Shown: one piece after another, positions 1 through 50,761 of the stretch | Numbering within the stretch: position 1 is the stretch's first letter | Layout of the letters: every line of letters starts with the position of its first letter | Assembly (NCBI GenBank): GCA_021734075.1 | Contig: JAIPJW010000007.1 | Coordinates: forward strand, 1 to 50,761 | Direction: 5' to 3' | DNA length: 50,761 nucleotides | Origin: Cephaloticoccus sp. | Lineage (GTDB): Bacteria > Verrucomicrobiota > Verrucomicrobiia > Opitutales > Opitutaceae | Notes under the pieces: generated by a model | The model's database searches: none | What the model was told of the DNA's origin: nothing | Seen by the model: the letters and a program-made list of their open reading frames with translations, nothing else | Translations under genes and position numbers: made by a program

Positions 1-1
1 T

Positions 2-244
2 GATGGCATCAACGATGTCGAAATGATTAGAGATGCTCACTTAGGAGTAGCTATGCTTAATGGTGTTGATGAGGTTAAGGCTGTTTGTAAGGATATGACG
101 AAGTACTCTCATGATGAAGACGGCATAGCAAGATATTTACTGATAGGAAACCGGATCGGGCGGGAGGGGGTTAACTGCGCTTTTTTATGTTTTTTTGAGC
201 GCTTTGACTTCTTGGGGGCGAATTTGCCCTCCCGGAAAATCTGA
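2..244 (+). pseudogene. C-terminal end of a Cof-type HAD phosphatase, interrupted
   Basis: The frame enters the window open and reads DGINDVEMI followed by GVAM, then DEDGIARYL. This is the C-terminal motif IV region of Cof-type HAD phosphatases, where the aspartates hold the catalytic magnesium. After about 45 residues the family ends, but here the frame runs into the 38-bp repeat that begins at 137 and gains some 34 unrelated residues before its stop. Few or no native residues may be lost, so activity could survive. The fragment has lower GC than most of the window. The 5' part lies outside, so the substrate class cannot be judged. Confidence 0.7.
137..174 (+). repeat. 38-bp direct repeat, copy 1
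   Basis: The sequence from TTACTGATAGG to GGGGGTTAA is identical to bases 2729-2766 in the same orientation. Sequence on both sides differs between the copies. Copy 1 starts exactly where the HAD phosphatase reading frame stops matching its family, so it looks like the outer end of an inserted element. The following 242 bases up to the lyase gene contain T-rich runs near 181-195 and no convincing gene. Confidence 0.85.
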
Positions 245-416
245 TCAAGAATGCGGTGTCCGTAATTGGTCTCCGTCAGATCGGTTTGAACAATATCCAA
301 TACCTTGTCACCGATTCTCTTGGTTAATCTTCCGATAGATACTGTATTTGAATGGTGATTCATAATACTTTCAACTATGCATATTTGTAATGAAATTGCA
401 AGGCTATGAATTTTTT

Positions 417-2417
417 CTAGTTGGTGGGGAACCCCGAGTAGTCAAGTAATCCAGTTTTTGGATAGGCAGCGATTCTTCCCCGAGCTATCATTTTCCCATC
501 CTGGTGAACCGTAAAATGGATTTCACCGGAGTCGCTTGATTGGGGACTCAGGATCGTGATGGGATTGCTTTCCGGGTGCTGGATGGAATGGATAATTGTA
601 GTGGGGGATTTGATACTGAAACTGTTTGAGATTTGAACGGAAGGAACCTTCTGGCTGTAATTCGGACTATAAAATCCGGCGATGGGATCCTTCTCCCGAC
701 CATTCTCAATTTGCTGTTTTTCGATTAGAGCAGGGATATGTGCCCGCACTGCAGATTGGGCTTCCTCCGGACTGATGCCAGGCGCGAACTGCCAAAGTGC
801 TTCCACATTATATTCCTTGAACACCTGCAGTTCATCCAGGATCACTGCAAATCCCCGCTTGTCATACAAAACGTGCCGCGTCCATGGCACAGGTGACCGA
901 AAAGGTTCTCCAGCAGGGTGAAAGGAAGTGGTGGCGGAAGAGTAGATAACTTGATCGAGGTCTTGAAATGCGACATCCATGGGCGCCTTAACATCACAGG
1001 GTCCCTGTTTGGAGGCTTGCCCGTCCAGAAGAAGAACAGAGTGTGCACGAGGTCCCTTGAAGTACTCTCGCCACTTTCCGGGTTGATAAGTATATCTACC
1101 GGAATCCGACAAAATGGGCTTTCCCTGCAAGGTAATACTCAAGTGAAGGCGATCGATATGCTGATGTGCGGTCCCGTAGGGCCCTGCATCGAAGTAAATC
1201 CAGTCAGCAGCCTGGCTCCAGTTATTGCGCATGAAAACCTGACCGGCCCACGGGAAGTAACGGGATGGATTCCCTTGCGGCAAAATACCTTTTCTTCCAT
1301 GGGATGCCATGCCCAGCCAGTCGAGGCGATTGAAGTGTTTCCATGCTGAAAGCATCAGGACTGAATTTTCGTCCTGGTCGGATGCATTGCTGAGAGGACC
1401 GAATCCCCCGGGATTCATGGACCCGGCAAAGAAGTCCCACATCAGCTCGATTCTCTCATAGACCGGAGACTGGCGAAAACGGGGATCCGAGTACTCGATC
1501 AGGCGGAGAAAGGGGAGAGTGTTGGCAAGGATTACACGTTGGTAATGATTGCTTAGCTCCTTGTAGCTTCCATCTGGATAGGACTGCTTGAGAAGTTGTC
1601 TAGTAACGGCTTCCATGGCATCTGCCTTCCATTCCTGAGAATGCTGGAACTCCGGCCATGCTGCAGCTATTGCCAAAAGGGCGATTTTCTCGGTGAGCAA
1701 ATGGTTTCCTCCCCAGAATGAGGCGTGCTGGTACAAGGAATCAGCATGGTCCGGAATGGATGACAGCATCAGCAGGATCGTTTCATCATTCAGTATTGCG
1801 GTATCTCCATAAAATACATGTACCCATGAATTCAATACGCGTCGTGCCACCTCAAGCGGTCTCCATTGTGCAGAGAAAGTTATCCTGTTGGGATATGGAC
1901 TGTTTTCAATCCAGTCTGTGCATAAATGATTCAGAAGCTTCTTCCATGGCTCCCTGCGGGAGTGAGTGTAGGCGTGTTGCAGTATCGGGAAAATGGTGTG
2001 TCGGTTGAGCGTCCAGGCAATTTCCTTGTCCTCGCTCTGGCCACGGTAATCCCAGTTGAATCCACCATGAGTTGACTTGGGAACGGTTATCCAATCTCCG
2101 TGAATGTAATAAGAATCATTCAGGGCAGCATCTGCCCGTTCAGTGAAATCATCTGGAATATAAGCGGGTTCGAGAATTGATAAATCAAAGGATTTCCCCC
2201 TGAAATACCTCACCAGCATCTCAGCAGCAGGTTTTTTATCTCCTGTTTCCCATTTATAGATAATTATTTCCAGACCGGGCATTGAAGCGTCGATTGATGA
2301 GAAAACCTTTTCCAGCCTCTCGTCATTCTCTTGCAGGAACGCATCAGAAATGGCAGCCGATGCCCATGGTGTGATGAACATCCACATCAACGCAAAAAGC
2401 CACAGGGATGACTTCAT
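417..2417 (-). CDS. Secreted heparinase II/III-family polysaccharide lyase
   Basis: A 666-residue protein with a signal peptide (MKSSLWLFALMWMF then a small-residue region ending ASA), an alpha/alpha toroid over about residues 120-390 and a beta-sandwich heparinase II/III domain after it. Visible active-site-like residues are N238-H239 in GGNHLL, H291-Y292 in ELSNHYQ, and H418/H420/D422 in TAHQHIDRLH; in PL15/PL17/PL12 lyases the Asn-His pair and Tyr carry out beta-elimination. It probably cleaves uronate-containing polysaccharide in the periplasm; the substrate cannot be told. An in-frame ATG at 2540 exists, but 2417 fits the signal peptide and lies 2 nt after the stop of the upstream gene. 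GC is clearly lower than in the bulk of the window, suggesting transfer. Confidence 0.85.
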   Translation of the reverse strand: MKSSLWLFALMWMFITPWASAAISDAFLQENDERLEKVFSSIDASMPGLEIIIYKWETGDKKPAAEMLVRYFRGKSFDLSILEPAYIPDDFTERADAALNDSYYIHGDWITVPKSTHGGFNWDYRGQSEDKEIAWTLNRHTIFPILQHAYTHSRREPWKKLLNHLCTDWIENSPYPNRITFSAQWRPLEVARRVLNSWVHVFYGDTAILNDETILLMLSSIPDHADSLYQHASFWGGNHLLTEKIALLAIAAAWPEFQHSQEWKADAMEAVTRQLLKQSYPDGSYKELSNHYQRVILANTLPFLRLIEYSDPRFRQSPVYERIELMWDFFAGSMNPGGFGPLSNASDQDENSVLMLSAWKHFNRLDWLGMASHGRKGILPQGNPSRYFPWAGQVFMRNNWSQAADWIYFDAGPYGTAHQHIDRLHLSITLQGKPILSDSGRYTYQPGKWREYFKGPRAHSVLLLDGQASKQGPCDVKAPMDVAFQDLDQVIYSSATTSFHPAGEPFRSPVPWTRHVLYDKRGFAVILDELQVFKEYNVEALWQFAPGISPEEAQSAVRAHIPALIEKQQIENGREKDPIAGFYSPNYSQKVPSVQISNSFSIKSPTTIIHSIQHPESNPITILSPQSSDSGEIHFTVHQDGKMIARGRIAAYPKTGLLDYSGFPTN

Positions 2418-2419
2418 GC

Positions 2420-2701
2420 TCAGGAATGCTTGTGATGCCTGGCCATCGAATGGGCCAGCCGATTTGAAATGGCCATCAGGAGGAGGCCTGTGAGAATGAC
2501 GATTGAGGGCCGTAGAATTGTGCTGGCAAGGAACGGCCACAAGTAGCTGGGATCGAATACAGACCAGGAGCTGATGAGCTGAAAAAGAAGGCTCAGAAAG
2601 CCGACAATGATCAAGGCTACCGCAATCAAGCGGAATCCAGCAAACAACAGACCTTCAATCCAATCCTTCTTGTTCATGGATGGATTTCTAGAATGGGTCA
2701 T
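2420..2701 (-). CDS. Small membrane protein of unknown function
   Basis: A 93-residue protein with two or three hydrophobic segments (roughly residues 20-45 and 55-85), a basic N-terminus (an internal start MNKKDW at 2677 is possible) and a His/Lys-rich tail. Its stop lies 2 nt before the start of the lyase gene, so the two are probably translated together. I do not recognise a family. It shares the low GC of the lyase and lies inside the region bounded by the two 38-bp repeats. Confidence 0.6.
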   Translation of the reverse strand: MTHSRNPSMNKKDWIEGLLFAGFRLIAVALIIVGFLSLLFQLISSWSVFDPSYLWPFLASTILRPSIVILTGLLLMAISNRLAHSMARHHKHS

Positions 2702-2728
2702 CTGTCATCTCAAGAAAAACCCGCTTAA

Positions 2729-2766
2729 TTACTGATAGGAAACCGGATCGGGCGGGAGGGGGTTAA
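2729..2766 (+). repeat. 38-bp direct repeat, copy 2
   Basis: Identical to 137-174 and in the same orientation. It separates the low-GC lyase island from the IS91-type transposase unit. It may be the outer boundary of the IS91-like element, a recombination site of the island, or a dispersed genomic repeat; the sequence alone does not decide. Confidence 0.85.
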
Positions 2767-2898
2767 GGGGGAGGGGCACATCGGGATTTTATAAAAACGG
2801 CGGCGTTCGAAAGGTGCTTGCTTCAGAGCATAAGTCGCTGCGCACGCATGAATGAGGACCACAGCGAATTTTTCGCAAAATGCGAGGCTAAAACGTGC

Positions 2899-2922
2899 GC
2901 ATTGCCCTATGGCGGGCAATGC
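2899..2922 (-). other. Perfect hairpin just downstream of the IS91 transposase
   Basis: Arms GCATTGCCC and GGGCAATGC pair perfectly over 9 bp around a 6-nt loop. It lies 25 bases past the transposase stop. In IS91-like elements a hairpin near the origin end is usual, so this may be part of the origin. There is no adjacent T-tract in the transposase direction, so a factor-independent terminator is less likely. Confidence 0.5.
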
Positions 2923-2946
2923 CTCCGGCTTCACCTGCGCCAGGTT

Positions 2947-4515
2947 TCAAACCTCGTCAGGTGCGTGTTGCACAAAATCGTCCACCGGGAACTCCTGCAC
3001 GCCTCCGCCGGGCCAGAAGACCGGTTCGCCCTCGGGCGCGTCCGGCTGCCAGCCGTCGTCGAAGAGGGTGAGTTGGTTGATGTCGTGGTCCGTTGGCTCA
3101 TCTGCTCGTCCCGGCCATTCGCAGCCGGTCTGGTCAAAGTCGTCCGTGTCGTGCGTCGTGTATTCACCGAAGACAAAACGGCGCCACGCGAGCGGTTCGG
3201 CCTTGGCCCGCCACGGATGCGGGTCCACCGGCACGGGCTTCGTCAGGAGTGTGCGAGCTGCTGAGCCCCCGGTCGCATCAACCCAAGTCTCCGGCGGGGC
3301 ATGGGCGGGCGGGAAGCGGTGCGGGGCATCGGCCGGGCTCCACAGGCCCAGCGGAGTGAGCACCTGGCGGACGTCGGCCTCCTCCTCGACAAGTTCGAGC
3401 AGGCGCAGCCGGCCTTGGCAAAGCGGGCATTGCAACGGGTCGGAGCCCCAGACCTTGAGGATGAGCTGCCGCCAGGCCGAGCGTTTTCTGCGGGCGGGAA
3501 CAACTGCCGCGCTGTCACCGGGCCGGGCATTCGCCGGGTTATGCCGGCCCCGGCTTTTGTTGCTGTAAACGCCGTAATAGCGCACGAGAGGCGAACCCTT
3601 GGCCGGCAGGTGGCGGAGCACAGCCGCGATGAACTCCACTGCGGAAAACACCTCGAAATTGCGCCGGGTGCGCCAGTGTTTCTCGGAGCGGTAGAGCACG
3701 CAGCCTGTGCGGGGTTCGTAGGTGATTTTTTCCAAGGAATAGGGGCCCCGCAGGAGATACTCGGCCAGTCGGCGTCGGCCGGCGATGTCGTCCGCAGCGA
3801 GCGGAGCTTCGCCGACATCAAGCGTGAAGCCGCTGTGCCGCCAGGCCAGTAGCTTGGAGACGAGGGCGTCATCAATGGCCTGCTGCTCACGCAGGCGTCG
3901 CAACACGGCGTGTCGCCAAAGCTCGGCGAGCCGGCTCCAGCCGCCTGTGGGGGCGAGACGGAAGGCCCCGCCGTCAAACACCCCGGCGGTGACCAGCAGG
4001 TGCAGGTGGGGATGCCAGGCGAGGAAGTCGCCAAAAGTCTGGAGGGCGGCGATGATGCCGGGTTGACCATCCGGGTGACCGGTGCGTTCGCGCAGCCAGA
4101 GTACCAGTACCTCCTGCGCGGCGTGGAACAGTTCGTGGAGCAGGGTGGGCTCACGCTGAAACACCCCGCGCAGCAGGCGGGGCACGGTGAGCACGATGTG
4201 ACGGTGCGGCACGGGGATGCACAGATCGCCGGAGATGCTCCCGGCAAGGGTGAGGGTGCGGCGCTGGTGGCAGGAGGCGCAGAGGCCGCGCTGCTTGCAG
4301 GTGAAAGCGAGCAGGAACTCGTGCGCGCAATCGGGGCAACGCCAGCGGGTGAAGCCGGCACGGAAATCGCCGCAGCGGAGAAAGGCGCTCACGGTGTGGT
4401 CCAAGTGCGGGTGATGACTCGCGAGGGTACGCTGGTAGGTGGGCCAGTGGTCGGCAAAAACCTGCCAGACCGGGGAGGCGCGGGGGTGGCGCGGACGGTA
4501 GCGACGGCAGACCAT
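2947..4515 (-). CDS. IS91-family Y2 transposase
   Basis: A 522-residue transposase. The N-terminal zinc-binding domain shows C60/C63, C73 and C79-x2-C82-H83. The HUH-type metal site is visible as HPHLH at 168-172, and the two-tyrosine nicking motif as YYGVYSNKSRG at 313-323. A second CPLC zinc knuckle follows in the C-terminal part, and there is an acidic tail of more than 100 residues, longer than I expect for the usual 380-420-residue family member. No frameshift or stop interrupts it, so it may be active. The start at 4515 is the first ATG giving the full zinc domain. Confidence 0.9.
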   Translation of the reverse strand: MVCRRYRPRHPRASPVWQVFADHWPTYQRTLASHHPHLDHTVSAFLRCGDFRAGFTRWRCPDCAHEFLLAFTCKQRGLCASCHQRRTLTLAGSISGDLCIPVPHRHIVLTVPRLLRGVFQREPTLLHELFHAAQEVLVLWLRERTGHPDGQPGIIAALQTFGDFLAWHPHLHLLVTAGVFDGGAFRLAPTGGWSRLAELWRHAVLRRLREQQAIDDALVSKLLAWRHSGFTLDVGEAPLAADDIAGRRRLAEYLLRGPYSLEKITYEPRTGCVLYRSEKHWRTRRNFEVFSAVEFIAAVLRHLPAKGSPLVRYYGVYSNKSRGRHNPANARPGDSAAVVPARRKRSAWRQLILKVWGSDPLQCPLCQGRLRLLELVEEEADVRQVLTPLGLWSPADAPHRFPPAHAPPETWVDATGGSAARTLLTKPVPVDPHPWRAKAEPLAWRRFVFGEYTTHDTDDFDQTGCEWPGRADEPTDHDINQLTLFDDGWQPDAPEGEPVFWPGGGVQEFPVDDFVQHAPDEV

Positions 4516-4651
4516 GGGGCAATGAGGGTTGCAAGGTTGCGGGGTGGGGGATGGGCAGGTTGGCCGCTAGGCCCATGGCAGGCAACGCCCATATCAGGCT
4601 TGCCGACGAGAAGCGGGCAGCTGAAACTGCGGACCACAACCCCTTGCACCC

Positions 4652-5050
4652 ATGACGATTGAATCCCTTGGAAAGTCCTTTGCCAGTGAAGCTGACGCGC
4701 TCGCAGCCCTGAAAAATGAAGTGGCACGGCTGGAGACCCAGCAGCGCATTAAGGAGGAGGAGCGGCTGAAACAACTGGCCGGCGAATTCGGGCTGGAGAG
4801 CGTGGATGCGCTTATCCGGCGGCTGGCCGACTATGCGAGCCCGGCGCTGCGCAAGCAGTTGCAGGGCGAGGCCGGGGAAGTTCGGGGCAAGCGGGCAAGG
4901 GTGACGCAGGAATTGAAGGCGCAGGTCGTGGCAGATTTGCAGGCCGGGGGCACGGCGTCTGCCGTGGCGGAGAAATTCGGCGTGTCGCTGCCCACGGTGC
5001 AGAACATCAAAAAAGCCGCCGGCTTGGTGAAGGCCAGGCGCACGAAGTAG
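4652..5050 (+). CDS. Coiled-coil and helix-turn-helix protein
   Basis: A 132-residue, highly charged protein. Residues 10-75 look alpha-helical and coiled-coil-like (many Glu, Lys, Leu, Ala). The C-terminal 45 residues form a resolvase/Hin-like helix-turn-helix: ITQEL-like helix, then GGTASAVAEKFGVS and LPTVQNIKKAAG as turn and recognition helix. It is divergent from the IS91 transposase with 136 bases between the starts, so it could be an element-encoded regulator or simply a host gene next to the insertion. No catalytic residues are seen. Confidence 0.7.
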   Translation: MTIESLGKSFASEADALAALKNEVARLETQQRIKEEERLKQLAGEFGLESVDALIRRLADYASPALRKQLQGEAGEVRGKRARVTQELKAQVVADLQAGGTASAVAEKFGVSLPTVQNIKKAAGLVKARRTK

Positions 5051-5057
5051 CACTCGT

Positions 5058-5744
5058 TTACATGCGCCTTGGGCCCGACCCCATTGCTGCTGAAACCACG
5101 CCCCAGAGCGAGGGCGGATCCTGCACGCCGGGATCGGCGTCGGGCGCGAGGTGTTTGAACACCTTTGTGAAACTCAGGCTGCATTGCAGGCGGCGTTGGC
5201 CACGCGAATCAATCTTGGGGTTGAGCGTGATGAGGCTCGTGTTGAAGGGATGGGTTTTCTTCATCGCCTGCGCCTGTCGGCGGACCTCGCGGTAGTCGAT
5301 CGCACGATCCTTGATCAGGGCATCGAGCCGTTCGAGATCGGCCCGGGTGATGTCGCCCCACAGCTTTTTCATCACTTCAGGGGTGACGATTGGAGCCACG
5401 ATGTTGACGAAACGCTTTTCCCCTTCCTCCTGTTGCCAGTAGCCGATGACGAGGATGAACGGCTCGTCGATATCATATTGGCGCAGGGCATCACCGAGAT
5501 CAACGGGTGCGCGGTATTTGATCGCCTTGGGGTTGACCGGCAAGCCGCCGTGGTTCTGGTTCACCCCAGCCGGGATGTCCCATTTTTGGGTGTAGCCCGG
5601 CGGCACGTAACCCGCAAAAAAGGTGTCGCGCACCCATTTCTCGAAGACCAGCCCATGTTGCTGCACTTCCTGGGCGAACCCGGTCGTGGGCAACGGTCCC
5701 CACGACACCACCAGCAGGCAGAGGGCAAAGAGAAATCCCCGCAT
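5058..5744 (-). CDS. Secreted conserved protein of unknown function
   Basis: A 228-residue protein with a signal peptide (MRGFLFALCLLVV, cleavage near GFAQ). The mature part has distinctive stretches: YTQKWDIP, APVDLGDALRQ, FILVIGYWQQ, LNPKIDSRGQRRLQCS. I believe I have seen similar hypothetical proteins in planctomycetes and verrucomicrobia but cannot name a described family. The Glu in a first helix followed by an Asp-bearing strand recalls PD-(D/E)XK nuclease folds, which would be odd for an exported protein; this is a weak inference. It converges on the HTH gene with 7 bases between the stops. Confidence 0.7.
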   Translation of the reverse strand: MRGFLFALCLLVVSWGPLPTTGFAQEVQQHGLVFEKWVRDTFFAGYVPPGYTQKWDIPAGVNQNHGGLPVNPKAIKYRAPVDLGDALRQYDIDEPFILVIGYWQQEEGEKRFVNIVAPIVTPEVMKKLWGDITRADLERLDALIKDRAIDYREVRRQAQAMKKTHPFNTSLITLNPKIDSRGQRRLQCSLSFTKVFKHLAPDADPGVQDPPSLWGVVSAAMGSGPRRM

Positions 5745-5797
5745 GCCTGCGAGGATGGCGTCGCCGGGAACGGGGGCGAATCAAAAGTCGGGTGCCT

Positions 5798-6628
5798 TCA
5801 AACGCGGCACCGACGCCAGAGTGCAAGGCCCAGCGCGCCGAGACCGGCGAGCAGCGCGATGGTCGCGGGCTCAGGCACAGCGGTGGGCGTGGCCAAGAAA
5901 TTGTCGGCGATGAACGCGCCTTCGAACAATGGCATGGACGGATCGCCGTTGGCACTGTTGAACGCGTGCAGCACCACGGAGAAAGTATCGCCGGAAACCA
6001 TGTTCCAATCCGAAGCGACATCGCTGATGTTCACGCTATGAAGGTTGGTAAAGGCGTAGCCGTCGGTCGGACCATTGCCGTCATAGGCGGCGGTCAGAGT
6101 GGTGGCGGCAGCATTGTAGGCGATGCGAACCGTGGCTGTTCCCGCACTGGCGTTGGCACTGACATAGCCAGGCGCTTGTATACCGCCATCAATTTTAGTG
6201 TAGGCTTGGATCTGCGGCGGCTGGCTGCCAATTAGCTGCATGTAAGTCCGCTGCAGTGCGACCGTGAAGTTGTTGGCAGGGGTCGTGGTGCTGCCCACGA
6301 TCAACTCCCAGAGGCCGATCTGACCGGCCACTAGCGTGGTGTTGACATTGAAATCGACCTGCAACTGCCAGTCAGCGGTGTAGCTACCGTTGTTGGCCGT
6401 CCACGCATACGCGGCCTCACTGGTCTGCCCGGTGGTCAGGCTGGGCGAGGTGAAGTTGAGCGCACCGCCGTTCACGGTCATTGCTGCCCCGAGCACGGAG
6501 GAACCAGAAGGCACCGTCCAGTTGCTGTTGACGGATAAGAAATCATCGCTGCCGCTGAAATTCTGGGCGAGCAATTGGGAAGCAAAAGTGAAGGCAAAAA
6601 GGAGCGCTAGGCCGGTCCGGATTCTCAT
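5798..6628 (-). CDS. PEP-CTERM surface protein
   Basis: A 276-residue exported protein: signal peptide ending FASQLLAQ, a Thr/Ser/Asn-rich beta-type body, and a textbook C-terminal sorting signal with VPEPATIALL, a hydrophobic stretch and an Arg cluster (WRRCRV). Such tails are recognised by an exosortase (EpsH-like), which cleaves and anchors or releases the protein; no exosortase is in this window. The body resembles a carbohydrate-binding or jelly-roll fold only in composition. It is followed by the unknown secreted gene at 5058-5744, 53 bases on. Confidence 0.85.
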   Translation of the reverse strand: MRIRTGLALLFAFTFASQLLAQNFSGSDDFLSVNSNWTVPSGSSVLGAAMTVNGGALNFTSPSLTTGQTSEAAYAWTANNGSYTADWQLQVDFNVNTTLVAGQIGLWELIVGSTTTPANNFTVALQRTYMQLIGSQPPQIQAYTKIDGGIQAPGYVSANASAGTATVRIAYNAAATTLTAAYDGNGPTDGYAFTNLHSVNISDVASDWNMVSGDTFSVVLHAFNSANGDPSMPLFEGAFIADNFLATPTAVPEPATIALLAGLGALGLALWRRCRV

Positions 6629-6897
6629 GGTGGGCGGAGTATGTCAAAGCATGGCGTTCATGGCTGCGCATCCCTTGTCCTCGCGGCGGTTTGCAGCAGA
6701 TTTTATCATGACTATTGCATTTGGTCATGCCACCGGCCGGTCGGGTGAAAGCCGTGTTAATCGGGCCTATTTGCTGGCATGTAGACTGCAGGGTTGGACC
6801 TTTGTCCGTTGTGCATCCGCGATGGTGTGGACATCCTGGTCACGCATCTCGATTTAGTTCACCTGCTACTATACCCCGGCAACCACCCTGTCACTTT

Positions 6898-7887
6898 ATG
6901 ACTCAGCGCCAACGCTTCATTGCGGCCCTGGAACGCCAGCCCTTGACGGGACGGGTGCCGCATTTCGAATTGGTGTTTTATTTGACGATGGAGGCCTTTG
7001 GTCGCGTGCACCCGTCACACCGCAACTACGACCAGTGGTTGCAGATGGAGGAAAAGGAACGCGAACTGCACCGGCGCGACATGGCTGAACTCTACATCGC
7101 GACGGCCGAGCGCTATGAACACAGCGCGATATTCATACATCCGAATCCCGCGGGGATGGAGGAATTGCAGCGCATGGTGGACCTGATCCGCGAGCGCACG
7201 GGCGATCACTACTTTCTGATGGCCCATGGCGATGCCACCTTTGCGGTGCCCAACGGCACGGAAATGGAGAGCTTTTCGTGCGAGATGGTGGAGGCACCGG
7301 ACAAGCTCAAGGCGCAGGCAGCCGGCTGGGTCCGGGAAGCGCTGGCGCGGGCGGAAAAGCTGCGGCGATCCGGTGGACTCGATGGCTTCGCGTTGTGCGC
7401 GGACTACTGTTTCAACACGGGACCGTTCCTGAGCCCGGCCAGATTCTCCGAATTCGTCACCCCGTATCTCGCAGAACTTACCAAAGGGTATCGCGATCTC
7501 GGCTACTACGTGATCAAGCACACCGACGGCAACATCATGCCGATCATCGACCAGTTGGTGCAGACCAAGCCGCACGCGCTACACTCGCTGGATCCGCAGG
7601 GCGACGTCGACATCGCCGAGGTCAAGCGGCTTTACGGCCACGAGCTTTGCCTGATCGGCAATGTGCACTGTGGTATGCTCGACACCGGCACGCCGGAGCA
7701 GATCGATGCGACGACCCGATACGCCTTGCAGCACGGGATGCCGGGTGGAGGCTACATTTTTTCCACCAGCAATTGCATCTACACCGGGATGCCGCTCGCC
7801 AGCTATGAGCGCATGCTCGAAATCTGGCGGCGCGAAGGAAACTACCCGTCGCTCAAGCATGCCCATGACACCACACGATCGCGTTGA
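6898..7887 (+). CDS. UroD/MtaA-like methyltransferase-family protein 1
   Basis: A 329-residue member of the uroporphyrinogen decarboxylase superfamily, which includes haem-pathway UroD and zinc-dependent methyltransferases (MtaA, CmuA) that take methyl groups from corrinoid proteins. It is shorter than true UroD and lacks its arginine-rich porphyrin N-terminus. In place of the MtaA zinc ligands H-x-C...C it has H208-x-D210 and C293 (KHTDGN and TSNCIYTG). The start MTQRQRFIAAL at 6898 is chosen because the family begins there; an upstream ATG at 6715 adds unrelated residues. First gene of a three-gene operon. The 269 bases before it hold no element I can name. Confidence 0.85.
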   Translation: MTQRQRFIAALERQPLTGRVPHFELVFYLTMEAFGRVHPSHRNYDQWLQMEEKERELHRRDMAELYIATAERYEHSAIFIHPNPAGMEELQRMVDLIRERTGDHYFLMAHGDATFAVPNGTEMESFSCEMVEAPDKLKAQAAGWVREALARAEKLRRSGGLDGFALCADYCFNTGPFLSPARFSEFVTPYLAELTKGYRDLGYYVIKHTDGNIMPIIDQLVQTKPHALHSLDPQGDVDIAEVKRLYGHELCLIGNVHCGMLDTGTPEQIDATTRYALQHGMPGGGYIFSTSNCIYTGMPLASYERMLEIWRREGNYPSLKHAHDTTRSR

Positions 7888-8932
7888 ACGGGCGCTCCGG
7901 GGCGGCCACTCCGACCGGGTGCCGTTCACCATCTACGAGTGCATGATCCCGCAATGCGACACGGAACGGGCGTTGCGCGACCGGGGGATGTGCATCGTCA
8001 ACCGCCTGCCGGTCTTTCGCATTCACCGGCCGCACGTCAAAACCACCGAGCACACCTGGTGGGTGGACGGATGCCGGTTTACCCGCACCGAGCACGAAAC
8101 GCCCGTGGGCAAACTCAACACCTTGGTCGAGGACGGCGGGTTCACGACCTGGCGACATCAGTTGCTGCTCAAGCGTCCGGAGGACTATGCCGCGATCCGC
8201 TTCTTTCTCAGCGACGAGGTTTACGAACCGGACTACGGGGAATTCGCCCGGGTGCAGACCGCGGGGGCGGGCGACATGATATGCCGGGCCAACTTCGGAC
8301 TCGAGCCGTTGCAGGAGCTCATCTCCGGCGGAGTGATGTCGATGGAGCGTTTCTGTGAGGAGTGGATGGAGCGGCGCGAGGAGGTCTTGGCCCTGTATGA
8401 GATTCTGGTGGAAAACCGCCGCCGGATTTATCCGATCGTCGCGGCCTCACCCGCCGGGCACGCCAATTACGGCGGCAATGTCACTCCCGAGATCATCGGA
8501 CCGCGGGTTTTTGAGGAGTATTACCTGCCGCACTATGCGGAGGCCGCGGAGGTGATGCACCGGCACGACAAACTCATCGGCTGCCATTTTGATGCCAACA
8601 ATCGCATCATTGCCGCCGCCATTGCACGCACGCCGCTCGATTACATCGAAGCCTTTACCCCGGCACCGGACACCGACATGACGCTGGCCGAGGCCCGGGC
8701 AGCCTGGCCGGACAAGGTGCTGTGGATCAATTATCCATCCTCCGTTCATCTGGAAAATGATGCCGTGGTGGCACAGACGGCCCATGATCTGTTGGATCAG
8801 GCCGGAGGGGTGGATGGTCTCTTGGTGGGAATCACCGAAAACATGCCACCGCAGCGCTGGGAAAATAGTTGCAGAGCGATAATGGACGGGCTGAACCGGC
8901 ACGCCCGGGTAAACCCCTGCCTCTACAATTGA
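7865..8932 (+). CDS. UroD-like protein 2
   Basis: A 355-residue member of the UroD superfamily, clearly different from its neighbours. At the metal site it has H241-x-D243 (CHFDAN) and near the C-terminus an ITENMP motif with E325 where MtaA-type proteins have Cys. The start at 7865 (MTPHDRVERAL) fits the family start and overlaps the previous gene by 23 bases; an ATG at 7859 in the same frame is equally possible. Its stop overlaps the next start (TGATG). No corrinoid-binding protein is nearby. Function is likely a one-carbon transfer or a decarboxylation, unproven. Confidence 0.8.
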   Translation: MTPHDRVERALRGGHSDRVPFTIYECMIPQCDTERALRDRGMCIVNRLPVFRIHRPHVKTTEHTWWVDGCRFTRTEHETPVGKLNTLVEDGGFTTWRHQLLLKRPEDYAAIRFFLSDEVYEPDYGEFARVQTAGAGDMICRANFGLEPLQELISGGVMSMERFCEEWMERREEVLALYEILVENRRRIYPIVAASPAGHANYGGNVTPEIIGPRVFEEYYLPHYAEAAEVMHRHDKLIGCHFDANNRIIAAAIARTPLDYIEAFTPAPDTDMTLAEARAAWPDKVLWINYPSSVHLENDAVVAQTAHDLLDQAGGVDGLLVGITENMPPQRWENSCRAIMDGLNRHARVNPCLYN

Positions 8933-9954
8933 TGGCCAGCCCCACGGGAAAATTGTTTCTCGATGCGCTGCATGGTCACCCTGTGCCCAGGGTTCCGGTG
9001 GCCCCCTTGGCGGTGCATTTTTGTGCCCGGGTCGCGGGGATTTCCCTGCAACAGTATACCAGTGATGCTGCGGCGTTGGCCGATGCCGTCATCCTCTACC
9101 ATGAACGCTTCCGGCCCGATGCGGTCGTAATATCGGCCGACACCTGGATCAGTGCCGAAGCCATGGGCGCAAGGGTCGGCTCGTTGGGCGATGACCAGCC
9201 GTGGGGCGGGGTGGGCATGCCCCGCATTCGTAAACTCGCCGAGGTGCGGGCCCTGCCCAGACCGGACCCGGCGCAGCAAGGCCGGTATCCGTTGATGGTG
9301 GAGGCAACGCGGCGCGTGGTGGAGCAAATCGGGCACGAGACAACCGTGGTGGCGTGCTTTGATCAGTTTCCGTTTTCCCTCGCCGCCGCGCTGATGGGAA
9401 TCAATGAGCTGATGCTCGCCCTGAATGACAATCTCGAGTTGGTGAGGACGCTCATGGCGCGCTGTCACGATCAGGCTTTGGCCTATGGTCAGGCCCTGGC
9501 GAACGCCGGAGCGGACGTGCTGACTGGAGGAGACTCACCCGCCGGATTGATCGGTCCAAACCGCTATCGCGATTTGGCCCTGCCGTTTGAACAACGGCTG
9601 ATCGCGGAATTGCAGGCCACGACGGGCAAACCAGTTTCCCTGCATATCTGCGGTGATGCCCGGCCCATTCTCTCCGACATGGCCGGGAGTGGGGCAGACA
9701 TGTTGGAAATAGATAGCCGCACGGATCTGCCCTTTGCCGGTCGCACGGTGGGTCCCCGGATCGCGCTGTGGGGCAATCTCGATCCGGTCGCTTTGCTGGC
9801 ACAGGGAACCCCGGCCGAGGTGCGGGCGACGGCTCGGCAGGCCATTTTGGCGGCCAGGGGGCATCCGCGCTTTGTGCTCGGCTCCGGTTGCACCTTGGCC
9901 GTCGAGACCCCGTTTGCCAACGTCGAGGCACTCATCGCCGCGGCCCACGGTTGA
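8932..9954 (+). CDS. MtaA/CmuA-like zinc methyltransferase-family protein
   Basis: A 340-residue UroD-superfamily protein with the zinc signature of methylcobamide:CoM methyltransferases: H238-x-C240 in SLHICGD and C320 in GSGCTLAVETP. Family knowledge: these enzymes move a methyl group from a methyl-corrinoid protein to a thiol. The start overlaps the previous stop by one base, so all three UroD-like genes are probably one transcript. It is followed after 50 bases by the convergent EamA transporter gene. Of the UroD-like proteins in the window this one best fits an active methyltransferase. Confidence 0.85.
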   Translation: MASPTGKLFLDALHGHPVPRVPVAPLAVHFCARVAGISLQQYTSDAAALADAVILYHERFRPDAVVISADTWISAEAMGARVGSLGDDQPWGGVGMPRIRKLAEVRALPRPDPAQQGRYPLMVEATRRVVEQIGHETTVVACFDQFPFSLAAALMGINELMLALNDNLELVRTLMARCHDQALAYGQALANAGADVLTGGDSPAGLIGPNRYRDLALPFEQRLIAELQATTGKPVSLHICGDARPILSDMAGSGADMLEIDSRTDLPFAGRTVGPRIALWGNLDPVALLAQGTPAEVRATARQAILAARGHPRFVLGSGCTLAVETPFANVEALIAAAHG

Positions 9955-10004
9955 TTTTGACCGGCTGGAAACCCGGCTGAAAGTGGCCGCGGTGGGTGGT
10001 TGAC

Positions 10005-10886
10005 TCAGCGCCAGATGAACAACCCGGCCACTCCCGCCACCGCGAGGACAGCGCCGACATAATAGGTGGGCCGCGGTCTCGAGCCCTCGAGCCAAGCCGC
10101 GAAAGGGATGGTGAGCAGAGGTGCGGCTGCGACGATCGGTTGCACAATGCCAGCGGGAGTCGTGCGCAGCGCCCATTGAAAACAGGTTACGCCGAGCACG
10201 GGACCGGTAAGGGCATTGGCCCCGACCCAGGGCCAGGCGCGCCCGGTCGTTGCAGTGCCCGTGGGACGGCGCCACAGGACAAAGAGCACCACCACTGCCG
10301 CGATGAACAAACCACCGAGGGCGCGCTGGTAAGCCGCACTGCCGGGGTCGACCACTTCGTGCCATGCCGCCGCGGTGGCGAAGGCCTTGCGGCTGATGAC
10401 GGCGCCGATCCCCTGTCCAAGTGACGACAACAGTGCCCACGCGACACCGGCCGTCCGCTGTGGTGCGGAGGCCCGGGGCAGACTGGCCGGCAACAAACCG
10501 ATGACAATGCCGGTGAGCGTGAGCACAACGCACGCAATCTGGGCCGGCGAGAGTCGGGTGCCCAACCAGGTCCACTCGATCGTGCCGGCGACGATGGCCG
10601 ACCCGCATTGCACGATCAGGGTGGAAAGATTGGAGCCCAACCGGGGGAGTGATTGAAACATGGCGACTCCGCCAAGGCCGAAGCCCACCATGCCGCCCAG
10701 GAAAAACCAGGTGAAGGCGATGCCACCGGTGCCACGTCCGGCCAGATGGGCCCAGAGTCCCAGCAACAAAGTGGCGACCAGCAGGCGGTAGAAATTGGCC
10801 CGCAGACTGCCCAGGATCATCGCCGCCCTTCGGGCGTAGACCGGGGTGACGGCAAAGAAGAGCAGGGTGCCAATGGTGCCAAGCAT
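10005..10886 (-). CDS. EamA/DMT-family transporter
   Basis: A 293-residue polytopic membrane protein with about ten hydrophobic helices in two EamA-like halves joined near residue 140. The N-terminus (MLGTIGTLLFFAVTPVYARR) starts in helix 1 and the last helix ends GLFIWR. DMT-family carriers export or import small metabolites such as amino acids or sugars; the substrate is unknown. It starts 10 bases after the TonB receptor stop, so the two are probably co-transcribed and may handle the same compound across outer and inner membranes. Confidence 0.85.
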   Translation of the reverse strand: MLGTIGTLLFFAVTPVYARRAAMILGSLRANFYRLLVATLLLGLWAHLAGRGTGGIAFTWFFLGGMVGFGLGGVAMFQSLPRLGSNLSTLIVQCGSAIVAGTIEWTWLGTRLSPAQIACVVLTLTGIVIGLLPASLPRASAPQRTAGVAWALLSSLGQGIGAVISRKAFATAAAWHEVVDPGSAAYQRALGGLFIAAVVVLFVLWRRPTGTATTGRAWPWVGANALTGPVLGVTCFQWALRTTPAGIVQPIVAAAPLLTIPFAAWLEGSRPRPTYYVGAVLAVAGVAGLFIWR

Positions 10887-10896
10887 GGGGAGACAA

Positions 10897-12999
10897 TTAA
10901 AGTTTCAGTTCGAGTCCGAGGGTGAAGCTGCGGCCCACCCCGGGCAAAAAGATTGTGGTGGCGGTTGGATTGCGTGCCAGATCGAGCACCCCGGCCGTGC
11001 TGGCAATATGTTGCCGATCGAAAATATTGCGCACGTTGACGTAGACCAGCACGCGATCGCCCGGCCGCCAGCCCAGGCGCACATGGGTCAAGGAGTGGCC
11101 CTCGTAATCCATCCGATTGGCATGATCTACGGGGATGCGACCCGCCACCCAATCAGTGGTGATGGTGGCGAGGAATCCCCGCGCATGGGCATAACTCAAT
11201 TCGACATTACCGGTGTGGGGTGGTGCTCCGGCGAGCCGGTTGTTGCCGTAGACCGGGTCGTCATCAAATTGGAAATGTCCGAGGGTTGAGGTCACGCCCA
11301 GTGACCCGCGATGGGAACCTTGCGACCAGTGCCAACGGAGTGAAGACTCGAGGCCCTCGTGCCGGGTCCGATCGGCATTGACCGCCCCCCGGGGCAGACC
11401 GGAGGCATCGGCCAGGCGCAGGATCTCGTGGCGCCACGCGGCGTGGTAAGCGGTGATATTCCAGTCGAAGGATCCGTGTGTGCCGCGGACCCCAACTTCA
11501 TAGGTCACGGCGGATTGTGCCAACAACGATCGGGGCGTGAGGCTGAGATTGGGGTAAGCGCCCTGCACCCCGATCAGGTCATCGAAGGTCGGGGGTTCGA
11601 TGCTGCGGGAGATGGCGGCATGAAATGAGAACCGGTTATCCGGTGACCACAGCAGAGCTCCCCGGGGGGAGAAATCCTCAAAATCGAGTGATGATTGCAG
11701 CATGGGACTCGGATTGCGCCCGGTTGCCTGGCGTTTGCCATGGAGCGCCGTGAACCCGGTGCCAAGGGCCAGGGTGGGTCGCAGCCATACGACATCCTCG
11801 ATACTGAGGGCTGCCGTGTCAGCCTGGGTCTGGTAAGCACCAAAGCGGGCGCCGCGTTGGCCGGAAACGTTGAGGTAGCGATCGACTTGGTCATTTCCCG
11901 TGGTGCAGGTTAGGCGGGTGAGGATATGGTGGGTGATCGGGCCGAGATTCAGGTGCTGTGAATAGGTGACATGGCCGCTGAGTGTCCGGTCATCGAGATC
12001 GGTCTCCCCATTGGCTTGCAGCTGATAAAAATCATCATGCAACTGCAGCCAGGCCAGCCCCACGGCCAGATCTCCCCCGGGAGTGTGGGACTTGAGTTGT
12101 GCGGCGGTGTGGATCACGGATGAATGGCGCCGGGGTTGATCACGTGGCACCGCTGCAATGACGGAACGCGGACTGGCGCGAGCCTCACTGAGGGTGAGGG
12201 GACCGGGCACATCGTAATCCACGCTGGCGGCATAGGCGGATACCTCCAGCTGGGTGGTGGGGGAGAGGGGTTGATGCGCCGCGAGTTTCAGGGCGGTCCG
12301 GCGTTGCGCGCTGTGTTCGCGCCACCCATCGGCTTGCTGAGTGGAAACCTCTGCTTGCATGGGCAGGCCACCGGGGGAGGTCGTGCCCAGTTGTGCGCGC
12401 AGGACACCATAGCTTCCGCCGTCGGTGCGCAGCAGGTTGCCGCCGGGAACACTGGGCGTGAGGGACACCGCGTTGATGACTCCGCCCAGAACCGCCGGGG
12501 TCAGTGCCATGTGGAGGGTGCCACGGTAGATTTCAATCCGGGGAAAGAGCTGGGGATCAAACAGTCCGCTGTGAAAGGCGCCATCGGCCCGTGCCAGGGG
12601 CAATCCATCAATCAGCAGCGCGACCCCGCGGCTGGTCGGTGCACTGTCCAGTCCGGAGCCACGAATGGAAAGCCGGGGGGGCTCGAACCCACCGAAACTT
12701 TCCTGCAGCATCACTCCCGGGGTTTGGCGCAAGGCCTCGGCCAGGGTCGTAATGCCCCGCCCGGACCAGTCGATTGCGGTGATCACGCTTGAGGGACCGA
12801 GAGCGGAGGCGAAATAATCGCTGCTCGCGGTGAGTCCGTGCTTCGCGCCGGTTTCCGCGATGATCCAAGGTGGCATTACATGGACGTTGTCCTCCTGCGC
12901 GCCGACCTTCATCCGGGCTGGTCCCGCAACCATCATGGACAAGAGCAGCCAACGCAGGAGCAGGCCACCCGGTTGGATAGGTGGTCGCTTATTTTTCAT
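10897..12999 (-). CDS. TonB-dependent outer-membrane receptor
   Basis: A 700-residue receptor: signal peptide to about residue 35, a plug domain with LAEALRQTPGV, RLSIRGSGLD and RIEIYRG motifs (residues 80-160), then a beta-barrel of about 500 residues ending GRSFTLGLELKL. The C-terminal residue is Leu rather than the usual aromatic. A TonB-box-like stretch may be VHVMPPW near residue 39. It imports a siderophore, vitamin, metal complex or sugar using proton-motive force; the ligand cannot be read. It starts 14 bases after the [FeFe] hydrogenase stop and precedes the EamA gene by 10 bases. Confidence 0.9.
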   Translation of the reverse strand: MKNKRPPIQPGGLLLRWLLLSMMVAGPARMKVGAQEDNVHVMPPWIIAETGAKHGLTASSDYFASALGPSSVITAIDWSGRGITTLAEALRQTPGVMLQESFGGFEPPRLSIRGSGLDSAPTSRGVALLIDGLPLARADGAFHSGLFDPQLFPRIEIYRGTLHMALTPAVLGGVINAVSLTPSVPGGNLLRTDGGSYGVLRAQLGTTSPGGLPMQAEVSTQQADGWREHSAQRRTALKLAAHQPLSPTTQLEVSAYAASVDYDVPGPLTLSEARASPRSVIAAVPRDQPRRHSSVIHTAAQLKSHTPGGDLAVGLAWLQLHDDFYQLQANGETDLDDRTLSGHVTYSQHLNLGPITHHILTRLTCTTGNDQVDRYLNVSGQRGARFGAYQTQADTAALSIEDVVWLRPTLALGTGFTALHGKRQATGRNPSPMLQSSLDFEDFSPRGALLWSPDNRFSFHAAISRSIEPPTFDDLIGVQGAYPNLSLTPRSLLAQSAVTYEVGVRGTHGSFDWNITAYHAAWRHEILRLADASGLPRGAVNADRTRHEGLESSLRWHWSQGSHRGSLGVTSTLGHFQFDDDPVYGNNRLAGAPPHTGNVELSYAHARGFLATITTDWVAGRIPVDHANRMDYEGHSLTHVRLGWRPGDRVLVYVNVRNIFDRQHIASTAGVLDLARNPTATTIFLPGVGRSFTLGLELKL

Positions 13000-13013
13000 G
13001 GCGGTGGATCAGC

Positions 13014-14759
13014 TCACCGCTTGTAAAGCGGCCGGGCGGTATAGCGGGTATGCAGCAATTCGTGGGCGCGGGCGCCCAACGGTTTGCCCAGAAAATCATC
13101 GTATAGGCGGATCACTTCCGGATTCTCATGTGAGCAGCGCGTCGTGCGTTCGCGATCATCGGTGTAGAGGCCGGCGATGCGAAGTTTGCGACGATCGTTG
13201 TCGACTCCATATGGTTGACCCCCACCGCCGATGCAACCGCCTGGGCAGGCCATGACTTCAATGAAGTGGTAGGGCAACTCCTCCTGGTTTTGACGGGCCT
13301 GCCGCACCCGCTCGAGGACGGTTTCAACGTTGGCGAGACCATGGGCCACGGCGACGCGGACCTCGGTCCCACCAACGTTGATCTTACCTACCTTCACACC
13401 TTCGAGGCCGCGAACTACTTCGACCTCTACCTTTTCCAATTTCACGCCCGTGGCGTAAAAATGTGCCGTGCGCAACGCGGCTTCCATTACGCCGCCCGTC
13501 GCGCCGAAAATCGTGCCCGCACCCGAATATTCGCCCAGAATGGAGTCCGGCTCGGCGTCCGGCAGATTGAGAAAGTCGACGCCGGACTGCTTGAGCATGC
13601 GGGCGAGTTCCCGGGTGGTGAGCACGACATCCACGTCCTTGTGGCCGGAGGCATACATTTCCTCCGTGCGCCCGATCTCATATTTTTTCGCCGTGCAGGG
13701 CATGATGGAGACCATGAAGAGCTTGGCCGGGTCGAGCTTGAGTTGCTCGGCATAGTAGGTCTTGGCGAGCACCCCGAGCATTTGTTGCGGTGACTTGGCC
13801 GTGGAGAAGTTGTCGATGAAATCGTAGTGATTTTTCTCCATGAAGTCGGTCCAGGACGGACAGCAGGAGGTGATGAGGGGCAGTGGTCCGCGTTTGTGCA
13901 CAAAGCGCTCCACAAACTCGCTAGCCTCCTCGACGATGGTGACATCGGCGGAAAAGTTGGTATCGAAAACCGCCTTGAAACCCAAACGGCGCAGGGCGGC
14001 GTAGATTTTCTTTGTCAGGTTGGTGCCCGGCGGGAGACCGAAGGCTTCACCGACGGTCACCCGCACCGAAGGCGCGATCTGCACCACGCAGATTTTCTCG
14101 CGGTCATGCAGCGCCTCCCAGACGGACGGGGTTTCATCATTTTCCACAATGGCGCCGGTGGGGCAGTGCGCGGAGCATTGGCCGCACTTGACGCAGGGGG
14201 ATTCGGCCAGGGTGATGTCACCGGCGGGGGCCATCCGGGTGTTGAAGCCGCGATCGAGGAACGAAAGGGCCCAGACATTCTGCACCTCCTGGCAAACCTG
14301 CACGCAGCGCCCGCATTTGATGCACTTGGTGAACTCGATGATGATGGAGCCGGTCGAGCAGTCGGGCGGAGTGTCCTTCACATGACGCTTGATCGACTCC
14401 ATCGGAATATTGAAGTCGGCCGCGAGGGTTTGCAGCTCACACTCGCCATTGCGTCCGCAGGTCAGGCAGGCTTGCGGATGGTTGGACAGGATGAGCTCCA
14501 GCGTGGCCCGCCGGACATCCACGATCTCCCGGTCATGCGTGGCAATCTCCATGCCCTCCTCGATCGGCGTGCAGCAGGCGCGAATGAGCTTGTTGCCTCC
14601 CTTATTGCGCACGATGCAAATGCCGCAGGCGGCCGTGGCCAGCAGGTCCTTGTGTTTGCACAAGGTCGGGATCTTCACCTGGGCCAGCCGGGCGGCATCC
14701 AGGATACTGGTCCCCTCGGGCACCTGCACTTCGATCTGGTTTATACGGGCGGTGATCAT
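13014..14759 (-). CDS. hydA: [FeFe] hydrogenase catalytic subunit (HydA/HndD-like)
   Basis: A 581-residue group A [FeFe] hydrogenase. N-terminal [2Fe-2S] ligands C34, C45, C48, C62; His-ligated [4Fe-4S] H94, C98, C101, C107; two ferredoxin clusters C146/149/152/156 and C189/192/195/199; then the H-cluster domain with L1 TSCCPSW (298-304), L2 MPCTAKKYE (353-361) and L3 EVMACPGGCIGGGGQP (501-516). All ligands are present, so it should reduce protons or oxidise hydrogen once matured by HydEFG, which are not in this window. The start at 14759 overlaps the upstream stop as ATGA. It lacks the extra C-terminal [2Fe-2S] domain known from Thermotoga maritima HydA. Confidence 0.93.
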   Translation of the reverse strand: MITARINQIEVQVPEGTSILDAARLAQVKIPTLCKHKDLLATAACGICIVRNKGGNKLIRACCTPIEEGMEIATHDREIVDVRRATLELILSNHPQACLTCGRNGECELQTLAADFNIPMESIKRHVKDTPPDCSTGSIIIEFTKCIKCGRCVQVCQEVQNVWALSFLDRGFNTRMAPAGDITLAESPCVKCGQCSAHCPTGAIVENDETPSVWEALHDREKICVVQIAPSVRVTVGEAFGLPPGTNLTKKIYAALRRLGFKAVFDTNFSADVTIVEEASEFVERFVHKRGPLPLITSCCPSWTDFMEKNHYDFIDNFSTAKSPQQMLGVLAKTYYAEQLKLDPAKLFMVSIMPCTAKKYEIGRTEEMYASGHKDVDVVLTTRELARMLKQSGVDFLNLPDAEPDSILGEYSGAGTIFGATGGVMEAALRTAHFYATGVKLEKVEVEVVRGLEGVKVGKINVGGTEVRVAVAHGLANVETVLERVRQARQNQEELPYHFIEVMACPGGCIGGGGQPYGVDNDRRKLRIAGLYTDDRERTTRCSHENPEVIRLYDDFLGKPLGARAHELLHTRYTARPLYKR

Positions 14760-16747
14760 GACGAAACCTCCTGGGTGACTGCGCTCGGGGCGGTGGGTTT
14801 GGCCGCGGCGCGGGCGGCGCCACTGATTTTGCGGGCGTAACTGGGGCCGCCCTCGATGTAGGCTTGGTATTCGCCACCGAAGTAGCGCAAGGTGGAGAGC
14901 ACGGGATTGGGTGCGGTTTGACCGAGACCGCATAGGGAGGCCTTCTGCATGGCGTGGCAGATGCGATTGATAACGGCGATGTCACCGGCGTTGCCCCGGC
15001 CCCGGGAGATGCGATCGAGGATTTGCTGGAGTTGGTAGCCGCCAATCCGGCACGGGGCGCATTTGCCACAGGACTCGTCCACGCAGAAGCGCAGGTAGAA
15101 TTTGGCCACATCGACCATCGAGTCGCCCTGATCCATGACGAGCATGCCACCCGAACCCATGATGGAACCAAGCTCCTGCAGGGTTTCGTAGCTGATCGCG
15201 GTGTCCAGCAACGTCTCGGGAATAACCCCGCCGGAGGGACCGCCGGTCTGGACGGCCTTGACCGTCTTGCCATTGAGCACGCCGCCACAGACATCAAAGA
15301 CTATTTCGCGCAGGGTCGTGCCCATGGGCACCTCGACCAGCTGCGCATTGCGCACCTTGCCGGTGACGGCAAACACCTTGGTGCCCTTGGAGGTGGCGGT
15401 GCCATGGCTGGCATACCAAGCGCCACCCTTGAGCAGGATCGCGGGAACGATGGCCAGCGTTTCAACATTGTTGATGGCGGTGGGCTTGCCCCAGAGACCC
15501 CGCACGGAGGGATAGGGGGGACGCGGGCTCGGGCTGCCGCGCTTGCCTTCGATGGAGGCGATCAGGGCAGTTTCCTCGCCGCAGACGAAAGCCCCGGCGC
15601 CGAGGCGGATCTTGGCGTCGAAATTGAAACCACTGCCCAGGATGTTGCGACCGAGCAGACCGAGCTGGCGGGTCTGGTCAATGGCCCGCTGGATGCGATC
15701 AACCGCCCGGGGATACTCGGCCCGGATGTAGAAATAGCCCTGGGATGCCCCCATGGCGTAGGCCGCGATCATCATGCCCTCGAGCACGGCGTGGGGATCA
15801 CTTTCCAAAACACTGCGATCCATGAATGCCCCGGGGTCTCCCTCGTCGCCATTGCATATGACGTAACGTTGATCCGCGGGTTGGGCGCGGGTGAGCTGCC
15901 ATTTCAACCAGGTGGGAAAACCGGCGCCGCCCCGACCCCGCAGGCTGCTCGCCTTCATTTCGGCGAGAACTTGTTCGGGACTCATTTCAAACAACACCTT
16001 GGCGAGTGCTTGATACCCCTCGGCTTGTTGCAGGTAGTCATCCGCACTCTCGGGATCCACCTGACCGCAATGCCGCAATACGATCCGCACCTGCTTGTCC
16101 GGGGTCTGCCAAATGAGATCATCCAGCACCTTCCGCCCCTCAATCGACTCGCTCACGATGCGTGCGACGTCGGGGGCCAGCACATTGGTGTAGGTGACGG
16201 CGTCGGGCAGCAGCTGCACCACGGCCCCTTTGTCGTAAATGCCCATGTCGAGCGCCCGGACGACCTGCACCCGGTCATCGAGCCCGCGGCGCTTGAGTTC
16301 CTCCTGAAATGAAAACTGAAAGAACTCGGTCTTGTTGCCGCTGTCTCCGCCCGTGTCGCGGACGAGTATGTGCGTGACCGGGGCCGCAAGGGTGAGCCCG
16401 CGATTGCGCGTGGCAATAACGTGGTCCTCCAAGAGATGACCGGTCCTGACATGCCCGTCCAACAATGCCGGAACCAGCTCGGGGGCCAAGTTGCCGTAGA
16501 GGATGCGGGGCAACCCGGCGGATTTTACTTCTATGACCGGGTCGGCAAATGAGTAGCCGATCGAGCCGGTGCGCAGCAGGGCAAAGCCCAGGCGTTGTTC
16601 AACCCGGACGTGTTCCAAAGCCTGTGCGAGCGACTCAGCGCCCGCGGCAATGCCACCGGTGTCCAGTTGCACGCGAATCCATTCCGCGGGTTCGGAGGGA
16701 GATTTTTGGGCCAAGGCGGCGAGGTCTTCCCGGGTCAGGGTTTTCAT
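14756..16747 (-). CDS. hydB: NuoF-like NADH subunit of the hydrogenase (HydB-like), with altered N-terminus
   Basis: A 663-residue diaphorase subunit passing electrons between NADH and the hydrogenase. The NuoF core is intact: FMN loop GRGGAGFPTW (271-280), NADH-site GAGAFVCGEETAL (383-395), N3-type [4Fe-4S] ligands C560, C563, C566 and C606. Upstream are two tandem thioredoxin-like domains (about 22-110 and 125-215). In the usual [2Fe-2S] version the first would read C-x4-C and later CxGxC-like; here IRVQLDTGG and RTGSIGYS have no cysteine, and the second copy (ILVRDTGGD, ALDMGIYD) has none either. The usual C-terminal 2[4Fe-4S] ferredoxin domain is missing. 4-bp overlaps on both sides show tight coupling. 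Confidence 0.92.
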   Translation of the reverse strand: MKTLTREDLAALAQKSPSEPAEWIRVQLDTGGIAAGAESLAQALEHVRVEQRLGFALLRTGSIGYSFADPVIEVKSAGLPRILYGNLAPELVPALLDGHVRTGHLLEDHVIATRNRGLTLAAPVTHILVRDTGGDSGNKTEFFQFSFQEELKRRGLDDRVQVVRALDMGIYDKGAVVQLLPDAVTYTNVLAPDVARIVSESIEGRKVLDDLIWQTPDKQVRIVLRHCGQVDPESADDYLQQAEGYQALAKVLFEMSPEQVLAEMKASSLRGRGGAGFPTWLKWQLTRAQPADQRYVICNGDEGDPGAFMDRSVLESDPHAVLEGMMIAAYAMGASQGYFYIRAEYPRAVDRIQRAIDQTRQLGLLGRNILGSGFNFDAKIRLGAGAFVCGEETALIASIEGKRGSPSPRPPYPSVRGLWGKPTAINNVETLAIVPAILLKGGAWYASHGTATSKGTKVFAVTGKVRNAQLVEVPMGTTLREIVFDVCGGVLNGKTVKAVQTGGPSGGVIPETLLDTAISYETLQELGSIMGSGGMLVMDQGDSMVDVAKFYLRFCVDESCGKCAPCRIGGYQLQQILDRISRGRGNAGDIAVINRICHAMQKASLCGLGQTAPNPVLSTLRYFGGEYQAYIEGGPSYARKISGAARAAAKPTAPSAVTQEVSS

Positions 16748-17412
16748 GCGGCTACCTCCTTGCCGGCCTTGAGGGAGGCCAGATGACCGACGACGTCGGT
16801 GGTTTTGACATGACCGCAGGTTTTACCGTCCACCACCATGGCCGGCGCCATGCCGCAACAGCCGATGCAACGCACCGTGTCGAAGTGAACCTGCCGGTCA
16901 GGGGTGGTCTGGCCCTCACTGATGCCGAGCTGGGTGCGCAATTCGTTGATGAGATCGCCCGAGCCTTTGAGGTAACAGGCGGTGCCGTTGCAGACGGTGA
17001 CTTTGTGCGCCCCGGGGGGCTGCAGCTTGAAATAGTGGTAGAAGGTGATGACCTCGTAGATGCGGGCGAGCTTCACCCCGAGCTCACGGGATAATTCCAT
17101 GGCCACTTCGCGGGGCACATATCCATGCTGATTTTGAATCGCATGGAGGATCATGATGAGGTTGCCCTCCTCATTGCGCCAGTGCTCCACGTGTTGCTGC
17201 ACATCGCGCCGGATCGTGGAATCGAGTTTGCCCTGGATACGGCGCAGGCGCTCCAGTTTTACCTCCAGGAGCCGGGCGATTTCGTCGGAAATATGCCGGG
17301 GGATAAAGCCGTGTTCCTTTTCCGCCTTTTCGAGGATCTCAATAAGAGCGGACTCATCGGCATTTTTGAGGCTGATTGCTTCGGGCCCACTGGCTGAAGA
17401 ATATTTTTTCAT
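16744..17412 (-). CDS. hydC: NuoE-like [2Fe-2S] subunit of the hydrogenase (HydC/HndA-like)
   Basis: A 222-residue thioredoxin-like ferredoxin, first gene of the hydrogenase operon. The [2Fe-2S] ligands are visible in TVCNGTACYLKGS and VRCIGCCGMAP. The N-terminal helical region occurs twice: residues about 22-60 (ILEKAEKEHGFIP, LLEVKLERL) resemble about 84-125 (ILHAIQNQHGYVP, ELGVKLARI), so the protein is longer than the usual 150-170 residues. With HydB and HydA it forms a soluble trimeric NAD-linked hydrogenase in Thermotoga gene order. An AT-rich 245-base intergenic region separates it from the divergent gene at 17658; I found no convincing Rex or FNR box there. Confidence 0.9.
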   Translation of the reverse strand: MKKYSSASGPEAISLKNADESALIEILEKAEKEHGFIPRHISDEIARLLEVKLERLRRIQGKLDSTIRRDVQQHVEHWRNEEGNLIMILHAIQNQHGYVPREVAMELSRELGVKLARIYEVITFYHYFKLQPPGAHKVTVCNGTACYLKGSGDLINELRTQLGISEGQTTPDRQVHFDTVRCIGCCGMAPAMVVDGKTCGHVKTTDVVGHLASLKAGKEVAA

Positions 17413-17657
17413 GGCACGCCTTCACAATGAACAGTGGTGCTAATGGTCCGCAGGTCTATCAAAACCGCTGATTCTGGGAAAATTGAAGTGAAGATAATCT
17501 AATCCATAATGAGAACTATAGCGGACACTATATTTGGTGTAATTATATATGATAAAACATGTTGGGAAATATTGTTGTTTCATGACCAAAAATTTGTGTC
17601 ACACGACCGGATGCACGGAATGAGAATATCTCGCAGGGGCAAACCGAGCTCGCCAGC

Positions 17658-18947
17658 ATGGCTTCCATTCACACGCTGCACACGTGCCATATGCATACCC
17701 CGCGCCCTGAGTCCCCCGGCAGCGTCAATTGTCAGCTGCTATATTTCACCACTTACAGCGTGACTGACGATGCCAAGGTGCTCGCAGCCATCACCAACGC
17801 CTGGTCCAATCATCCCGAGGGCGCGAGTCTGGCGCGGATCGACCGTGCGACCGGTGCAATGGAGCCCCTCGCGATTTTTCCGGGACCGGCGATGCAGGCC
17901 TATCCCTATTTTGCGCGCCCCCGTTCCGACAATCCCGCGGAAGACTATCTGTTCAATGGGACCGTCGCCACCCATGGGCTCAACAAGTCCAGCCCTTGCC
18001 TGCATCCTGCGACCGGCAATTTGTTTTTTGTGTGGGGTCGTGAGGACGGTTGGGGAGTGCTGGATTGCGTCAATCTGCGTGACGGCCAGCGCCGCACATT
18101 GCTGGAGATTCCGCCGGAGCGTTGCGTGGGCTACACCCATCTCGATGCCGCGGGTGAACATGTGTTGCTCAGCCTGATGGACAGCAGGATTTTGGGTTTT
18201 GGTGAACGCCGTAAAAGCAATCAGGAGATGTCGGAAAACTATGCGAAGTTTGGCCTCACCACCCAGCTGGCGGAAGTAGAGGTGGCGACCGGCAAACTCA
18301 CCGTGCGTTGGGAGGAACCGGCGTGGGTCACGCATGTGCAGTATCATCCGACCCGCCGCGACATCGTGCTCTACAACCACGAGTGGACCTGGCCGCTGGG
18401 CGTGGAACGCATCTGGCTCAAGCGCGATGGCGAGGAATGCGTCAAGGTGCGCCGGCCCGGTCGTGAGATTCAATTCCGGGTTTCGCCCGATCTGTCCACC
18501 GACGACGTCGCCCACGAAGTATGGCAGGAAAATGGTGAAGCCGTCATCTATCATGGTGTGCGGTGGGACGCCCCGGGCCACCCGGAACAATTTGTGGGTC
18601 GGGCCCCCGTGGACGGCAGTCGACCGCTGCAGGAAATTGCGATTCCACGCGACCGTCCTTCCTTCTACGGGCACTTCATCCCGAGCCGGGCAGGGGATTT
18701 TGTGATCACCGATGCCGTGGCGAATGAGAAAGGTCTCGCGCAACGCAAGGGCAACCTGATCTCGCGCCTCAACATGGACTGGGTCAACGGCACGATGGAG
18801 GTGGTGCCGTTGTGCGAGAGCAACACCTCGTGGCACACGCAGGACAACCACCCGCATCCCGTGCCCACGCCCGACCAGAAGGAAGTGCTGTTCACCTCGG
18901 ACCGTGACGGGGTCCGCCGAATCTATTCAGTGCCGGCGACAGTTTGA
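17658..18947 (+). CDS. Oligogalacturonate lyase-like (PL22-type) beta-propeller protein
   Basis: A 429-residue, probably cytoplasmic, seven-blade propeller (TolB-like repeats). The C-terminal motif QDNHPHP gives Q395, H398 and H400, with the same spacing as the manganese ligands I recall for PL22 oligogalacturonate lyase (Gln, +3 His, +5 His); H339 in FYGHF may be the fourth. HVQYHPT (226-232), NHEW (240-243) and HEVW (286-289) also resemble the family. It would split unsaturated di- or trisaccharides of uronic acids. The N-terminal 20 residues are not family-like, so the start may be ATG at 17691. It leads a gene set with Gfo/Idh/MocA and GH172-like enzymes. Confidence 0.75.
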   Translation: MASIHTLHTCHMHTPRPESPGSVNCQLLYFTTYSVTDDAKVLAAITNAWSNHPEGASLARIDRATGAMEPLAIFPGPAMQAYPYFARPRSDNPAEDYLFNGTVATHGLNKSSPCLHPATGNLFFVWGREDGWGVLDCVNLRDGQRRTLLEIPPERCVGYTHLDAAGEHVLLSLMDSRILGFGERRKSNQEMSENYAKFGLTTQLAEVEVATGKLTVRWEEPAWVTHVQYHPTRRDIVLYNHEWTWPLGVERIWLKRDGEECVKVRRPGREIQFRVSPDLSTDDVAHEVWQENGEAVIYHGVRWDAPGHPEQFVGRAPVDGSRPLQEIAIPRDRPSFYGHFIPSRAGDFVITDAVANEKGLAQRKGNLISRLNMDWVNGTMEVVPLCESNTSWHTQDNHPHPVPTPDQKEVLFTSDRDGVRRIYSVPATV

Positions 18948-18971
18948 ACTTAGACTGGAATGTGAGCGGAG

Positions 18972-20015
18972 ATGGACCCAGACTTTCGACCCCTCATGAA
19001 GAAAACACGATTCGTATTCATTGGTTTTCAACATCCCCACATTTGGGATCTGGTGGCCCGGGCCCGGGCCCATCCCGCCATCGAGGTGGTTGCCTGTTGC
19101 GAGGAGGATGCCGCCACCCGGGCCAAGCTGGCGGGCGACCCGCGGGTCACCATCACACACTCCGATTACCGGGCCATGTTGGCCGAGGTGCCGAGTGACG
19201 TCGTGGTGGTGGGGGAGTGGTTCGCGAAGCGCGGCCGCGTGGTGATCGACAGCCTCACGGCCGGGCGTCATGTGCTGGCGGACAAACCCATGTGCACGAC
19301 CCTGGCCGAGCATGACGGGATCGTGCGATTGGCGACGGAGAAAAAACTCACCGTCGGCATGATGCTCGATATGCGTGATTCCGGCGTCTTCGTCAAAGTG
19401 CGGGAAATGGTTCGTGCGGGTGAGATCGGGGCCGTGCAGGCGGCCTCCCTGGGAGGGCAACACCCCTTGCTGCCGGGTGTGCGTGCCAATTGGTATCACG
19501 AGGAAGGGAAACACGGGGGCTCGATCAACGACATTGCGCTGCACGGGCTTGATCTCCTGCCGTGGATCACCGGGCTGGAATTTTCCCGCGTGACGGCGGC
19601 GCGTGATTGGGCGGTTGGCGTGCCGGAGGATTCACATTTCAAGAATGCGGGTCAGTGCATGCTGGAGTTGTCCAATGGCGCCGGCCTGATGCTCGACGTG
19701 TCCTACGTGGCGCCGAGCAGCCAGGGGTATACCCTGCCGATGTATTGGCGTCTCACGCTCTGGGGGAGCAAGGGCGTGCTCGAGGCCAGCCTGACGGCAA
19801 AGGAAATTTCCCTGCACATGGAAGGCGAGAAAACCGGCCGCACCGTGCCGATTGGCGTGCCCAACCCGGGTGGCTATCTTGAAGCCTTTCTGGGCGAGAT
19901 GCGGGGTAAACCCTGTAACGGGCAGCTGACCCAGGCCGAAATATTCCGCGCCAGCTACGTGACGCTCAAGGCCCAGGAAGCCGCGGATCATGGGCTGCTT
20001 AATGTGGAACTGTGA
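18972..20015 (+). CDS. Gfo/Idh/MocA-family oxidoreductase
   Basis: A 347-residue NAD(P)-dependent sugar or inositol dehydrogenase-like protein. The Rossmann N-terminus is FVFIGFQHPHIWDL, an unusual form where GxGxxG becomes G-x-Q-H-P-H; the conserved lysine motif is ADKPMC, equivalent to the EKP motif, and HGGSINDIALHGLDLLPW is the family GG-DxGxHxxD segment. It would oxidise or epimerise a carbohydrate. The start may be at 18996 (MKKTRF), which begins directly at the Rossmann strand. It follows the PL22-like gene by 24 bases and precedes the GH172-like gene by 27, so the three probably form an operon. Confidence 0.85.
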   Translation: MDPDFRPLMKKTRFVFIGFQHPHIWDLVARARAHPAIEVVACCEEDAATRAKLAGDPRVTITHSDYRAMLAEVPSDVVVVGEWFAKRGRVVIDSLTAGRHVLADKPMCTTLAEHDGIVRLATEKKLTVGMMLDMRDSGVFVKVREMVRAGEIGAVQAASLGGQHPLLPGVRANWYHEEGKHGGSINDIALHGLDLLPWITGLEFSRVTAARDWAVGVPEDSHFKNAGQCMLELSNGAGLMLDVSYVAPSSQGYTLPMYWRLTLWGSKGVLEASLTAKEISLHMEGEKTGRTVPIGVPNPGGYLEAFLGEMRGKPCNGQLTQAEIFRASYVTLKAQEAADHGLLNVEL

Positions 20016-20042
20016 TTGGTCCGGGTCCCAGCCGATTTTGCC

Positions 20043-21020
20043 ATGAACCCGGAAGACATATGTCGGATGCGACCCTACAAGTCCCGGATGCAAAACAGCC
20101 TCTGGCACTGGGATGCCCATCCGGAGTTGCCCGATTTGCCTCCTCACGGTCGAGTCGAACTGGGCCGGTTCGATGGTCCCGGGATTGTGCGCACCATTCA
20201 CCTGACACTGAATATCACCGGCGATGATCGCACCGCGTTGTTGCGCGGGGTATTCCTCAAGGTGTGTTACGATGGACACGACCATGCCTCCGTGTATGCC
20301 CCGGTGGGGGATTTCTTCTGCGATTCATTCGCGAGCGAATCCAGCCACTATGCCAGTATCGTGATGGCCAAGCGGCCGACGAATTCCCTGTTCTGTTACC
20401 TGCCGATGCCCTTCCGGACGGGAGTCGAGCTTTCGCTGGTGAATACCACCGCACAAACCGTCACCGGCTATGGGTATGTGACCGCCGATGCAGTGCCGGC
20501 TTGGTCGGAGGAATACGGGTATTTCCACGCCAAATGGATCGACCGCAGGGTGACACTTCCGGACGAGGAGGTGCCATTGTTGGACACCCGAGGGCGCGGG
20601 CAGTTTGTCGGTTGCCACCTTACCGCAGTGAGCAGCTGCCCCCATTTTGCCCGAAACGAGGGCATCTGCGAAGGCAATGACGAATTCTTCGTGGATGGTG
20701 CCCTTGAACCGACCTGCAACTACCTGGGCACGGAGGATTTTTTTGGCTTCAGCTGGAACTGGCGTCATCTCTGGACGGATGATTATTCCGGCACCACCTT
20801 CCTGAGTGAAACCGGCGGGCAAACCCGCCTGGCGTGTTACCGGTTTCTGCTCAACGATCCGGTCCGGTTTTCCACTGCACTGAAGGCGCGTATCAATTAC
20901 CAGCACGAGATCAACAACCCGTTTCTTCAGAAGGCCCAAATGGAAGGTAACGGGCAGGTGCAGTTCGGAATTGTCGCTTATTGGTATCAGGATACTCCCG
21001 TCGAGGCCACAAATGTTTAA
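20043..21020 (+). CDS. GH172/DUF2961-family protein
   Basis: A 325-residue DUF2961 protein, the family now placed in glycoside hydrolase family 172 with fructofuranosidase and arabinofuranosidase members. Typical blocks are GPGIVRTIHLTL, a VGDFF segment, YLPMPF, FVGCHLTA, EFFVDG and LGTEDFFG, the last two giving acidic residues of the active site. No signal peptide, so it acts in the cytosol unless exported otherwise. The frame is open to a TTG at 20016 directly after the previous stop; I prefer ATG 20043. Its context with PL22-like and Gfo/Idh/MocA genes suggests sugar release from an oligosaccharide. Confidence 0.82.
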   Translation: MNPEDICRMRPYKSRMQNSLWHWDAHPELPDLPPHGRVELGRFDGPGIVRTIHLTLNITGDDRTALLRGVFLKVCYDGHDHASVYAPVGDFFCDSFASESSHYASIVMAKRPTNSLFCYLPMPFRTGVELSLVNTTAQTVTGYGYVTADAVPAWSEEYGYFHAKWIDRRVTLPDEEVPLLDTRGRGQFVGCHLTAVSSCPHFARNEGICEGNDEFFVDGALEPTCNYLGTEDFFGFSWNWRHLWTDDYSGTTFLSETGGQTRLACYRFLLNDPVRFSTALKARINYQHEINNPFLQKAQMEGNGQVQFGIVAYWYQDTPVEATNV

Positions 21021-21053
21021 TCAGAAAGCTCCAACCCCAATACCTGCCCCATC

Positions 21054-21482
21054 ATGAACGCATCCCCGAAAAAGAAATCATTCACCCGCCTCTTCCCTGC
21101 CATCGCCCGATATTTGTTGGGTCTGCCCCTGCTGGTTTTCGGTCTCAACGGCTTCCTGAACTTTATTCCGCAACCCGAAGTGGCGATGCCCGAGGGGGCC
21201 ATGGCTTTTGCGGCGGCGTTGATGAATACAGGTTACATGATGCAATTGATCGGGATTACTCATCTGTTGGTTGGTCTGATGTTGGTCACAAACCGGTTCG
21301 TGCCCTTGGCCCTCACCCTGTTTGCGCCCTTCATCGTCAACAGCATCGCCTTTCACTTTTTCCTCGAACGTTCGGGTCTCGTGATGGCCGGCATCTTCCT
21401 CTTTTTCGAACTCTATCTGGCTTGGAAATATCGTCACGCCTTTGGGCCCATGCTGGCGGCACGGGCCCAGCCGACGGAGTGA
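21054..21482 (+). CDS. DoxX-like membrane protein
   Basis: A 142-residue protein with four hydrophobic helices, at about residues 18-38, 58-80, 84-104 and 106-126, and a basic N-terminus (MNASPKKKSFTR). FGLNGFLNFIPQP in helix 1 and the THLLVGLML segment in helix 3 are typical of the DoxX/SURF4-like family, small inner-membrane proteins of unclear role, sometimes linked to redox or thiosulfate metabolism. It starts 33 bases after the GH172-like gene. No quinone or metal ligand is obvious. Confidence 0.75.
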   Translation: MNASPKKKSFTRLFPAIARYLLGLPLLVFGLNGFLNFIPQPEVAMPEGAMAFAAALMNTGYMMQLIGITHLLVGLMLVTNRFVPLALTLFAPFIVNSIAFHFFLERSGLVMAGIFLFFELYLAWKYRHAFGPMLAARAQPTE

Positions 21483-21570
21483 GGGGTATTCACTGAAGCG
21501 CATGTCACTTTTCAGGTGACCTATGAACGGGACATTGCGGAGCCGGGAAAACTCGCGCAACTTCCCCGCC

Positions 21571-22737
21571 ATGAAATTCATTTTTTCCGTGCTGCTCGGA
21601 TGCTGTGCCCTAGGGTCCCCGCTCAGGGCGGAACTTGCCCACCTTAACGACCTGGCGGAAATCGTCCCGGGAGAGATCTCGGGACATGTGGATTCCGAGT
21701 TGGCGAAGTTTCAGGCGGAAACTGGGATCAATGTGCTCGTGCGGTTTCACGCGACGTCACCCACCGAGGCCGAGGACAATGCGCCCGGAGTTTACATGCG
21801 GACGTTATCGGCGAAGCTGGGGGTTTTGGAAAAGGGCGTGCTCATCGTTTATTTTGCGGACGTGGATGAATGGCGGGTTTGGATCGGGAACGAGCTGGCG
21901 GCTGAGTTTGCCGGTGAACCCGGCACGGCGGCCGAGCTGACCAAGAGCGGCGCGATGCATGAAGCCAAGGAAGGATGGCTCAATGATGTTATCGGGACGT
22001 TTGAACATGAATGGAAACGCGGTCAAAAAATGTCCCATGATGCTCCCTCACCGAGCACGCGAGTGGGGTTTCAGGCGGATGGTATCGTGGCGAGTTTAAT
22101 GGAGATTTTTCTGGATGCGAGGGATACGCGGGTGGGCCTGCCGCTTGATCTCGCGTTTATGTCGAAAGAGGCAGATCCGACTGCCTCGCCCGCAATACTT
22201 AAAGGCCCTTTGGAAACCCGCGACGAGAATGGATGCACCCTGCTGATGCAGGCGACCCATCGCAACGATGTTGAGTTGGCCCGGCAGCTCATCGCTGACG
22301 GTTCCGATGTGAACGCGCGCGATGCCTTGCAGGATACTCCGTTCCTTTACGCGGGAGCGGAAGGGCGTTTGGAGATCCTAAAACTCACCCTCGCGCACGG
22401 TGCCGACCTCGCGAGCGTCAACCGTTTTGGTGGCACAGCCTTGATTCCGGCGGCAGAGAAAGGTCATTTAGGCAACGTGATTGAGTTGTTGAAGACCGAC
22501 ATCGACATCAACCATGTGAACAACCTCGGCTGGACCGCACTCTACGAGGCGGTGATGCGTCCGCGCCAAGGCAGTGAAACCTATCGCGCCATCGTCCAAG
22601 CCCTGTTGGATGCCGGAGCCGACGAGACCATTGCGGACAAACAGGGCCGCACGCCGGCGCAACGGGCGCACGAAATTGGCAATGACGATCTTGCGGGGTT
22701 GATCAGTGCCGCCCGTATACCCAAGGTCACCCCATGA
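21571..22737 (+). CDS. Exported TPM-domain protein with ankyrin repeats
   Basis: A 388-residue protein with a signal peptide (MKFIFSVLLGCCALG), a TPM/YgcG-type domain over about residues 25-165 (FQAETGINVLVRF, VLEKGVLIVYF), and four to five ankyrin repeats in the C-terminal half (NGCTLLMQATHRNDVELA, VNARDALQDTPFLYAG, GTALIPAAEKGHLGNV, LGWTALYEAV). The TPM domain is usual in periplasmic membrane-associated proteins; ankyrin repeats bind partner proteins. LLGC resembles a lipobox but the hydrophobic part before it is short. The start at 21571 is chosen for the signal peptide; a further ATG lies at 21523. Overlaps the sulfatase start by 4 bases. Confidence 0.78.
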   Translation: MKFIFSVLLGCCALGSPLRAELAHLNDLAEIVPGEISGHVDSELAKFQAETGINVLVRFHATSPTEAEDNAPGVYMRTLSAKLGVLEKGVLIVYFADVDEWRVWIGNELAAEFAGEPGTAAELTKSGAMHEAKEGWLNDVIGTFEHEWKRGQKMSHDAPSPSTRVGFQADGIVASLMEIFLDARDTRVGLPLDLAFMSKEADPTASPAILKGPLETRDENGCTLLMQATHRNDVELARQLIADGSDVNARDALQDTPFLYAGAEGRLEILKLTLAHGADLASVNRFGGTALIPAAEKGHLGNVIELLKTDIDINHVNNLGWTALYEAVMRPRQGSETYRAIVQALLDAGADETIADKQGRTPAQRAHEIGNDDLAGLISAARIPKVTP

Positions 22738-24158
22738 GCAAGCCGACCGACCAGCGTCCAGACATCTTGTTGATCATGCCTGATCAGATGCGGGGTGATT
22801 GTCTCTCGTTGGAGGATCACCCCGTATTGGTGACCCCTAACCTGGATAATTTCGGGCGACAGGGCATGCATTTCACCCGGGCCTACACGACCTGTCCGTC
22901 CTGCATCCCGGCTCGGCGGGCCATGTTGACCGGACTATATCCAGCGACCAACGGCGTGGTCGGCTACCGGGAACGCCACGAGTTGCACGATCCAACTTTT
23001 CCAGAACGGCTGCAACAGCAGGGTTACCAAACCACTTTGGTCGGCCGGCATATGCACCAGTATCCGTATGAAAAAAGCTACGGCTTTGAGCGTTTTATCG
23101 GCGCTTCCGGCTATGTCGACGATGACGATTATGCCCAGGCCTTGGAGACCGCCTTTCCCGGCCAGGGTGGTTTCAGGGGGCATGGATTATCCAACAACGG
23201 CTGGAATACCCGGCCCTGGCAATTTCCCGATCCTTGGCACCCGACCAATTGGGTGGTCAACCGCGTGAGGGAGGAGTTGCGCTCGGCGGAAGCCGGGCGC
23301 CCGCATTTCATCACCGCATCGTTCTTTGCGCCGCATCCCCCGTTGCTGCCGCCGGCTTGTTATTATGAACGTTACCTGTCGGCCTCGCTGCCGGAGCGGG
23401 CTCTGGGTTCATGGGCTGTGCCGCCGGGAAGCAAGTCGCGTTTGCCAGTGATCGACCGCAACCGGGTGGATCTCAAGGGGCTTGCATTGCGCCATGCCCA
23501 AGCGGGCTATTTCGGGCTGATCAACCATCTCGACGATCAGGTTTACAGCATGGTCTTTGAATTCCGTCGGCAGTGCGCGGCCCGTGGGCGACCCTGGCTC
23601 ATTGTGTTCACCTCGGACCACGGAGAGATGCTCGGTGATCATTATCTCTTTCGCAAAGGCGAGCCCTACGAGGGTTCGGCCCGCATTCCCTTTTTGATTC
23701 AGGGCTCCCCGGAACTCGGTTTGGTCAGTGGGGGCCGGCATGACGCCCCGGTCTGTCTGGAGGATATTGGCCCGACCCTGCTCGACCTGGCCGGTGCTGA
23801 TCCGGATGACAAAATCGATGGGCGTAGCCTCCTGCCGATATTGCGGGGGGATCCTTCGCCGGTGCGCGAGACGCTCCATGTCGAGCACGCGCCTTGTTAC
23901 GACGATTTGCAGGCTTTTCACATGTTGACCGATGGCCGGTGGAAATACATCTGGCGACCGGCTGATGGGTCCGAGCAATTGTTTGACCTCTCGTCCGATT
24001 CTCGCGAATGCAGCGACCTATCCGCCGTGGTTGAGCACGGGACGAAGTTGGAAATGTGGCGTCGGATGATGATCACGCGTCTGGCGGAACGGCCCGAGGG
24101 CTTTACAGATGGCCAACAGCTTATTGCCGGTCGCTCCTATTCGGATCTGTTGCCTTAA
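22734..24158 (+). CDS. Sulfatase, formylglycine-dependent type
   Basis: A 474-residue arylsulfatase-family hydrolase. The maturation motif C-x-P-x-R is CIPAR at 57-61, whose Cys becomes formylglycine through an FGE enzyme. The metal-site Asp pair in the DILLIMPDQ strand and the FTSDHGEMLGDH block (alkaline-phosphatase-fold metal ligands) are present. No signal peptide is seen, so it appears cytosolic, working on imported sulfated oligosaccharides or small esters rather than polymers outside. ATGA overlap with the TPM-ankyrin gene. This fits growth on sulfated algal or mucin-like polysaccharides, but the substrate is not deducible. Confidence 0.9.
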   Translation: MSKPTDQRPDILLIMPDQMRGDCLSLEDHPVLVTPNLDNFGRQGMHFTRAYTTCPSCIPARRAMLTGLYPATNGVVGYRERHELHDPTFPERLQQQGYQTTLVGRHMHQYPYEKSYGFERFIGASGYVDDDDYAQALETAFPGQGGFRGHGLSNNGWNTRPWQFPDPWHPTNWVVNRVREELRSAEAGRPHFITASFFAPHPPLLPPACYYERYLSASLPERALGSWAVPPGSKSRLPVIDRNRVDLKGLALRHAQAGYFGLINHLDDQVYSMVFEFRRQCAARGRPWLIVFTSDHGEMLGDHYLFRKGEPYEGSARIPFLIQGSPELGLVSGGRHDAPVCLEDIGPTLLDLAGADPDDKIDGRSLLPILRGDPSPVRETLHVEHAPCYDDLQAFHMLTDGRWKYIWRPADGSEQLFDLSSDSRECSDLSAVVEHGTKLEMWRRMMITRLAERPEGFTDGQQLIAGRSYSDLLP

Positions 24159-24275
24159 ACGGGTGGTTGGCGGCTGTCCGGCCGTTGTGCTGAGCTTTCA
24201 TGAAGAGCTGGTTGAACCAGTCTACGAGGTTCGATCCCGTCCATTCTGTCGGCGCGATGGATTCGGACACGATTT

Positions 24276-24767
24276 CTATGACGCGCTTCTGATTTTTTCC
24301 ACGGTCAGTATCGCGATTCTCTCCAGTTCATCAAAACAACGGGCAAATCGTTCCTGATCCTGCGCGCCTTCATCTGCATCATAGGTGTCAACGAAGTCTT
24401 TCCGGCCTTCGCCAATGAACTGGTAGAACAAATTTACCCTTTGCGTCTGGGCTGACGCTCCAAGCCGGACGAGGACTTCCTGCCTCCGCTTTTCGTCGGC
24501 AACCAAAATAAAATCGGAACGCAACAGGTGCTGCAGGGCGGGTTCGTCCATAACGGCGCGCTTTAGGGACACTTGCAGGCCGCGCTGGTGCAGCTCGCTT
24601 TCCACGTCGGACAGCAAACGATCAGCCTCGGGGTAAAATTCCCTCGCCGCGGTGCCGCAGGAGAACAAGTCAAGTTCAAGCGAAGCCTTGGCGGCGTGAT
24701 GAGCGACGTAGCTATGCAGGATTTGGCTCCGCGCGATATTACCGTGGCAGACGAAACTTAACTTCAT
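24276..24767 (-). CDS. Low-molecular-weight protein tyrosine phosphatase-like protein
   Basis: A 163-residue protein that begins with the P-loop: VCHGNIARSQ gives the C-x5-R motif with C7 and R13, and the following Ser. The usual general-acid Asp-Pro loop near the C-terminus is replaced by DTYDADEG, so the exact acid is uncertain. Enzymes of this family remove phosphate from tyrosine or arginine residues, or act as arsenate reductases. The start at 24767 places the P-loop at the N-terminus as in the family; the frame extends upstream into the next gene without family similarity. Its start is 20 bases after the stop of the lyase-like gene. Confidence 0.8.
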   Translation of the reverse strand: MKLSFVCHGNIARSQILHSYVAHHAAKASLELDLFSCGTAAREFYPEADRLLSDVESELHQRGLQVSLKRAVMDEPALQHLLRSDFILVADEKRRQEVLVRLGASAQTQRVNLFYQFIGEGRKDFVDTYDADEGAQDQERFARCFDELERIAILTVEKIRSAS

Positions 24768-24787
24768 GATCGCGCATCTTCTGGTGG

Positions 24788-26605
24788 CTATGGCTTGCTT
24801 CCATCCGGTCTCACGGTCGCAGCATCGAAATCGAAGGTGTATTTCTCCCGACCGTATTGCAGGGTGACGATACCGGTGCCTGGGATGGAGTTCATCCAAG
24901 GGCCTTCGAAAATGGGCCAGGTGTTGAGATTGGTAATGACCCCATCCACCTTGCGCAGACCGTGGTGGGTGAAATACATCCGGTGCCCACGGGAGGAGGT
25001 GTAGGTGGCCGTGAGCCATTGCTCGTCGAAGGTGGGATGGCTGGCCAGTATCCGGGCACAGAAATCATCGAAGCTGGTCTCCTGATCTGCAGCCACCGCT
25101 TCCAGAATGACGGCGGTCTTGGGGTGATTGATGGTCAGCCGGTCATAAGTTTTTTCCGGATGCCACGCGCCCGGAGCGCTGGTCCAGACCGCAAAGTAGA
25201 TGTTGTCGGCCCGGGCGAGTATCCAGCCGTTTTCCTCGCGTCGCTCCTTGATGAGATGGGGAAAGAAACCATTGATGTGCTGCCGGCTGGCGTCCGGAGG
25301 AATGTCGTAAATGGCGATGACGGTGTTTTCGTGCTGACAGACATCCTCGTAGGGCGAGCCCTCGATCCATTTGTTCGGGTCGGCATAGTAGGGGCGTTGG
25401 TGCACGATGTCGGCCACGATTTGGTCGACGGGTGTGTCGAAATACCGGACGAGTTGTTTCGCCGAGTAGGACGGGTTGATGAAAAAACAGGTGGAACCGT
25501 CTTCCGGTGACACCCAGGTCAGGTCCCAGCGGTGCTGTTCGACATCGGTGAGGTCGCCCCACGAGGAACCGACGGCAAACTCCCTTTCAACGTAGGTGTA
25601 TTTCCAAGTCGGCGCCCGATCCACCATGTTGACCCCGCGGCGCGGGGCCTTGAGCTCGCGCAACACGTAGGGATGGCTGCGATCCGTGGCCATGTTGCCG
25701 AGCATCGGCAGGGCTTGAAATTCCTGCAGGGCGGCCAGGGAGATGAAGTAGGATTCATCGAGATCGAGCCGGAGTGGGGCCCCGCCGAAAAAGAGACGGC
25801 CAAACTGGGTGGCCGCACCGGTGTGTTCCCGGGTGTGCAGGACCTGGTTGTATTTCTCCCGGCTGTGGGCGCCGACCCAGTTGCCATCGAGATATTCCGT
25901 CGCCCAATCGGCGAGCAGCACCTGCATCATCATCCACGCCTTTTGCCGGATATGCTCATCCTGGGCATATTCATAGAGACTGGTGAAACAGAGCAGGTAG
26001 AGGTGATGATAGTTGGGTGAGTCGTATTCAAACATGCCCCGGGCAATGGTGGCATCGATCCAATGCTCGATCCAGGCGGCGGCCTCCTGTCGGGCTTCAA
26101 CTGGGGTGGAACCATCAGCGAGGTTCGGGCCTTCCGGCCATGTCTGGCCGTAGAGGTAACGTGCCGTGCGGAACTGCAGCATGTGGTTGTCCGTGAAGCC
26201 AAAATCATCGGTAAAACTGGCCGCCAGGCGGGCATGAATCTTCTCCACGAGTTCCGGCGGGAGCTTGTCGCCGAGCCGCAACACCCCATCCATGAAGGGA
26301 TAGGTTTCAAAGCAGCCCCATGCCTGATGGGAATCATTGACGGCGTCTTCCAGATACTTGAGTCCGGTTTCAGTGTCGATGCCCGTGGCGAGCTTGACCA
26401 CGCCGAGGTAAATGCGCATCCGCGAATCCTCGCCCTCAAACCAGGCCTTGCGGGCCATGATCTGGCGCACCGTCTCACAGCGCTCACTGAACTGATTGCG
26501 GTAAGCTTTGTCGGAGGGATAGATGCCCTGGGCGGGAAGCATGCTGGCAGTTGTGAAGAGCAGGCTGGCAAACGCGAATCGGAGCAGGATTTGGTGGGGG
26601 GACAT
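24788..26605 (-). CDS. Secreted protein resembling toroid polysaccharide lyases
   Basis: A 605-residue exported protein (signal peptide MSPHQILLRFAFASLLFTT, ending MLPAQ). Residues about 40-330 are helix-rich with FEYDSPNYHHLYLL and HSREKYNQVLHTR, similar in style to the alpha/alpha-toroid of uronate lyases; the rest is beta-rich like their sandwich domain (WILARADNIYFAVW, FTHHGLRKVDG). I do not recognise a defined CAZy family, so lyase activity is inferred from architecture and the neighbouring carbohydrate genes. ATG 26605 is chosen for the signal peptide over 26698. It precedes the small phosphatase gene in the same direction. Confidence 0.7.
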   Translation of the reverse strand: MSPHQILLRFAFASLLFTTASMLPAQGIYPSDKAYRNQFSERCETVRQIMARKAWFEGEDSRMRIYLGVVKLATGIDTETGLKYLEDAVNDSHQAWGCFETYPFMDGVLRLGDKLPPELVEKIHARLAASFTDDFGFTDNHMLQFRTARYLYGQTWPEGPNLADGSTPVEARQEAAAWIEHWIDATIARGMFEYDSPNYHHLYLLCFTSLYEYAQDEHIRQKAWMMMQVLLADWATEYLDGNWVGAHSREKYNQVLHTREHTGAATQFGRLFFGGAPLRLDLDESYFISLAALQEFQALPMLGNMATDRSHPYVLRELKAPRRGVNMVDRAPTWKYTYVEREFAVGSSWGDLTDVEQHRWDLTWVSPEDGSTCFFINPSYSAKQLVRYFDTPVDQIVADIVHQRPYYADPNKWIEGSPYEDVCQHENTVIAIYDIPPDASRQHINGFFPHLIKERREENGWILARADNIYFAVWTSAPGAWHPEKTYDRLTINHPKTAVILEAVAADQETSFDDFCARILASHPTFDEQWLTATYTSSRGHRMYFTHHGLRKVDGVITNLNTWPIFEGPWMNSIPGTGIVTLQYGREKYTFDFDAATVRPDGSKP

Positions 26606-26642
26606 GGCAGTTTGATGATGATGCTTTTGAGGGGTTCGACTT

Positions 26643-26852
26643 TTACTGATCCTTTTTTCGATCTTCCTGTATCGTAATAATGATACCCCAAATACCAAAC
26701 AAACAGAACATCACACCCCCAAAGACTGCTATTGGACCGTCTACCTGCCAATAAAGACCGTGGGAGGCACTTTTCGTGACGATAAATAACGTGCCCAACA
26801 CAATTGCTACAATAGGAGCAACGAATCGATGGACACGTTTCTTGCCGTTCAT
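26643..26852 (-). CDS. Small two-helix membrane protein
   Basis: A 69-residue protein with a basic N-terminus (MNGKKRVHRF), two hydrophobic segments (about residues 12-27 and 38-61) and a charged tail EDRKKDQ. Its end lies 37 bases before the start of the lyase-like gene, in the same direction. Composition supports a real inner-membrane peptide; I recognise no family. GC is lower than in the flanking genes. Confidence 0.55.
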   Translation of the reverse strand: MNGKKRVHRFVAPIVAIVLGTLFIVTKSASHGLYWQVDGPIAVFGGVMFCLFGIWGIIITIQEDRKKDQ

Positions 26853-27012
26853 GAGCTGTATTTTGGGCGCGCGGGAATTTTTATATTAACAGAACCAACC
26901 AATCGCACTTTGTGGAGCCGATCATTCTTGGCGAAGATAAAAGAGCTGAAGTTTAGATGCCGAAGGCTTCCAGATTGTCACTGGTCACCGAGTGTGCTGT
27001 GGATGACCGGCT

Positions 27013-28104
27013 ATGCTTTGGAAAGAAAATTGGACCGAAGCTCGGGAACATCATCTCCGTTGGTGGCAGCACGACGGTCTCGTGGTGGTCCCATATGTTC
27101 CATTACAAGTGGCCAGGGTTACCCCTGCACGAGATTCGGAAGCGATGGACCCAGGGCCACCCCCCAGCGCCGAGGCTTGGCATGCCGACCCGGCGTATGT
27201 CACGGCCAGAAGTCACCACTTGGTGGCCCACAGCGTTCACGCCCTCGATGCGCTGCCCCTTGGCCGCGTCGACATCGGACCGGGCTCGCTGGCGCTCTAC
27301 CTGGGCAGTGAACCGGGCTTTTCTGATGACACGGTATGGTTTCATCCGCTGGAGGATCAGTCGGTGCTGGAGCGACCGTTGCAATTTGATCCTGCGAACA
27401 ATTGTTGGCAACGGCAGCTCGCCCTGGTTGACGCCGCACTGAAGCGCAGTGCCGGGCGCTATCCGATCGGCATGCCCGACATCATCGAGAATCTCGACGT
27501 GCTCGCTTCACTGCGAGACGCGCAGACCCTGATGATGGATTTGGTGGAGCGGCCCGAATGGGTGAAAGCGAAAATCGCCGAGATCAACCGCATCTATTTC
27601 GAGGTCTATGACACCTTGTATGCGCGCATTGCGCTGCCGGATGGTTCAGCCTGCTTCCACGCCTTTCACCTTTGGGGGCCGGGCCGCACGGCGAAGGTGC
27701 AGTGCGATGCCCTCGCGATGATCTCACCGGCCATGTTTGCGGAGTTCGTGCAACCGGCGCTGACAGAGCAGTGTGACTGGCTCGATCACGCCATGTTTCA
27801 TCTCGACGGCACGCAAGCCATCGCCCACCTGCCGGGACTTTTGGAAATCCCAGGGCTCGATGCGATCGAATATACGCCGCAGGCCGGCTTGGAAGGCGGT
27901 GGTCACGAACGCTGGTGGCCGCTCTACCAACAGATTCTGGCCGCAGGCAAATCGGTGCAGGTGGTGGGGGTGCGACCGGATGAAGTCGCGCCGTTGCTCG
28001 ATGCCATCGGCACGGCCGGCGTCTTCCTGATGGTCGGTGACATTGAAAATGAAACGGTGCTTGGCGAGCTTGAAGCCGAGGTGCGGCGGAGGTATCCGCG
28101 ATAG
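27013..28104 (+). CDS. UroD-superfamily-related protein 4
   Basis: A 363-residue protein distantly related to the three UroD-like proteins at 6.9-10 kb. The metal-site position reads FHLDGTQA with H263-x-D265, and there is no Cys in the C-terminal position where MtaA-type enzymes have their third ligand. Trp- and His-rich N-terminus (LWKENWTEAREHHLRWW) is typical of this subgroup. Probably a TIM-barrel enzyme of one-carbon or decarboxylation chemistry; no substrate can be given. It stands alone between AT-rich intergenic DNA (26853-27012) and the convergent C45 gene. Confidence 0.7.
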   Translation: MLWKENWTEAREHHLRWWQHDGLVVVPYVPLQVARVTPARDSEAMDPGPPPSAEAWHADPAYVTARSHHLVAHSVHALDALPLGRVDIGPGSLALYLGSEPGFSDDTVWFHPLEDQSVLERPLQFDPANNCWQRQLALVDAALKRSAGRYPIGMPDIIENLDVLASLRDAQTLMMDLVERPEWVKAKIAEINRIYFEVYDTLYARIALPDGSACFHAFHLWGPGRTAKVQCDALAMISPAMFAEFVQPALTEQCDWLDHAMFHLDGTQAIAHLPGLLEIPGLDAIEYTPQAGLEGGGHERWWPLYQQILAAGKSVQVVGVRPDEVAPLLDAIGTAGVFLMVGDIENETVLGELEAEVRRRYPR

Positions 28105-28129
28105 CCCCGGGGTGCGCCAGATGTGATTT

Positions 28130-29197
28130 TCAACCGTTGAGCACTGTGCCCGTGCGCACATCGAAGGGTTGGAAGGCGGTGGGTGCTACCGGTTGTTGGG
28201 CAATCCAGAGGGTGTGCGGATCAGTCTGCGGCTGGGCGATGGTGGCGAAGGCCGTGTGCTGGTTGTTGACGCGGCCTGTCCGGGGGGTGGCACCGAGCAA
28301 GGCGATGGCGTCGTCCACCTTGGCGCGTCCGTTGTGCACGGTCATCCACGCGGTGATCTGGTCGAGCCGATCGACGCTGTAACCGCCGGCATCGGGTCCG
28401 GTGTAGCCGCGTTGCCGGAGAGCGGTGTCCGCTGCGCCGATTGGATGGTTGGTCAGACAGGCTTGGCCGCGATCAACGGGGTGGGCGGTGAAGTCGCCGC
28501 AGTAATTCGAACTGGAGAATACCGCCCCGGTGGCATCAACCGCGATGAGGTTGCAAAAGAATTTAAACTGCCGGCAGCGTGCCTCAACCTCGGCCACCGT
28601 GGTGCAGAATTGCAGCATGTCGCGAAAAACCAGATCCACCGGCACGAGTTGATTCAGGTCGAAAATCACCCCGGGACAGATCAGTGAGGAGATGCCGAGG
28701 GCCAGGCCGGATTCATTCATCCCGCGATTGGCCCAGACGGTGCCGGCGATGGGGAAACTCAGATAGCGCAAGCCCGTGGTCGGCGAGACTTGGGCGATGG
28801 TGTAGAGAAAACGCGGATCATCCAGCGTGCCGCCGGCAAGCACATGATTGTCAGCCCCGGGGAGGGCAAAACTGGAGCAGGCCCCGGCATGGTAGACCTC
28901 GTATTGCCAGGCGCGAAAGCTGAGCAACTCGGCGAGTTCGACCTCGATGCCTGCCCCGGCGGCGATTCCATGGATTTCCTCCTGCAACCACGGCCAGTGA
29001 TCGAAACAGAAGGTGCGCAGGCGTGACTGCCACATTGAGATTTTTTCCATCTGCGCAGCCCTGGCCCCGGTGAGAAAGTCCCCGAGCAGCACGGCGATAT
29101 TGGCGTGGATCTGACTGCGCACGGCGCCGCCCTGTTGACGACCAAGTTCGCGCGGGTCGCCTTGCAATACCAGAACCGGTGGGGCAGGGGTCTTCAC
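28130..29197 (-). CDS. C45-family acyltransferase/peptidase-like (Ntn-hydrolase) protein
   Basis: About 355 residues with the acyl-CoA:6-aminopenicillanate acyltransferase-like fold. The likely nucleophile is the Cys in HAGACSSFALPG, followed by the usual LAGGTLDDPRF and NRGMNESGLALG blocks. Members are made as precursors that cut themselves before this Cys; they act on amide or peptide bonds. No ATG lies between an implausibly far one at 29374 and the middle of the conserved domain. GTG at 29197 or TTG at 29233 is the likely start; I chose 29197. Divergent from the PhyH gene. Confidence 0.75.
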   Translation of the reverse strand: MKTPAPPVLVLQGDPRELGRQQGGAVRSQIHANIAVLLGDFLTGARAAQMEKISMWQSRLRTFCFDHWPWLQEEIHGIAAGAGIEVELAELLSFRAWQYEVYHAGACSSFALPGADNHVLAGGTLDDPRFLYTIAQVSPTTGLRYLSFPIAGTVWANRGMNESGLALGISSLICPGVIFDLNQLVPVDLVFRDMLQFCTTVAEVEARCRQFKFFCNLIAVDATGAVFSSSNYCGDFTAHPVDRGQACLTNHPIGAADTALRQRGYTGPDAGGYSVDRLDQITAWMTVHNGRAKVDDAIALLGATPRTGRVNNQHTAFATIAQPQTDPHTLWIAQQPVAPTAFQPFDVRTGTVLNG

Positions 29198-29379
29198 GGG
29201 GGGGAACTTGGTGGGGCGAACGGGGCAGGTCAATGACGCGTAGTGAGGGTGCGCCCGGCTGAGCCTCGACTGGAGACCACGCTTAACCGGAAGACACTGG
29301 AAGGGCACTTGCGGAAAATTATGCAAAGCGGCTTGCCGCGAATTAGTCCCTGGGCAGACTGCGCGAAACCCCAATCCCC

Positions 29380-30138
29380 ATGCTTACCCTCGAACAGATT
29401 CAGGCGTTTGACCGCGATGGTTATGTGCTGGTGCCGGATGTATTCTCCGCCTCGGAAATCGGCATCCTCCTCGATCACGTTGATGATCCCCGTGTCACCG
29501 GGCACACTTGGGCGGCGAAGGATGCGGCGGGCATGGAGAGCAAACTGGCCCTGTGGTCGGATGCCGGCGAGGATGTGTTTGGGGCGGTATCGACGAGTCC
29601 CCGGGTGGTCACCGGCGTGCAGCTGTTGTTGCGCGAGGAGGTGTATCATTGGCACAGCAAGGTCATCCTGAAGATGCCGAGAGTGGGCGGAGCCTGGGAA
29701 TGGCATCAGGACTATGGCTATTGGTATAATGATGGTTGTCTCTATCCCCGGATGCTTTCGTGCATGATCGCGCTCGATCCGGCGACGAAGGAGAATGGTT
29801 GCCTGAAAGTCGTCCCGGGGTCGCATCATCTCGGACGTTTGGATCACGGTCGGGTTGGAGGCCAGTCCGGCGCAGACCAGGAAAGGGTGCAGGCCGCCAT
29901 TGCACGCCTTGGCACGGTTTATTGCGAAGCGCCGGCGGGCAGTGCGCTGTTTTTTCATGGCAACACCTTCCATGCCTCGGAAGCCAATCTGTCCGACAAA
30001 CCCCGCCGCTCCTACATTTGTTGCTACAACGCCCTTTCCAATGTGCCCTACGGCGGCAAGGGTCACGGCAAGCCGGTGCCGATCACGATGTCCTCCGAGG
30101 ATGCAATCCTGCGCTTGGGCGGCACGGTGGCCAATTAA
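29380..30138 (+). CDS. Phytanoyl-CoA dioxygenase (PhyH)-family protein
   Basis: A 252-residue Fe(II)/2-oxoglutarate oxygenase. The iron triad is visible as H-x-D in WHQDYGYW and the distal His in FHASEANLSD, with an Arg nearby (KPRRSYICC) for 2-oxoglutarate. The N-terminal EQIQAFDRDGYVLVPDVF motif is typical of the family. It hydroxylates an unactivated carbon of a small molecule; the substrate is unknown. It stands alone, divergent from the C45 gene, and is followed by a 440-base gene-free stretch. Confidence 0.85.
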   Translation: MLTLEQIQAFDRDGYVLVPDVFSASEIGILLDHVDDPRVTGHTWAAKDAAGMESKLALWSDAGEDVFGAVSTSPRVVTGVQLLLREEVYHWHSKVILKMPRVGGAWEWHQDYGYWYNDGCLYPRMLSCMIALDPATKENGCLKVVPGSHHLGRLDHGRVGGQSGADQERVQAAIARLGTVYCEAPAGSALFFHGNTFHASEANLSDKPRRSYICCYNALSNVPYGGKGHGKPVPITMSSEDAILRLGGTVAN

Positions 30139-30578
30139 GCAGCTCCGATCGGGCGGGGGAAGTTGCGGATGTCCTGCGCCGCGCTGGCTGCCGCAGTGCG
30201 GCAAAATCTGGAGCCAGCGACCACCCAACGCGCTTGACCGGGACACTACCCGATTGTCGCAGACGGACAGTGGTTCGGGAGAGAAAAACACCTGGCCGGG
30301 CCTCGATTCCTGGCAAATGGCGGGTGCCAATATGCTGCTCGGACGCAGCCGGCTCTTGCGCGATTCCATGGACTATAGGGACTCGCGCAATAGCCTGACG
30401 GGCGGACCGCGCGCGGAGCGCCCAGCCCACCTCAAAGCACGTCAGTTCATTATGCGAAGCGCAATAGGTGCAGGCGTTGAAAAACGGCATGCGACCATTT
30501 CGATCACGACAAAACGGCAATGATCAAGGGTCGACAGGGATAAGGGCCCCTCCCGGTGCCAGAGACGGGGTGCGCAGC
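30139..30578. other. Gene-free stretch with one strong hairpin
   Basis: About 440 bases between the PhyH stop and the end of the SGNH gene on the other strand. Open frames exist but carry no recognisable domain, start signal or plausible composition. The only structure I see is a two-part hairpin at 30182-30219: an outer 7-bp stem (CGCTGGC with GCCAGCG) and an inner 6-bp stem (TGCCGC, loop AGT, GCGGCA), separated by a 9-nt bulge on one side. It may fold at the 3' end of the PhyH transcript; there is no T-tract after it. Confidence 0.5.
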
Positions 30579-31256
30579 CTACTGCAACATTTCCAGCAGC
30601 AATGGATGCATGGCCTCGGCCCAGATTTGGTAACCGGCGGCCGAGAGGTGCACCTGATCCGGCATGATGGATTTTGGGGTGGTGCCGTCGTTGCCGCGAA
30701 AGTGCGGCGTGATATCCAATACGCGGATGTTCCCACCGTTATCGAGAGCGGCCAGGTCGGCATTGACCGTGCGGATCTTCGCCATGTGTGAGGCCCAATC
30801 ATCGGCACTGCCGTCGGCATTGGTGCGCGGGCCGCGGGGGAAAATACCGAGGACCAGGATTTTGGTGGTCGGGATTTTTGCGTGGATCAGGCGGATGATT
30901 TCACGAATCCCGGCGGCAATGTCTGCGGCGCTCGATCCACTACAATTGTTACAACCGATCAGCAACACCACCACCTTGGGGCTGATCCCGTCAAGTTCAC
31001 CATTCACGATCCGCCAGATGACGTGTTGGGTGCCGTCACCGCCGATGCCGAAACGGGCGGGTTGGTATGCTCCGTAGTAATGCTCCCAGATGTGGGGGAC
31101 ACTTTGCCAACCCAAGGTGATGGAGTCGCCGAGAAAGAGCAGGCCCACCCGGCCTGCTTGGGCCCGGGCGACATACGATTCGTGCAGTAGGAAAAACGCT
31201 TCGTTGCCGGTCTTGGGTATGGGTTGCGCGGTCTCCGGCTGATCGTGATTGGACAT
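30579..31256 (-). CDS. SGNH/GDSL-family hydrolase, no signal peptide
   Basis: A 225-residue SGNH esterase. Block I is FLGDSIT with the catalytic Ser, block II IGGDGTQH with the oxyanion Gly, block III IGCNN with the Asn, and block V PDQVH with Asp and His. Closely similar to the next upstream gene, but it lacks that gene's signal peptide and begins MSNHDQPETAQ, suggesting a cytosolic version. Such enzymes deacetylate sugars or cleave platelet-activating-factor-like esters; substrate unknown. Starts 10 bases after the upstream stop. Last gene of a five-gene minus-strand run. Confidence 0.88.
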   Translation of the reverse strand: MSNHDQPETAQPIPKTGNEAFFLLHESYVARAQAGRVGLLFLGDSITLGWQSVPHIWEHYYGAYQPARFGIGGDGTQHVIWRIVNGELDGISPKVVVLLIGCNNCSGSSAADIAAGIREIIRLIHAKIPTTKILVLGIFPRGPRTNADGSADDWASHMAKIRTVNADLAALDNGGNIRVLDITPHFRGNDGTTPKSIMPDQVHLSAAGYQIWAEAMHPLLLEMLQ

Positions 31257-31266
31257 GGTCCCGGAA

Positions 31267-32106
31267 TCAATGGGTGGCAGCGGGGCCCATCATTTCCTTG
31301 AGTAGTGGCTGCATGGCATCGGCCCAAAGTTGATATCCGGCTGCATTGGGATGGAGCTGATCGGGCATGATGATGTTGGGAATCGTGCCATCGTTGCCCA
31401 GGAAGTTCCTGGTGATATCGAGGTAGCGAATGGTGTCGCCATCATCGAGGGTGGCGAGGTCGGCGTTGACGTCACGGATGACGGCCATCCGTTTGGTGGC
31501 ATCCGCGATGGCTTCCTCGGTCACCACGCCGGTTTTGTCCGCCCGCGGCCCACGCGGGAAAATAGCGAGCAGCAGAACTTTGGTTTGCGGAAGCTTTTCG
31601 CGAATTTCCGCGACGATCTTGCGGTCGGCCGTGGCAATTTCCGCCGCGGTGTTACCTCCGGAGTTATTGGTGCCGATCATGAGCACCACGACCTTGGGGG
31701 CGATCCCGTCGAGTTCACCTTGTTCGATGCGCCAGAGCACATGCTGGGTGCGATCCCCGCTGATGCCAAAGTTGGCCGGCTGGTAGGCCCCATAATAGTG
31801 ATTCCAAATGTGCGGGGCTTTTTTCCAACCGGCGGTGATGGAGTCGCCGAGAAAGAGCAGATCAATCGGGCCCGATTTGGCCCGGGCGAGAAAGGACTCG
31901 TGCAGTTCGAAAAATACCGGGCTGCCAGCTTTGGGTGCCGCTTGATCGGCAGGAGCAACCAACGGGGTTGGGGCATCCGAAGTGGGAGCAGTGCTGGTGC
32001 TCGGTTGAGCCCATGCACAGAGTGACAGGCCTGCCGCCAGGGAGAGGCCCAGCAGAAAGCGAAGGAGGGGGGATTTTTTCATGGATTGATGGTTGCCCTG
32101 GATCAT
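31267..32106 (-). CDS. Exported SGNH/GDSL-family hydrolase
   Basis: A 279-residue paralogue of the downstream gene, with a signal peptide (LLRFLLGLSLAAGLSL, cleavage near CAWAQ) and a Pro/Thr/Ala linker before the catalytic domain. The SGNH blocks are FLGDSIT, ISGDRTQH, IGTNN and PDQLH. The tandem arrangement with near-identical motifs points to a recent duplication and change of location. ATG 32106 overlaps the previous stop (ATGA); ATG 32082 (MKKSPL) gives a more classic signal peptide, so the start is open. Probably a carbohydrate esterase acting in the periplasm. Confidence 0.87.
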   Translation of the reverse strand: MIQGNHQSMKKSPLLRFLLGLSLAAGLSLCAWAQPSTSTAPTSDAPTPLVAPADQAAPKAGSPVFFELHESFLARAKSGPIDLLFLGDSITAGWKKAPHIWNHYYGAYQPANFGISGDRTQHVLWRIEQGELDGIAPKVVVLMIGTNNSGGNTAAEIATADRKIVAEIREKLPQTKVLLLAIFPRGPRADKTGVVTEEAIADATKRMAVIRDVNADLATLDDGDTIRYLDITRNFLGNDGTIPNIIMPDQLHPNAAGYQLWADAMQPLLKEMMGPAATH

Positions 32107-32546
32107 TTAGTCGTGGTCGCTGGCAGTTGCGCTGATTGATAGACAAAGAGTCGCCATGCAGTGCCTTCGTGCCGCCACACGGCGAGGAAGCGCAGGCGAA
32201 AGGCAAATTGTTGCTCGCCCATCCGCACCCGGAGACTGGCCCGGCCGCTCAAAATTGCGACATTGTCATCCGTCGGGGTGATTTGCAGTTCCTCGTAATC
32301 ATAGGCCTCGTATCGCATCTGGTTGGAGCGCACCGCGGCGAGAAAATCCTCCTTGGTCTGCACGCGACCATCGGCATGTCCGTAGCGCAGTTGCTCCGAC
32401 AAAAGGTCCGCGAGGCGGTTGGCATCTCCGGCGATAGTGGCCAGCACCCGTTTGGCATCTGCCGAGCGAACGTCTTCCGCAATCGAAGCGGATACCGGAG
32501 TGAGCACCCCGAAAACGAAAAACAGGATACAGGCGGGTATGCGCAC
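32103..32546 (-). CDS. Exported NTF2/SnoaL-like protein
   Basis: About 147 residues with a hydrophobic N-terminus (ACILFFVFGVLTPVSAS) and an NTF2-like cone fold (DUF4440 type): helix SADAKRVLATIAGDANRLADLL, then strands around YGHADGRVQTKEDFL and a closing AVWRHEGTAWRLF strand. These proteins bind small ligands or are hydrolase-like; no catalytic residues are evident. No ATG gives this product without a non-family extension; GTG at 32546, 5 bases after the thioesterase stop, fits the signal peptide. Confidence 0.7.
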   Translation of the reverse strand: MRIPACILFFVFGVLTPVSASIAEDVRSADAKRVLATIAGDANRLADLLSEQLRYGHADGRVQTKEDFLAAVRSNQMRYEAYDYEELQITPTDDNVAILSGRASLRVRMGEQQFAFRLRFLAVWRHEGTAWRLFVYQSAQLPATTTK

Positions 32547-32551
32547 AGGGA

Positions 32552-32944
32552 TCAGCGGTGAACGGCGTGGGGCTGGCCCGATGGGTCGATGGCCACGTAG
32601 GTAAAGACGCCCTCGGTCACGCGGACCTGCGAGCCATCGGTGAAGCGCTGCACCCAGGCTTCGACATCGATTTTCATCGAGGTTGTGCCGACCGCCAGCA
32701 CCCGGGCGTAACAACTGACCGCATCGCCGATGGCGACGGAGTGGATGAACGACATGCCATCCACCGCCACGGTGGTGACCCGACTGCGGGCGGTATTGCG
32801 GGCGAGGACGGCGCCCCCGAGATCCATCTGGGAGATCAACCAGCCGCCGAAGATGTCGCCGTTGCCATTGGCATCGGCGGGCATCGCAATGGTCCGGATG
32901 ACGAGTTCACCGGTGGGTTCGGTGGGTTCGGAAGCTTCTTGCAT
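32552..32944 (-). CDS. yciA: YciA-like acyl-CoA thioesterase
   Basis: A 130-residue hot-dog-fold thioesterase. NGNGDIFGGWLISQMDLGG is the catalytic helix region with the conserved N and D of the YciA family, followed by DGMSFIHSVAIGDAVS and the VEAWV and GVFTYVA strands. It hydrolyses short- to medium-chain acyl-CoA to free CoA in the cytosol. It follows the lipoprotein gene by 72 bases, which contain a 6-bp hairpin (GCACGT, loop TTCC, ACGTGC at 32995-33010). Confidence 0.88.
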   Translation of the reverse strand: MQEASEPTEPTGELVIRTIAMPADANGNGDIFGGWLISQMDLGGAVLARNTARSRVTTVAVDGMSFIHSVAIGDAVSCYARVLAVGTTSMKIDVEAWVQRFTDGSQVRVTEGVFTYVAIDPSGQPHAVHR

Positions 32945-33016
32945 GAAGAAAGGTTGAATGACCGGTCGAGATTTCGCGAGTCGTTTGAGGTTGGCACGTT
33001 TCCACGTGCGGGCTGA

Positions 33017-33961
33017 TCAGGGTTGGATGGTGCGACTGTAGCGCAGGAACGGTTCCCCAACCCCTTCGGTGGCGACCAAGACGGACTGGTTGTCGTGGGT
33101 GAAGCACACGCCTTCGGCCTGGGGCAGGTTATGGGCGGAAAGTTGCAGCGGCTGGCCCGCCAGGGCCTCGACCCACGATTGGTTGGCCTGGCGGGTATAG
33201 AGGTAAACTTCCCCATAGGTCAGCACCACGGCCGTGCGTTGGTCCGAGGCGATATCGAAGCTGCATGGGAATGCGCGGTATTTGCCCCACGGAGCCTCGA
33301 TCAGGGCGGACGGGCCGGTGGGTTGGGGGATGCCATTGAGTTGGCCGATGCGCTCTACCACGATAGTGGCGTCATGTCCCGGTGAGCCGAGTGGCAGGCG
33401 ATAAATTTCCGGCGGGGTCGTGCGCTTGGAAAGCAGGTAGATGTTTTGTTCCGCCTCATCCACGGCGACATTTTCACAATCCCTGGCCCCGCCGGCGTAT
33501 TTGAAGTGAATCTGCCAGGCAATGGGTGCGCTCACTTCATGCGCCGGGTTCAAGGTGGCGGGATCAGGTTCGGCAATGACATAGAGCACGCATTCCGCGC
33601 GCTGGGCAAAATTATCCCCAACGTCGGCCGCAATCAGGTAGGATGTTCCATCGATTTTGACCGAGGTGCAGTCCTCCCAGTCGTAGTTGGTGGCCCCTTC
33701 GATGCGAACGGAACCAAGGTAAGCACCCGTGTGATCTATGGCGTAGAGCACCGGCTGACCACCACTGTCGTTGTTGACCCAGAAAACATTGTCGCTGATG
33801 CGCGAAGCAGCCAGCCCGCTCGCTTCATTGATGGCATGTTCCGTGATGGCACCGGCGACTTCCGGCCCCGCCCATTGTGCGACGGATGCGGTCGGGCTGG
33901 TGCACGATGTGCCCAGTAGGATTATCCAGCAACCCAATGCTATCAGCAGCAGTTTTCGCAT
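33017..33961 (-). CDS. Lipoprotein with a beta-propeller-like body
   Basis: A 314-residue lipoprotein: MRKLLLIALGCWIILLGTSC gives a lipobox LGTSC with Cys20. The body has repeated strands (ASGLAASRISDNVFWVNND, ENVAVDEAEQNIYLLSKR, AEGVCFTHDNQSVLVATEG) typical of a six- or seven-blade propeller of the phytase/esterase-like or NHL type. It is probably anchored in the outer or inner membrane and binds or hydrolyses a substrate I cannot name. Start 33961 is chosen for the lipoprotein signal. Divergent from deoC with 86 bases between the starts. Confidence 0.78.
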   Translation of the reverse strand: MRKLLLIALGCWIILLGTSCTSPTASVAQWAGPEVAGAITEHAINEASGLAASRISDNVFWVNNDSGGQPVLYAIDHTGAYLGSVRIEGATNYDWEDCTSVKIDGTSYLIAADVGDNFAQRAECVLYVIAEPDPATLNPAHEVSAPIAWQIHFKYAGGARDCENVAVDEAEQNIYLLSKRTTPPEIYRLPLGSPGHDATIVVERIGQLNGIPQPTGPSALIEAPWGKYRAFPCSFDIASDQRTAVVLTYGEVYLYTRQANQSWVEALAGQPLQLSAHNLPQAEGVCFTHDNQSVLVATEGVGEPFLRYSRTIQP

Positions 33962-34047
33962 GCCTCCAGCCCCGACCAATTCACTGCGCGCGGCAAGAAG
34001 AATTGCAGTCCCGGGCGGCGGGAATTTGCGTTGTTTTCGAGGGAACC

Positions 34048-35004
34048 ATGCAGCATGTTTCCTCTCTTATGAAAGCAGGTTACCCAGCGGCCCAGCGCCG
34101 TTTTCTCAGCGAGATTGGTCCGGTTGACGCCGTGGGTATCGAGGAACGCGTGGCCAAGTTTCAAACGCGCAGCATCAAGAAGGCATCGAAAGTCTGGGGA
34201 TTGAAAACAGCCGTTTCGATGGTTGATCTTACGACCCTCGAGGGCAAGGACACGCCGGGCAAGGTGGAGTCGCTGTGTCAAAAGGCGATGTCGCCCCATG
34301 AAGGGCTGGATTGCCCGACGGTGGCCGCGGTGTGCGTTTATCCGGCCATGGTCAAGTATGCGGCGCGCCATCTGGCAAATACGGCCATCAATGTCGCGTC
34401 AGTGGCCACGGCATTTCCGAGTGGCCAGGCCCCGCTCCGCACCCGCCTGGCCGAGGTCAAGGCGGCGGTGCACGACGGAGCCGACGAGATCGACATGGTG
34501 ATCAACCGCGGGGCATTTTTGGCCGGTGAATTTGCCCGGGTGCAGGACGAGATTGTGGCGGTCCGCGATGCCTGTGGCGAATCCACCCTCAAGGTCATCC
34601 TCGAGGTGAGTGAATTGGAAACCTATGACAGCATTCGCATGGCCTCCTTTCTCGCCATGCGGGTTTTACGACCGGGGGATTTTATCAAGACCAGCACGGG
34701 CAAAACCTCGATCAACGCCACGTTGGGCAACAACCAGGTGATGCTGGAGGCAATCCGCGATTTTTATCTGGCCACCGGCACGCCCATCGCGATGAAACCC
34801 GCGGGGGGGATCAAGTCGGCGAAGCAGGCGCTGCATTTTTTGGTCGCGGTCAAGGAGACCTTGGGCGACGAGTGGCTCAACAACACGCGCTATAGGTTCG
34901 GCGCCTCGTCCCTGCTCAACGACCTGCTGCGTCAGTTGGAGAAGGAAAAGACCGGCGCCTACCAGGCCCCCTACTATTTCAGCGAAGCTTCCGGCGCCTA
35001 CTGA
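34048..35004 (+). CDS. deoC: Deoxyribose-phosphate aldolase
   Basis: A 318-residue class I aldolase that splits 2-deoxyribose-5-phosphate to glyceraldehyde-3-phosphate and acetaldehyde. The Schiff-base Lys is K214 in FIKTSTG, with K250 in MKPAGGIK and D149 in DEIDMVIN; all match the E. coli DeoC catalytic set. It is longer than E. coli DeoC (259) by an N-terminal extension. ATG 34048 is preceded at 5-8 bases by GAGG, one of few clear Shine-Dalgarno sites in the window. Acetaldehyde can be passed to the downstream aldehyde dehydrogenase, 16 bases away. Confidence 0.93.
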   Translation: MQHVSSLMKAGYPAAQRRFLSEIGPVDAVGIEERVAKFQTRSIKKASKVWGLKTAVSMVDLTTLEGKDTPGKVESLCQKAMSPHEGLDCPTVAAVCVYPAMVKYAARHLANTAINVASVATAFPSGQAPLRTRLAEVKAAVHDGADEIDMVINRGAFLAGEFARVQDEIVAVRDACGESTLKVILEVSELETYDSIRMASFLAMRVLRPGDFIKTSTGKTSINATLGNNQVMLEAIRDFYLATGTPIAMKPAGGIKSAKQALHFLVAVKETLGDEWLNNTRYRFGASSLLNDLLRQLEKEKTGAYQAPYYFSEASGAY

Positions 35005-35020
35005 TTTTATTTTTAATAAT

Positions 35021-36529
35021 ATGGCTACGCTAACTGACAAAAAAAGAACAAAGTCCCGTTCCTCCGGGCGGCCTGCCGCCGAGCTGATTTTCGGCAACCT
35101 TTGGCAGTTTGATCCTGCGCCGGAAACGGCGGATCCCAAACTGAAGGCCCGTTACGATCTGTTTATCGGGGGCAAATTTGTGGCCCCGGCGTCCGGCAAG
35201 TATTTCGTTTCGATCAATCCCGCCAACGAGTCCAAGTTGGCCGAGATCGCCCACGCCGGCGTGGCGGATGTCGATGCAGCTTATGCCGCAGCCCAGAAGG
35301 CCTTTGATACGGTTTGGGGCAAAATGCCCGGCAAGGAACGGGCCAAATACATTTATCGCATCGCCCGGTTGTTGCAGGACCGGGCGCGGGAATTTGCCGT
35401 GGCGGAGACCATGGATGGGGGCAAACCGATCAAGGAATCACGCGACTTCGATGTGCCGATGGCGGCGGCGCATTTCTTCTACCACGCCGGGTGGGCCGAC
35501 AAGCTCGACTATGTGGCTCCCGGCCGGAAAGTCGTCCCGCATGGCGTGGTCGGTCAGGTGATCCCTTGGAATTTCCCCCTGCTGATGCTCGCCTGGAAAA
35601 TCGCGCCGGCCCTGGCCATGGGCAACTGTGTGGTGGTCAAACCGGCCGAGACCACGAGCATCACGGCGCTGAAACTGGGCGAGATCCTACAGGATGCCGG
35701 ATTACCCGACGGGGTGGTCAATATTGTCACTGGCTTTGGCGACACCGGGGCGGCAGTGATGACACATCCCACCGCCGCCAAAGTGGCGTTCACCGGCTCG
35801 ACCGAAGTGGGGAAAATCATCATGCGCTCGCTCGCGGGCACAGAGAAGAAGATGACCATGGAACTCGGCGGCAAGGCCGCCAACATCATCTTTGACGACG
35901 CTCCGATTGATCAGGCGGTTGAAGGTATTGTTAATGGCATCTTTTTCAACCAGGGTCATGTCTGTTGCGCGGGTTCCCGCCTGCTGGTGCAGGAAAGCAT
36001 CGCGGACGAGGTGCTGGCCAAGTTGAAAACCCGGATCAAGGTCCTGCGGGTGGGTGATCCGATGGACAAGAACACCGACCTCGGAGCCATCAATTCCAAG
36101 GAGCAACTTGCCACGATCGGACGATTGGTGGCTTCCGGGGTCAAGGAAGGGGCCACGATGTTCCAGCCCGAGTGCAAGCTGCCCGCGAAGGGTTGGTATT
36201 TTCGTCCGACCGTGTTTTCGGGGGTGTCCATGAGCCACCGGATTGCGCGTGAGGAAATCTTTGGCCCGGTGTTGAGTGTGCTGACCTTCCGCACCCTCGA
36301 CGAGGCGGTCGAGAAGGCGAACAACACGGCTTACGGACTCAGTGCCGGGGTGTGGACCGACAAGGGTTCCCGCATCCTCAAGATGTCCACCCTGTTGAAG
36401 GCGGGTGTGGTCTGGGCCAACACCTACAACAAATTCGACCCAACCTCGCCCTTCGGCGGCTACAAGGAATCGGGCTTTGGTCGTGAAGGCGGTCGCCAGG
36501 GCCTGCTCGACTACTGCAAGTTGGTTTAA
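35021..36529 (+). CDS. NAD(P)-dependent aldehyde dehydrogenase
   Basis: A 502-residue aldehyde dehydrogenase with all catalytic features: oxyanion Asn in PWNFPL (184), the NAD-site GSTEVGK (259-265), general base E281 in MELGGK and nucleophile C315 in NQGHVCCAGSR. The first 45 residues are a basic extension. It most plausibly oxidises the acetaldehyde made by DeoC, though other aldehydes are possible. It is followed after 4 bases by the zinc-ribbon gene, and the set deoC-aldh-zinc ribbon-half aldh appears to be one transcription unit. Confidence 0.92.
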   Translation: MATLTDKKRTKSRSSGRPAAELIFGNLWQFDPAPETADPKLKARYDLFIGGKFVAPASGKYFVSINPANESKLAEIAHAGVADVDAAYAAAQKAFDTVWGKMPGKERAKYIYRIARLLQDRAREFAVAETMDGGKPIKESRDFDVPMAAAHFFYHAGWADKLDYVAPGRKVVPHGVVGQVIPWNFPLLMLAWKIAPALAMGNCVVVKPAETTSITALKLGEILQDAGLPDGVVNIVTGFGDTGAAVMTHPTAAKVAFTGSTEVGKIIMRSLAGTEKKMTMELGGKAANIIFDDAPIDQAVEGIVNGIFFNQGHVCCAGSRLLVQESIADEVLAKLKTRIKVLRVGDPMDKNTDLGAINSKEQLATIGRLVASGVKEGATMFQPECKLPAKGWYFRPTVFSGVSMSHRIAREEIFGPVLSVLTFRTLDEAVEKANNTAYGLSAGVWTDKGSRILKMSTLLKAGVVWANTYNKFDPTSPFGGYKESGFGREGGRQGLLDYCKLV

Positions 36530-36533
36530 ACCC

Positions 36534-36800
36534 ATGTCCCGTGATTTTACTCCGCCCCATGAATGTCCGGTCTGCGGTGAAGCCGTGCCTCGCGGGGCGA
36601 AAGCTTGTCCGGGCTGTGGTGCGGATGAACGCAGCGGGTGGGATGATGATGCCACCTGCTATGATGGTCTCGATCTACCCGACGAAGCCTATGATGATGA
36701 AAAAGAGGTGCAGAGCTCCCCACCTGAATCTCATGTGCTCCGAACCATTGTCATCGTGTCACTGATCGGTGCACTCCTGCTACTCTTTGTTTTTCGTTAA
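36534..36800 (+). CDS. Zinc-ribbon protein with C-terminal membrane anchor
   Basis: An 88-residue protein. Residues 11-30 form a zinc ribbon (CPVCGEAVPRG then CPGCGADE), followed by an acidic linker of about 35 residues and one C-terminal hydrophobic helix (TIVIVSLIGALLLLFVF). It is 4 bases after the dehydrogenase stop. Such small tail-anchored zinc ribbons are usually of unknown function. Its place inside a sugar-phosphate/aldehyde gene set may be incidental. Confidence 0.75.
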   Translation: MSRDFTPPHECPVCGEAVPRGAKACPGCGADERSGWDDDATCYDGLDLPDEAYDDEKEVQSSPPESHVLRTIVIVSLIGALLLLFVFR

Positions 36801-36837
36801 CTTTCCCCCAGCCATTTCGCTTCAGATTATCAACCCA

Positions 36838-36920
36838 TGACTCGTAAAGCCACGGAGCCACCAAGACACTGAGATCCATAGCATATTTAATTTTTTGCCT
36901 CCGCGCCTCTGCGGCCAATT
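36838..36920. repeat. Purine/pyrimidine-arm repeat (CACGGAG...CTCTGCGG type)
   Basis: The stretch holds a purine-rich arm (AAAGCCACGGAGCCACCAAG, then ACACTGAGA) and, after an AT-rich centre, a pyrimidine-rich arm (GCCTCCGCGCCTCTGCGG). These arms are imperfectly complementary and have the short-period form of the CACGGAGACACAGAG-type repeats common between genes in many bacteria. It occupies the gap directly upstream of the half-length dehydrogenase and may form a hairpin in its leader. Confidence 0.6.
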
Positions 36921-36923
36921 CTC

Positions 36924-37784
36924 ATGACCCGACTGCCCATTACCAAAACCCCCAAGCCCTATGTCGGCGGGGCCTTCATTCGCTCTGAGAGCGGGCGCAC
37001 GTTTCCGCTCAACGACAAGGCGGGAAAGTTTTTTGCCAACATCCCGCAATGCACCCGCAAGGACCTGCGCAATGCGGTCGAGGCCGCAGCCAAGGCCGGG
37101 ATCGGCTGGGCGAAACGCACCGCCTACAATCGCGGGCAGATCCTTTACCGCCTCGGCGAGATGCTGGAAGCCCGGCGGGTGGAGATGATCGAGACCCTGA
37201 TACGGTTCGGCGCGACAAAGGTGGCCGCGACCAAGGAAACCGATGCGTGTTCCGACCGGCTGATCTACTACGCGGGTTGGTGCGACAAATATGAACAAGT
37301 GTTGGGCAACGTCAATCCAGTGGCTTCGCCGCATTTCAATTTCACCGTCACGGAAGCGATGGGTGTGGTGGGAGTGATTGCCCCGGATGCCCCGGCATTG
37401 CTCGGGTTGGTTACGATGGTGGCTCCGATCATTGCCAGTGGCAATTCTGTCGTGGTCGAAGTTTCCGAGACCAATCCCTATCCAGCGATATTGCTGGGTG
37501 AGATGCTGGCAACCAGTGACTTGCCGGGCGGGGTGGTCAATCTGCTCACCGGTTTTCGCAAGGAGCTGGTGCCGACTTTTGCCACGCACGCGCAGATACG
37601 CGGCATCCGTGCGGCGGTGGGTGCCGACGACCGAAGGGCACTGCGTTTGGGTGCGGCAGAAAGCGTGAAGCGCGTGAACCTGGTCGAAGCCGGGATTGAT
37701 TGGTATTCCGTCCGGGCGCAGGACCTCTACGCGATCCGTGATTTCGTGGAATTCAAGACCACGTGGCATCCGATCGGAGCCTGA
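36924..37784 (+). CDS. Half-length aldehyde dehydrogenase without catalytic domain
   Basis: A 286-residue protein matching the N-terminal half of aldehyde dehydrogenases: KPYVGGAFIRSESG start, GRTFPL, and VTEAMGVVGVIAPDAPALL in place of the usual PWNFP. The NAD-binding GSTEVGK and ELGGK motifs and the nucleophile Cys are absent. The final 60 residues (AVGADDRRALRLG, WYSVRAQDLYAIRDF) replace the catalytic domain in an orderly way and the frame is intact, so it is not a fresh pseudogene. A structural or regulatory partner of the full enzyme upstream is possible. The gene starts just after the repeat at 36838-36920. Confidence 0.8.
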   Translation: MTRLPITKTPKPYVGGAFIRSESGRTFPLNDKAGKFFANIPQCTRKDLRNAVEAAAKAGIGWAKRTAYNRGQILYRLGEMLEARRVEMIETLIRFGATKVAATKETDACSDRLIYYAGWCDKYEQVLGNVNPVASPHFNFTVTEAMGVVGVIAPDAPALLGLVTMVAPIIASGNSVVVEVSETNPYPAILLGEMLATSDLPGGVVNLLTGFRKELVPTFATHAQIRGIRAAVGADDRRALRLGAAESVKRVNLVEAGIDWYSVRAQDLYAIRDFVEFKTTWHPIGA

Positions 37785-37820
37785 AGCTGGACGATAAGGT
37801 GCATCGTCCGGCGGATTGCT

Positions 37821-38249
37821 TCACGATTTTGGAGTGAGGGATTTCAAGTAGGCGGCGAGTGCCTTGGCGTCGGCCGCATTGAAACGGTTTTCCGGCATAG
37901 GTGGCCTCACCGGCACACCGGTGGGGCGTTCGCCGGGCATAAAAAAATGCACCGCCTGCGTCTTGGTGTAGTTGGGCAAACCCGCAATCAACGGCGCCTC
38001 GCCGGCCCAGGCGGGCATTGGCACGGTGGGGGCGAAGCCGAGGGGTGAGCCGGTGTATTCCTGGCCGACGATGAACATGCCTTTTTCGCCGCGGGGCGAA
38101 TGGCAATTGGCGCACATGCCGACATTTTGGACGAGGTAGCGACCGCGCTCAATTTGAGCGGCATCCGCATCGTATGCCCGGGCGCTCGTCACGAACGCCG
38201 CAGTGAACAATGCTACCAATAGCAGTTTGGATGTTATTTGACGTTTCAT
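37821..38249 (-). CDS. Monohaem cytochrome c, exported
   Basis: A 142-residue protein with a signal peptide (MKRQITSKLLLVALFTAAF, cleavage near SARA). The haem motif CANCH follows GRYLVQNVGM, and a likely axial Met is in RPPMPENRF; the C-terminal helix DAKALAAYLKSL is typical of class I cytochromes c. It acts as a periplasmic electron carrier or as a domain partner of a dehydrogenase. Start 38249 is chosen for the signal peptide. It converges on the half-length dehydrogenase gene. Confidence 0.9.
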   Translation of the reverse strand: MKRQITSKLLLVALFTAAFVTSARAYDADAAQIERGRYLVQNVGMCANCHSPRGEKGMFIVGQEYTGSPLGFAPTVPMPAWAGEAPLIAGLPNYTKTQAVHFFMPGERPTGVPVRPPMPENRFNAADAKALAAYLKSLTPKS

Positions 38250-38397
38250 GGTTGGAATATGAAACGGCAAATACCCGGAAGACCCCGTTTTGGTTAAAAA
38301 TTATTTGGGATGAGCGGCCATCAAGCCTGAAGTGCGACTGAATTTATTTTTGGGAACATCATGCCCGCCAGGCAACAATCCGGACTTTTCCTTGCCA

Positions 38398-41061
38398 TCA
38401 TTCCGGGCTTTGCCCGAGCTGCTCTAGCACCCACGCGTCGATTGCTGGCAGGGCGCGCTGCTTGAAACGCGCGCGGTCACGGATGCCGTCGGCCGTGCGG
38501 GAGGCCACCGGGAGGGAGTCGGCGGGAAATTTTTCCGCCATGAGCGACATCAGTTGATCGGCGTGGGCCTCGTCAGTGAAGGATTCCATGATATCCGGCA
38601 GGTAACCATAATAGTCGAATGAGCCCACCTGTTTGATGAGGGCGTCGAAATTGGCCAGGGTATAGGCTAGGACCAGTTCGGGATCCTCGGATTTTTCGGC
38701 GACGCGACGCAGGTTGTTGTTGGCCTCGGACATGGGCATTTCACCGGAGAGCGAGAGCGGCAGGGTTTGTGAGATCAGCGTCGGGTCAAGGGCGGCCTGC
38801 ATGGCCCCGTAGGCGCGGCGCTTGGTCCGGGTGGTCAGGCTGCGTCTGGCAAAATCGCGCAATTGATTGTAGGTCGTTTGGTCGGCGTAACGACCCACGA
38901 TATTGAGCATCGTGCTGGCGAGGTTGCCGGGAATGGATTTTTCATCGGCCAGATAGGCGGGGAATTTTCTGCGGGCCCACGCCAGGGCTACAGGATCCCC
39001 GTAGATGCCGAGTTGGCCGATCAAGCTGCCGCGCAGCGAACGGTCGAGCGGAGTGTCGTCGGGCTTCTCGTCGTAACCAAGCCGAGCCAGCAGCGGCTGC
39101 AGTAGTTGGCTTGCCCACATTTGGAACGATTTACGACCGGGCTCCCGCTCCTCAAGATTGTCGATGGTGCCAAGTGCGCCGAGGAGCTGTTGCTGCAGAA
39201 CCGGGTGGGTGTTCGCGTCGATTTTGGTGGCAAGATCGAGGTAACGGGTGGCGGGCAGGTGTCCGGCCCGGACGAGCGCCCAGGTGTCGGACAGCAGATT
39301 GAGTTGATCCTCGACGGGCAGATCACCGAGCCGCGCCAGTAGTTCTTTGGCCAGCTGGTCATCGTATTGGACGCGATAGAAACCGGCATTGCCGACGTTG
39401 AATTTGACCGGACCGGAGCCCTGGGGCCGCGGGATAGTCAATTTTGTGTCCCGGAAGAGAACGGTTGCCGGTTGGTCGATTTTAGAAAGGGCCGCGTAGG
39501 TGATCGGAATTTGCCACGAGTCCGCAGCCGGCTCCGCTCCCCCGACCAGGAACCTGGTCTGGGTGAGGTCCAGCCAGTGGTGGCCATTTTCGTCGCGGGC
39601 AGTCACGGTGACCAAGGGAAATCCGGGCCGCTCGATCCAGCCATTGGCTACGCCCGCGACCGGCCGGCCGGAAGCGTCGGCGAGGGCCTGCCAGAGATCG
39701 GCGGTCGTGGTGTTGCTGTAAGCGTGACGCTGGATGTAGAGGCGGATCCCGTCGCGGAAGGTGTTTTCGCCGAGGTAGGTTTCCAGCATGCGCAAGACGG
39801 CCTGACCCTTGGAATAGGAAATCGTGTCAAAGGCATTGGCTGCCTCGGCCTCATTGGCGATGGGTTGCAAGATGGGGTGGGAACTTGGTCGGGTGTCCAA
39901 GTTCATGGCGCCCTCCTTTGAGCCGTTGGCCCGCAGCCAGTGTTCCCATGTGGGATTATTGGCGTCGGTATTCTTGGTGCCGATCCATGATGCGAAGCCC
40001 TCGTTCAGCCAGATGTTGTCCCACCAGGCCATGGTGACGATGTTGCCGAACCATTGGTGGGCGATTTCGTGGGCGATGACGCCATAGACCCGTTCCTTGC
40101 CCGACTGGCCGGAAATATCCGGGTTGTAGAGCAGCGTGGTGTCGATGTAGGTGATGCAACCCCAATTCTCCATCGCGCCGAAACCGGAGAACGCGTTGGG
40201 CACGCCGATTTGGTCGAGCTTCGGCAGGGGATATTTCACCCCGAAGTAGTCGTAAAAGTAAGCCAGCGCTGTTTTGGTTGCTTCCAGGGCGTAATGGGCC
40301 GAGTCGCTCTTGCCCGCGGTGGTGAGGATCCGGAGTTTGACGCCTTGGAACTCACCCTCGACCGCTTCGAACTCAGCAGCGTAAAGCGCGACGAGGTAGG
40401 AGGGCATCGACGGGGTGCGGGCAAAGGTCAGAGCCTTGAGGCCGGCGCCGGCCGGTTCCTCCTTCACGATGGGCATATTGGAAACACCCATGAGGTTATC
40501 AGGAATCACCATGGTGATGTCATAGGTGGCGCGGAAGACAGGTTCGTCCCAGCCCGGGAATACCCGGCGCGCATCAGTGGACTCCATTTGGGTGCCCAAC
40601 ATCATGCGGGGTCCCTGCGGAGTTTCATATTCATCGATAAATAAGCCCTGGGCCTGTTTGCCGATTCGTCCCCGGTAATTGAATTGCAGGGTGTGGCTGC
40701 CTACCGCCAAGGCGATGGGGAGAGTTAAGGTCTGCTTGGCCTCATCTACAATCGTCTCGATGGTTTGCGGAGACGTGGCATCATCTACCAATTCAACCCG
40801 GTCGATGGACAGCTCGAGCGCATTGAGCACCACGGCAGTCACCGGATGCTGCACCTCGATTTCGATGAGGGCCGTGCCGGAAAAAGTTCGGGCGGTCAGA
40901 TCGGGTTGAATCCGCAGGGTATAGTGCAGGGGCACTACCGTCTTGGGCAATTGCCCGGGGGTTGAAGCGAAGGCGAAGGGTTCTTCAGCCCTTAAACCCA
41001 ATGGCATGATCAACAGAATAAAGAGCCAACAGGAAGGGAACAGGCGCAGGCGGGTAAGCAT
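38398..41061 (-). CDS. M1-family zinc aminopeptidase, exported
   Basis: An 887-residue metalloprotease with signal peptide (LFPSCWLFILLIMPLGLRAE). The substrate-anchor motif GAMEN is at 295-299 and the zinc site HEIAHQW at 331-337 with the third ligand E354 (H-E-x2-H-x18-E). An ERAP1-like C-terminal helical domain follows. It removes N-terminal residues from peptides in the periplasm. Intact and of the usual length for PepN/ERAP-like enzymes. No clear operon partner; the 150-base gap to cytochrome c on the same strand holds nothing I can name. Confidence 0.93.
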   Translation of the reverse strand: MLTRLRLFPSCWLFILLIMPLGLRAEEPFAFASTPGQLPKTVVPLHYTLRIQPDLTARTFSGTALIEIEVQHPVTAVVLNALELSIDRVELVDDATSPQTIETIVDEAKQTLTLPIALAVGSHTLQFNYRGRIGKQAQGLFIDEYETPQGPRMMLGTQMESTDARRVFPGWDEPVFRATYDITMVIPDNLMGVSNMPIVKEEPAGAGLKALTFARTPSMPSYLVALYAAEFEAVEGEFQGVKLRILTTAGKSDSAHYALEATKTALAYFYDYFGVKYPLPKLDQIGVPNAFSGFGAMENWGCITYIDTTLLYNPDISGQSGKERVYGVIAHEIAHQWFGNIVTMAWWDNIWLNEGFASWIGTKNTDANNPTWEHWLRANGSKEGAMNLDTRPSSHPILQPIANEAEAANAFDTISYSKGQAVLRMLETYLGENTFRDGIRLYIQRHAYSNTTTADLWQALADASGRPVAGVANGWIERPGFPLVTVTARDENGHHWLDLTQTRFLVGGAEPAADSWQIPITYAALSKIDQPATVLFRDTKLTIPRPQGSGPVKFNVGNAGFYRVQYDDQLAKELLARLGDLPVEDQLNLLSDTWALVRAGHLPATRYLDLATKIDANTHPVLQQQLLGALGTIDNLEEREPGRKSFQMWASQLLQPLLARLGYDEKPDDTPLDRSLRGSLIGQLGIYGDPVALAWARRKFPAYLADEKSIPGNLASTMLNIVGRYADQTTYNQLRDFARRSLTTRTKRRAYGAMQAALDPTLISQTLPLSLSGEMPMSEANNNLRRVAEKSEDPELVLAYTLANFDALIKQVGSFDYYGYLPDIMESFTDEAHADQLMSLMAEKFPADSLPVASRTADGIRDRARFKQRALPAIDAWVLEQLGQSPE

Positions 41062-41163
41062 TCATCCACGTTACTTGTCCTCCCCGGAAGTCAATTATGA
41101 CACGGGCAAGGGCGACATTTCGCGATGACTAGAAGGCCGGCTATTGGTGCTGAAGCGCGTCGA

Positions 41164-42120
41164 TTATCGCTGGTTTCGGAAACGGGCAATTTCCCGGGCC
41201 CGGGGCATGGCGGGGGCGGTGCCCCGCCGGGTCACGGACAAAGCCGCCACGGAATTGGCGAATTTTGCCGCGGCGACGATATCGCCGGAGAAAGTAACCA
41301 TACCGGCCGCGAATCCGCCGCAGAACGCGTCACCCGCGCCGGTGGTATCGACGACCTTGATGTCCGCGCAGGCAGGCAGGACCGCATAGTCTTGGGCTTG
41401 CGAAATAAAACACCCTTTGCTGCCCAGGGTCACGATCACGTTTGGCACCTCGAACCTCCGGCAAAGCTGGTGGAGTTTGGCCGGGGCCAATTTGGCCAGG
41501 CCGGTTTCCGTCAACACTTTGCGGCCCCCCAATTTCAGCTGGTTGGCCAGCGCCACAAATTCCGTTTCGTTGGGGATCAATACGTCGGTTAAAGGGAGAA
41601 TGCCGGGCTCGAAGTCGGGTCGCATCGGCGCGGGGTTGAGCACCGTGGTGACTCTGGCCCGGCGGGCGATCCGGAAGACATGGGCATTGATGGCCAGGGT
41701 GGCCTCGTGCTGACAGACGACGACGCGGGCTCCTCGAATCAGGTTCGCATCGATATCCTTTGGCTTGATCTGTGCGCTGGCGCCCAAGGCGACGATAATT
41801 TCGTTTTGACCGGAATCGTTGACCAAAATGCCGGCCGTGGCCGTGGCATGCCCGGTTTTGGCAATGAACCGGGCTCCGATGCCCTCGTCGGCATAAAATT
41901 TGGCGGCTGCCTCCGCAAAGCCATCCCGGCCGACCGAACCGATGAAAAGCGTGGGCACGCCCGTGCGTCCCGCGGCGATCGCTTGATTGGAACCCTTGCC
42001 CCCGGGACCGGTGACAAAAGTGCCGACGGTGGTTTGGCCCGGGGCTGGAAAATGGGAACAGAAAAACGTGAGATCCTGCACGAAGCTGCCAACAACCACA
42101 ACTTGGGGTGTCTTTTTCAT
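41164..42120 (-). CDS. Ribokinase-like PfkB-family sugar kinase
   Basis: A 318-residue PfkB kinase. The substrate motif is GPGGKGSNQAIAAGR near the N-terminus, and the ATP/anion-hole motif with the catalytic base Asp is DTTGAGDAFCGG. Family and GGKGSNQA form fit ribokinase, producing ribose-5-phosphate; deoxyribokinase is possible given deoC and the thymidine phosphorylase in the window. Start 42120 (MKKTPQ) begins at the first strand; ATG 42174 adds an unrelated stretch. Divergent from the histidine kinase gene. Confidence 0.88.
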   Translation of the reverse strand: MKKTPQVVVVGSFVQDLTFFCSHFPAPGQTTVGTFVTGPGGKGSNQAIAAGRTGVPTLFIGSVGRDGFAEAAAKFYADEGIGARFIAKTGHATATAGILVNDSGQNEIIVALGASAQIKPKDIDANLIRGARVVVCQHEATLAINAHVFRIARRARVTTVLNPAPMRPDFEPGILPLTDVLIPNETEFVALANQLKLGGRKVLTETGLAKLAPAKLHQLCRRFEVPNVIVTLGSKGCFISQAQDYAVLPACADIKVVDTTGAGDAFCGGFAAGMVTFSGDIVAAAKFANSVAALSVTRRGTAPAMPRAREIARFRNQR

Positions 42121-42289
42121 GATGGGTGAGACCAGCATCAAACCTTTTGGGCTGAGTGCAATCCCGGTCGGCATCCACGGGGGTTGCCGCTCCTACGGCG
42201 TGAGGACCGTTCGTCCAATTGCCCCCGACAGGTTTGGCGCGTCAACTATGTTCTGCTCGCCCCATGTCGCCATGGCCGCACTGTCTTTA

Positions 42290-43408
42290 ATGCACCCGAT
42301 GGAATCACCCAGTCCCAGTTCAACCCGACATGACAAACTCTATGTGCTGGCCCAGTTCGTGGGTTGGGGTGGATTTACGCTGGTCTACCTTGGCCTGGCT
42401 GAACTGAACCGCGGCATCTCCCTGGCGGACACGTGTATCTTCATTGCGGTAAACCTGGTGGGCTTGTTGTTGTCGCATCTTTATCGCCGGCTGATTCATC
42501 GCTGGGGCTGGAAGCAGCTGAACTGGCCATTGCTGCTGCCCCGGGTGTTGTTGGGGACGCTGGCCCTGTCGGTGGTGTGGACCTTGATCACCTGGCCGTT
42601 ATTTCCCATGCTTAGTGATGGGGAAATGGCCAAGAAGCTCACGAATCTGGCGATCTTCACCTATTCGGTGTTCAATGGCGTCTGGCTCTTCACCCTTTGG
42701 TCGTTGCTTTATTTCGGCTACAACATTGCCGACCGTTACCGGCGATCCGAAGTCGAGCGGGCGCAGCTCAAGGCCACGATAAAGGAGGCCGAATTGCGGG
42801 CGCTGAAATCCCAGGTCAACCCGCACTTTATTTTCAATGCCTTGAATTCCTTGCGCGCACTGATTGGCGAGGATCCCACCCGCGCTCGGCAGGCCGTGAC
42901 CCAGTTGGCCAATCTGCTGCGCTACTCCTTGCAAAGTGGTCAACTCGAGACCGTGCCCTTCGAGGAGGAATTGAGGGTGGTCAACGACTACCTCGCCCTG
43001 GAGCAGGTGCGACATGAGGAGCGTTTGCGACTGCGTTTGGATGTGGAACCCCTGACGTTGCACATGACCGTGCCTCCGATGTTGCTGCAAACCCTGGTGG
43101 AAAACGCGGTGAAATATGGCATCTCCGTGCTGCCAGCCGGAGGCGAGATTGCCATTATTGCGCGCACCAAGGCCGGGTGCCTGATTTTGCAGGTGACCAA
43201 TCCCGGGGAACTGCCGGAAGGTGAAGTGGTGGTGGACCGCAAAGTGGATTCCACCGGCGTGGGATTGCGCAATGCGGCGGAGCGGTTGCGCCTGCTTTTC
43301 GGGGACAAGGCAAGCCTGGCCCTGCGGGCCGGTGAACCGGGGCAAGTTGTGGCGGAGGCTTGCATTCCGCAGGCGGTATCAAAATCTTCCGAATCAGCCC
43401 CGGTATGA
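42290..43408 (+). CDS. LytS/YehU-type sensor histidine kinase
   Basis: About 372 residues. Four hydrophobic helices (residues about 20-160) form the sensor membrane domain, then a His_kinase domain with NPHFIFNALNSLR (phospho-acceptor H178) and a HATPase domain (MLLQTLVENAVKYG, STGVGLRNAAERL). The kinase should phosphorylate the LytTR regulator whose start overlaps its stop as ATGA. The start is uncertain among ATGs at 42248, 42290 and 42299. The layout resembles NatK/NatR of Bacillus, which control a NatAB exporter; a NatAB-like pair follows here. Confidence 0.88.
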   Translation: MHPMESPSPSSTRHDKLYVLAQFVGWGGFTLVYLGLAELNRGISLADTCIFIAVNLVGLLLSHLYRRLIHRWGWKQLNWPLLLPRVLLGTLALSVVWTLITWPLFPMLSDGEMAKKLTNLAIFTYSVFNGVWLFTLWSLLYFGYNIADRYRRSEVERAQLKATIKEAELRALKSQVNPHFIFNALNSLRALIGEDPTRARQAVTQLANLLRYSLQSGQLETVPFEEELRVVNDYLALEQVRHEERLRLRLDVEPLTLHMTVPPMLLQTLVENAVKYGISVLPAGGEIAIIARTKAGCLILQVTNPGELPEGEVVVDRKVDSTGVGLRNAAERLRLLFGDKASLALRAGEPGQVVAEACIPQAVSKSSESAPV

Positions 43409-44127
43409 AAGCCCTGTTGATCGACGACGAGCGTCTGGCCCGCAATGAACTGCGCCGCCTGCTGGCGCCATTCCCCGACATTGTCATCGTGGATGAGGCC
43501 ACCAACGCGGAACAGGCACGGACAAAGATAACGGCCTTGAAACCGGATTTGATTTTTCTCGATGTCCAGATGCCGGGTGAGACCGGCATGGAGCTGTTGG
43601 AGTCGCTGGAGCCGCCCGTGCCACAAGTGATTTTCACAACCGCTTTTGATGAGTTTGCGGTGAAGGCCTTCGAACTTAATGCCCTCGACTATTTGCTGAA
43701 GCCGGTCGATCCGGTGCGGCTGGCCGGGGCTATCGAACGGCTGCGCGAAAAATCCGGTGAACCCGCCTTGCCCGAAGGCAAACCTTCCGCCCTGAGTGCG
43801 GGCGACAAGGTATTTGTGCGCGAGGGTGACCATTGCTGGTTTGTCGAGGTGCGGAACATCCGCCTGCTGGAAAGCGAGGGCAATTACACCCGGGTGCATT
43901 TTGACGACGCGCAGCCGCAGCTCTTTCGTTCCCTCAATGCGATGGAGGCGCGACTCGACCCCAAGTCGTTCTTCCGCGCCAATCGCCGCCAGATCATCAA
44001 CCTGGCCTGGATCGACAAGATCGAACCCTGGTTCAGTGGCGGACTGCTTGTATTGCTGAAAGGCGGGGTCAAAGTGGAACTCAGCCGCCGGCAGGCCCAG
44101 GAATTTCGCGAGAAGATGAGCCTGTGA
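43405..44127 (+). CDS. LytTR-family response regulator
   Basis: A 240-residue regulator: receiver domain (residues 1-120) with phospho-acceptor D53 in LIFLDVQMPG, acidic pair D7/D8 and the conserved Thr-Lys region TTAFDE and LLKPVDP, then a LytTR DNA-binding domain (residues about 135-240; VRNIRLLESEGNYTRVHF, FFRANRRQIINLAWI). It is expected to bind direct-repeat sites near the operon or the NatAB-like genes. Translated with the kinase through a 4-bp overlap. I could not identify its binding sites with confidence. Confidence 0.92.
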   Translation: MKALLIDDERLARNELRRLLAPFPDIVIVDEATNAEQARTKITALKPDLIFLDVQMPGETGMELLESLEPPVPQVIFTTAFDEFAVKAFELNALDYLLKPVDPVRLAGAIERLREKSGEPALPEGKPSALSAGDKVFVREGDHCWFVEVRNIRLLESEGNYTRVHFDDAQPQLFRSLNAMEARLDPKSFFRANRRQIINLAWIDKIEPWFSGGLLVLLKGGVKVELSRRQAQEFREKMSL

Positions 44128-44160
44128 CCTGGCAAATCATTTTCCGCCGAACCAAAATTT

Positions 44161-44328
44161 ATGAAAAACGAATCCACCTCCCCGGGAAGAGCCACGCTTT
44201 GTGCCATGGGTCCGGCCTTGGCGATTGCCGGCGGCGTGGGGGCCGCATTGAGCGTGTCCAACGGTCCCGCCGTGGGCATCGTGGTGGGGGCGGCGCTCGG
44301 CCTGGTGTTCTGGTTGCGCCGGCGCTGA
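44161..44328 (+). CDS. 55-residue Gly/Ala-rich membrane protein
   Basis: A small open frame between the response regulator and the ABC ATPase. It encodes MKNESTSPGRATLCAMG followed by two short Gly/Ala/Val-rich hydrophobic segments (ALAIAGGVGAAL and AVGIVVGAALGLVFW) and a basic end LRRR. The product looks like a two-helix hairpin inner-membrane peptide. It lies 33 bases after the regulator stop and 13 bases before the ATPase start, so it is in the operon. No family recognised; a role as an accessory part of the exporter or sensor is possible. Confidence 0.6.
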   Translation: MKNESTSPGRATLCAMGPALAIAGGVGAALSVSNGPAVGIVVGAALGLVFWLRRR

Positions 44329-44341
44329 AGACATCCCCGCC

Positions 44342-45088
44342 ATGATTGAAGCGCTTGATCTCTCCAAATCCTTCCGCGACAAGAAACGAGGGGAAATCCA
44401 TGCGGTGTCCAATGTTTCCCTGCGGGCTGAGCCCGGGCAGATTTATGGACTGTTGGGCGCCAACGGGGCGGGCAAGACTACCACTTTGCGCATGCTGGCC
44501 ACGCTACTCAAGCCGACCAGTGGAACAGCCGTGGTGGCCGGGCACGACGTGGTGCGGGCTCCGGAGAAAGTGCGGGCCAATGTGGGGTTCCTCGCGGCCA
44601 GCACGGCGCTCTACGGCCGGCTGACGGCCCGGGAGATGATCACCTATTTCGGCCGCCTCAATGGCATGAACGAGTCCACGGTGAAAGCCCGGATTTTGGA
44701 ACTGGCCGACCAACTGGACATGCACGAATTTCTCGACCGGCGGTGTGAGAAATTCTCCACGGGCATGAAGCAAAAGACCTCCATTGCCCGCACCTTGATT
44801 CACGATCCAGCCGTCATGATCTTCGATGAACCGACCCTCGGGCTCGATGTGATGACCGCCCGGGCGATCGTGAAGTTTGTGCGGGAGTGCAAGGGCCGCG
44901 GCAAGACGGTCATTTATTCCACTCACATCATGAGTGAAGTGGAAAAACTCTGTGACATGGTGGGCATCATCCATGCCGGCAAATTACTGGCGGTGGGCAC
45001 GCTGTCCGAGTTGCGGACCAAGTATAACGAGCAGGATCTGGAGGAAATCTTTGTCAAGGTCGTGGGGATGGAGGAGGTCGCCGCATGA
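44342..45088 (+). CDS. ABC transporter ATPase, NatA-like
   Basis: A 248-residue ATPase: Walker A GANGAGKTTT, an FSTGMKQK signature in place of LSGGQ, Walker B VMIFDEPTLGLD and the STHIMSEVE switch His. The signature and the short length are typical of NatA-type sodium or drug export ATPases of the ABC-2 group. The stop overlaps the permease start by 4 bases. Directly after the LytTR system and the 55-residue membrane protein. Confidence 0.92.
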   Translation: MIEALDLSKSFRDKKRGEIHAVSNVSLRAEPGQIYGLLGANGAGKTTTLRMLATLLKPTSGTAVVAGHDVVRAPEKVRANVGFLAASTALYGRLTAREMITYFGRLNGMNESTVKARILELADQLDMHEFLDRRCEKFSTGMKQKTSIARTLIHDPAVMIFDEPTLGLDVMTARAIVKFVRECKGRGKTVIYSTHIMSEVEKLCDMVGIIHAGKLLAVGTLSELRTKYNEQDLEEIFVKVVGMEEVAA

Positions 45089-46311
45089 ACTGGAAGAATC
45101 TGACCACCGTCTACCTGAAAGAGTTGGTCGACACACTCCGTGATCGGCGCTCGCTCATGTCCATGATCATCATCCCCACCGTCGTGATGCCTGGCCTGAT
45201 GTTTGGCGTGGGCAAGATAGCGTCCGTGGTGGTCAAGCAGGCGCGGGCGGAAATCCCGGCGGTCATGGTGTTGGGCGGGGAGGACTCGCCCGGGATTGTC
45301 GGACAATTGCAGCAGTTTGAAAAAATCCGGGTGATGCCGGCCACCGACGATTGGAAGCAACAAATTGCGGACAAGAAGGTCCGGGCCGCGGTGCAGATTC
45401 CCGTCGGCTTTGAGTCGGGACTGGCCGGAGGTTCCGCGGAAGCCGTGTTGATTTTCAATTACGAAGGCGAATTGAAATCGGGCTTTGCGGCCCGGGAGGT
45501 CGACACCTTTTTTCGCAGCTTGCGCGACCGCACCGTGGCGGAACACCTGACGTCGCGTTCGCTGCCGGCGACACTGGTGAAGCCCTTTGAGGTGCGGCGC
45601 GAAAATGTGGCCCCGCCGGAAAAGGTCGGCGGCAACATGCTGGGTGGCATCGTGCCTTACCTGATCATCATCCTTTGTTTCACGGGGGCGATGTATCCGG
45701 CAATGGATCTGACCGCCGGGGAAAAAGAACGCGGCACCATGGAGACCCTGCTGTGCAGTCCCGTGGCCCGGGTGGATATTGTGTTGGGTAAATTTCTCAT
45801 GGTGCTCACCGGATCGCTTTCGGCGATGTTGCTGGCCTTGACCTCAATGGGGCTGAGTGCGGCGGTGGCCGGCATGCTATTTGCGGGCGACAAGGTGCCC
45901 GCGGCGCAGGCTGCGGCCGAGAGTGGCGAGGCGATGCCGATGATCGATCCGATGGGCATCCTCGGCGTGATCGGAATGGTTTTCCCGGTGGCCGTGCTCT
46001 TTTCCGCGGTGATGTTCGCGGTGGCCCTTTTTGCCAAGAGCTACAAGGAGGCGCAAAGTTACATCGCACCGATGATGATCGTGGTGATCATGCCGGCGGT
46101 GATCGGCATGTTGCCCGGAATCGAGCTCAATGCGTGGCTTGCCATGGTGCCGATTCTCAATCTTTCCCTCGTCTGCAAGGAGATGCTTTCCGGCACCTGG
46201 CATTGGAATTATATCGGACTCATTTTCGGTTCCACCTGCCTTTATGCGGCGTTGGCGCTGGCGTGGGCCGTGCGGATGTTCAAGCGCGAGGACGTTATAT
46301 TCAGGGTCTGA
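45085..46311 (+). CDS. ABC-2-type permease, NatB-like
   Basis: A 408-residue membrane protein: one N-terminal helix after LKELVDTLRDRRSLMSM, a large external domain (about residues 50-180), then five or six helices with AGEKERGTMETLLCSPV, the hallmark of NatB/ABC-2 permeases. It forms the membrane part of the exporter with the upstream ATPase. NatB-like proteins export sodium, but related pairs export peptides or drugs, so the substrate is an inference only. Confidence 0.9.
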   Translation: MNWKNLTTVYLKELVDTLRDRRSLMSMIIIPTVVMPGLMFGVGKIASVVVKQARAEIPAVMVLGGEDSPGIVGQLQQFEKIRVMPATDDWKQQIADKKVRAAVQIPVGFESGLAGGSAEAVLIFNYEGELKSGFAAREVDTFFRSLRDRTVAEHLTSRSLPATLVKPFEVRRENVAPPEKVGGNMLGGIVPYLIIILCFTGAMYPAMDLTAGEKERGTMETLLCSPVARVDIVLGKFLMVLTGSLSAMLLALTSMGLSAAVAGMLFAGDKVPAAQAAAESGEAMPMIDPMGILGVIGMVFPVAVLFSAVMFAVALFAKSYKEAQSYIAPMMIVVIMPAVIGMLPGIELNAWLAMVPILNLSLVCKEMLSGTWHWNYIGLIFGSTCLYAALALAWAVRMFKREDVIFRV

Positions 46312-46441
46312 AGGCGCGGTGGGGTAAAAATAATCCGAATTTGCCAAGTTATTGGTAAACGGAAAGTAAATGGCCGGCCAAGGGGTAGGCAGGGCCGCCA
46401 ATCCACGATAGGATGTCATGGTCAGCCCAACCTCATCCACC

Positions 46442-46993
46442 ATGAATCCCACCCACATCGTATTTCCCGCCGCCCGCCCGGAACTCCGCTTGAAGCGCTC
46501 ACCAGCGACCGATCCCGCAAAATTGAGGGAATTGGAGACGGCTTTGATGGAAGGACAAAAAGTCCTGCAAGCCGACAACGAAGCCCTGCGTCAAAGGGAA
46601 GAGAACCTGCAGGCCTACGAGCAACGTCTGCGCTCCCTGCAAAACCAAGTGCAGGGTAACAAGCCGGATGCGCACATATCAACCACCTCCACCAATCGCC
46701 AATCGGCGGGCAATGAATCCGCGTTGACGGCGGATTGGAGCAAATTGCACCGCGCCCGGGAATTGCTCGAAGTGGAGCAACGCCAGTTGAGTGAAGATCA
46801 ACACGTATTGTTGCAGGCCCGTGACGTGTTGCGTCAGCGGGAAGCAAATCTCATTGCCCGGGAAGAAGCGGTTGCCCTGGCGGAAGCCCGTTTGCAGGTG
46901 GCGGCGCCCGAGCCCACCAAGCCTGCACGGGGGCTGTTTGGCCTGACCCGCGCACCCTTCAAGCTCCCGAAGTCGGTTTTCACCAAATCCTGA
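46442..46993 (+). CDS. Coiled-coil protein of unknown function
   Basis: A 183-residue protein rich in Glu, Gln, Arg, Leu and Ala with two coiled-coil blocks (about residues 30-75 and 95-150; LRQREENLQAYEQRL and VLRQREANLIAREE), separated by a polar linker. The last 25 residues are basic with Phe, Leu and Pro (LFGLTRAPFKLPKS). No signal peptide or catalytic motif. The start is taken at 46442; ATG 46418 is possible. It follows a 130-base AT-rich gap after the permease. Confidence 0.65.
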   Translation: MNPTHIVFPAARPELRLKRSPATDPAKLRELETALMEGQKVLQADNEALRQREENLQAYEQRLRSLQNQVQGNKPDAHISTTSTNRQSAGNESALTADWSKLHRARELLEVEQRQLSEDQHVLLQARDVLRQREANLIAREEAVALAEARLQVAAPEPTKPARGLFGLTRAPFKLPKSVFTKS

Positions 46994-47028
46994 CTCGATA
47001 CTTCCGGGCGGCCGTCCAAGCTGTCGGT

Positions 47029-47364
47029 ATGAGCACGGTTGCAGCCCTGGCCCACACTCCGGAACCCCCGTATTACGCCGTCATTTTCACCTCACTCAGG
47101 CGTGAAGGTGATCACGGTTATGCGGCCATGGCGGATCGCATGGTGGAACTGGGGTCCCGGATGGAGGGATTTTTGGGCATCGAGAGCACCCGGGACACCA
47201 ATGGTCTGGGAATCACCGTGAGTTATTGGCGGGATGAAGGGTCGATCCTGGCCTGGAAGCGAAATGCCGAGCATGCAAAGGCCCAAAAGGCGGGCGGTGA
47301 GATCTGGTATGAGTCATACACGGTGCGCATCGCCAAGGTGGAGCGAGCCTATACCGGACCGTGA
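47029..47364 (+). CDS. ABM-domain protein (antibiotic biosynthesis monooxygenase-like)
   Basis: A 111-residue dimeric alpha/beta-barrel type protein. YYAVIFTSLRREGDHGY, MEGFLGIESTRD, TVSYWRDEGSILAWK and the closing YESYTVRIAKVE strand are typical of the ABM family, which includes quinol and heme monooxygenases and many uncharacterised members. No cofactor is needed in several of them. It lies 35 bases after the coiled-coil gene and 42 bases before the thymidine phosphorylase. Confidence 0.82.
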   Translation: MSTVAALAHTPEPPYYAVIFTSLRREGDHGYAAMADRMVELGSRMEGFLGIESTRDTNGLGITVSYWRDEGSILAWKRNAEHAKAQKAGGEIWYESYTVRIAKVERAYTGP

Positions 47365-47406
47365 ACGCACGGTTGCGTCCGACCCAAACCCGTGGTGCAG
47401 TCAGGC

Positions 47407-48723
47407 ATGAGTCCATCGCTGTTTCCCCAGCACATCATTGCCCAAAAACGTGACGGGGGTGTGTTGTCACGCGCGGAAATCGGCGCGTTTGTGCGCGGTG
47501 CGACCGATGGTTCCTGGGCAGACTATCAACTCAGTGCCCTGTTGATGGCGATTTTCCTCCGGGGAATGACGCCGGAGGAAACCGCGCTCTATACCGATGC
47601 CATGATGCGCTCCGGGGTGGTGGCCGATCTCACGGCCGTGCCTGGGATCAAGGTGGACAAGCATTCCACCGGCGGGGTGGGTGACAAGGTTTCGATTCCG
47701 CTCGCGCCCATGGTGGTCGCCTGCGGGGTGCCGGTGCCCATGATCAGCGGCCGTGGCCTGGGTCACTCCGGTGGCACGCTCGACAAATTGGAATCGATTC
47801 CTGGTTTTCGCACGGATCTGTCGCTGGCGGATTATTGTGCCCAGGTGGCGCGGATTGGTTGTGCGTTGATCGGACAGACCAAGGACCTCGCACCGTCGGA
47901 CAAAAAGCTTTACGCCCTGCGCGATGTCACGGCGACGGTGGAATGCATCCCCCTGATTTGTGGATCGATCCTGGCGAAAAAATTGGCCGAGGGCATTGAT
48001 GCGCTGGTCTTGGATGTGAAATTCGGCCGCGGCGCGTTCATGAAAACCGAGGAGCAGGCACGGGAACTGGCCCATGCGCTGGTGCAGGTGGGACGGGCCG
48101 GAGGCAAGAAGGTGCGCGCTTTGTTAACCGCCATGAACCAACCCCTTGGTCGAACTGTGGGCAATGCCCTCGAAGTCGGGGAATCGATCGCCTGTCTGCA
48201 CGGTGAAGGTCCGGCCGACCTTATGGAAGTCACGTATGCCCTGGGCGCCCAGATGTTGTTGCTGGGGGGCAAGGCCGAGGATGTGGCCGAGGCGGAGGCC
48301 AAATTGCAGGCCGTGATTGCCGATGGCAGTGCGTTGGAAAAATTTCGCGAAATCGTGGTGGCTCAAGGCGGTGACGGCCGGGTGGTGGACGAACCTGACC
48401 GACTACCCCAAGCCAGCCACAAGGTGATCCTGCCCGCCCCTGCGACCGGGATTATTACCGATGTGGATGCCATGCAGGTGGCGTTGGCTGCCTTGCGTTT
48501 GGGGGCAGGTCGGGCCAAGGCCGAGGACCGGATTGATCCCGGTGTCGGGGTGAGTGGCTTGGTTAAAATCGGGGAACCCATTGAGGCTGGTGCGGCGCTC
48601 TGCACGATCCATGCGAGCGATGCTTCATCCGCCAAAGTCGCAGTTGAAATGTTGGGCAAGGCAATCCGAGTGGGAAATGAAGCCCCTCCGAAAGCCCGTT
48701 TGATCGGGGAATTGCTCAGCTAG
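47407..48723 (+). CDS. deoA: Thymidine/pyrimidine-nucleoside phosphorylase
   Basis: A 438-residue phosphorylase that splits thymidine or related nucleosides with phosphate to base and deoxyribose-1-phosphate. Family signature blocks are DKHSTGGVGDKVS, SGRGLGHSGGTLDKLE and the lysine-bearing KDLAPSDKKLYALRD region. Its product, after mutase action, is the substrate of DeoC, encoded 12 kb away. Deoxyribose mutase is not in the window. ATG 47407 is preferred to 47392, as the family starts near SPSLFPQHIIAQKRDG. Bacillus-type Pdp also accepts uridine; I cannot separate the two. Confidence 0.92.
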   Translation: MSPSLFPQHIIAQKRDGGVLSRAEIGAFVRGATDGSWADYQLSALLMAIFLRGMTPEETALYTDAMMRSGVVADLTAVPGIKVDKHSTGGVGDKVSIPLAPMVVACGVPVPMISGRGLGHSGGTLDKLESIPGFRTDLSLADYCAQVARIGCALIGQTKDLAPSDKKLYALRDVTATVECIPLICGSILAKKLAEGIDALVLDVKFGRGAFMKTEEQARELAHALVQVGRAGGKKVRALLTAMNQPLGRTVGNALEVGESIACLHGEGPADLMEVTYALGAQMLLLGGKAEDVAEAEAKLQAVIADGSALEKFREIVVAQGGDGRVVDEPDRLPQASHKVILPAPATGIITDVDAMQVALAALRLGAGRAKAEDRIDPGVGVSGLVKIGEPIEAGAALCTIHASDASSAKVAVEMLGKAIRVGNEAPPKARLIGELLS

Positions 48724-48841
48724 GCTGCTACTCTTGGGGGACAAGACAGAGGACGCTCTGTGGGATTTCGCTCGACCGCCGTGGGGCCGGTAATTTTTTT
48801 TATAAATTACTGAGCCGTTGATGGCGGTTTTTGCGCATTAA

Positions 48842-49069
48842 ATGGTTGAACCCAATAGTCCCACCATGCTCATGCGCAGATTATCCCTGGAAGATCGCTA
48901 TTTCCGTGAATTGATGGAAGCCGACAAGGTGGTGCGCCCGGCACTCATTCGACAATGGTGCCGCGAGGATCCCCTTTTGGGTGAACGGCTGGCCCTGATG
49001 TTCAACGAGTTCATGCGCCGCGAATCCGATCCGTTGGAAAATCCCCAGACCCAGGAGGTTGCCGTTTAG
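48842..49069 (+). CDS. Small hypothetical protein
   Basis: A 75-residue charged, helical protein (SLEDRYFRELMEADKVVRP, LLGERLALMFNEFMRRE). No signal peptide or motif. It is preceded by an AT-rich gap of 118 bases with a 6-bp hairpin at about 48748-48763 (ACAGAG, loop GACG, CTCTGT) and an AT-rich inverted repeat GTAATTT/AAATTAC near 48791-48811. These could mark the end of the deoA transcript and a promoter for this gene. Composition is that of a real protein, but no family is recognised. Confidence 0.6.
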   Translation: MVEPNSPTMLMRRLSLEDRYFRELMEADKVVRPALIRQWCREDPLLGERLALMFNEFMRRESDPLENPQTQEVAV

Positions 49070-49091
49070 CGGGCAGGGTGGCGGCGAAAGT

Positions 49092-50761
49092 TCAGCTTTG
49101 CTCCAATTCGGTCAGTCGGGTGGCGGCGGCTTCCCATTCGGCGGTGGCATGCGCGATTTGGTCCACGATGACTGAGAGTTCCCGGTTCAAGTGCTGGGCC
49201 TTGCCGTTTTGGTAACTGGCGGGATCTTCCAATTCGGCCGCCAATTCGGCCTGACTGGACTCCAGTTCGGAAACTGTTTTTTCCAACAGGCCGACCTGCT
49301 CACGTAATTTGCGCAGTTCACTGGGCGAGGGTTTGGGGGCCGATGACGGTCCGGCTTTGGCCGCGGTGGTGGCGGGTGCGGCTGTCTGCACGGGGCGGGC
49401 ATCGGTGAACCCGGCCGTCAGCGCGGCCCGGGCATCAGTGGCCTTGGACTTGTCCAGATAGTAATCGTAGTTGCCGGCGTAGTGGGTGAGACGTCCGCTA
49501 TGCACGTGCAGCACGTGCGCATCAAGGGTGCGGATAAAATGCACATCGTGACTGATGAAAATAAAGGTGCCGGAGTAATTTTTCAGCGCACTGATGAGCG
49601 CGTCGATTGACTGGATGTCCAAGTGGGTCGTGGGCTCATCCATCAGGAGCAGATTCGGCGGATCGACCAGCAAGCGGGCGAGGGCGAGGCGGGATTTTTC
49701 CCCGCCGGAAAGGACGGAGGCCTTCTTGAAGACGTCGTCCTTGCGAAACAGAAAGGCGCCGAGAATGGCGCGGGCCTGTTGCTCGGTGAGATCGTTCTCC
49801 GCGGTGCGCAGTTCCATCACATTCTCGAAGACCGTGGCATCGAGTTTGAGATTGTCGGCCCGGTTTTGGGCAAAGTAGCCGGGGAAAACATTACTGCCTA
49901 GCTCCCGGGTGCCGCCTTGGATGGGAATGACATCGGCGAGAATCTTCAACAAAGTGGATTTACCGGCGCCGTTGGGTCCCACCAGGGCAAGTTTCTGTCC
50001 GCGTTCGGCGGTGAAATTGAGGTCACGGTAAACCACGTGGCTGCCGTAGGCTTGTTGCACCTTTTTCAGGTCCACGACTTTCAGTCCCGAGCGCGGCGGC
50101 TGGGGGAAGCGGAAGTTGATGCGCTTGAGTTCCTCGCCGGGTTCCTCGATGGCGACGTCCTTGAGGCGCTCGATCTGTTTTTCCTTGGACTTAGCGCGAC
50201 TGGCCATGGAGGCCTTGGCGCCGAAACGGTCGACGAATTTTTGCAGGTGGGCAATTTCGCGCTGCTGATTCTTGAATTGGGCGGCCAGCTGTTCCTTGCG
50301 CGCTTCCTTCTCGATCAGGAAATCGTCGTAGTTGCCATGATAACGATGCAAAGTGCCGGAGCGTAGTTCAAGAATGCCGGTGCAAAGAGCGTTGAGAAAT
50401 GCACGGTCGTGGGAGACCACCAGCAGGCCGCCGGGGTAGCGGGTGAGATAATCCTGAAACCAGAGCAGGGCCTCCAGATCGAGGTGGTTGGTCGGCTCGT
50501 CAAGGATCAGCAACGCGGGTTCCGAGACCAGCAAGCGGGCGAGATGAGCCCGCATGATCCAACCCCCGGAGAAAGATTTGGCCGGCTTGTCCATGTCCGC
50601 ATCGCGAAAGCCCAGGCCGGAGAGAATTTTCCGGGCACGCGGTTCGAGCGTCCAGTCAATGTCCCAGTCCTCATCGTTGTCGTCGACCAGGTCGAGTTTG
50701 GCTCCATTGGTGGCGATGCCGATGACCGTCTCATCCCCCACGGGAGCGCTCTCTTGGGGTA
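49092..50761 (-). CDS. ABC-F family ATPase (Uup/YheS-like), N-terminus outside the window
   Basis: The last 556 codons of a two-domain soluble ATPase acting on ribosomes. The window begins with PQESAPVGDETV, inside domain 1 after its Walker A. Visible are domain-1 signature SFSGGWIMRAHLARLL and Walker B ILDEPTNHLDLE, the linker KEARKEQLAAQFK, domain-2 Walker A GPNGAGKST, signature LSGGEKSRLALARLL and Walker B LLMDEPTTHLDIQ, then a Pro/Ala linker and a C-terminal coiled coil. The frame continues past the right edge, so the apparent GTG at 50741 is not the start. Confidence 0.92.
   Translation of the reverse strand, partial: PQESAPVGDETVIGIATNGAKLDLVDDNDEDWDIDWTLEPRARKILSGLGFRDADMDKPAKSFSGGWIMRAHLARLLVSEPALLILDEPTNHLDLEALLWFQDYLTRYPGGLLVVSHDRAFLNALCTGILELRSGTLHRYHGNYDDFLIEKEARKEQLAAQFKNQQREIAHLQKFVDRFGAKASMASRAKSKEKQIERLKDVAIEEPGEELKRINFRFPQPPRSGLKVVDLKKVQQAYGSHVVYRDLNFTAERGQKLALVGPNGAGKSTLLKILADVIPIQGGTRELGSNVFPGYFAQNRADNLKLDATVFENVMELRTAENDLTEQQARAILGAFLFRKDDVFKKASVLSGGEKSRLALARLLVDPPNLLLMDEPTTHLDIQSIDALISALKNYSGTFIFISHDVHFIRTLDAHVLHVHSGRLTHYAGNYDYYLDKSKATDARAALTAGFTDARPVQTAAPATTAAKAGPSSAPKPSPSELRKLREQVGLLEKTVSELESSQAELAAELEDPASYQNGKAQHLNRELSVIVDQIAHATAEWEAAATRLTELEQS

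Follow-up and report, generated by a model that had tools for sequence, protein, structure and literature searches.

A fused HydD-HydB subunit with cysteine-free thioredoxin-like domains in a Cephaloticoccus [FeFe]-hydrogenase locus

The hyd genes of the window

The window, a 50,761-nucleotide stretch of contig JAIPJW010000007.1 from Cephaloticoccus sp., carries hydC, hydB and hydA on one strand (Table 1), and hydB overlaps both neighbors by an ATGA (hydA at positions 14756-14759, hydC at 16744-16747). HydA scored above the cutoffs of the profiles NF040763 (785.9 bits; cutoff, 765) and TIGR02512 (501.8 bits; cutoff, 406). With the H-cluster pocket residues listed in CpI numbering, we found the ligands and pocket residues of a group A HydA to be present. 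The N-terminal extension of HydC, from which second weak BLAST pieces were seen, is confined to part of the clade described below. Among the 52 loci whose neighboring genes were compared (HydA match in 46; short match only in L068), a TonB receptor (19/52) and an EamA transporter (16/52) occur in Opitutales loci, often after hydA; neither was found in the Kiritimatiellae, PVC-group or Spirochaetales loci of this set.

For HydB, a preliminary description had proposed two cysteine-free thioredoxin-like domains at the N terminus, an intact FMN/NADH core with its N3 (B1) cluster, and loss of the C-terminal 2[4Fe-4S] domain, all of which our analysis confirmed. Within residues 1-215, both domains have the fold of a thioredoxin-like [2Fe-2S] ferredoxin and neither has the cluster cysteines; with 0 cysteines in residues 1-218, the ligands of the [2Fe-2S] cluster B5 are absent. 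A helix now stands where the cluster loop was, and a DTGGIAA[GD]A motif sits beside it. The core motifs GAFM and GGPSG are of the bifurcating type and GAGAF probably so, and the C-terminal domain of clusters B3 and B4 is absent. The B2/zinc site, whose ligands in A. mobile are given as Cys438, His525, Cys531 and Cys536 (PMC8880783), is absent as well: the window HydB has Ser543 and Tyr630, and nothing in it matches positions 531 and 536 (A. mobile numbers).

Table 1. Features of the hyd locus (positions in the window).
Feature	Position	Strand	Remarks
hydA, group A [FeFe]-hydrogenase catalytic subunit	13014..14759	minus	H-cluster ligands complete
hydB, fused HydD-HydB subunit	14756..16747	minus	663 aa; sole Fe-S cysteines are those of the B1 site
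HydB tail without cysteine	14759..14848	minus	residues 634-663 (30 residues); bifurcating HydB has its 2[4Fe-4S] domain here
HydB FMN/NADH-binding, SLBB and four-helix core	14849..16096	minus	residues 218-633
Fourth B1 ligand, Cys606 of HydB	14930-14932	minus
B1 (N3) [4Fe-4S] motif CGKCAPC	15050..15070	minus	residues 560-566; PF10589, 108.2 bits
Domain 2, HydB N-terminal thioredoxin-like, cysteine-free	16103..16381	minus	residues 123-215; B5 cluster lost
Domain 1, HydD-type thioredoxin-like, cysteine-free	16412..16684	minus	residues 22-112; hhalign versus stand-alone HydD, 99.8%
hydC, NuoE-like subunit	16744..17412	minus	C1 [2Fe-2S] cysteines 141, 146, 182 and 186 kept
HydC N-terminal extension, ~65 aa	17218..17412	minus	weak similarity to HydC's own helical bundle

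Origin of domain 1 and conservation of the fused clade

The two domains had initially been read as a duplicated scaffold, a view that profile comparison overturned. In hhalign, domain 1 paired with the stand-alone HydD-type subunit at 99.8% and 149.5 bits and domain 2 with the N-terminal domain of HydB at 98.3% and 73.7 bits, whereas the two domains matched each other at only 34.6% and 25.7 bits, which rules out an internal duplication of the N-terminal domain. Judged by these profiles, domain 1 derives from a HydD-type [2Fe-2S] subunit that was fused to HydB, and domain 2 is HydB's native N-terminal domain.

In relatives, a cysteine-bearing stand-alone HydD gene lies directly upstream of hydB at all 16 of the loci examined, and the four loci read whole (L142, L143, L144 and L148) share the order hydC-hydD-hydB-hydA. 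Two intermediates, L173 and L174, have a separate HydD with its cysteines and a HydB whose N-terminal domain is already without cluster cysteines, while its C-terminal 2[4Fe-4S] domain is still there, including the histidine and the cysteine pair of B2. Branching in the tree runs from the HydD-type tetramers to L173/L174, then L048, and then the fused clade; L068 combines the fused domains with a C-terminal 2[4Fe-4S] domain. These mosaic relatives supply an order of loss.

The stripped double domain is common to 50 distinct HydB sequences, comprising 37 from a motif search, 12 from other loci, and that of the window. The search patterns were DTGGIAAGA and [AGR]VTY[TA]NVL[AT], so that members carrying neither escaped; of its 46 loci, 8 were dropped because they had the same HydB as loci of the other set, and L100 was omitted as broken. 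The tree took 68 of 77 gene sets (truncated HydB never entered as sets, and the lack of a long HydA excluded L035, L049, two from L050, L051, L052, L068, L099b and L132). In it, the HydB proteins with the cysteine-free double domain form a single monophyletic group with 100% support, although L079 is placed as its earliest branch with only 73%. Clade members are described as soil and water bacteria.

In all 50 sequences, the former cluster loops hold at most one cysteine per domain, and 30 have none in either domain. The B2 histidine is missing from 44 of the 45 that reach the C terminus, no cysteine follows residue 634 in 44 of 45, and the position of A. mobile Cys438 is occupied by Ser in 38 of these 45 and by Cys in the other 7; the B1 motif is kept in every member that reaches it (45/45). 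Over 10 chosen clade pairs, some with dS above 1, dN/dS was 0.08 to 0.35 in domain 1 and 0.08 to 0.20 in domain 2, and below 0.4 in every pair. Two outside pairs were added, of which L133/L135 gave 0.09 (domain 1) and 0.05 (domain 2) and L147/L179 was not comparable in these domains. The best reading is that the metal-free domains are maintained by purifying selection.

Relation to known HydABC complexes

The bifurcating HydABC/BfuABC enzymes of T. maritima (7p5h), A. mobile (7t2r) and T. kivui (8a6t) share their subunits, the FMN core, the B1 cluster and the GAFM and GGPSG motifs with the window, whose HydA aligned to 8a6t_A with 562.5 bits and HydB to 7t2r_B with 597.3 bits. In contrast to these enzymes, the window lacks the B2/zinc site, B3, B4 and B5, and has the HydD-type domain fused in front. 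The tetramers of the same phylum with a stand-alone HydD (L115-L130, L142-L144 and L148) possess a homolog of domain 1, and HydA is 58 to 62% identical in the four whole loci. They differ in that HydD is separate and, like the HydB N terminus, retains its cysteines; the four whole loci also have the C-terminal 2[4Fe-4S] domain in HydB.

A HydB chain with two thioredoxin-like domains also characterizes BfuB sub-type III (double B5; Zheng and Huang, 2024), probably represented here by L131 and L133-L138. These, however, keep the cysteines and the C-terminal domain, have GSATCE[NH]AAG in domain 1 and the gene order B-A-C, and fall on a separate branch of the tree, which argues for an independent fusion. 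Going by its description, BfuB sub-type II shares with the clade the loss of B3, B4 and B5 and is reported to be non-bifurcating; its domains are described as missing, and its hosts are listed as Hydrogenedentota, Acidobacteriota, Actinomycetota and Planctomycetota (PMC11406978). Holophaga foetida is among the sources of published sub-type II sequences. Neither Hydrogenedentota nor Acidobacteriota occurs among the record titles of our 46 motif-search loci. The HydB of the non-bifurcating, NADH-dependent Hyd1ABC of S. wolfei resembles that of the window in having neither N-terminal [2Fe-2S] nor C-terminal [4Fe-4S] clusters, and is described as working without ferredoxin (PMC5626996). Yet its 407 aa (PMC5626996) leave no room for the two additional domains, and its residue signatures are reported as non-bifurcating (PMC7311640), unlike those of the window.

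Starting from the fusion, the ligand loss, their conservation and the intact H-cluster site, we favor, with a probability of roughly 0.55, the reading that HydCBA descends from a bifurcating HydC-HydD-HydB-HydA tetramer and has been pared down to a complex that is linked to NADH, independent of ferredoxin and fitted with metal-free cap domains. HydD would have been fused onto the front of HydB, while the B2/zinc site, the C-terminal ferredoxin domain and the two thioredoxin-like domains would have been deleted or stripped of their metal ligands. This would leave a single wire running from NADH through FMN, B1 and the HydA clusters to the H-cluster, with C1 of HydC as a side cluster, so that electrons should pass between NADH and H2 with no need for ferredoxin. 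HydB by itself would then hold about 4 Fe, all in B1, compared with the 14 given for T. maritima HydB (PMC9499530). The two metal-free domains may have a structural role, capping or locking HydC and the FMN domain. Three observations run against this reading: the bifurcation residues of Losey et al. are kept, the maturases are mostly absent, and L068 retains a C-terminal 2[4Fe-4S] domain. A search of the open-licence literature found no biochemistry of the fused clade.

Maturation, electron bifurcation and other readings of the complex

A HydG match above the cutoff was found in only 1 of 55 clade genomes (18, G022 and 38 more, less two overlaps, the 38 carrying no completeness value), HydE in 0 of the 18 tested, and HydF in 0 of 12 (E ≤ 1e-40; no Kiritimatiellae members among them). 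The negative genomes include the single-contig G011, which we take to be the genome of Opitutus terrae, G021, and G314 (HydG and HydE only). The genome of the window (91.3% complete) gave no match to HydG or HydE, and its best HydF match reached 81.7 bits against a cutoff of 325.6. In the sole HydG-positive genome, hydE-hydG-aspA-hydF adjoins hydCBA; it is with these four genes that the fused hydCBA lies at L172, and the same enzyme that L079 keeps with a full maturase operon. Genomes of the four whole tetramer loci have HydG in three cases (not G302) and HydE in all four.

We considered two substitutes. Some clade genomes gave HydG-model matches below the cutoff (~140 to 206 bits over ~300 to 360 model positions), but G012, which has no HydA, gives similar ones, so these are probably ThiH rather than a diverged HydG. 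A conserved neighbor acting as replacement maturase was likewise rejected, since the open-frame clusters found in 49 to 53 of 53 loci, the range covered by our identification (smaller clusters only in part), apparently consist of the hyd genes and of frames that overlap these.

With HydG missing from 54 of 55 clade genomes, and HydE and HydF from all those tested for them, the H-cluster may not be made. Most members might then no longer be hydrogenases, their HydA having no more of the H-cluster than its [4Fe-4S] part within an NADH-linked electron-transfer module with another partner. We regard this as unlikely: of 18 H-cluster-site residues, 17 do not vary across 46 clade HydA proteins and the 18th is Ser or Ala, just as in the outgroup, H-domain dN/dS is 0.02 to 0.18 over the 10 clade pairs, and L079 has the same enzyme with its maturases. 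Furthermore, O. terrae is described as capable of hydrogen production (PMC4288041, citing Chin et al., 1999 and 2001). About as unlikely is the proposal that the clade hydrogenases (Opitutales, Kiritimatiellae and Spirochaetales) are active without HydEFG, the maturases having been lost after the L079 branch with the pocket under selection. In the open-licence literature searched, no title or abstract dealt with HydA-bearing bacterial genomes without HydEFG or with an [FeFe]-hydrogenase of Opitutaceae.

The ferredoxin independence of the preferred reading meets a different challenge in those residues near FMN to which Losey et al. (2020) gave diagnostic value for bifurcation (PMC7311640). All 50 clade members have Ala307 and Met309, and GAGAF (48/48) and GGPSG (45/45) are present in every member that covers them. 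Through GAFM and GGPSG, the window HydB has the bifurcating A/E232, M234 and GGPSG 427-431 (T. maritima numbers), and not the non-bifurcating signature (T/S at 232, K/S/A at 234, no GGPSG). The earlier suggestion of a non-bifurcating NADH enzyme is thus favored by the loss of the ferredoxin-facing clusters and opposed by these residues, with one of three positions uncertain: Phe387 of the window lies in GAGAF and would be of the bifurcating type, but the printed position 367 is by our count Val in 7p5h, whose GAGAF Phe is 312, so that the two numberings disagree. The complex could still bifurcate if ferredoxin docked at another site, such as one on HydA or HydC, and the clade is nested among HydB proteins with full cluster sets. 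This seems improbable to us, given that B2 through B5 are missing whereas the complete set B1-B5 is said to appear necessary (Zheng and Huang, 2024; PMC11406978), that B3/B4 is the proposed ferredoxin site (PMC8880783), and that ferredoxin is reportedly not used by the HydB of S. wolfei, which has no C-terminal cluster domain (PMC5626996).

It is similarly improbable that the metal-free domains, instead of being purely structural, have acquired a new binding role for a nucleotide, a partner protein or a regulator. DTGGIAA[GD]A, next to the helix that replaces the cluster loop, is kept in 13 of 13 sequences among the matches listed for which no motif search was used (window included), and D131, T132, R164, D167, Y171 and T185-Y186 are also invariant there; in the 46 motif-search loci, however, invariance of the motif is partly by construction. 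Sequencing error or gene decay, to which the single broken or incomplete L100 HydB and L076 HydA might point, can be dismissed, as 50 distinct homologs from many assemblies have open frames with the dN/dS values given above, and hidden cysteines in the window are refuted by that conservation.

Taken together, cluster content and signature residues disagree in this clade, as read from its sequences, and the clade is therefore a natural test that separates two proposed marks of bifurcation, the FMN-site residues of Losey et al. and the extra Fe-S clusters of Zheng and Huang. An assay of one clade member would show which mark matters. That the pocket is conserved while HydG is almost entirely missing, as are HydE and HydF in the genomes tested for them, points either to another route of maturation or to a hydrogenase-like complex that has been reused; if the enzymes are active without HydEFG, some other route would build or import the [2Fe] subcluster. 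The clade may thus test both what splits electrons and how [FeFe]-hydrogenases get assembled.

The hydCBA genes of the window and their clade

The window complex is a real, conserved, and new variant of HydABC in which HydD, otherwise a stand-alone [2Fe-2S] subunit, is fused to HydB without any ferredoxin-branch cluster. As read from the sequence, residues 1 to 218 of the window HydB contain no cysteine, and the pair of thioredoxin-like folds lying there (domain 1, residues 22 to 112; domain 2, residues 123 to 215) is shared across the clade, in agreement with the preliminary description of two cysteine-free domains. The intact FMN/NADH core and N3 cluster (B1) proposed there were also recovered, with PF01512 and PF10589 matches in a domain search and B1 cysteines at 560, 563, 566, and 606, as was the missing C-terminal 2[4Fe-4S] domain, in whose place there is a short tail.

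Genes of the hydCBA region in the window
Feature	Position	Strand	Remarks
EamA transporter	10005-10886	minus	downstream of hydA, same strand
TonB-dependent receptor	10897-12999	minus	downstream of hydA, same strand
hydA	13014-14759	minus	after hydB, ATGA overlap
hydB	14756-16747	minus	ORF, 663 residues; middle gene of three
hydC	16744-17412	minus	precedes hydB, ATGA overlap

To collect relatives, we combined a search of 57 genomes, that of the window included, with a pattern scan of genome contigs (46 loci). At least 50 distinct HydB proteins, counting that of the window, carry both domains, and those included in the tree described below form a group with 100% support, so the cysteine-free double domain does define a clade. 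The pattern-scan loci are assigned to Opitutaceae, Opitutae, Opitutia or Opitutales, Verrucomicrobia, Kiritimatiellae, Spirochaetales or Spirochaetaceae, the PVC group, one Akkermansiaceae, and "bacterium." Residues 1 to 218 hold 0 to 4 cysteines across the clade (none in 13 of 50), and the former cluster loops never hold more than one per domain (none at all in 30 of 50). Among the 45 proteins reaching the C terminus, 44 are cysteine-free beyond residue 634, and the B2 histidine is missing from 44; the sole exception to both losses, L068, has the histidine, the Cys pair, and the 2[4Fe-4S] tail. The motif DTGGIAA[GD]A is invariant in all 13 clade sequences found without a motif search, and the order hydC-hydB-hydA holds in every clade locus long enough to show it, L068 excepted. 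Domains 1 and 2 are maintained without metal: dN/dS from 10 clade pairs was 0.08 to 0.35 for domain 1, 0.08 to 0.20 for domain 2, 0.02 to 0.10 for the HydB core, and 0.02 to 0.18 for the HydA H-domain.

Several further features were observed. On a metagenome contig, L068 (5323-7425) joins the fused cysteine-free domains and a C-terminal 2[4Fe-4S] domain in one HydB, and the next gene, named from its sequence, would encode a GltD-like partner in place of hydA. Locus L038 (genome G023) has two whole hydCBA clusters in tandem, one stripped double-domain and one ordinary bifurcating type. At its N terminus, the window HydC is extended by about 65 amino acids (17218-17412), a stretch weakly like its own helical bundle and present in only part of the clade. 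Among 52 clade loci, homologs of the TonB receptor occur in 19 and of the EamA transporter in 16, with none in Kiritimatiellae, PVC-group, or Spirochaetales loci. Other neighbors (within 8869-9954 and 17658-24158) are a URO-D family protein, an oligogalacturonate lyase-like protein, a GFO/IDH/MocA oxidoreductase, and a sulfatase.

Origin of the double domain and order of loss

A phylum-wide search of 387 genomes with a double-domain profile gave matches above 230 bits and without a stop in at least 14 genomes; a further group of weaker matches, among those listed, has stops between domains 1 and 2. In the members of this group that were examined (L115 to L130), the gene immediately preceding hydB is a separate one carrying GTCG and TGCMGLC, and the HydB N terminus bears cysteines (16 of 16 in both cases). 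All four whole loci read (L142, L143, L144, and L148) have the order hydC-hydD-hydB-hydA and a C-terminal 2[4Fe-4S] domain in HydB. In a profile comparison using 16 HydD and 15 HydB N termini, domain 1 matched HydD at 99.8% (149.5 bits) and the HydB N terminus at 97.6% (62.2 bits), while domain 2 matched the HydB N terminus at 98.3% (73.7 bits) and HydD at 80.4% (34.9 bits). Because domain 1 is closest to HydD and domain 2 to the HydB N terminus, the double domain arose by fusion of HydD to HydB; the duplication first envisaged is not borne out, the two domains matching each other at just 34.6% (25.7 bits). Another double-domain type (L131 and L133 to L138), with cysteines and C-terminal domain retained and the order B-A-C, lies on a branch apart from the clade and fits sub-type III (double B5) as outlined by Zheng and Huang (2024; PMC11406978). 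In L145, L147, and L175, HydB has a HydD-type domain as its sole N-terminal domain, joined directly to the core.

We built a maximum-likelihood tree from 68 concatenated sets (1138 columns, LG+F+R5). With the L038b/L053/L176/L150 group taken as the outgroup, its branches follow in the sequence double-B5 type; HydD-type tetramers; L173, L174, and L175; L048; and the fused clade, inside which L079 branches first (73%). In L173 and L174, HydD is still separate and bears cysteines, and the C-terminal domain persists along with the B2 His and Cys pair; their HydB N-domain has already lost its cluster cysteines (L173 has one cysteine elsewhere in it). The C-terminal domain is absent from both L175, which has only a HydD-type domain with cysteines, and L048, which has a single N-domain with cysteines. 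Given these mixed feature sets and the tree order, loss passed through several mosaics.

Maturases and the H-cluster

The maturase HydG (TIGR03955) exceeded its curated cut-off in none of 18 clade genomes of a first set, not in G022, and in 1 of 38 of a further set, or 1 of 55 overall with two overlaps removed. HydE was found in none of 18 clade genomes searched and HydF in none of 12 (E ≤ 1e-40); each search had one control genome over the cut-off, T. maritima for HydF. The negative genomes include three single contigs (G011, G021, and G314). The one positive locus, L079 (also L172), has hydCBA followed by hydE, hydG, aspA, and hydF. The three maturases exceed equivalog cut-offs, and aspA, described as a known neighbor of hyd operons (PMC11736057), exceeds a subfamily cut-off.

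HydG was present in 9 of 10 other HydA-bearing genomes of the phylum and, in the class sample, in 5 of 6 HydA genomes lying outside the clade; HydA is scarce in that sample (16 of 384 genomes). HydG was also absent from G031 (Opitutaceae, ordinary HydABC), G023 (both kinds), and G050 (64% complete), so its absence belongs in part to the lineage, which argues against specificity. Of 18 H-cluster pocket residues, 17 are invariant in 46 clade HydA proteins, L079 included; the other varies as in the outgroup. The pocket is intact and HydG nearly absent, which makes maturation of the clade HydA a puzzle. G011, a single contig of 5,957,605 bases with one PF02906 match, may, from its size, be Opitutus terrae PB90-1. 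Opitutus terrae has been called capable of hydrogen production (PMC4288041).

The genome of the window (3.53 Mb, 91.3% complete) has three NuoF-like genes besides hydB. One adjoins putative NuoD- and NuoE-like genes, another resembles a formate dehydrogenase beta subunit, and the last, as its sequence reads, lies on contig 22 (L035) within a second [FeFe]-hydrogenase cluster. Searches of this genome found no HydE, HydF, or HydG. The predicted L035 HydB (1014 amino acids) is like sub-type I, as Zheng and Huang outline it, in its C-terminal FAD/NAD(P)-type extension.

Bifurcating residues and missing clusters

As summarized by Losey et al. (2020; PMC7311640), bifurcating and nonbifurcating beta subunits are told apart by A/E232 together with M234, by a Phe close to FMN, and by GGPSG. 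The window HydB has A307/M309, GAGAF, and GGPSG, as do all clade members covering each site (50 of 50, 48 of 48, and 45 of 45, respectively); the Phe criterion is uncertain because the printed position 367 disagrees, by our count, with the deposited T. maritima sequence. Cluster content, as judged from the encoded proteins, places the enzyme in the nonbifurcating kind. The earlier suggestion of a simpler, nonbifurcating NADH hydrogenase therefore stands as to the ferredoxin-branch clusters, which are gone, but not as to these residues, which are kept.

One model draws the low-potential branch as C1-B2-B3-B4 (PMC8880783), of which C1, the [2Fe-2S] cluster of HydC, alone is left in the clade complex; another has electrons reaching ferredoxin via a mobile B3/B4 domain (PMC9499530). 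Ferredoxin independence is therefore favored. The clade complex is most likely NADH linked and ferredoxin independent. The residue criteria and the cluster criteria contradict each other within one natural family.
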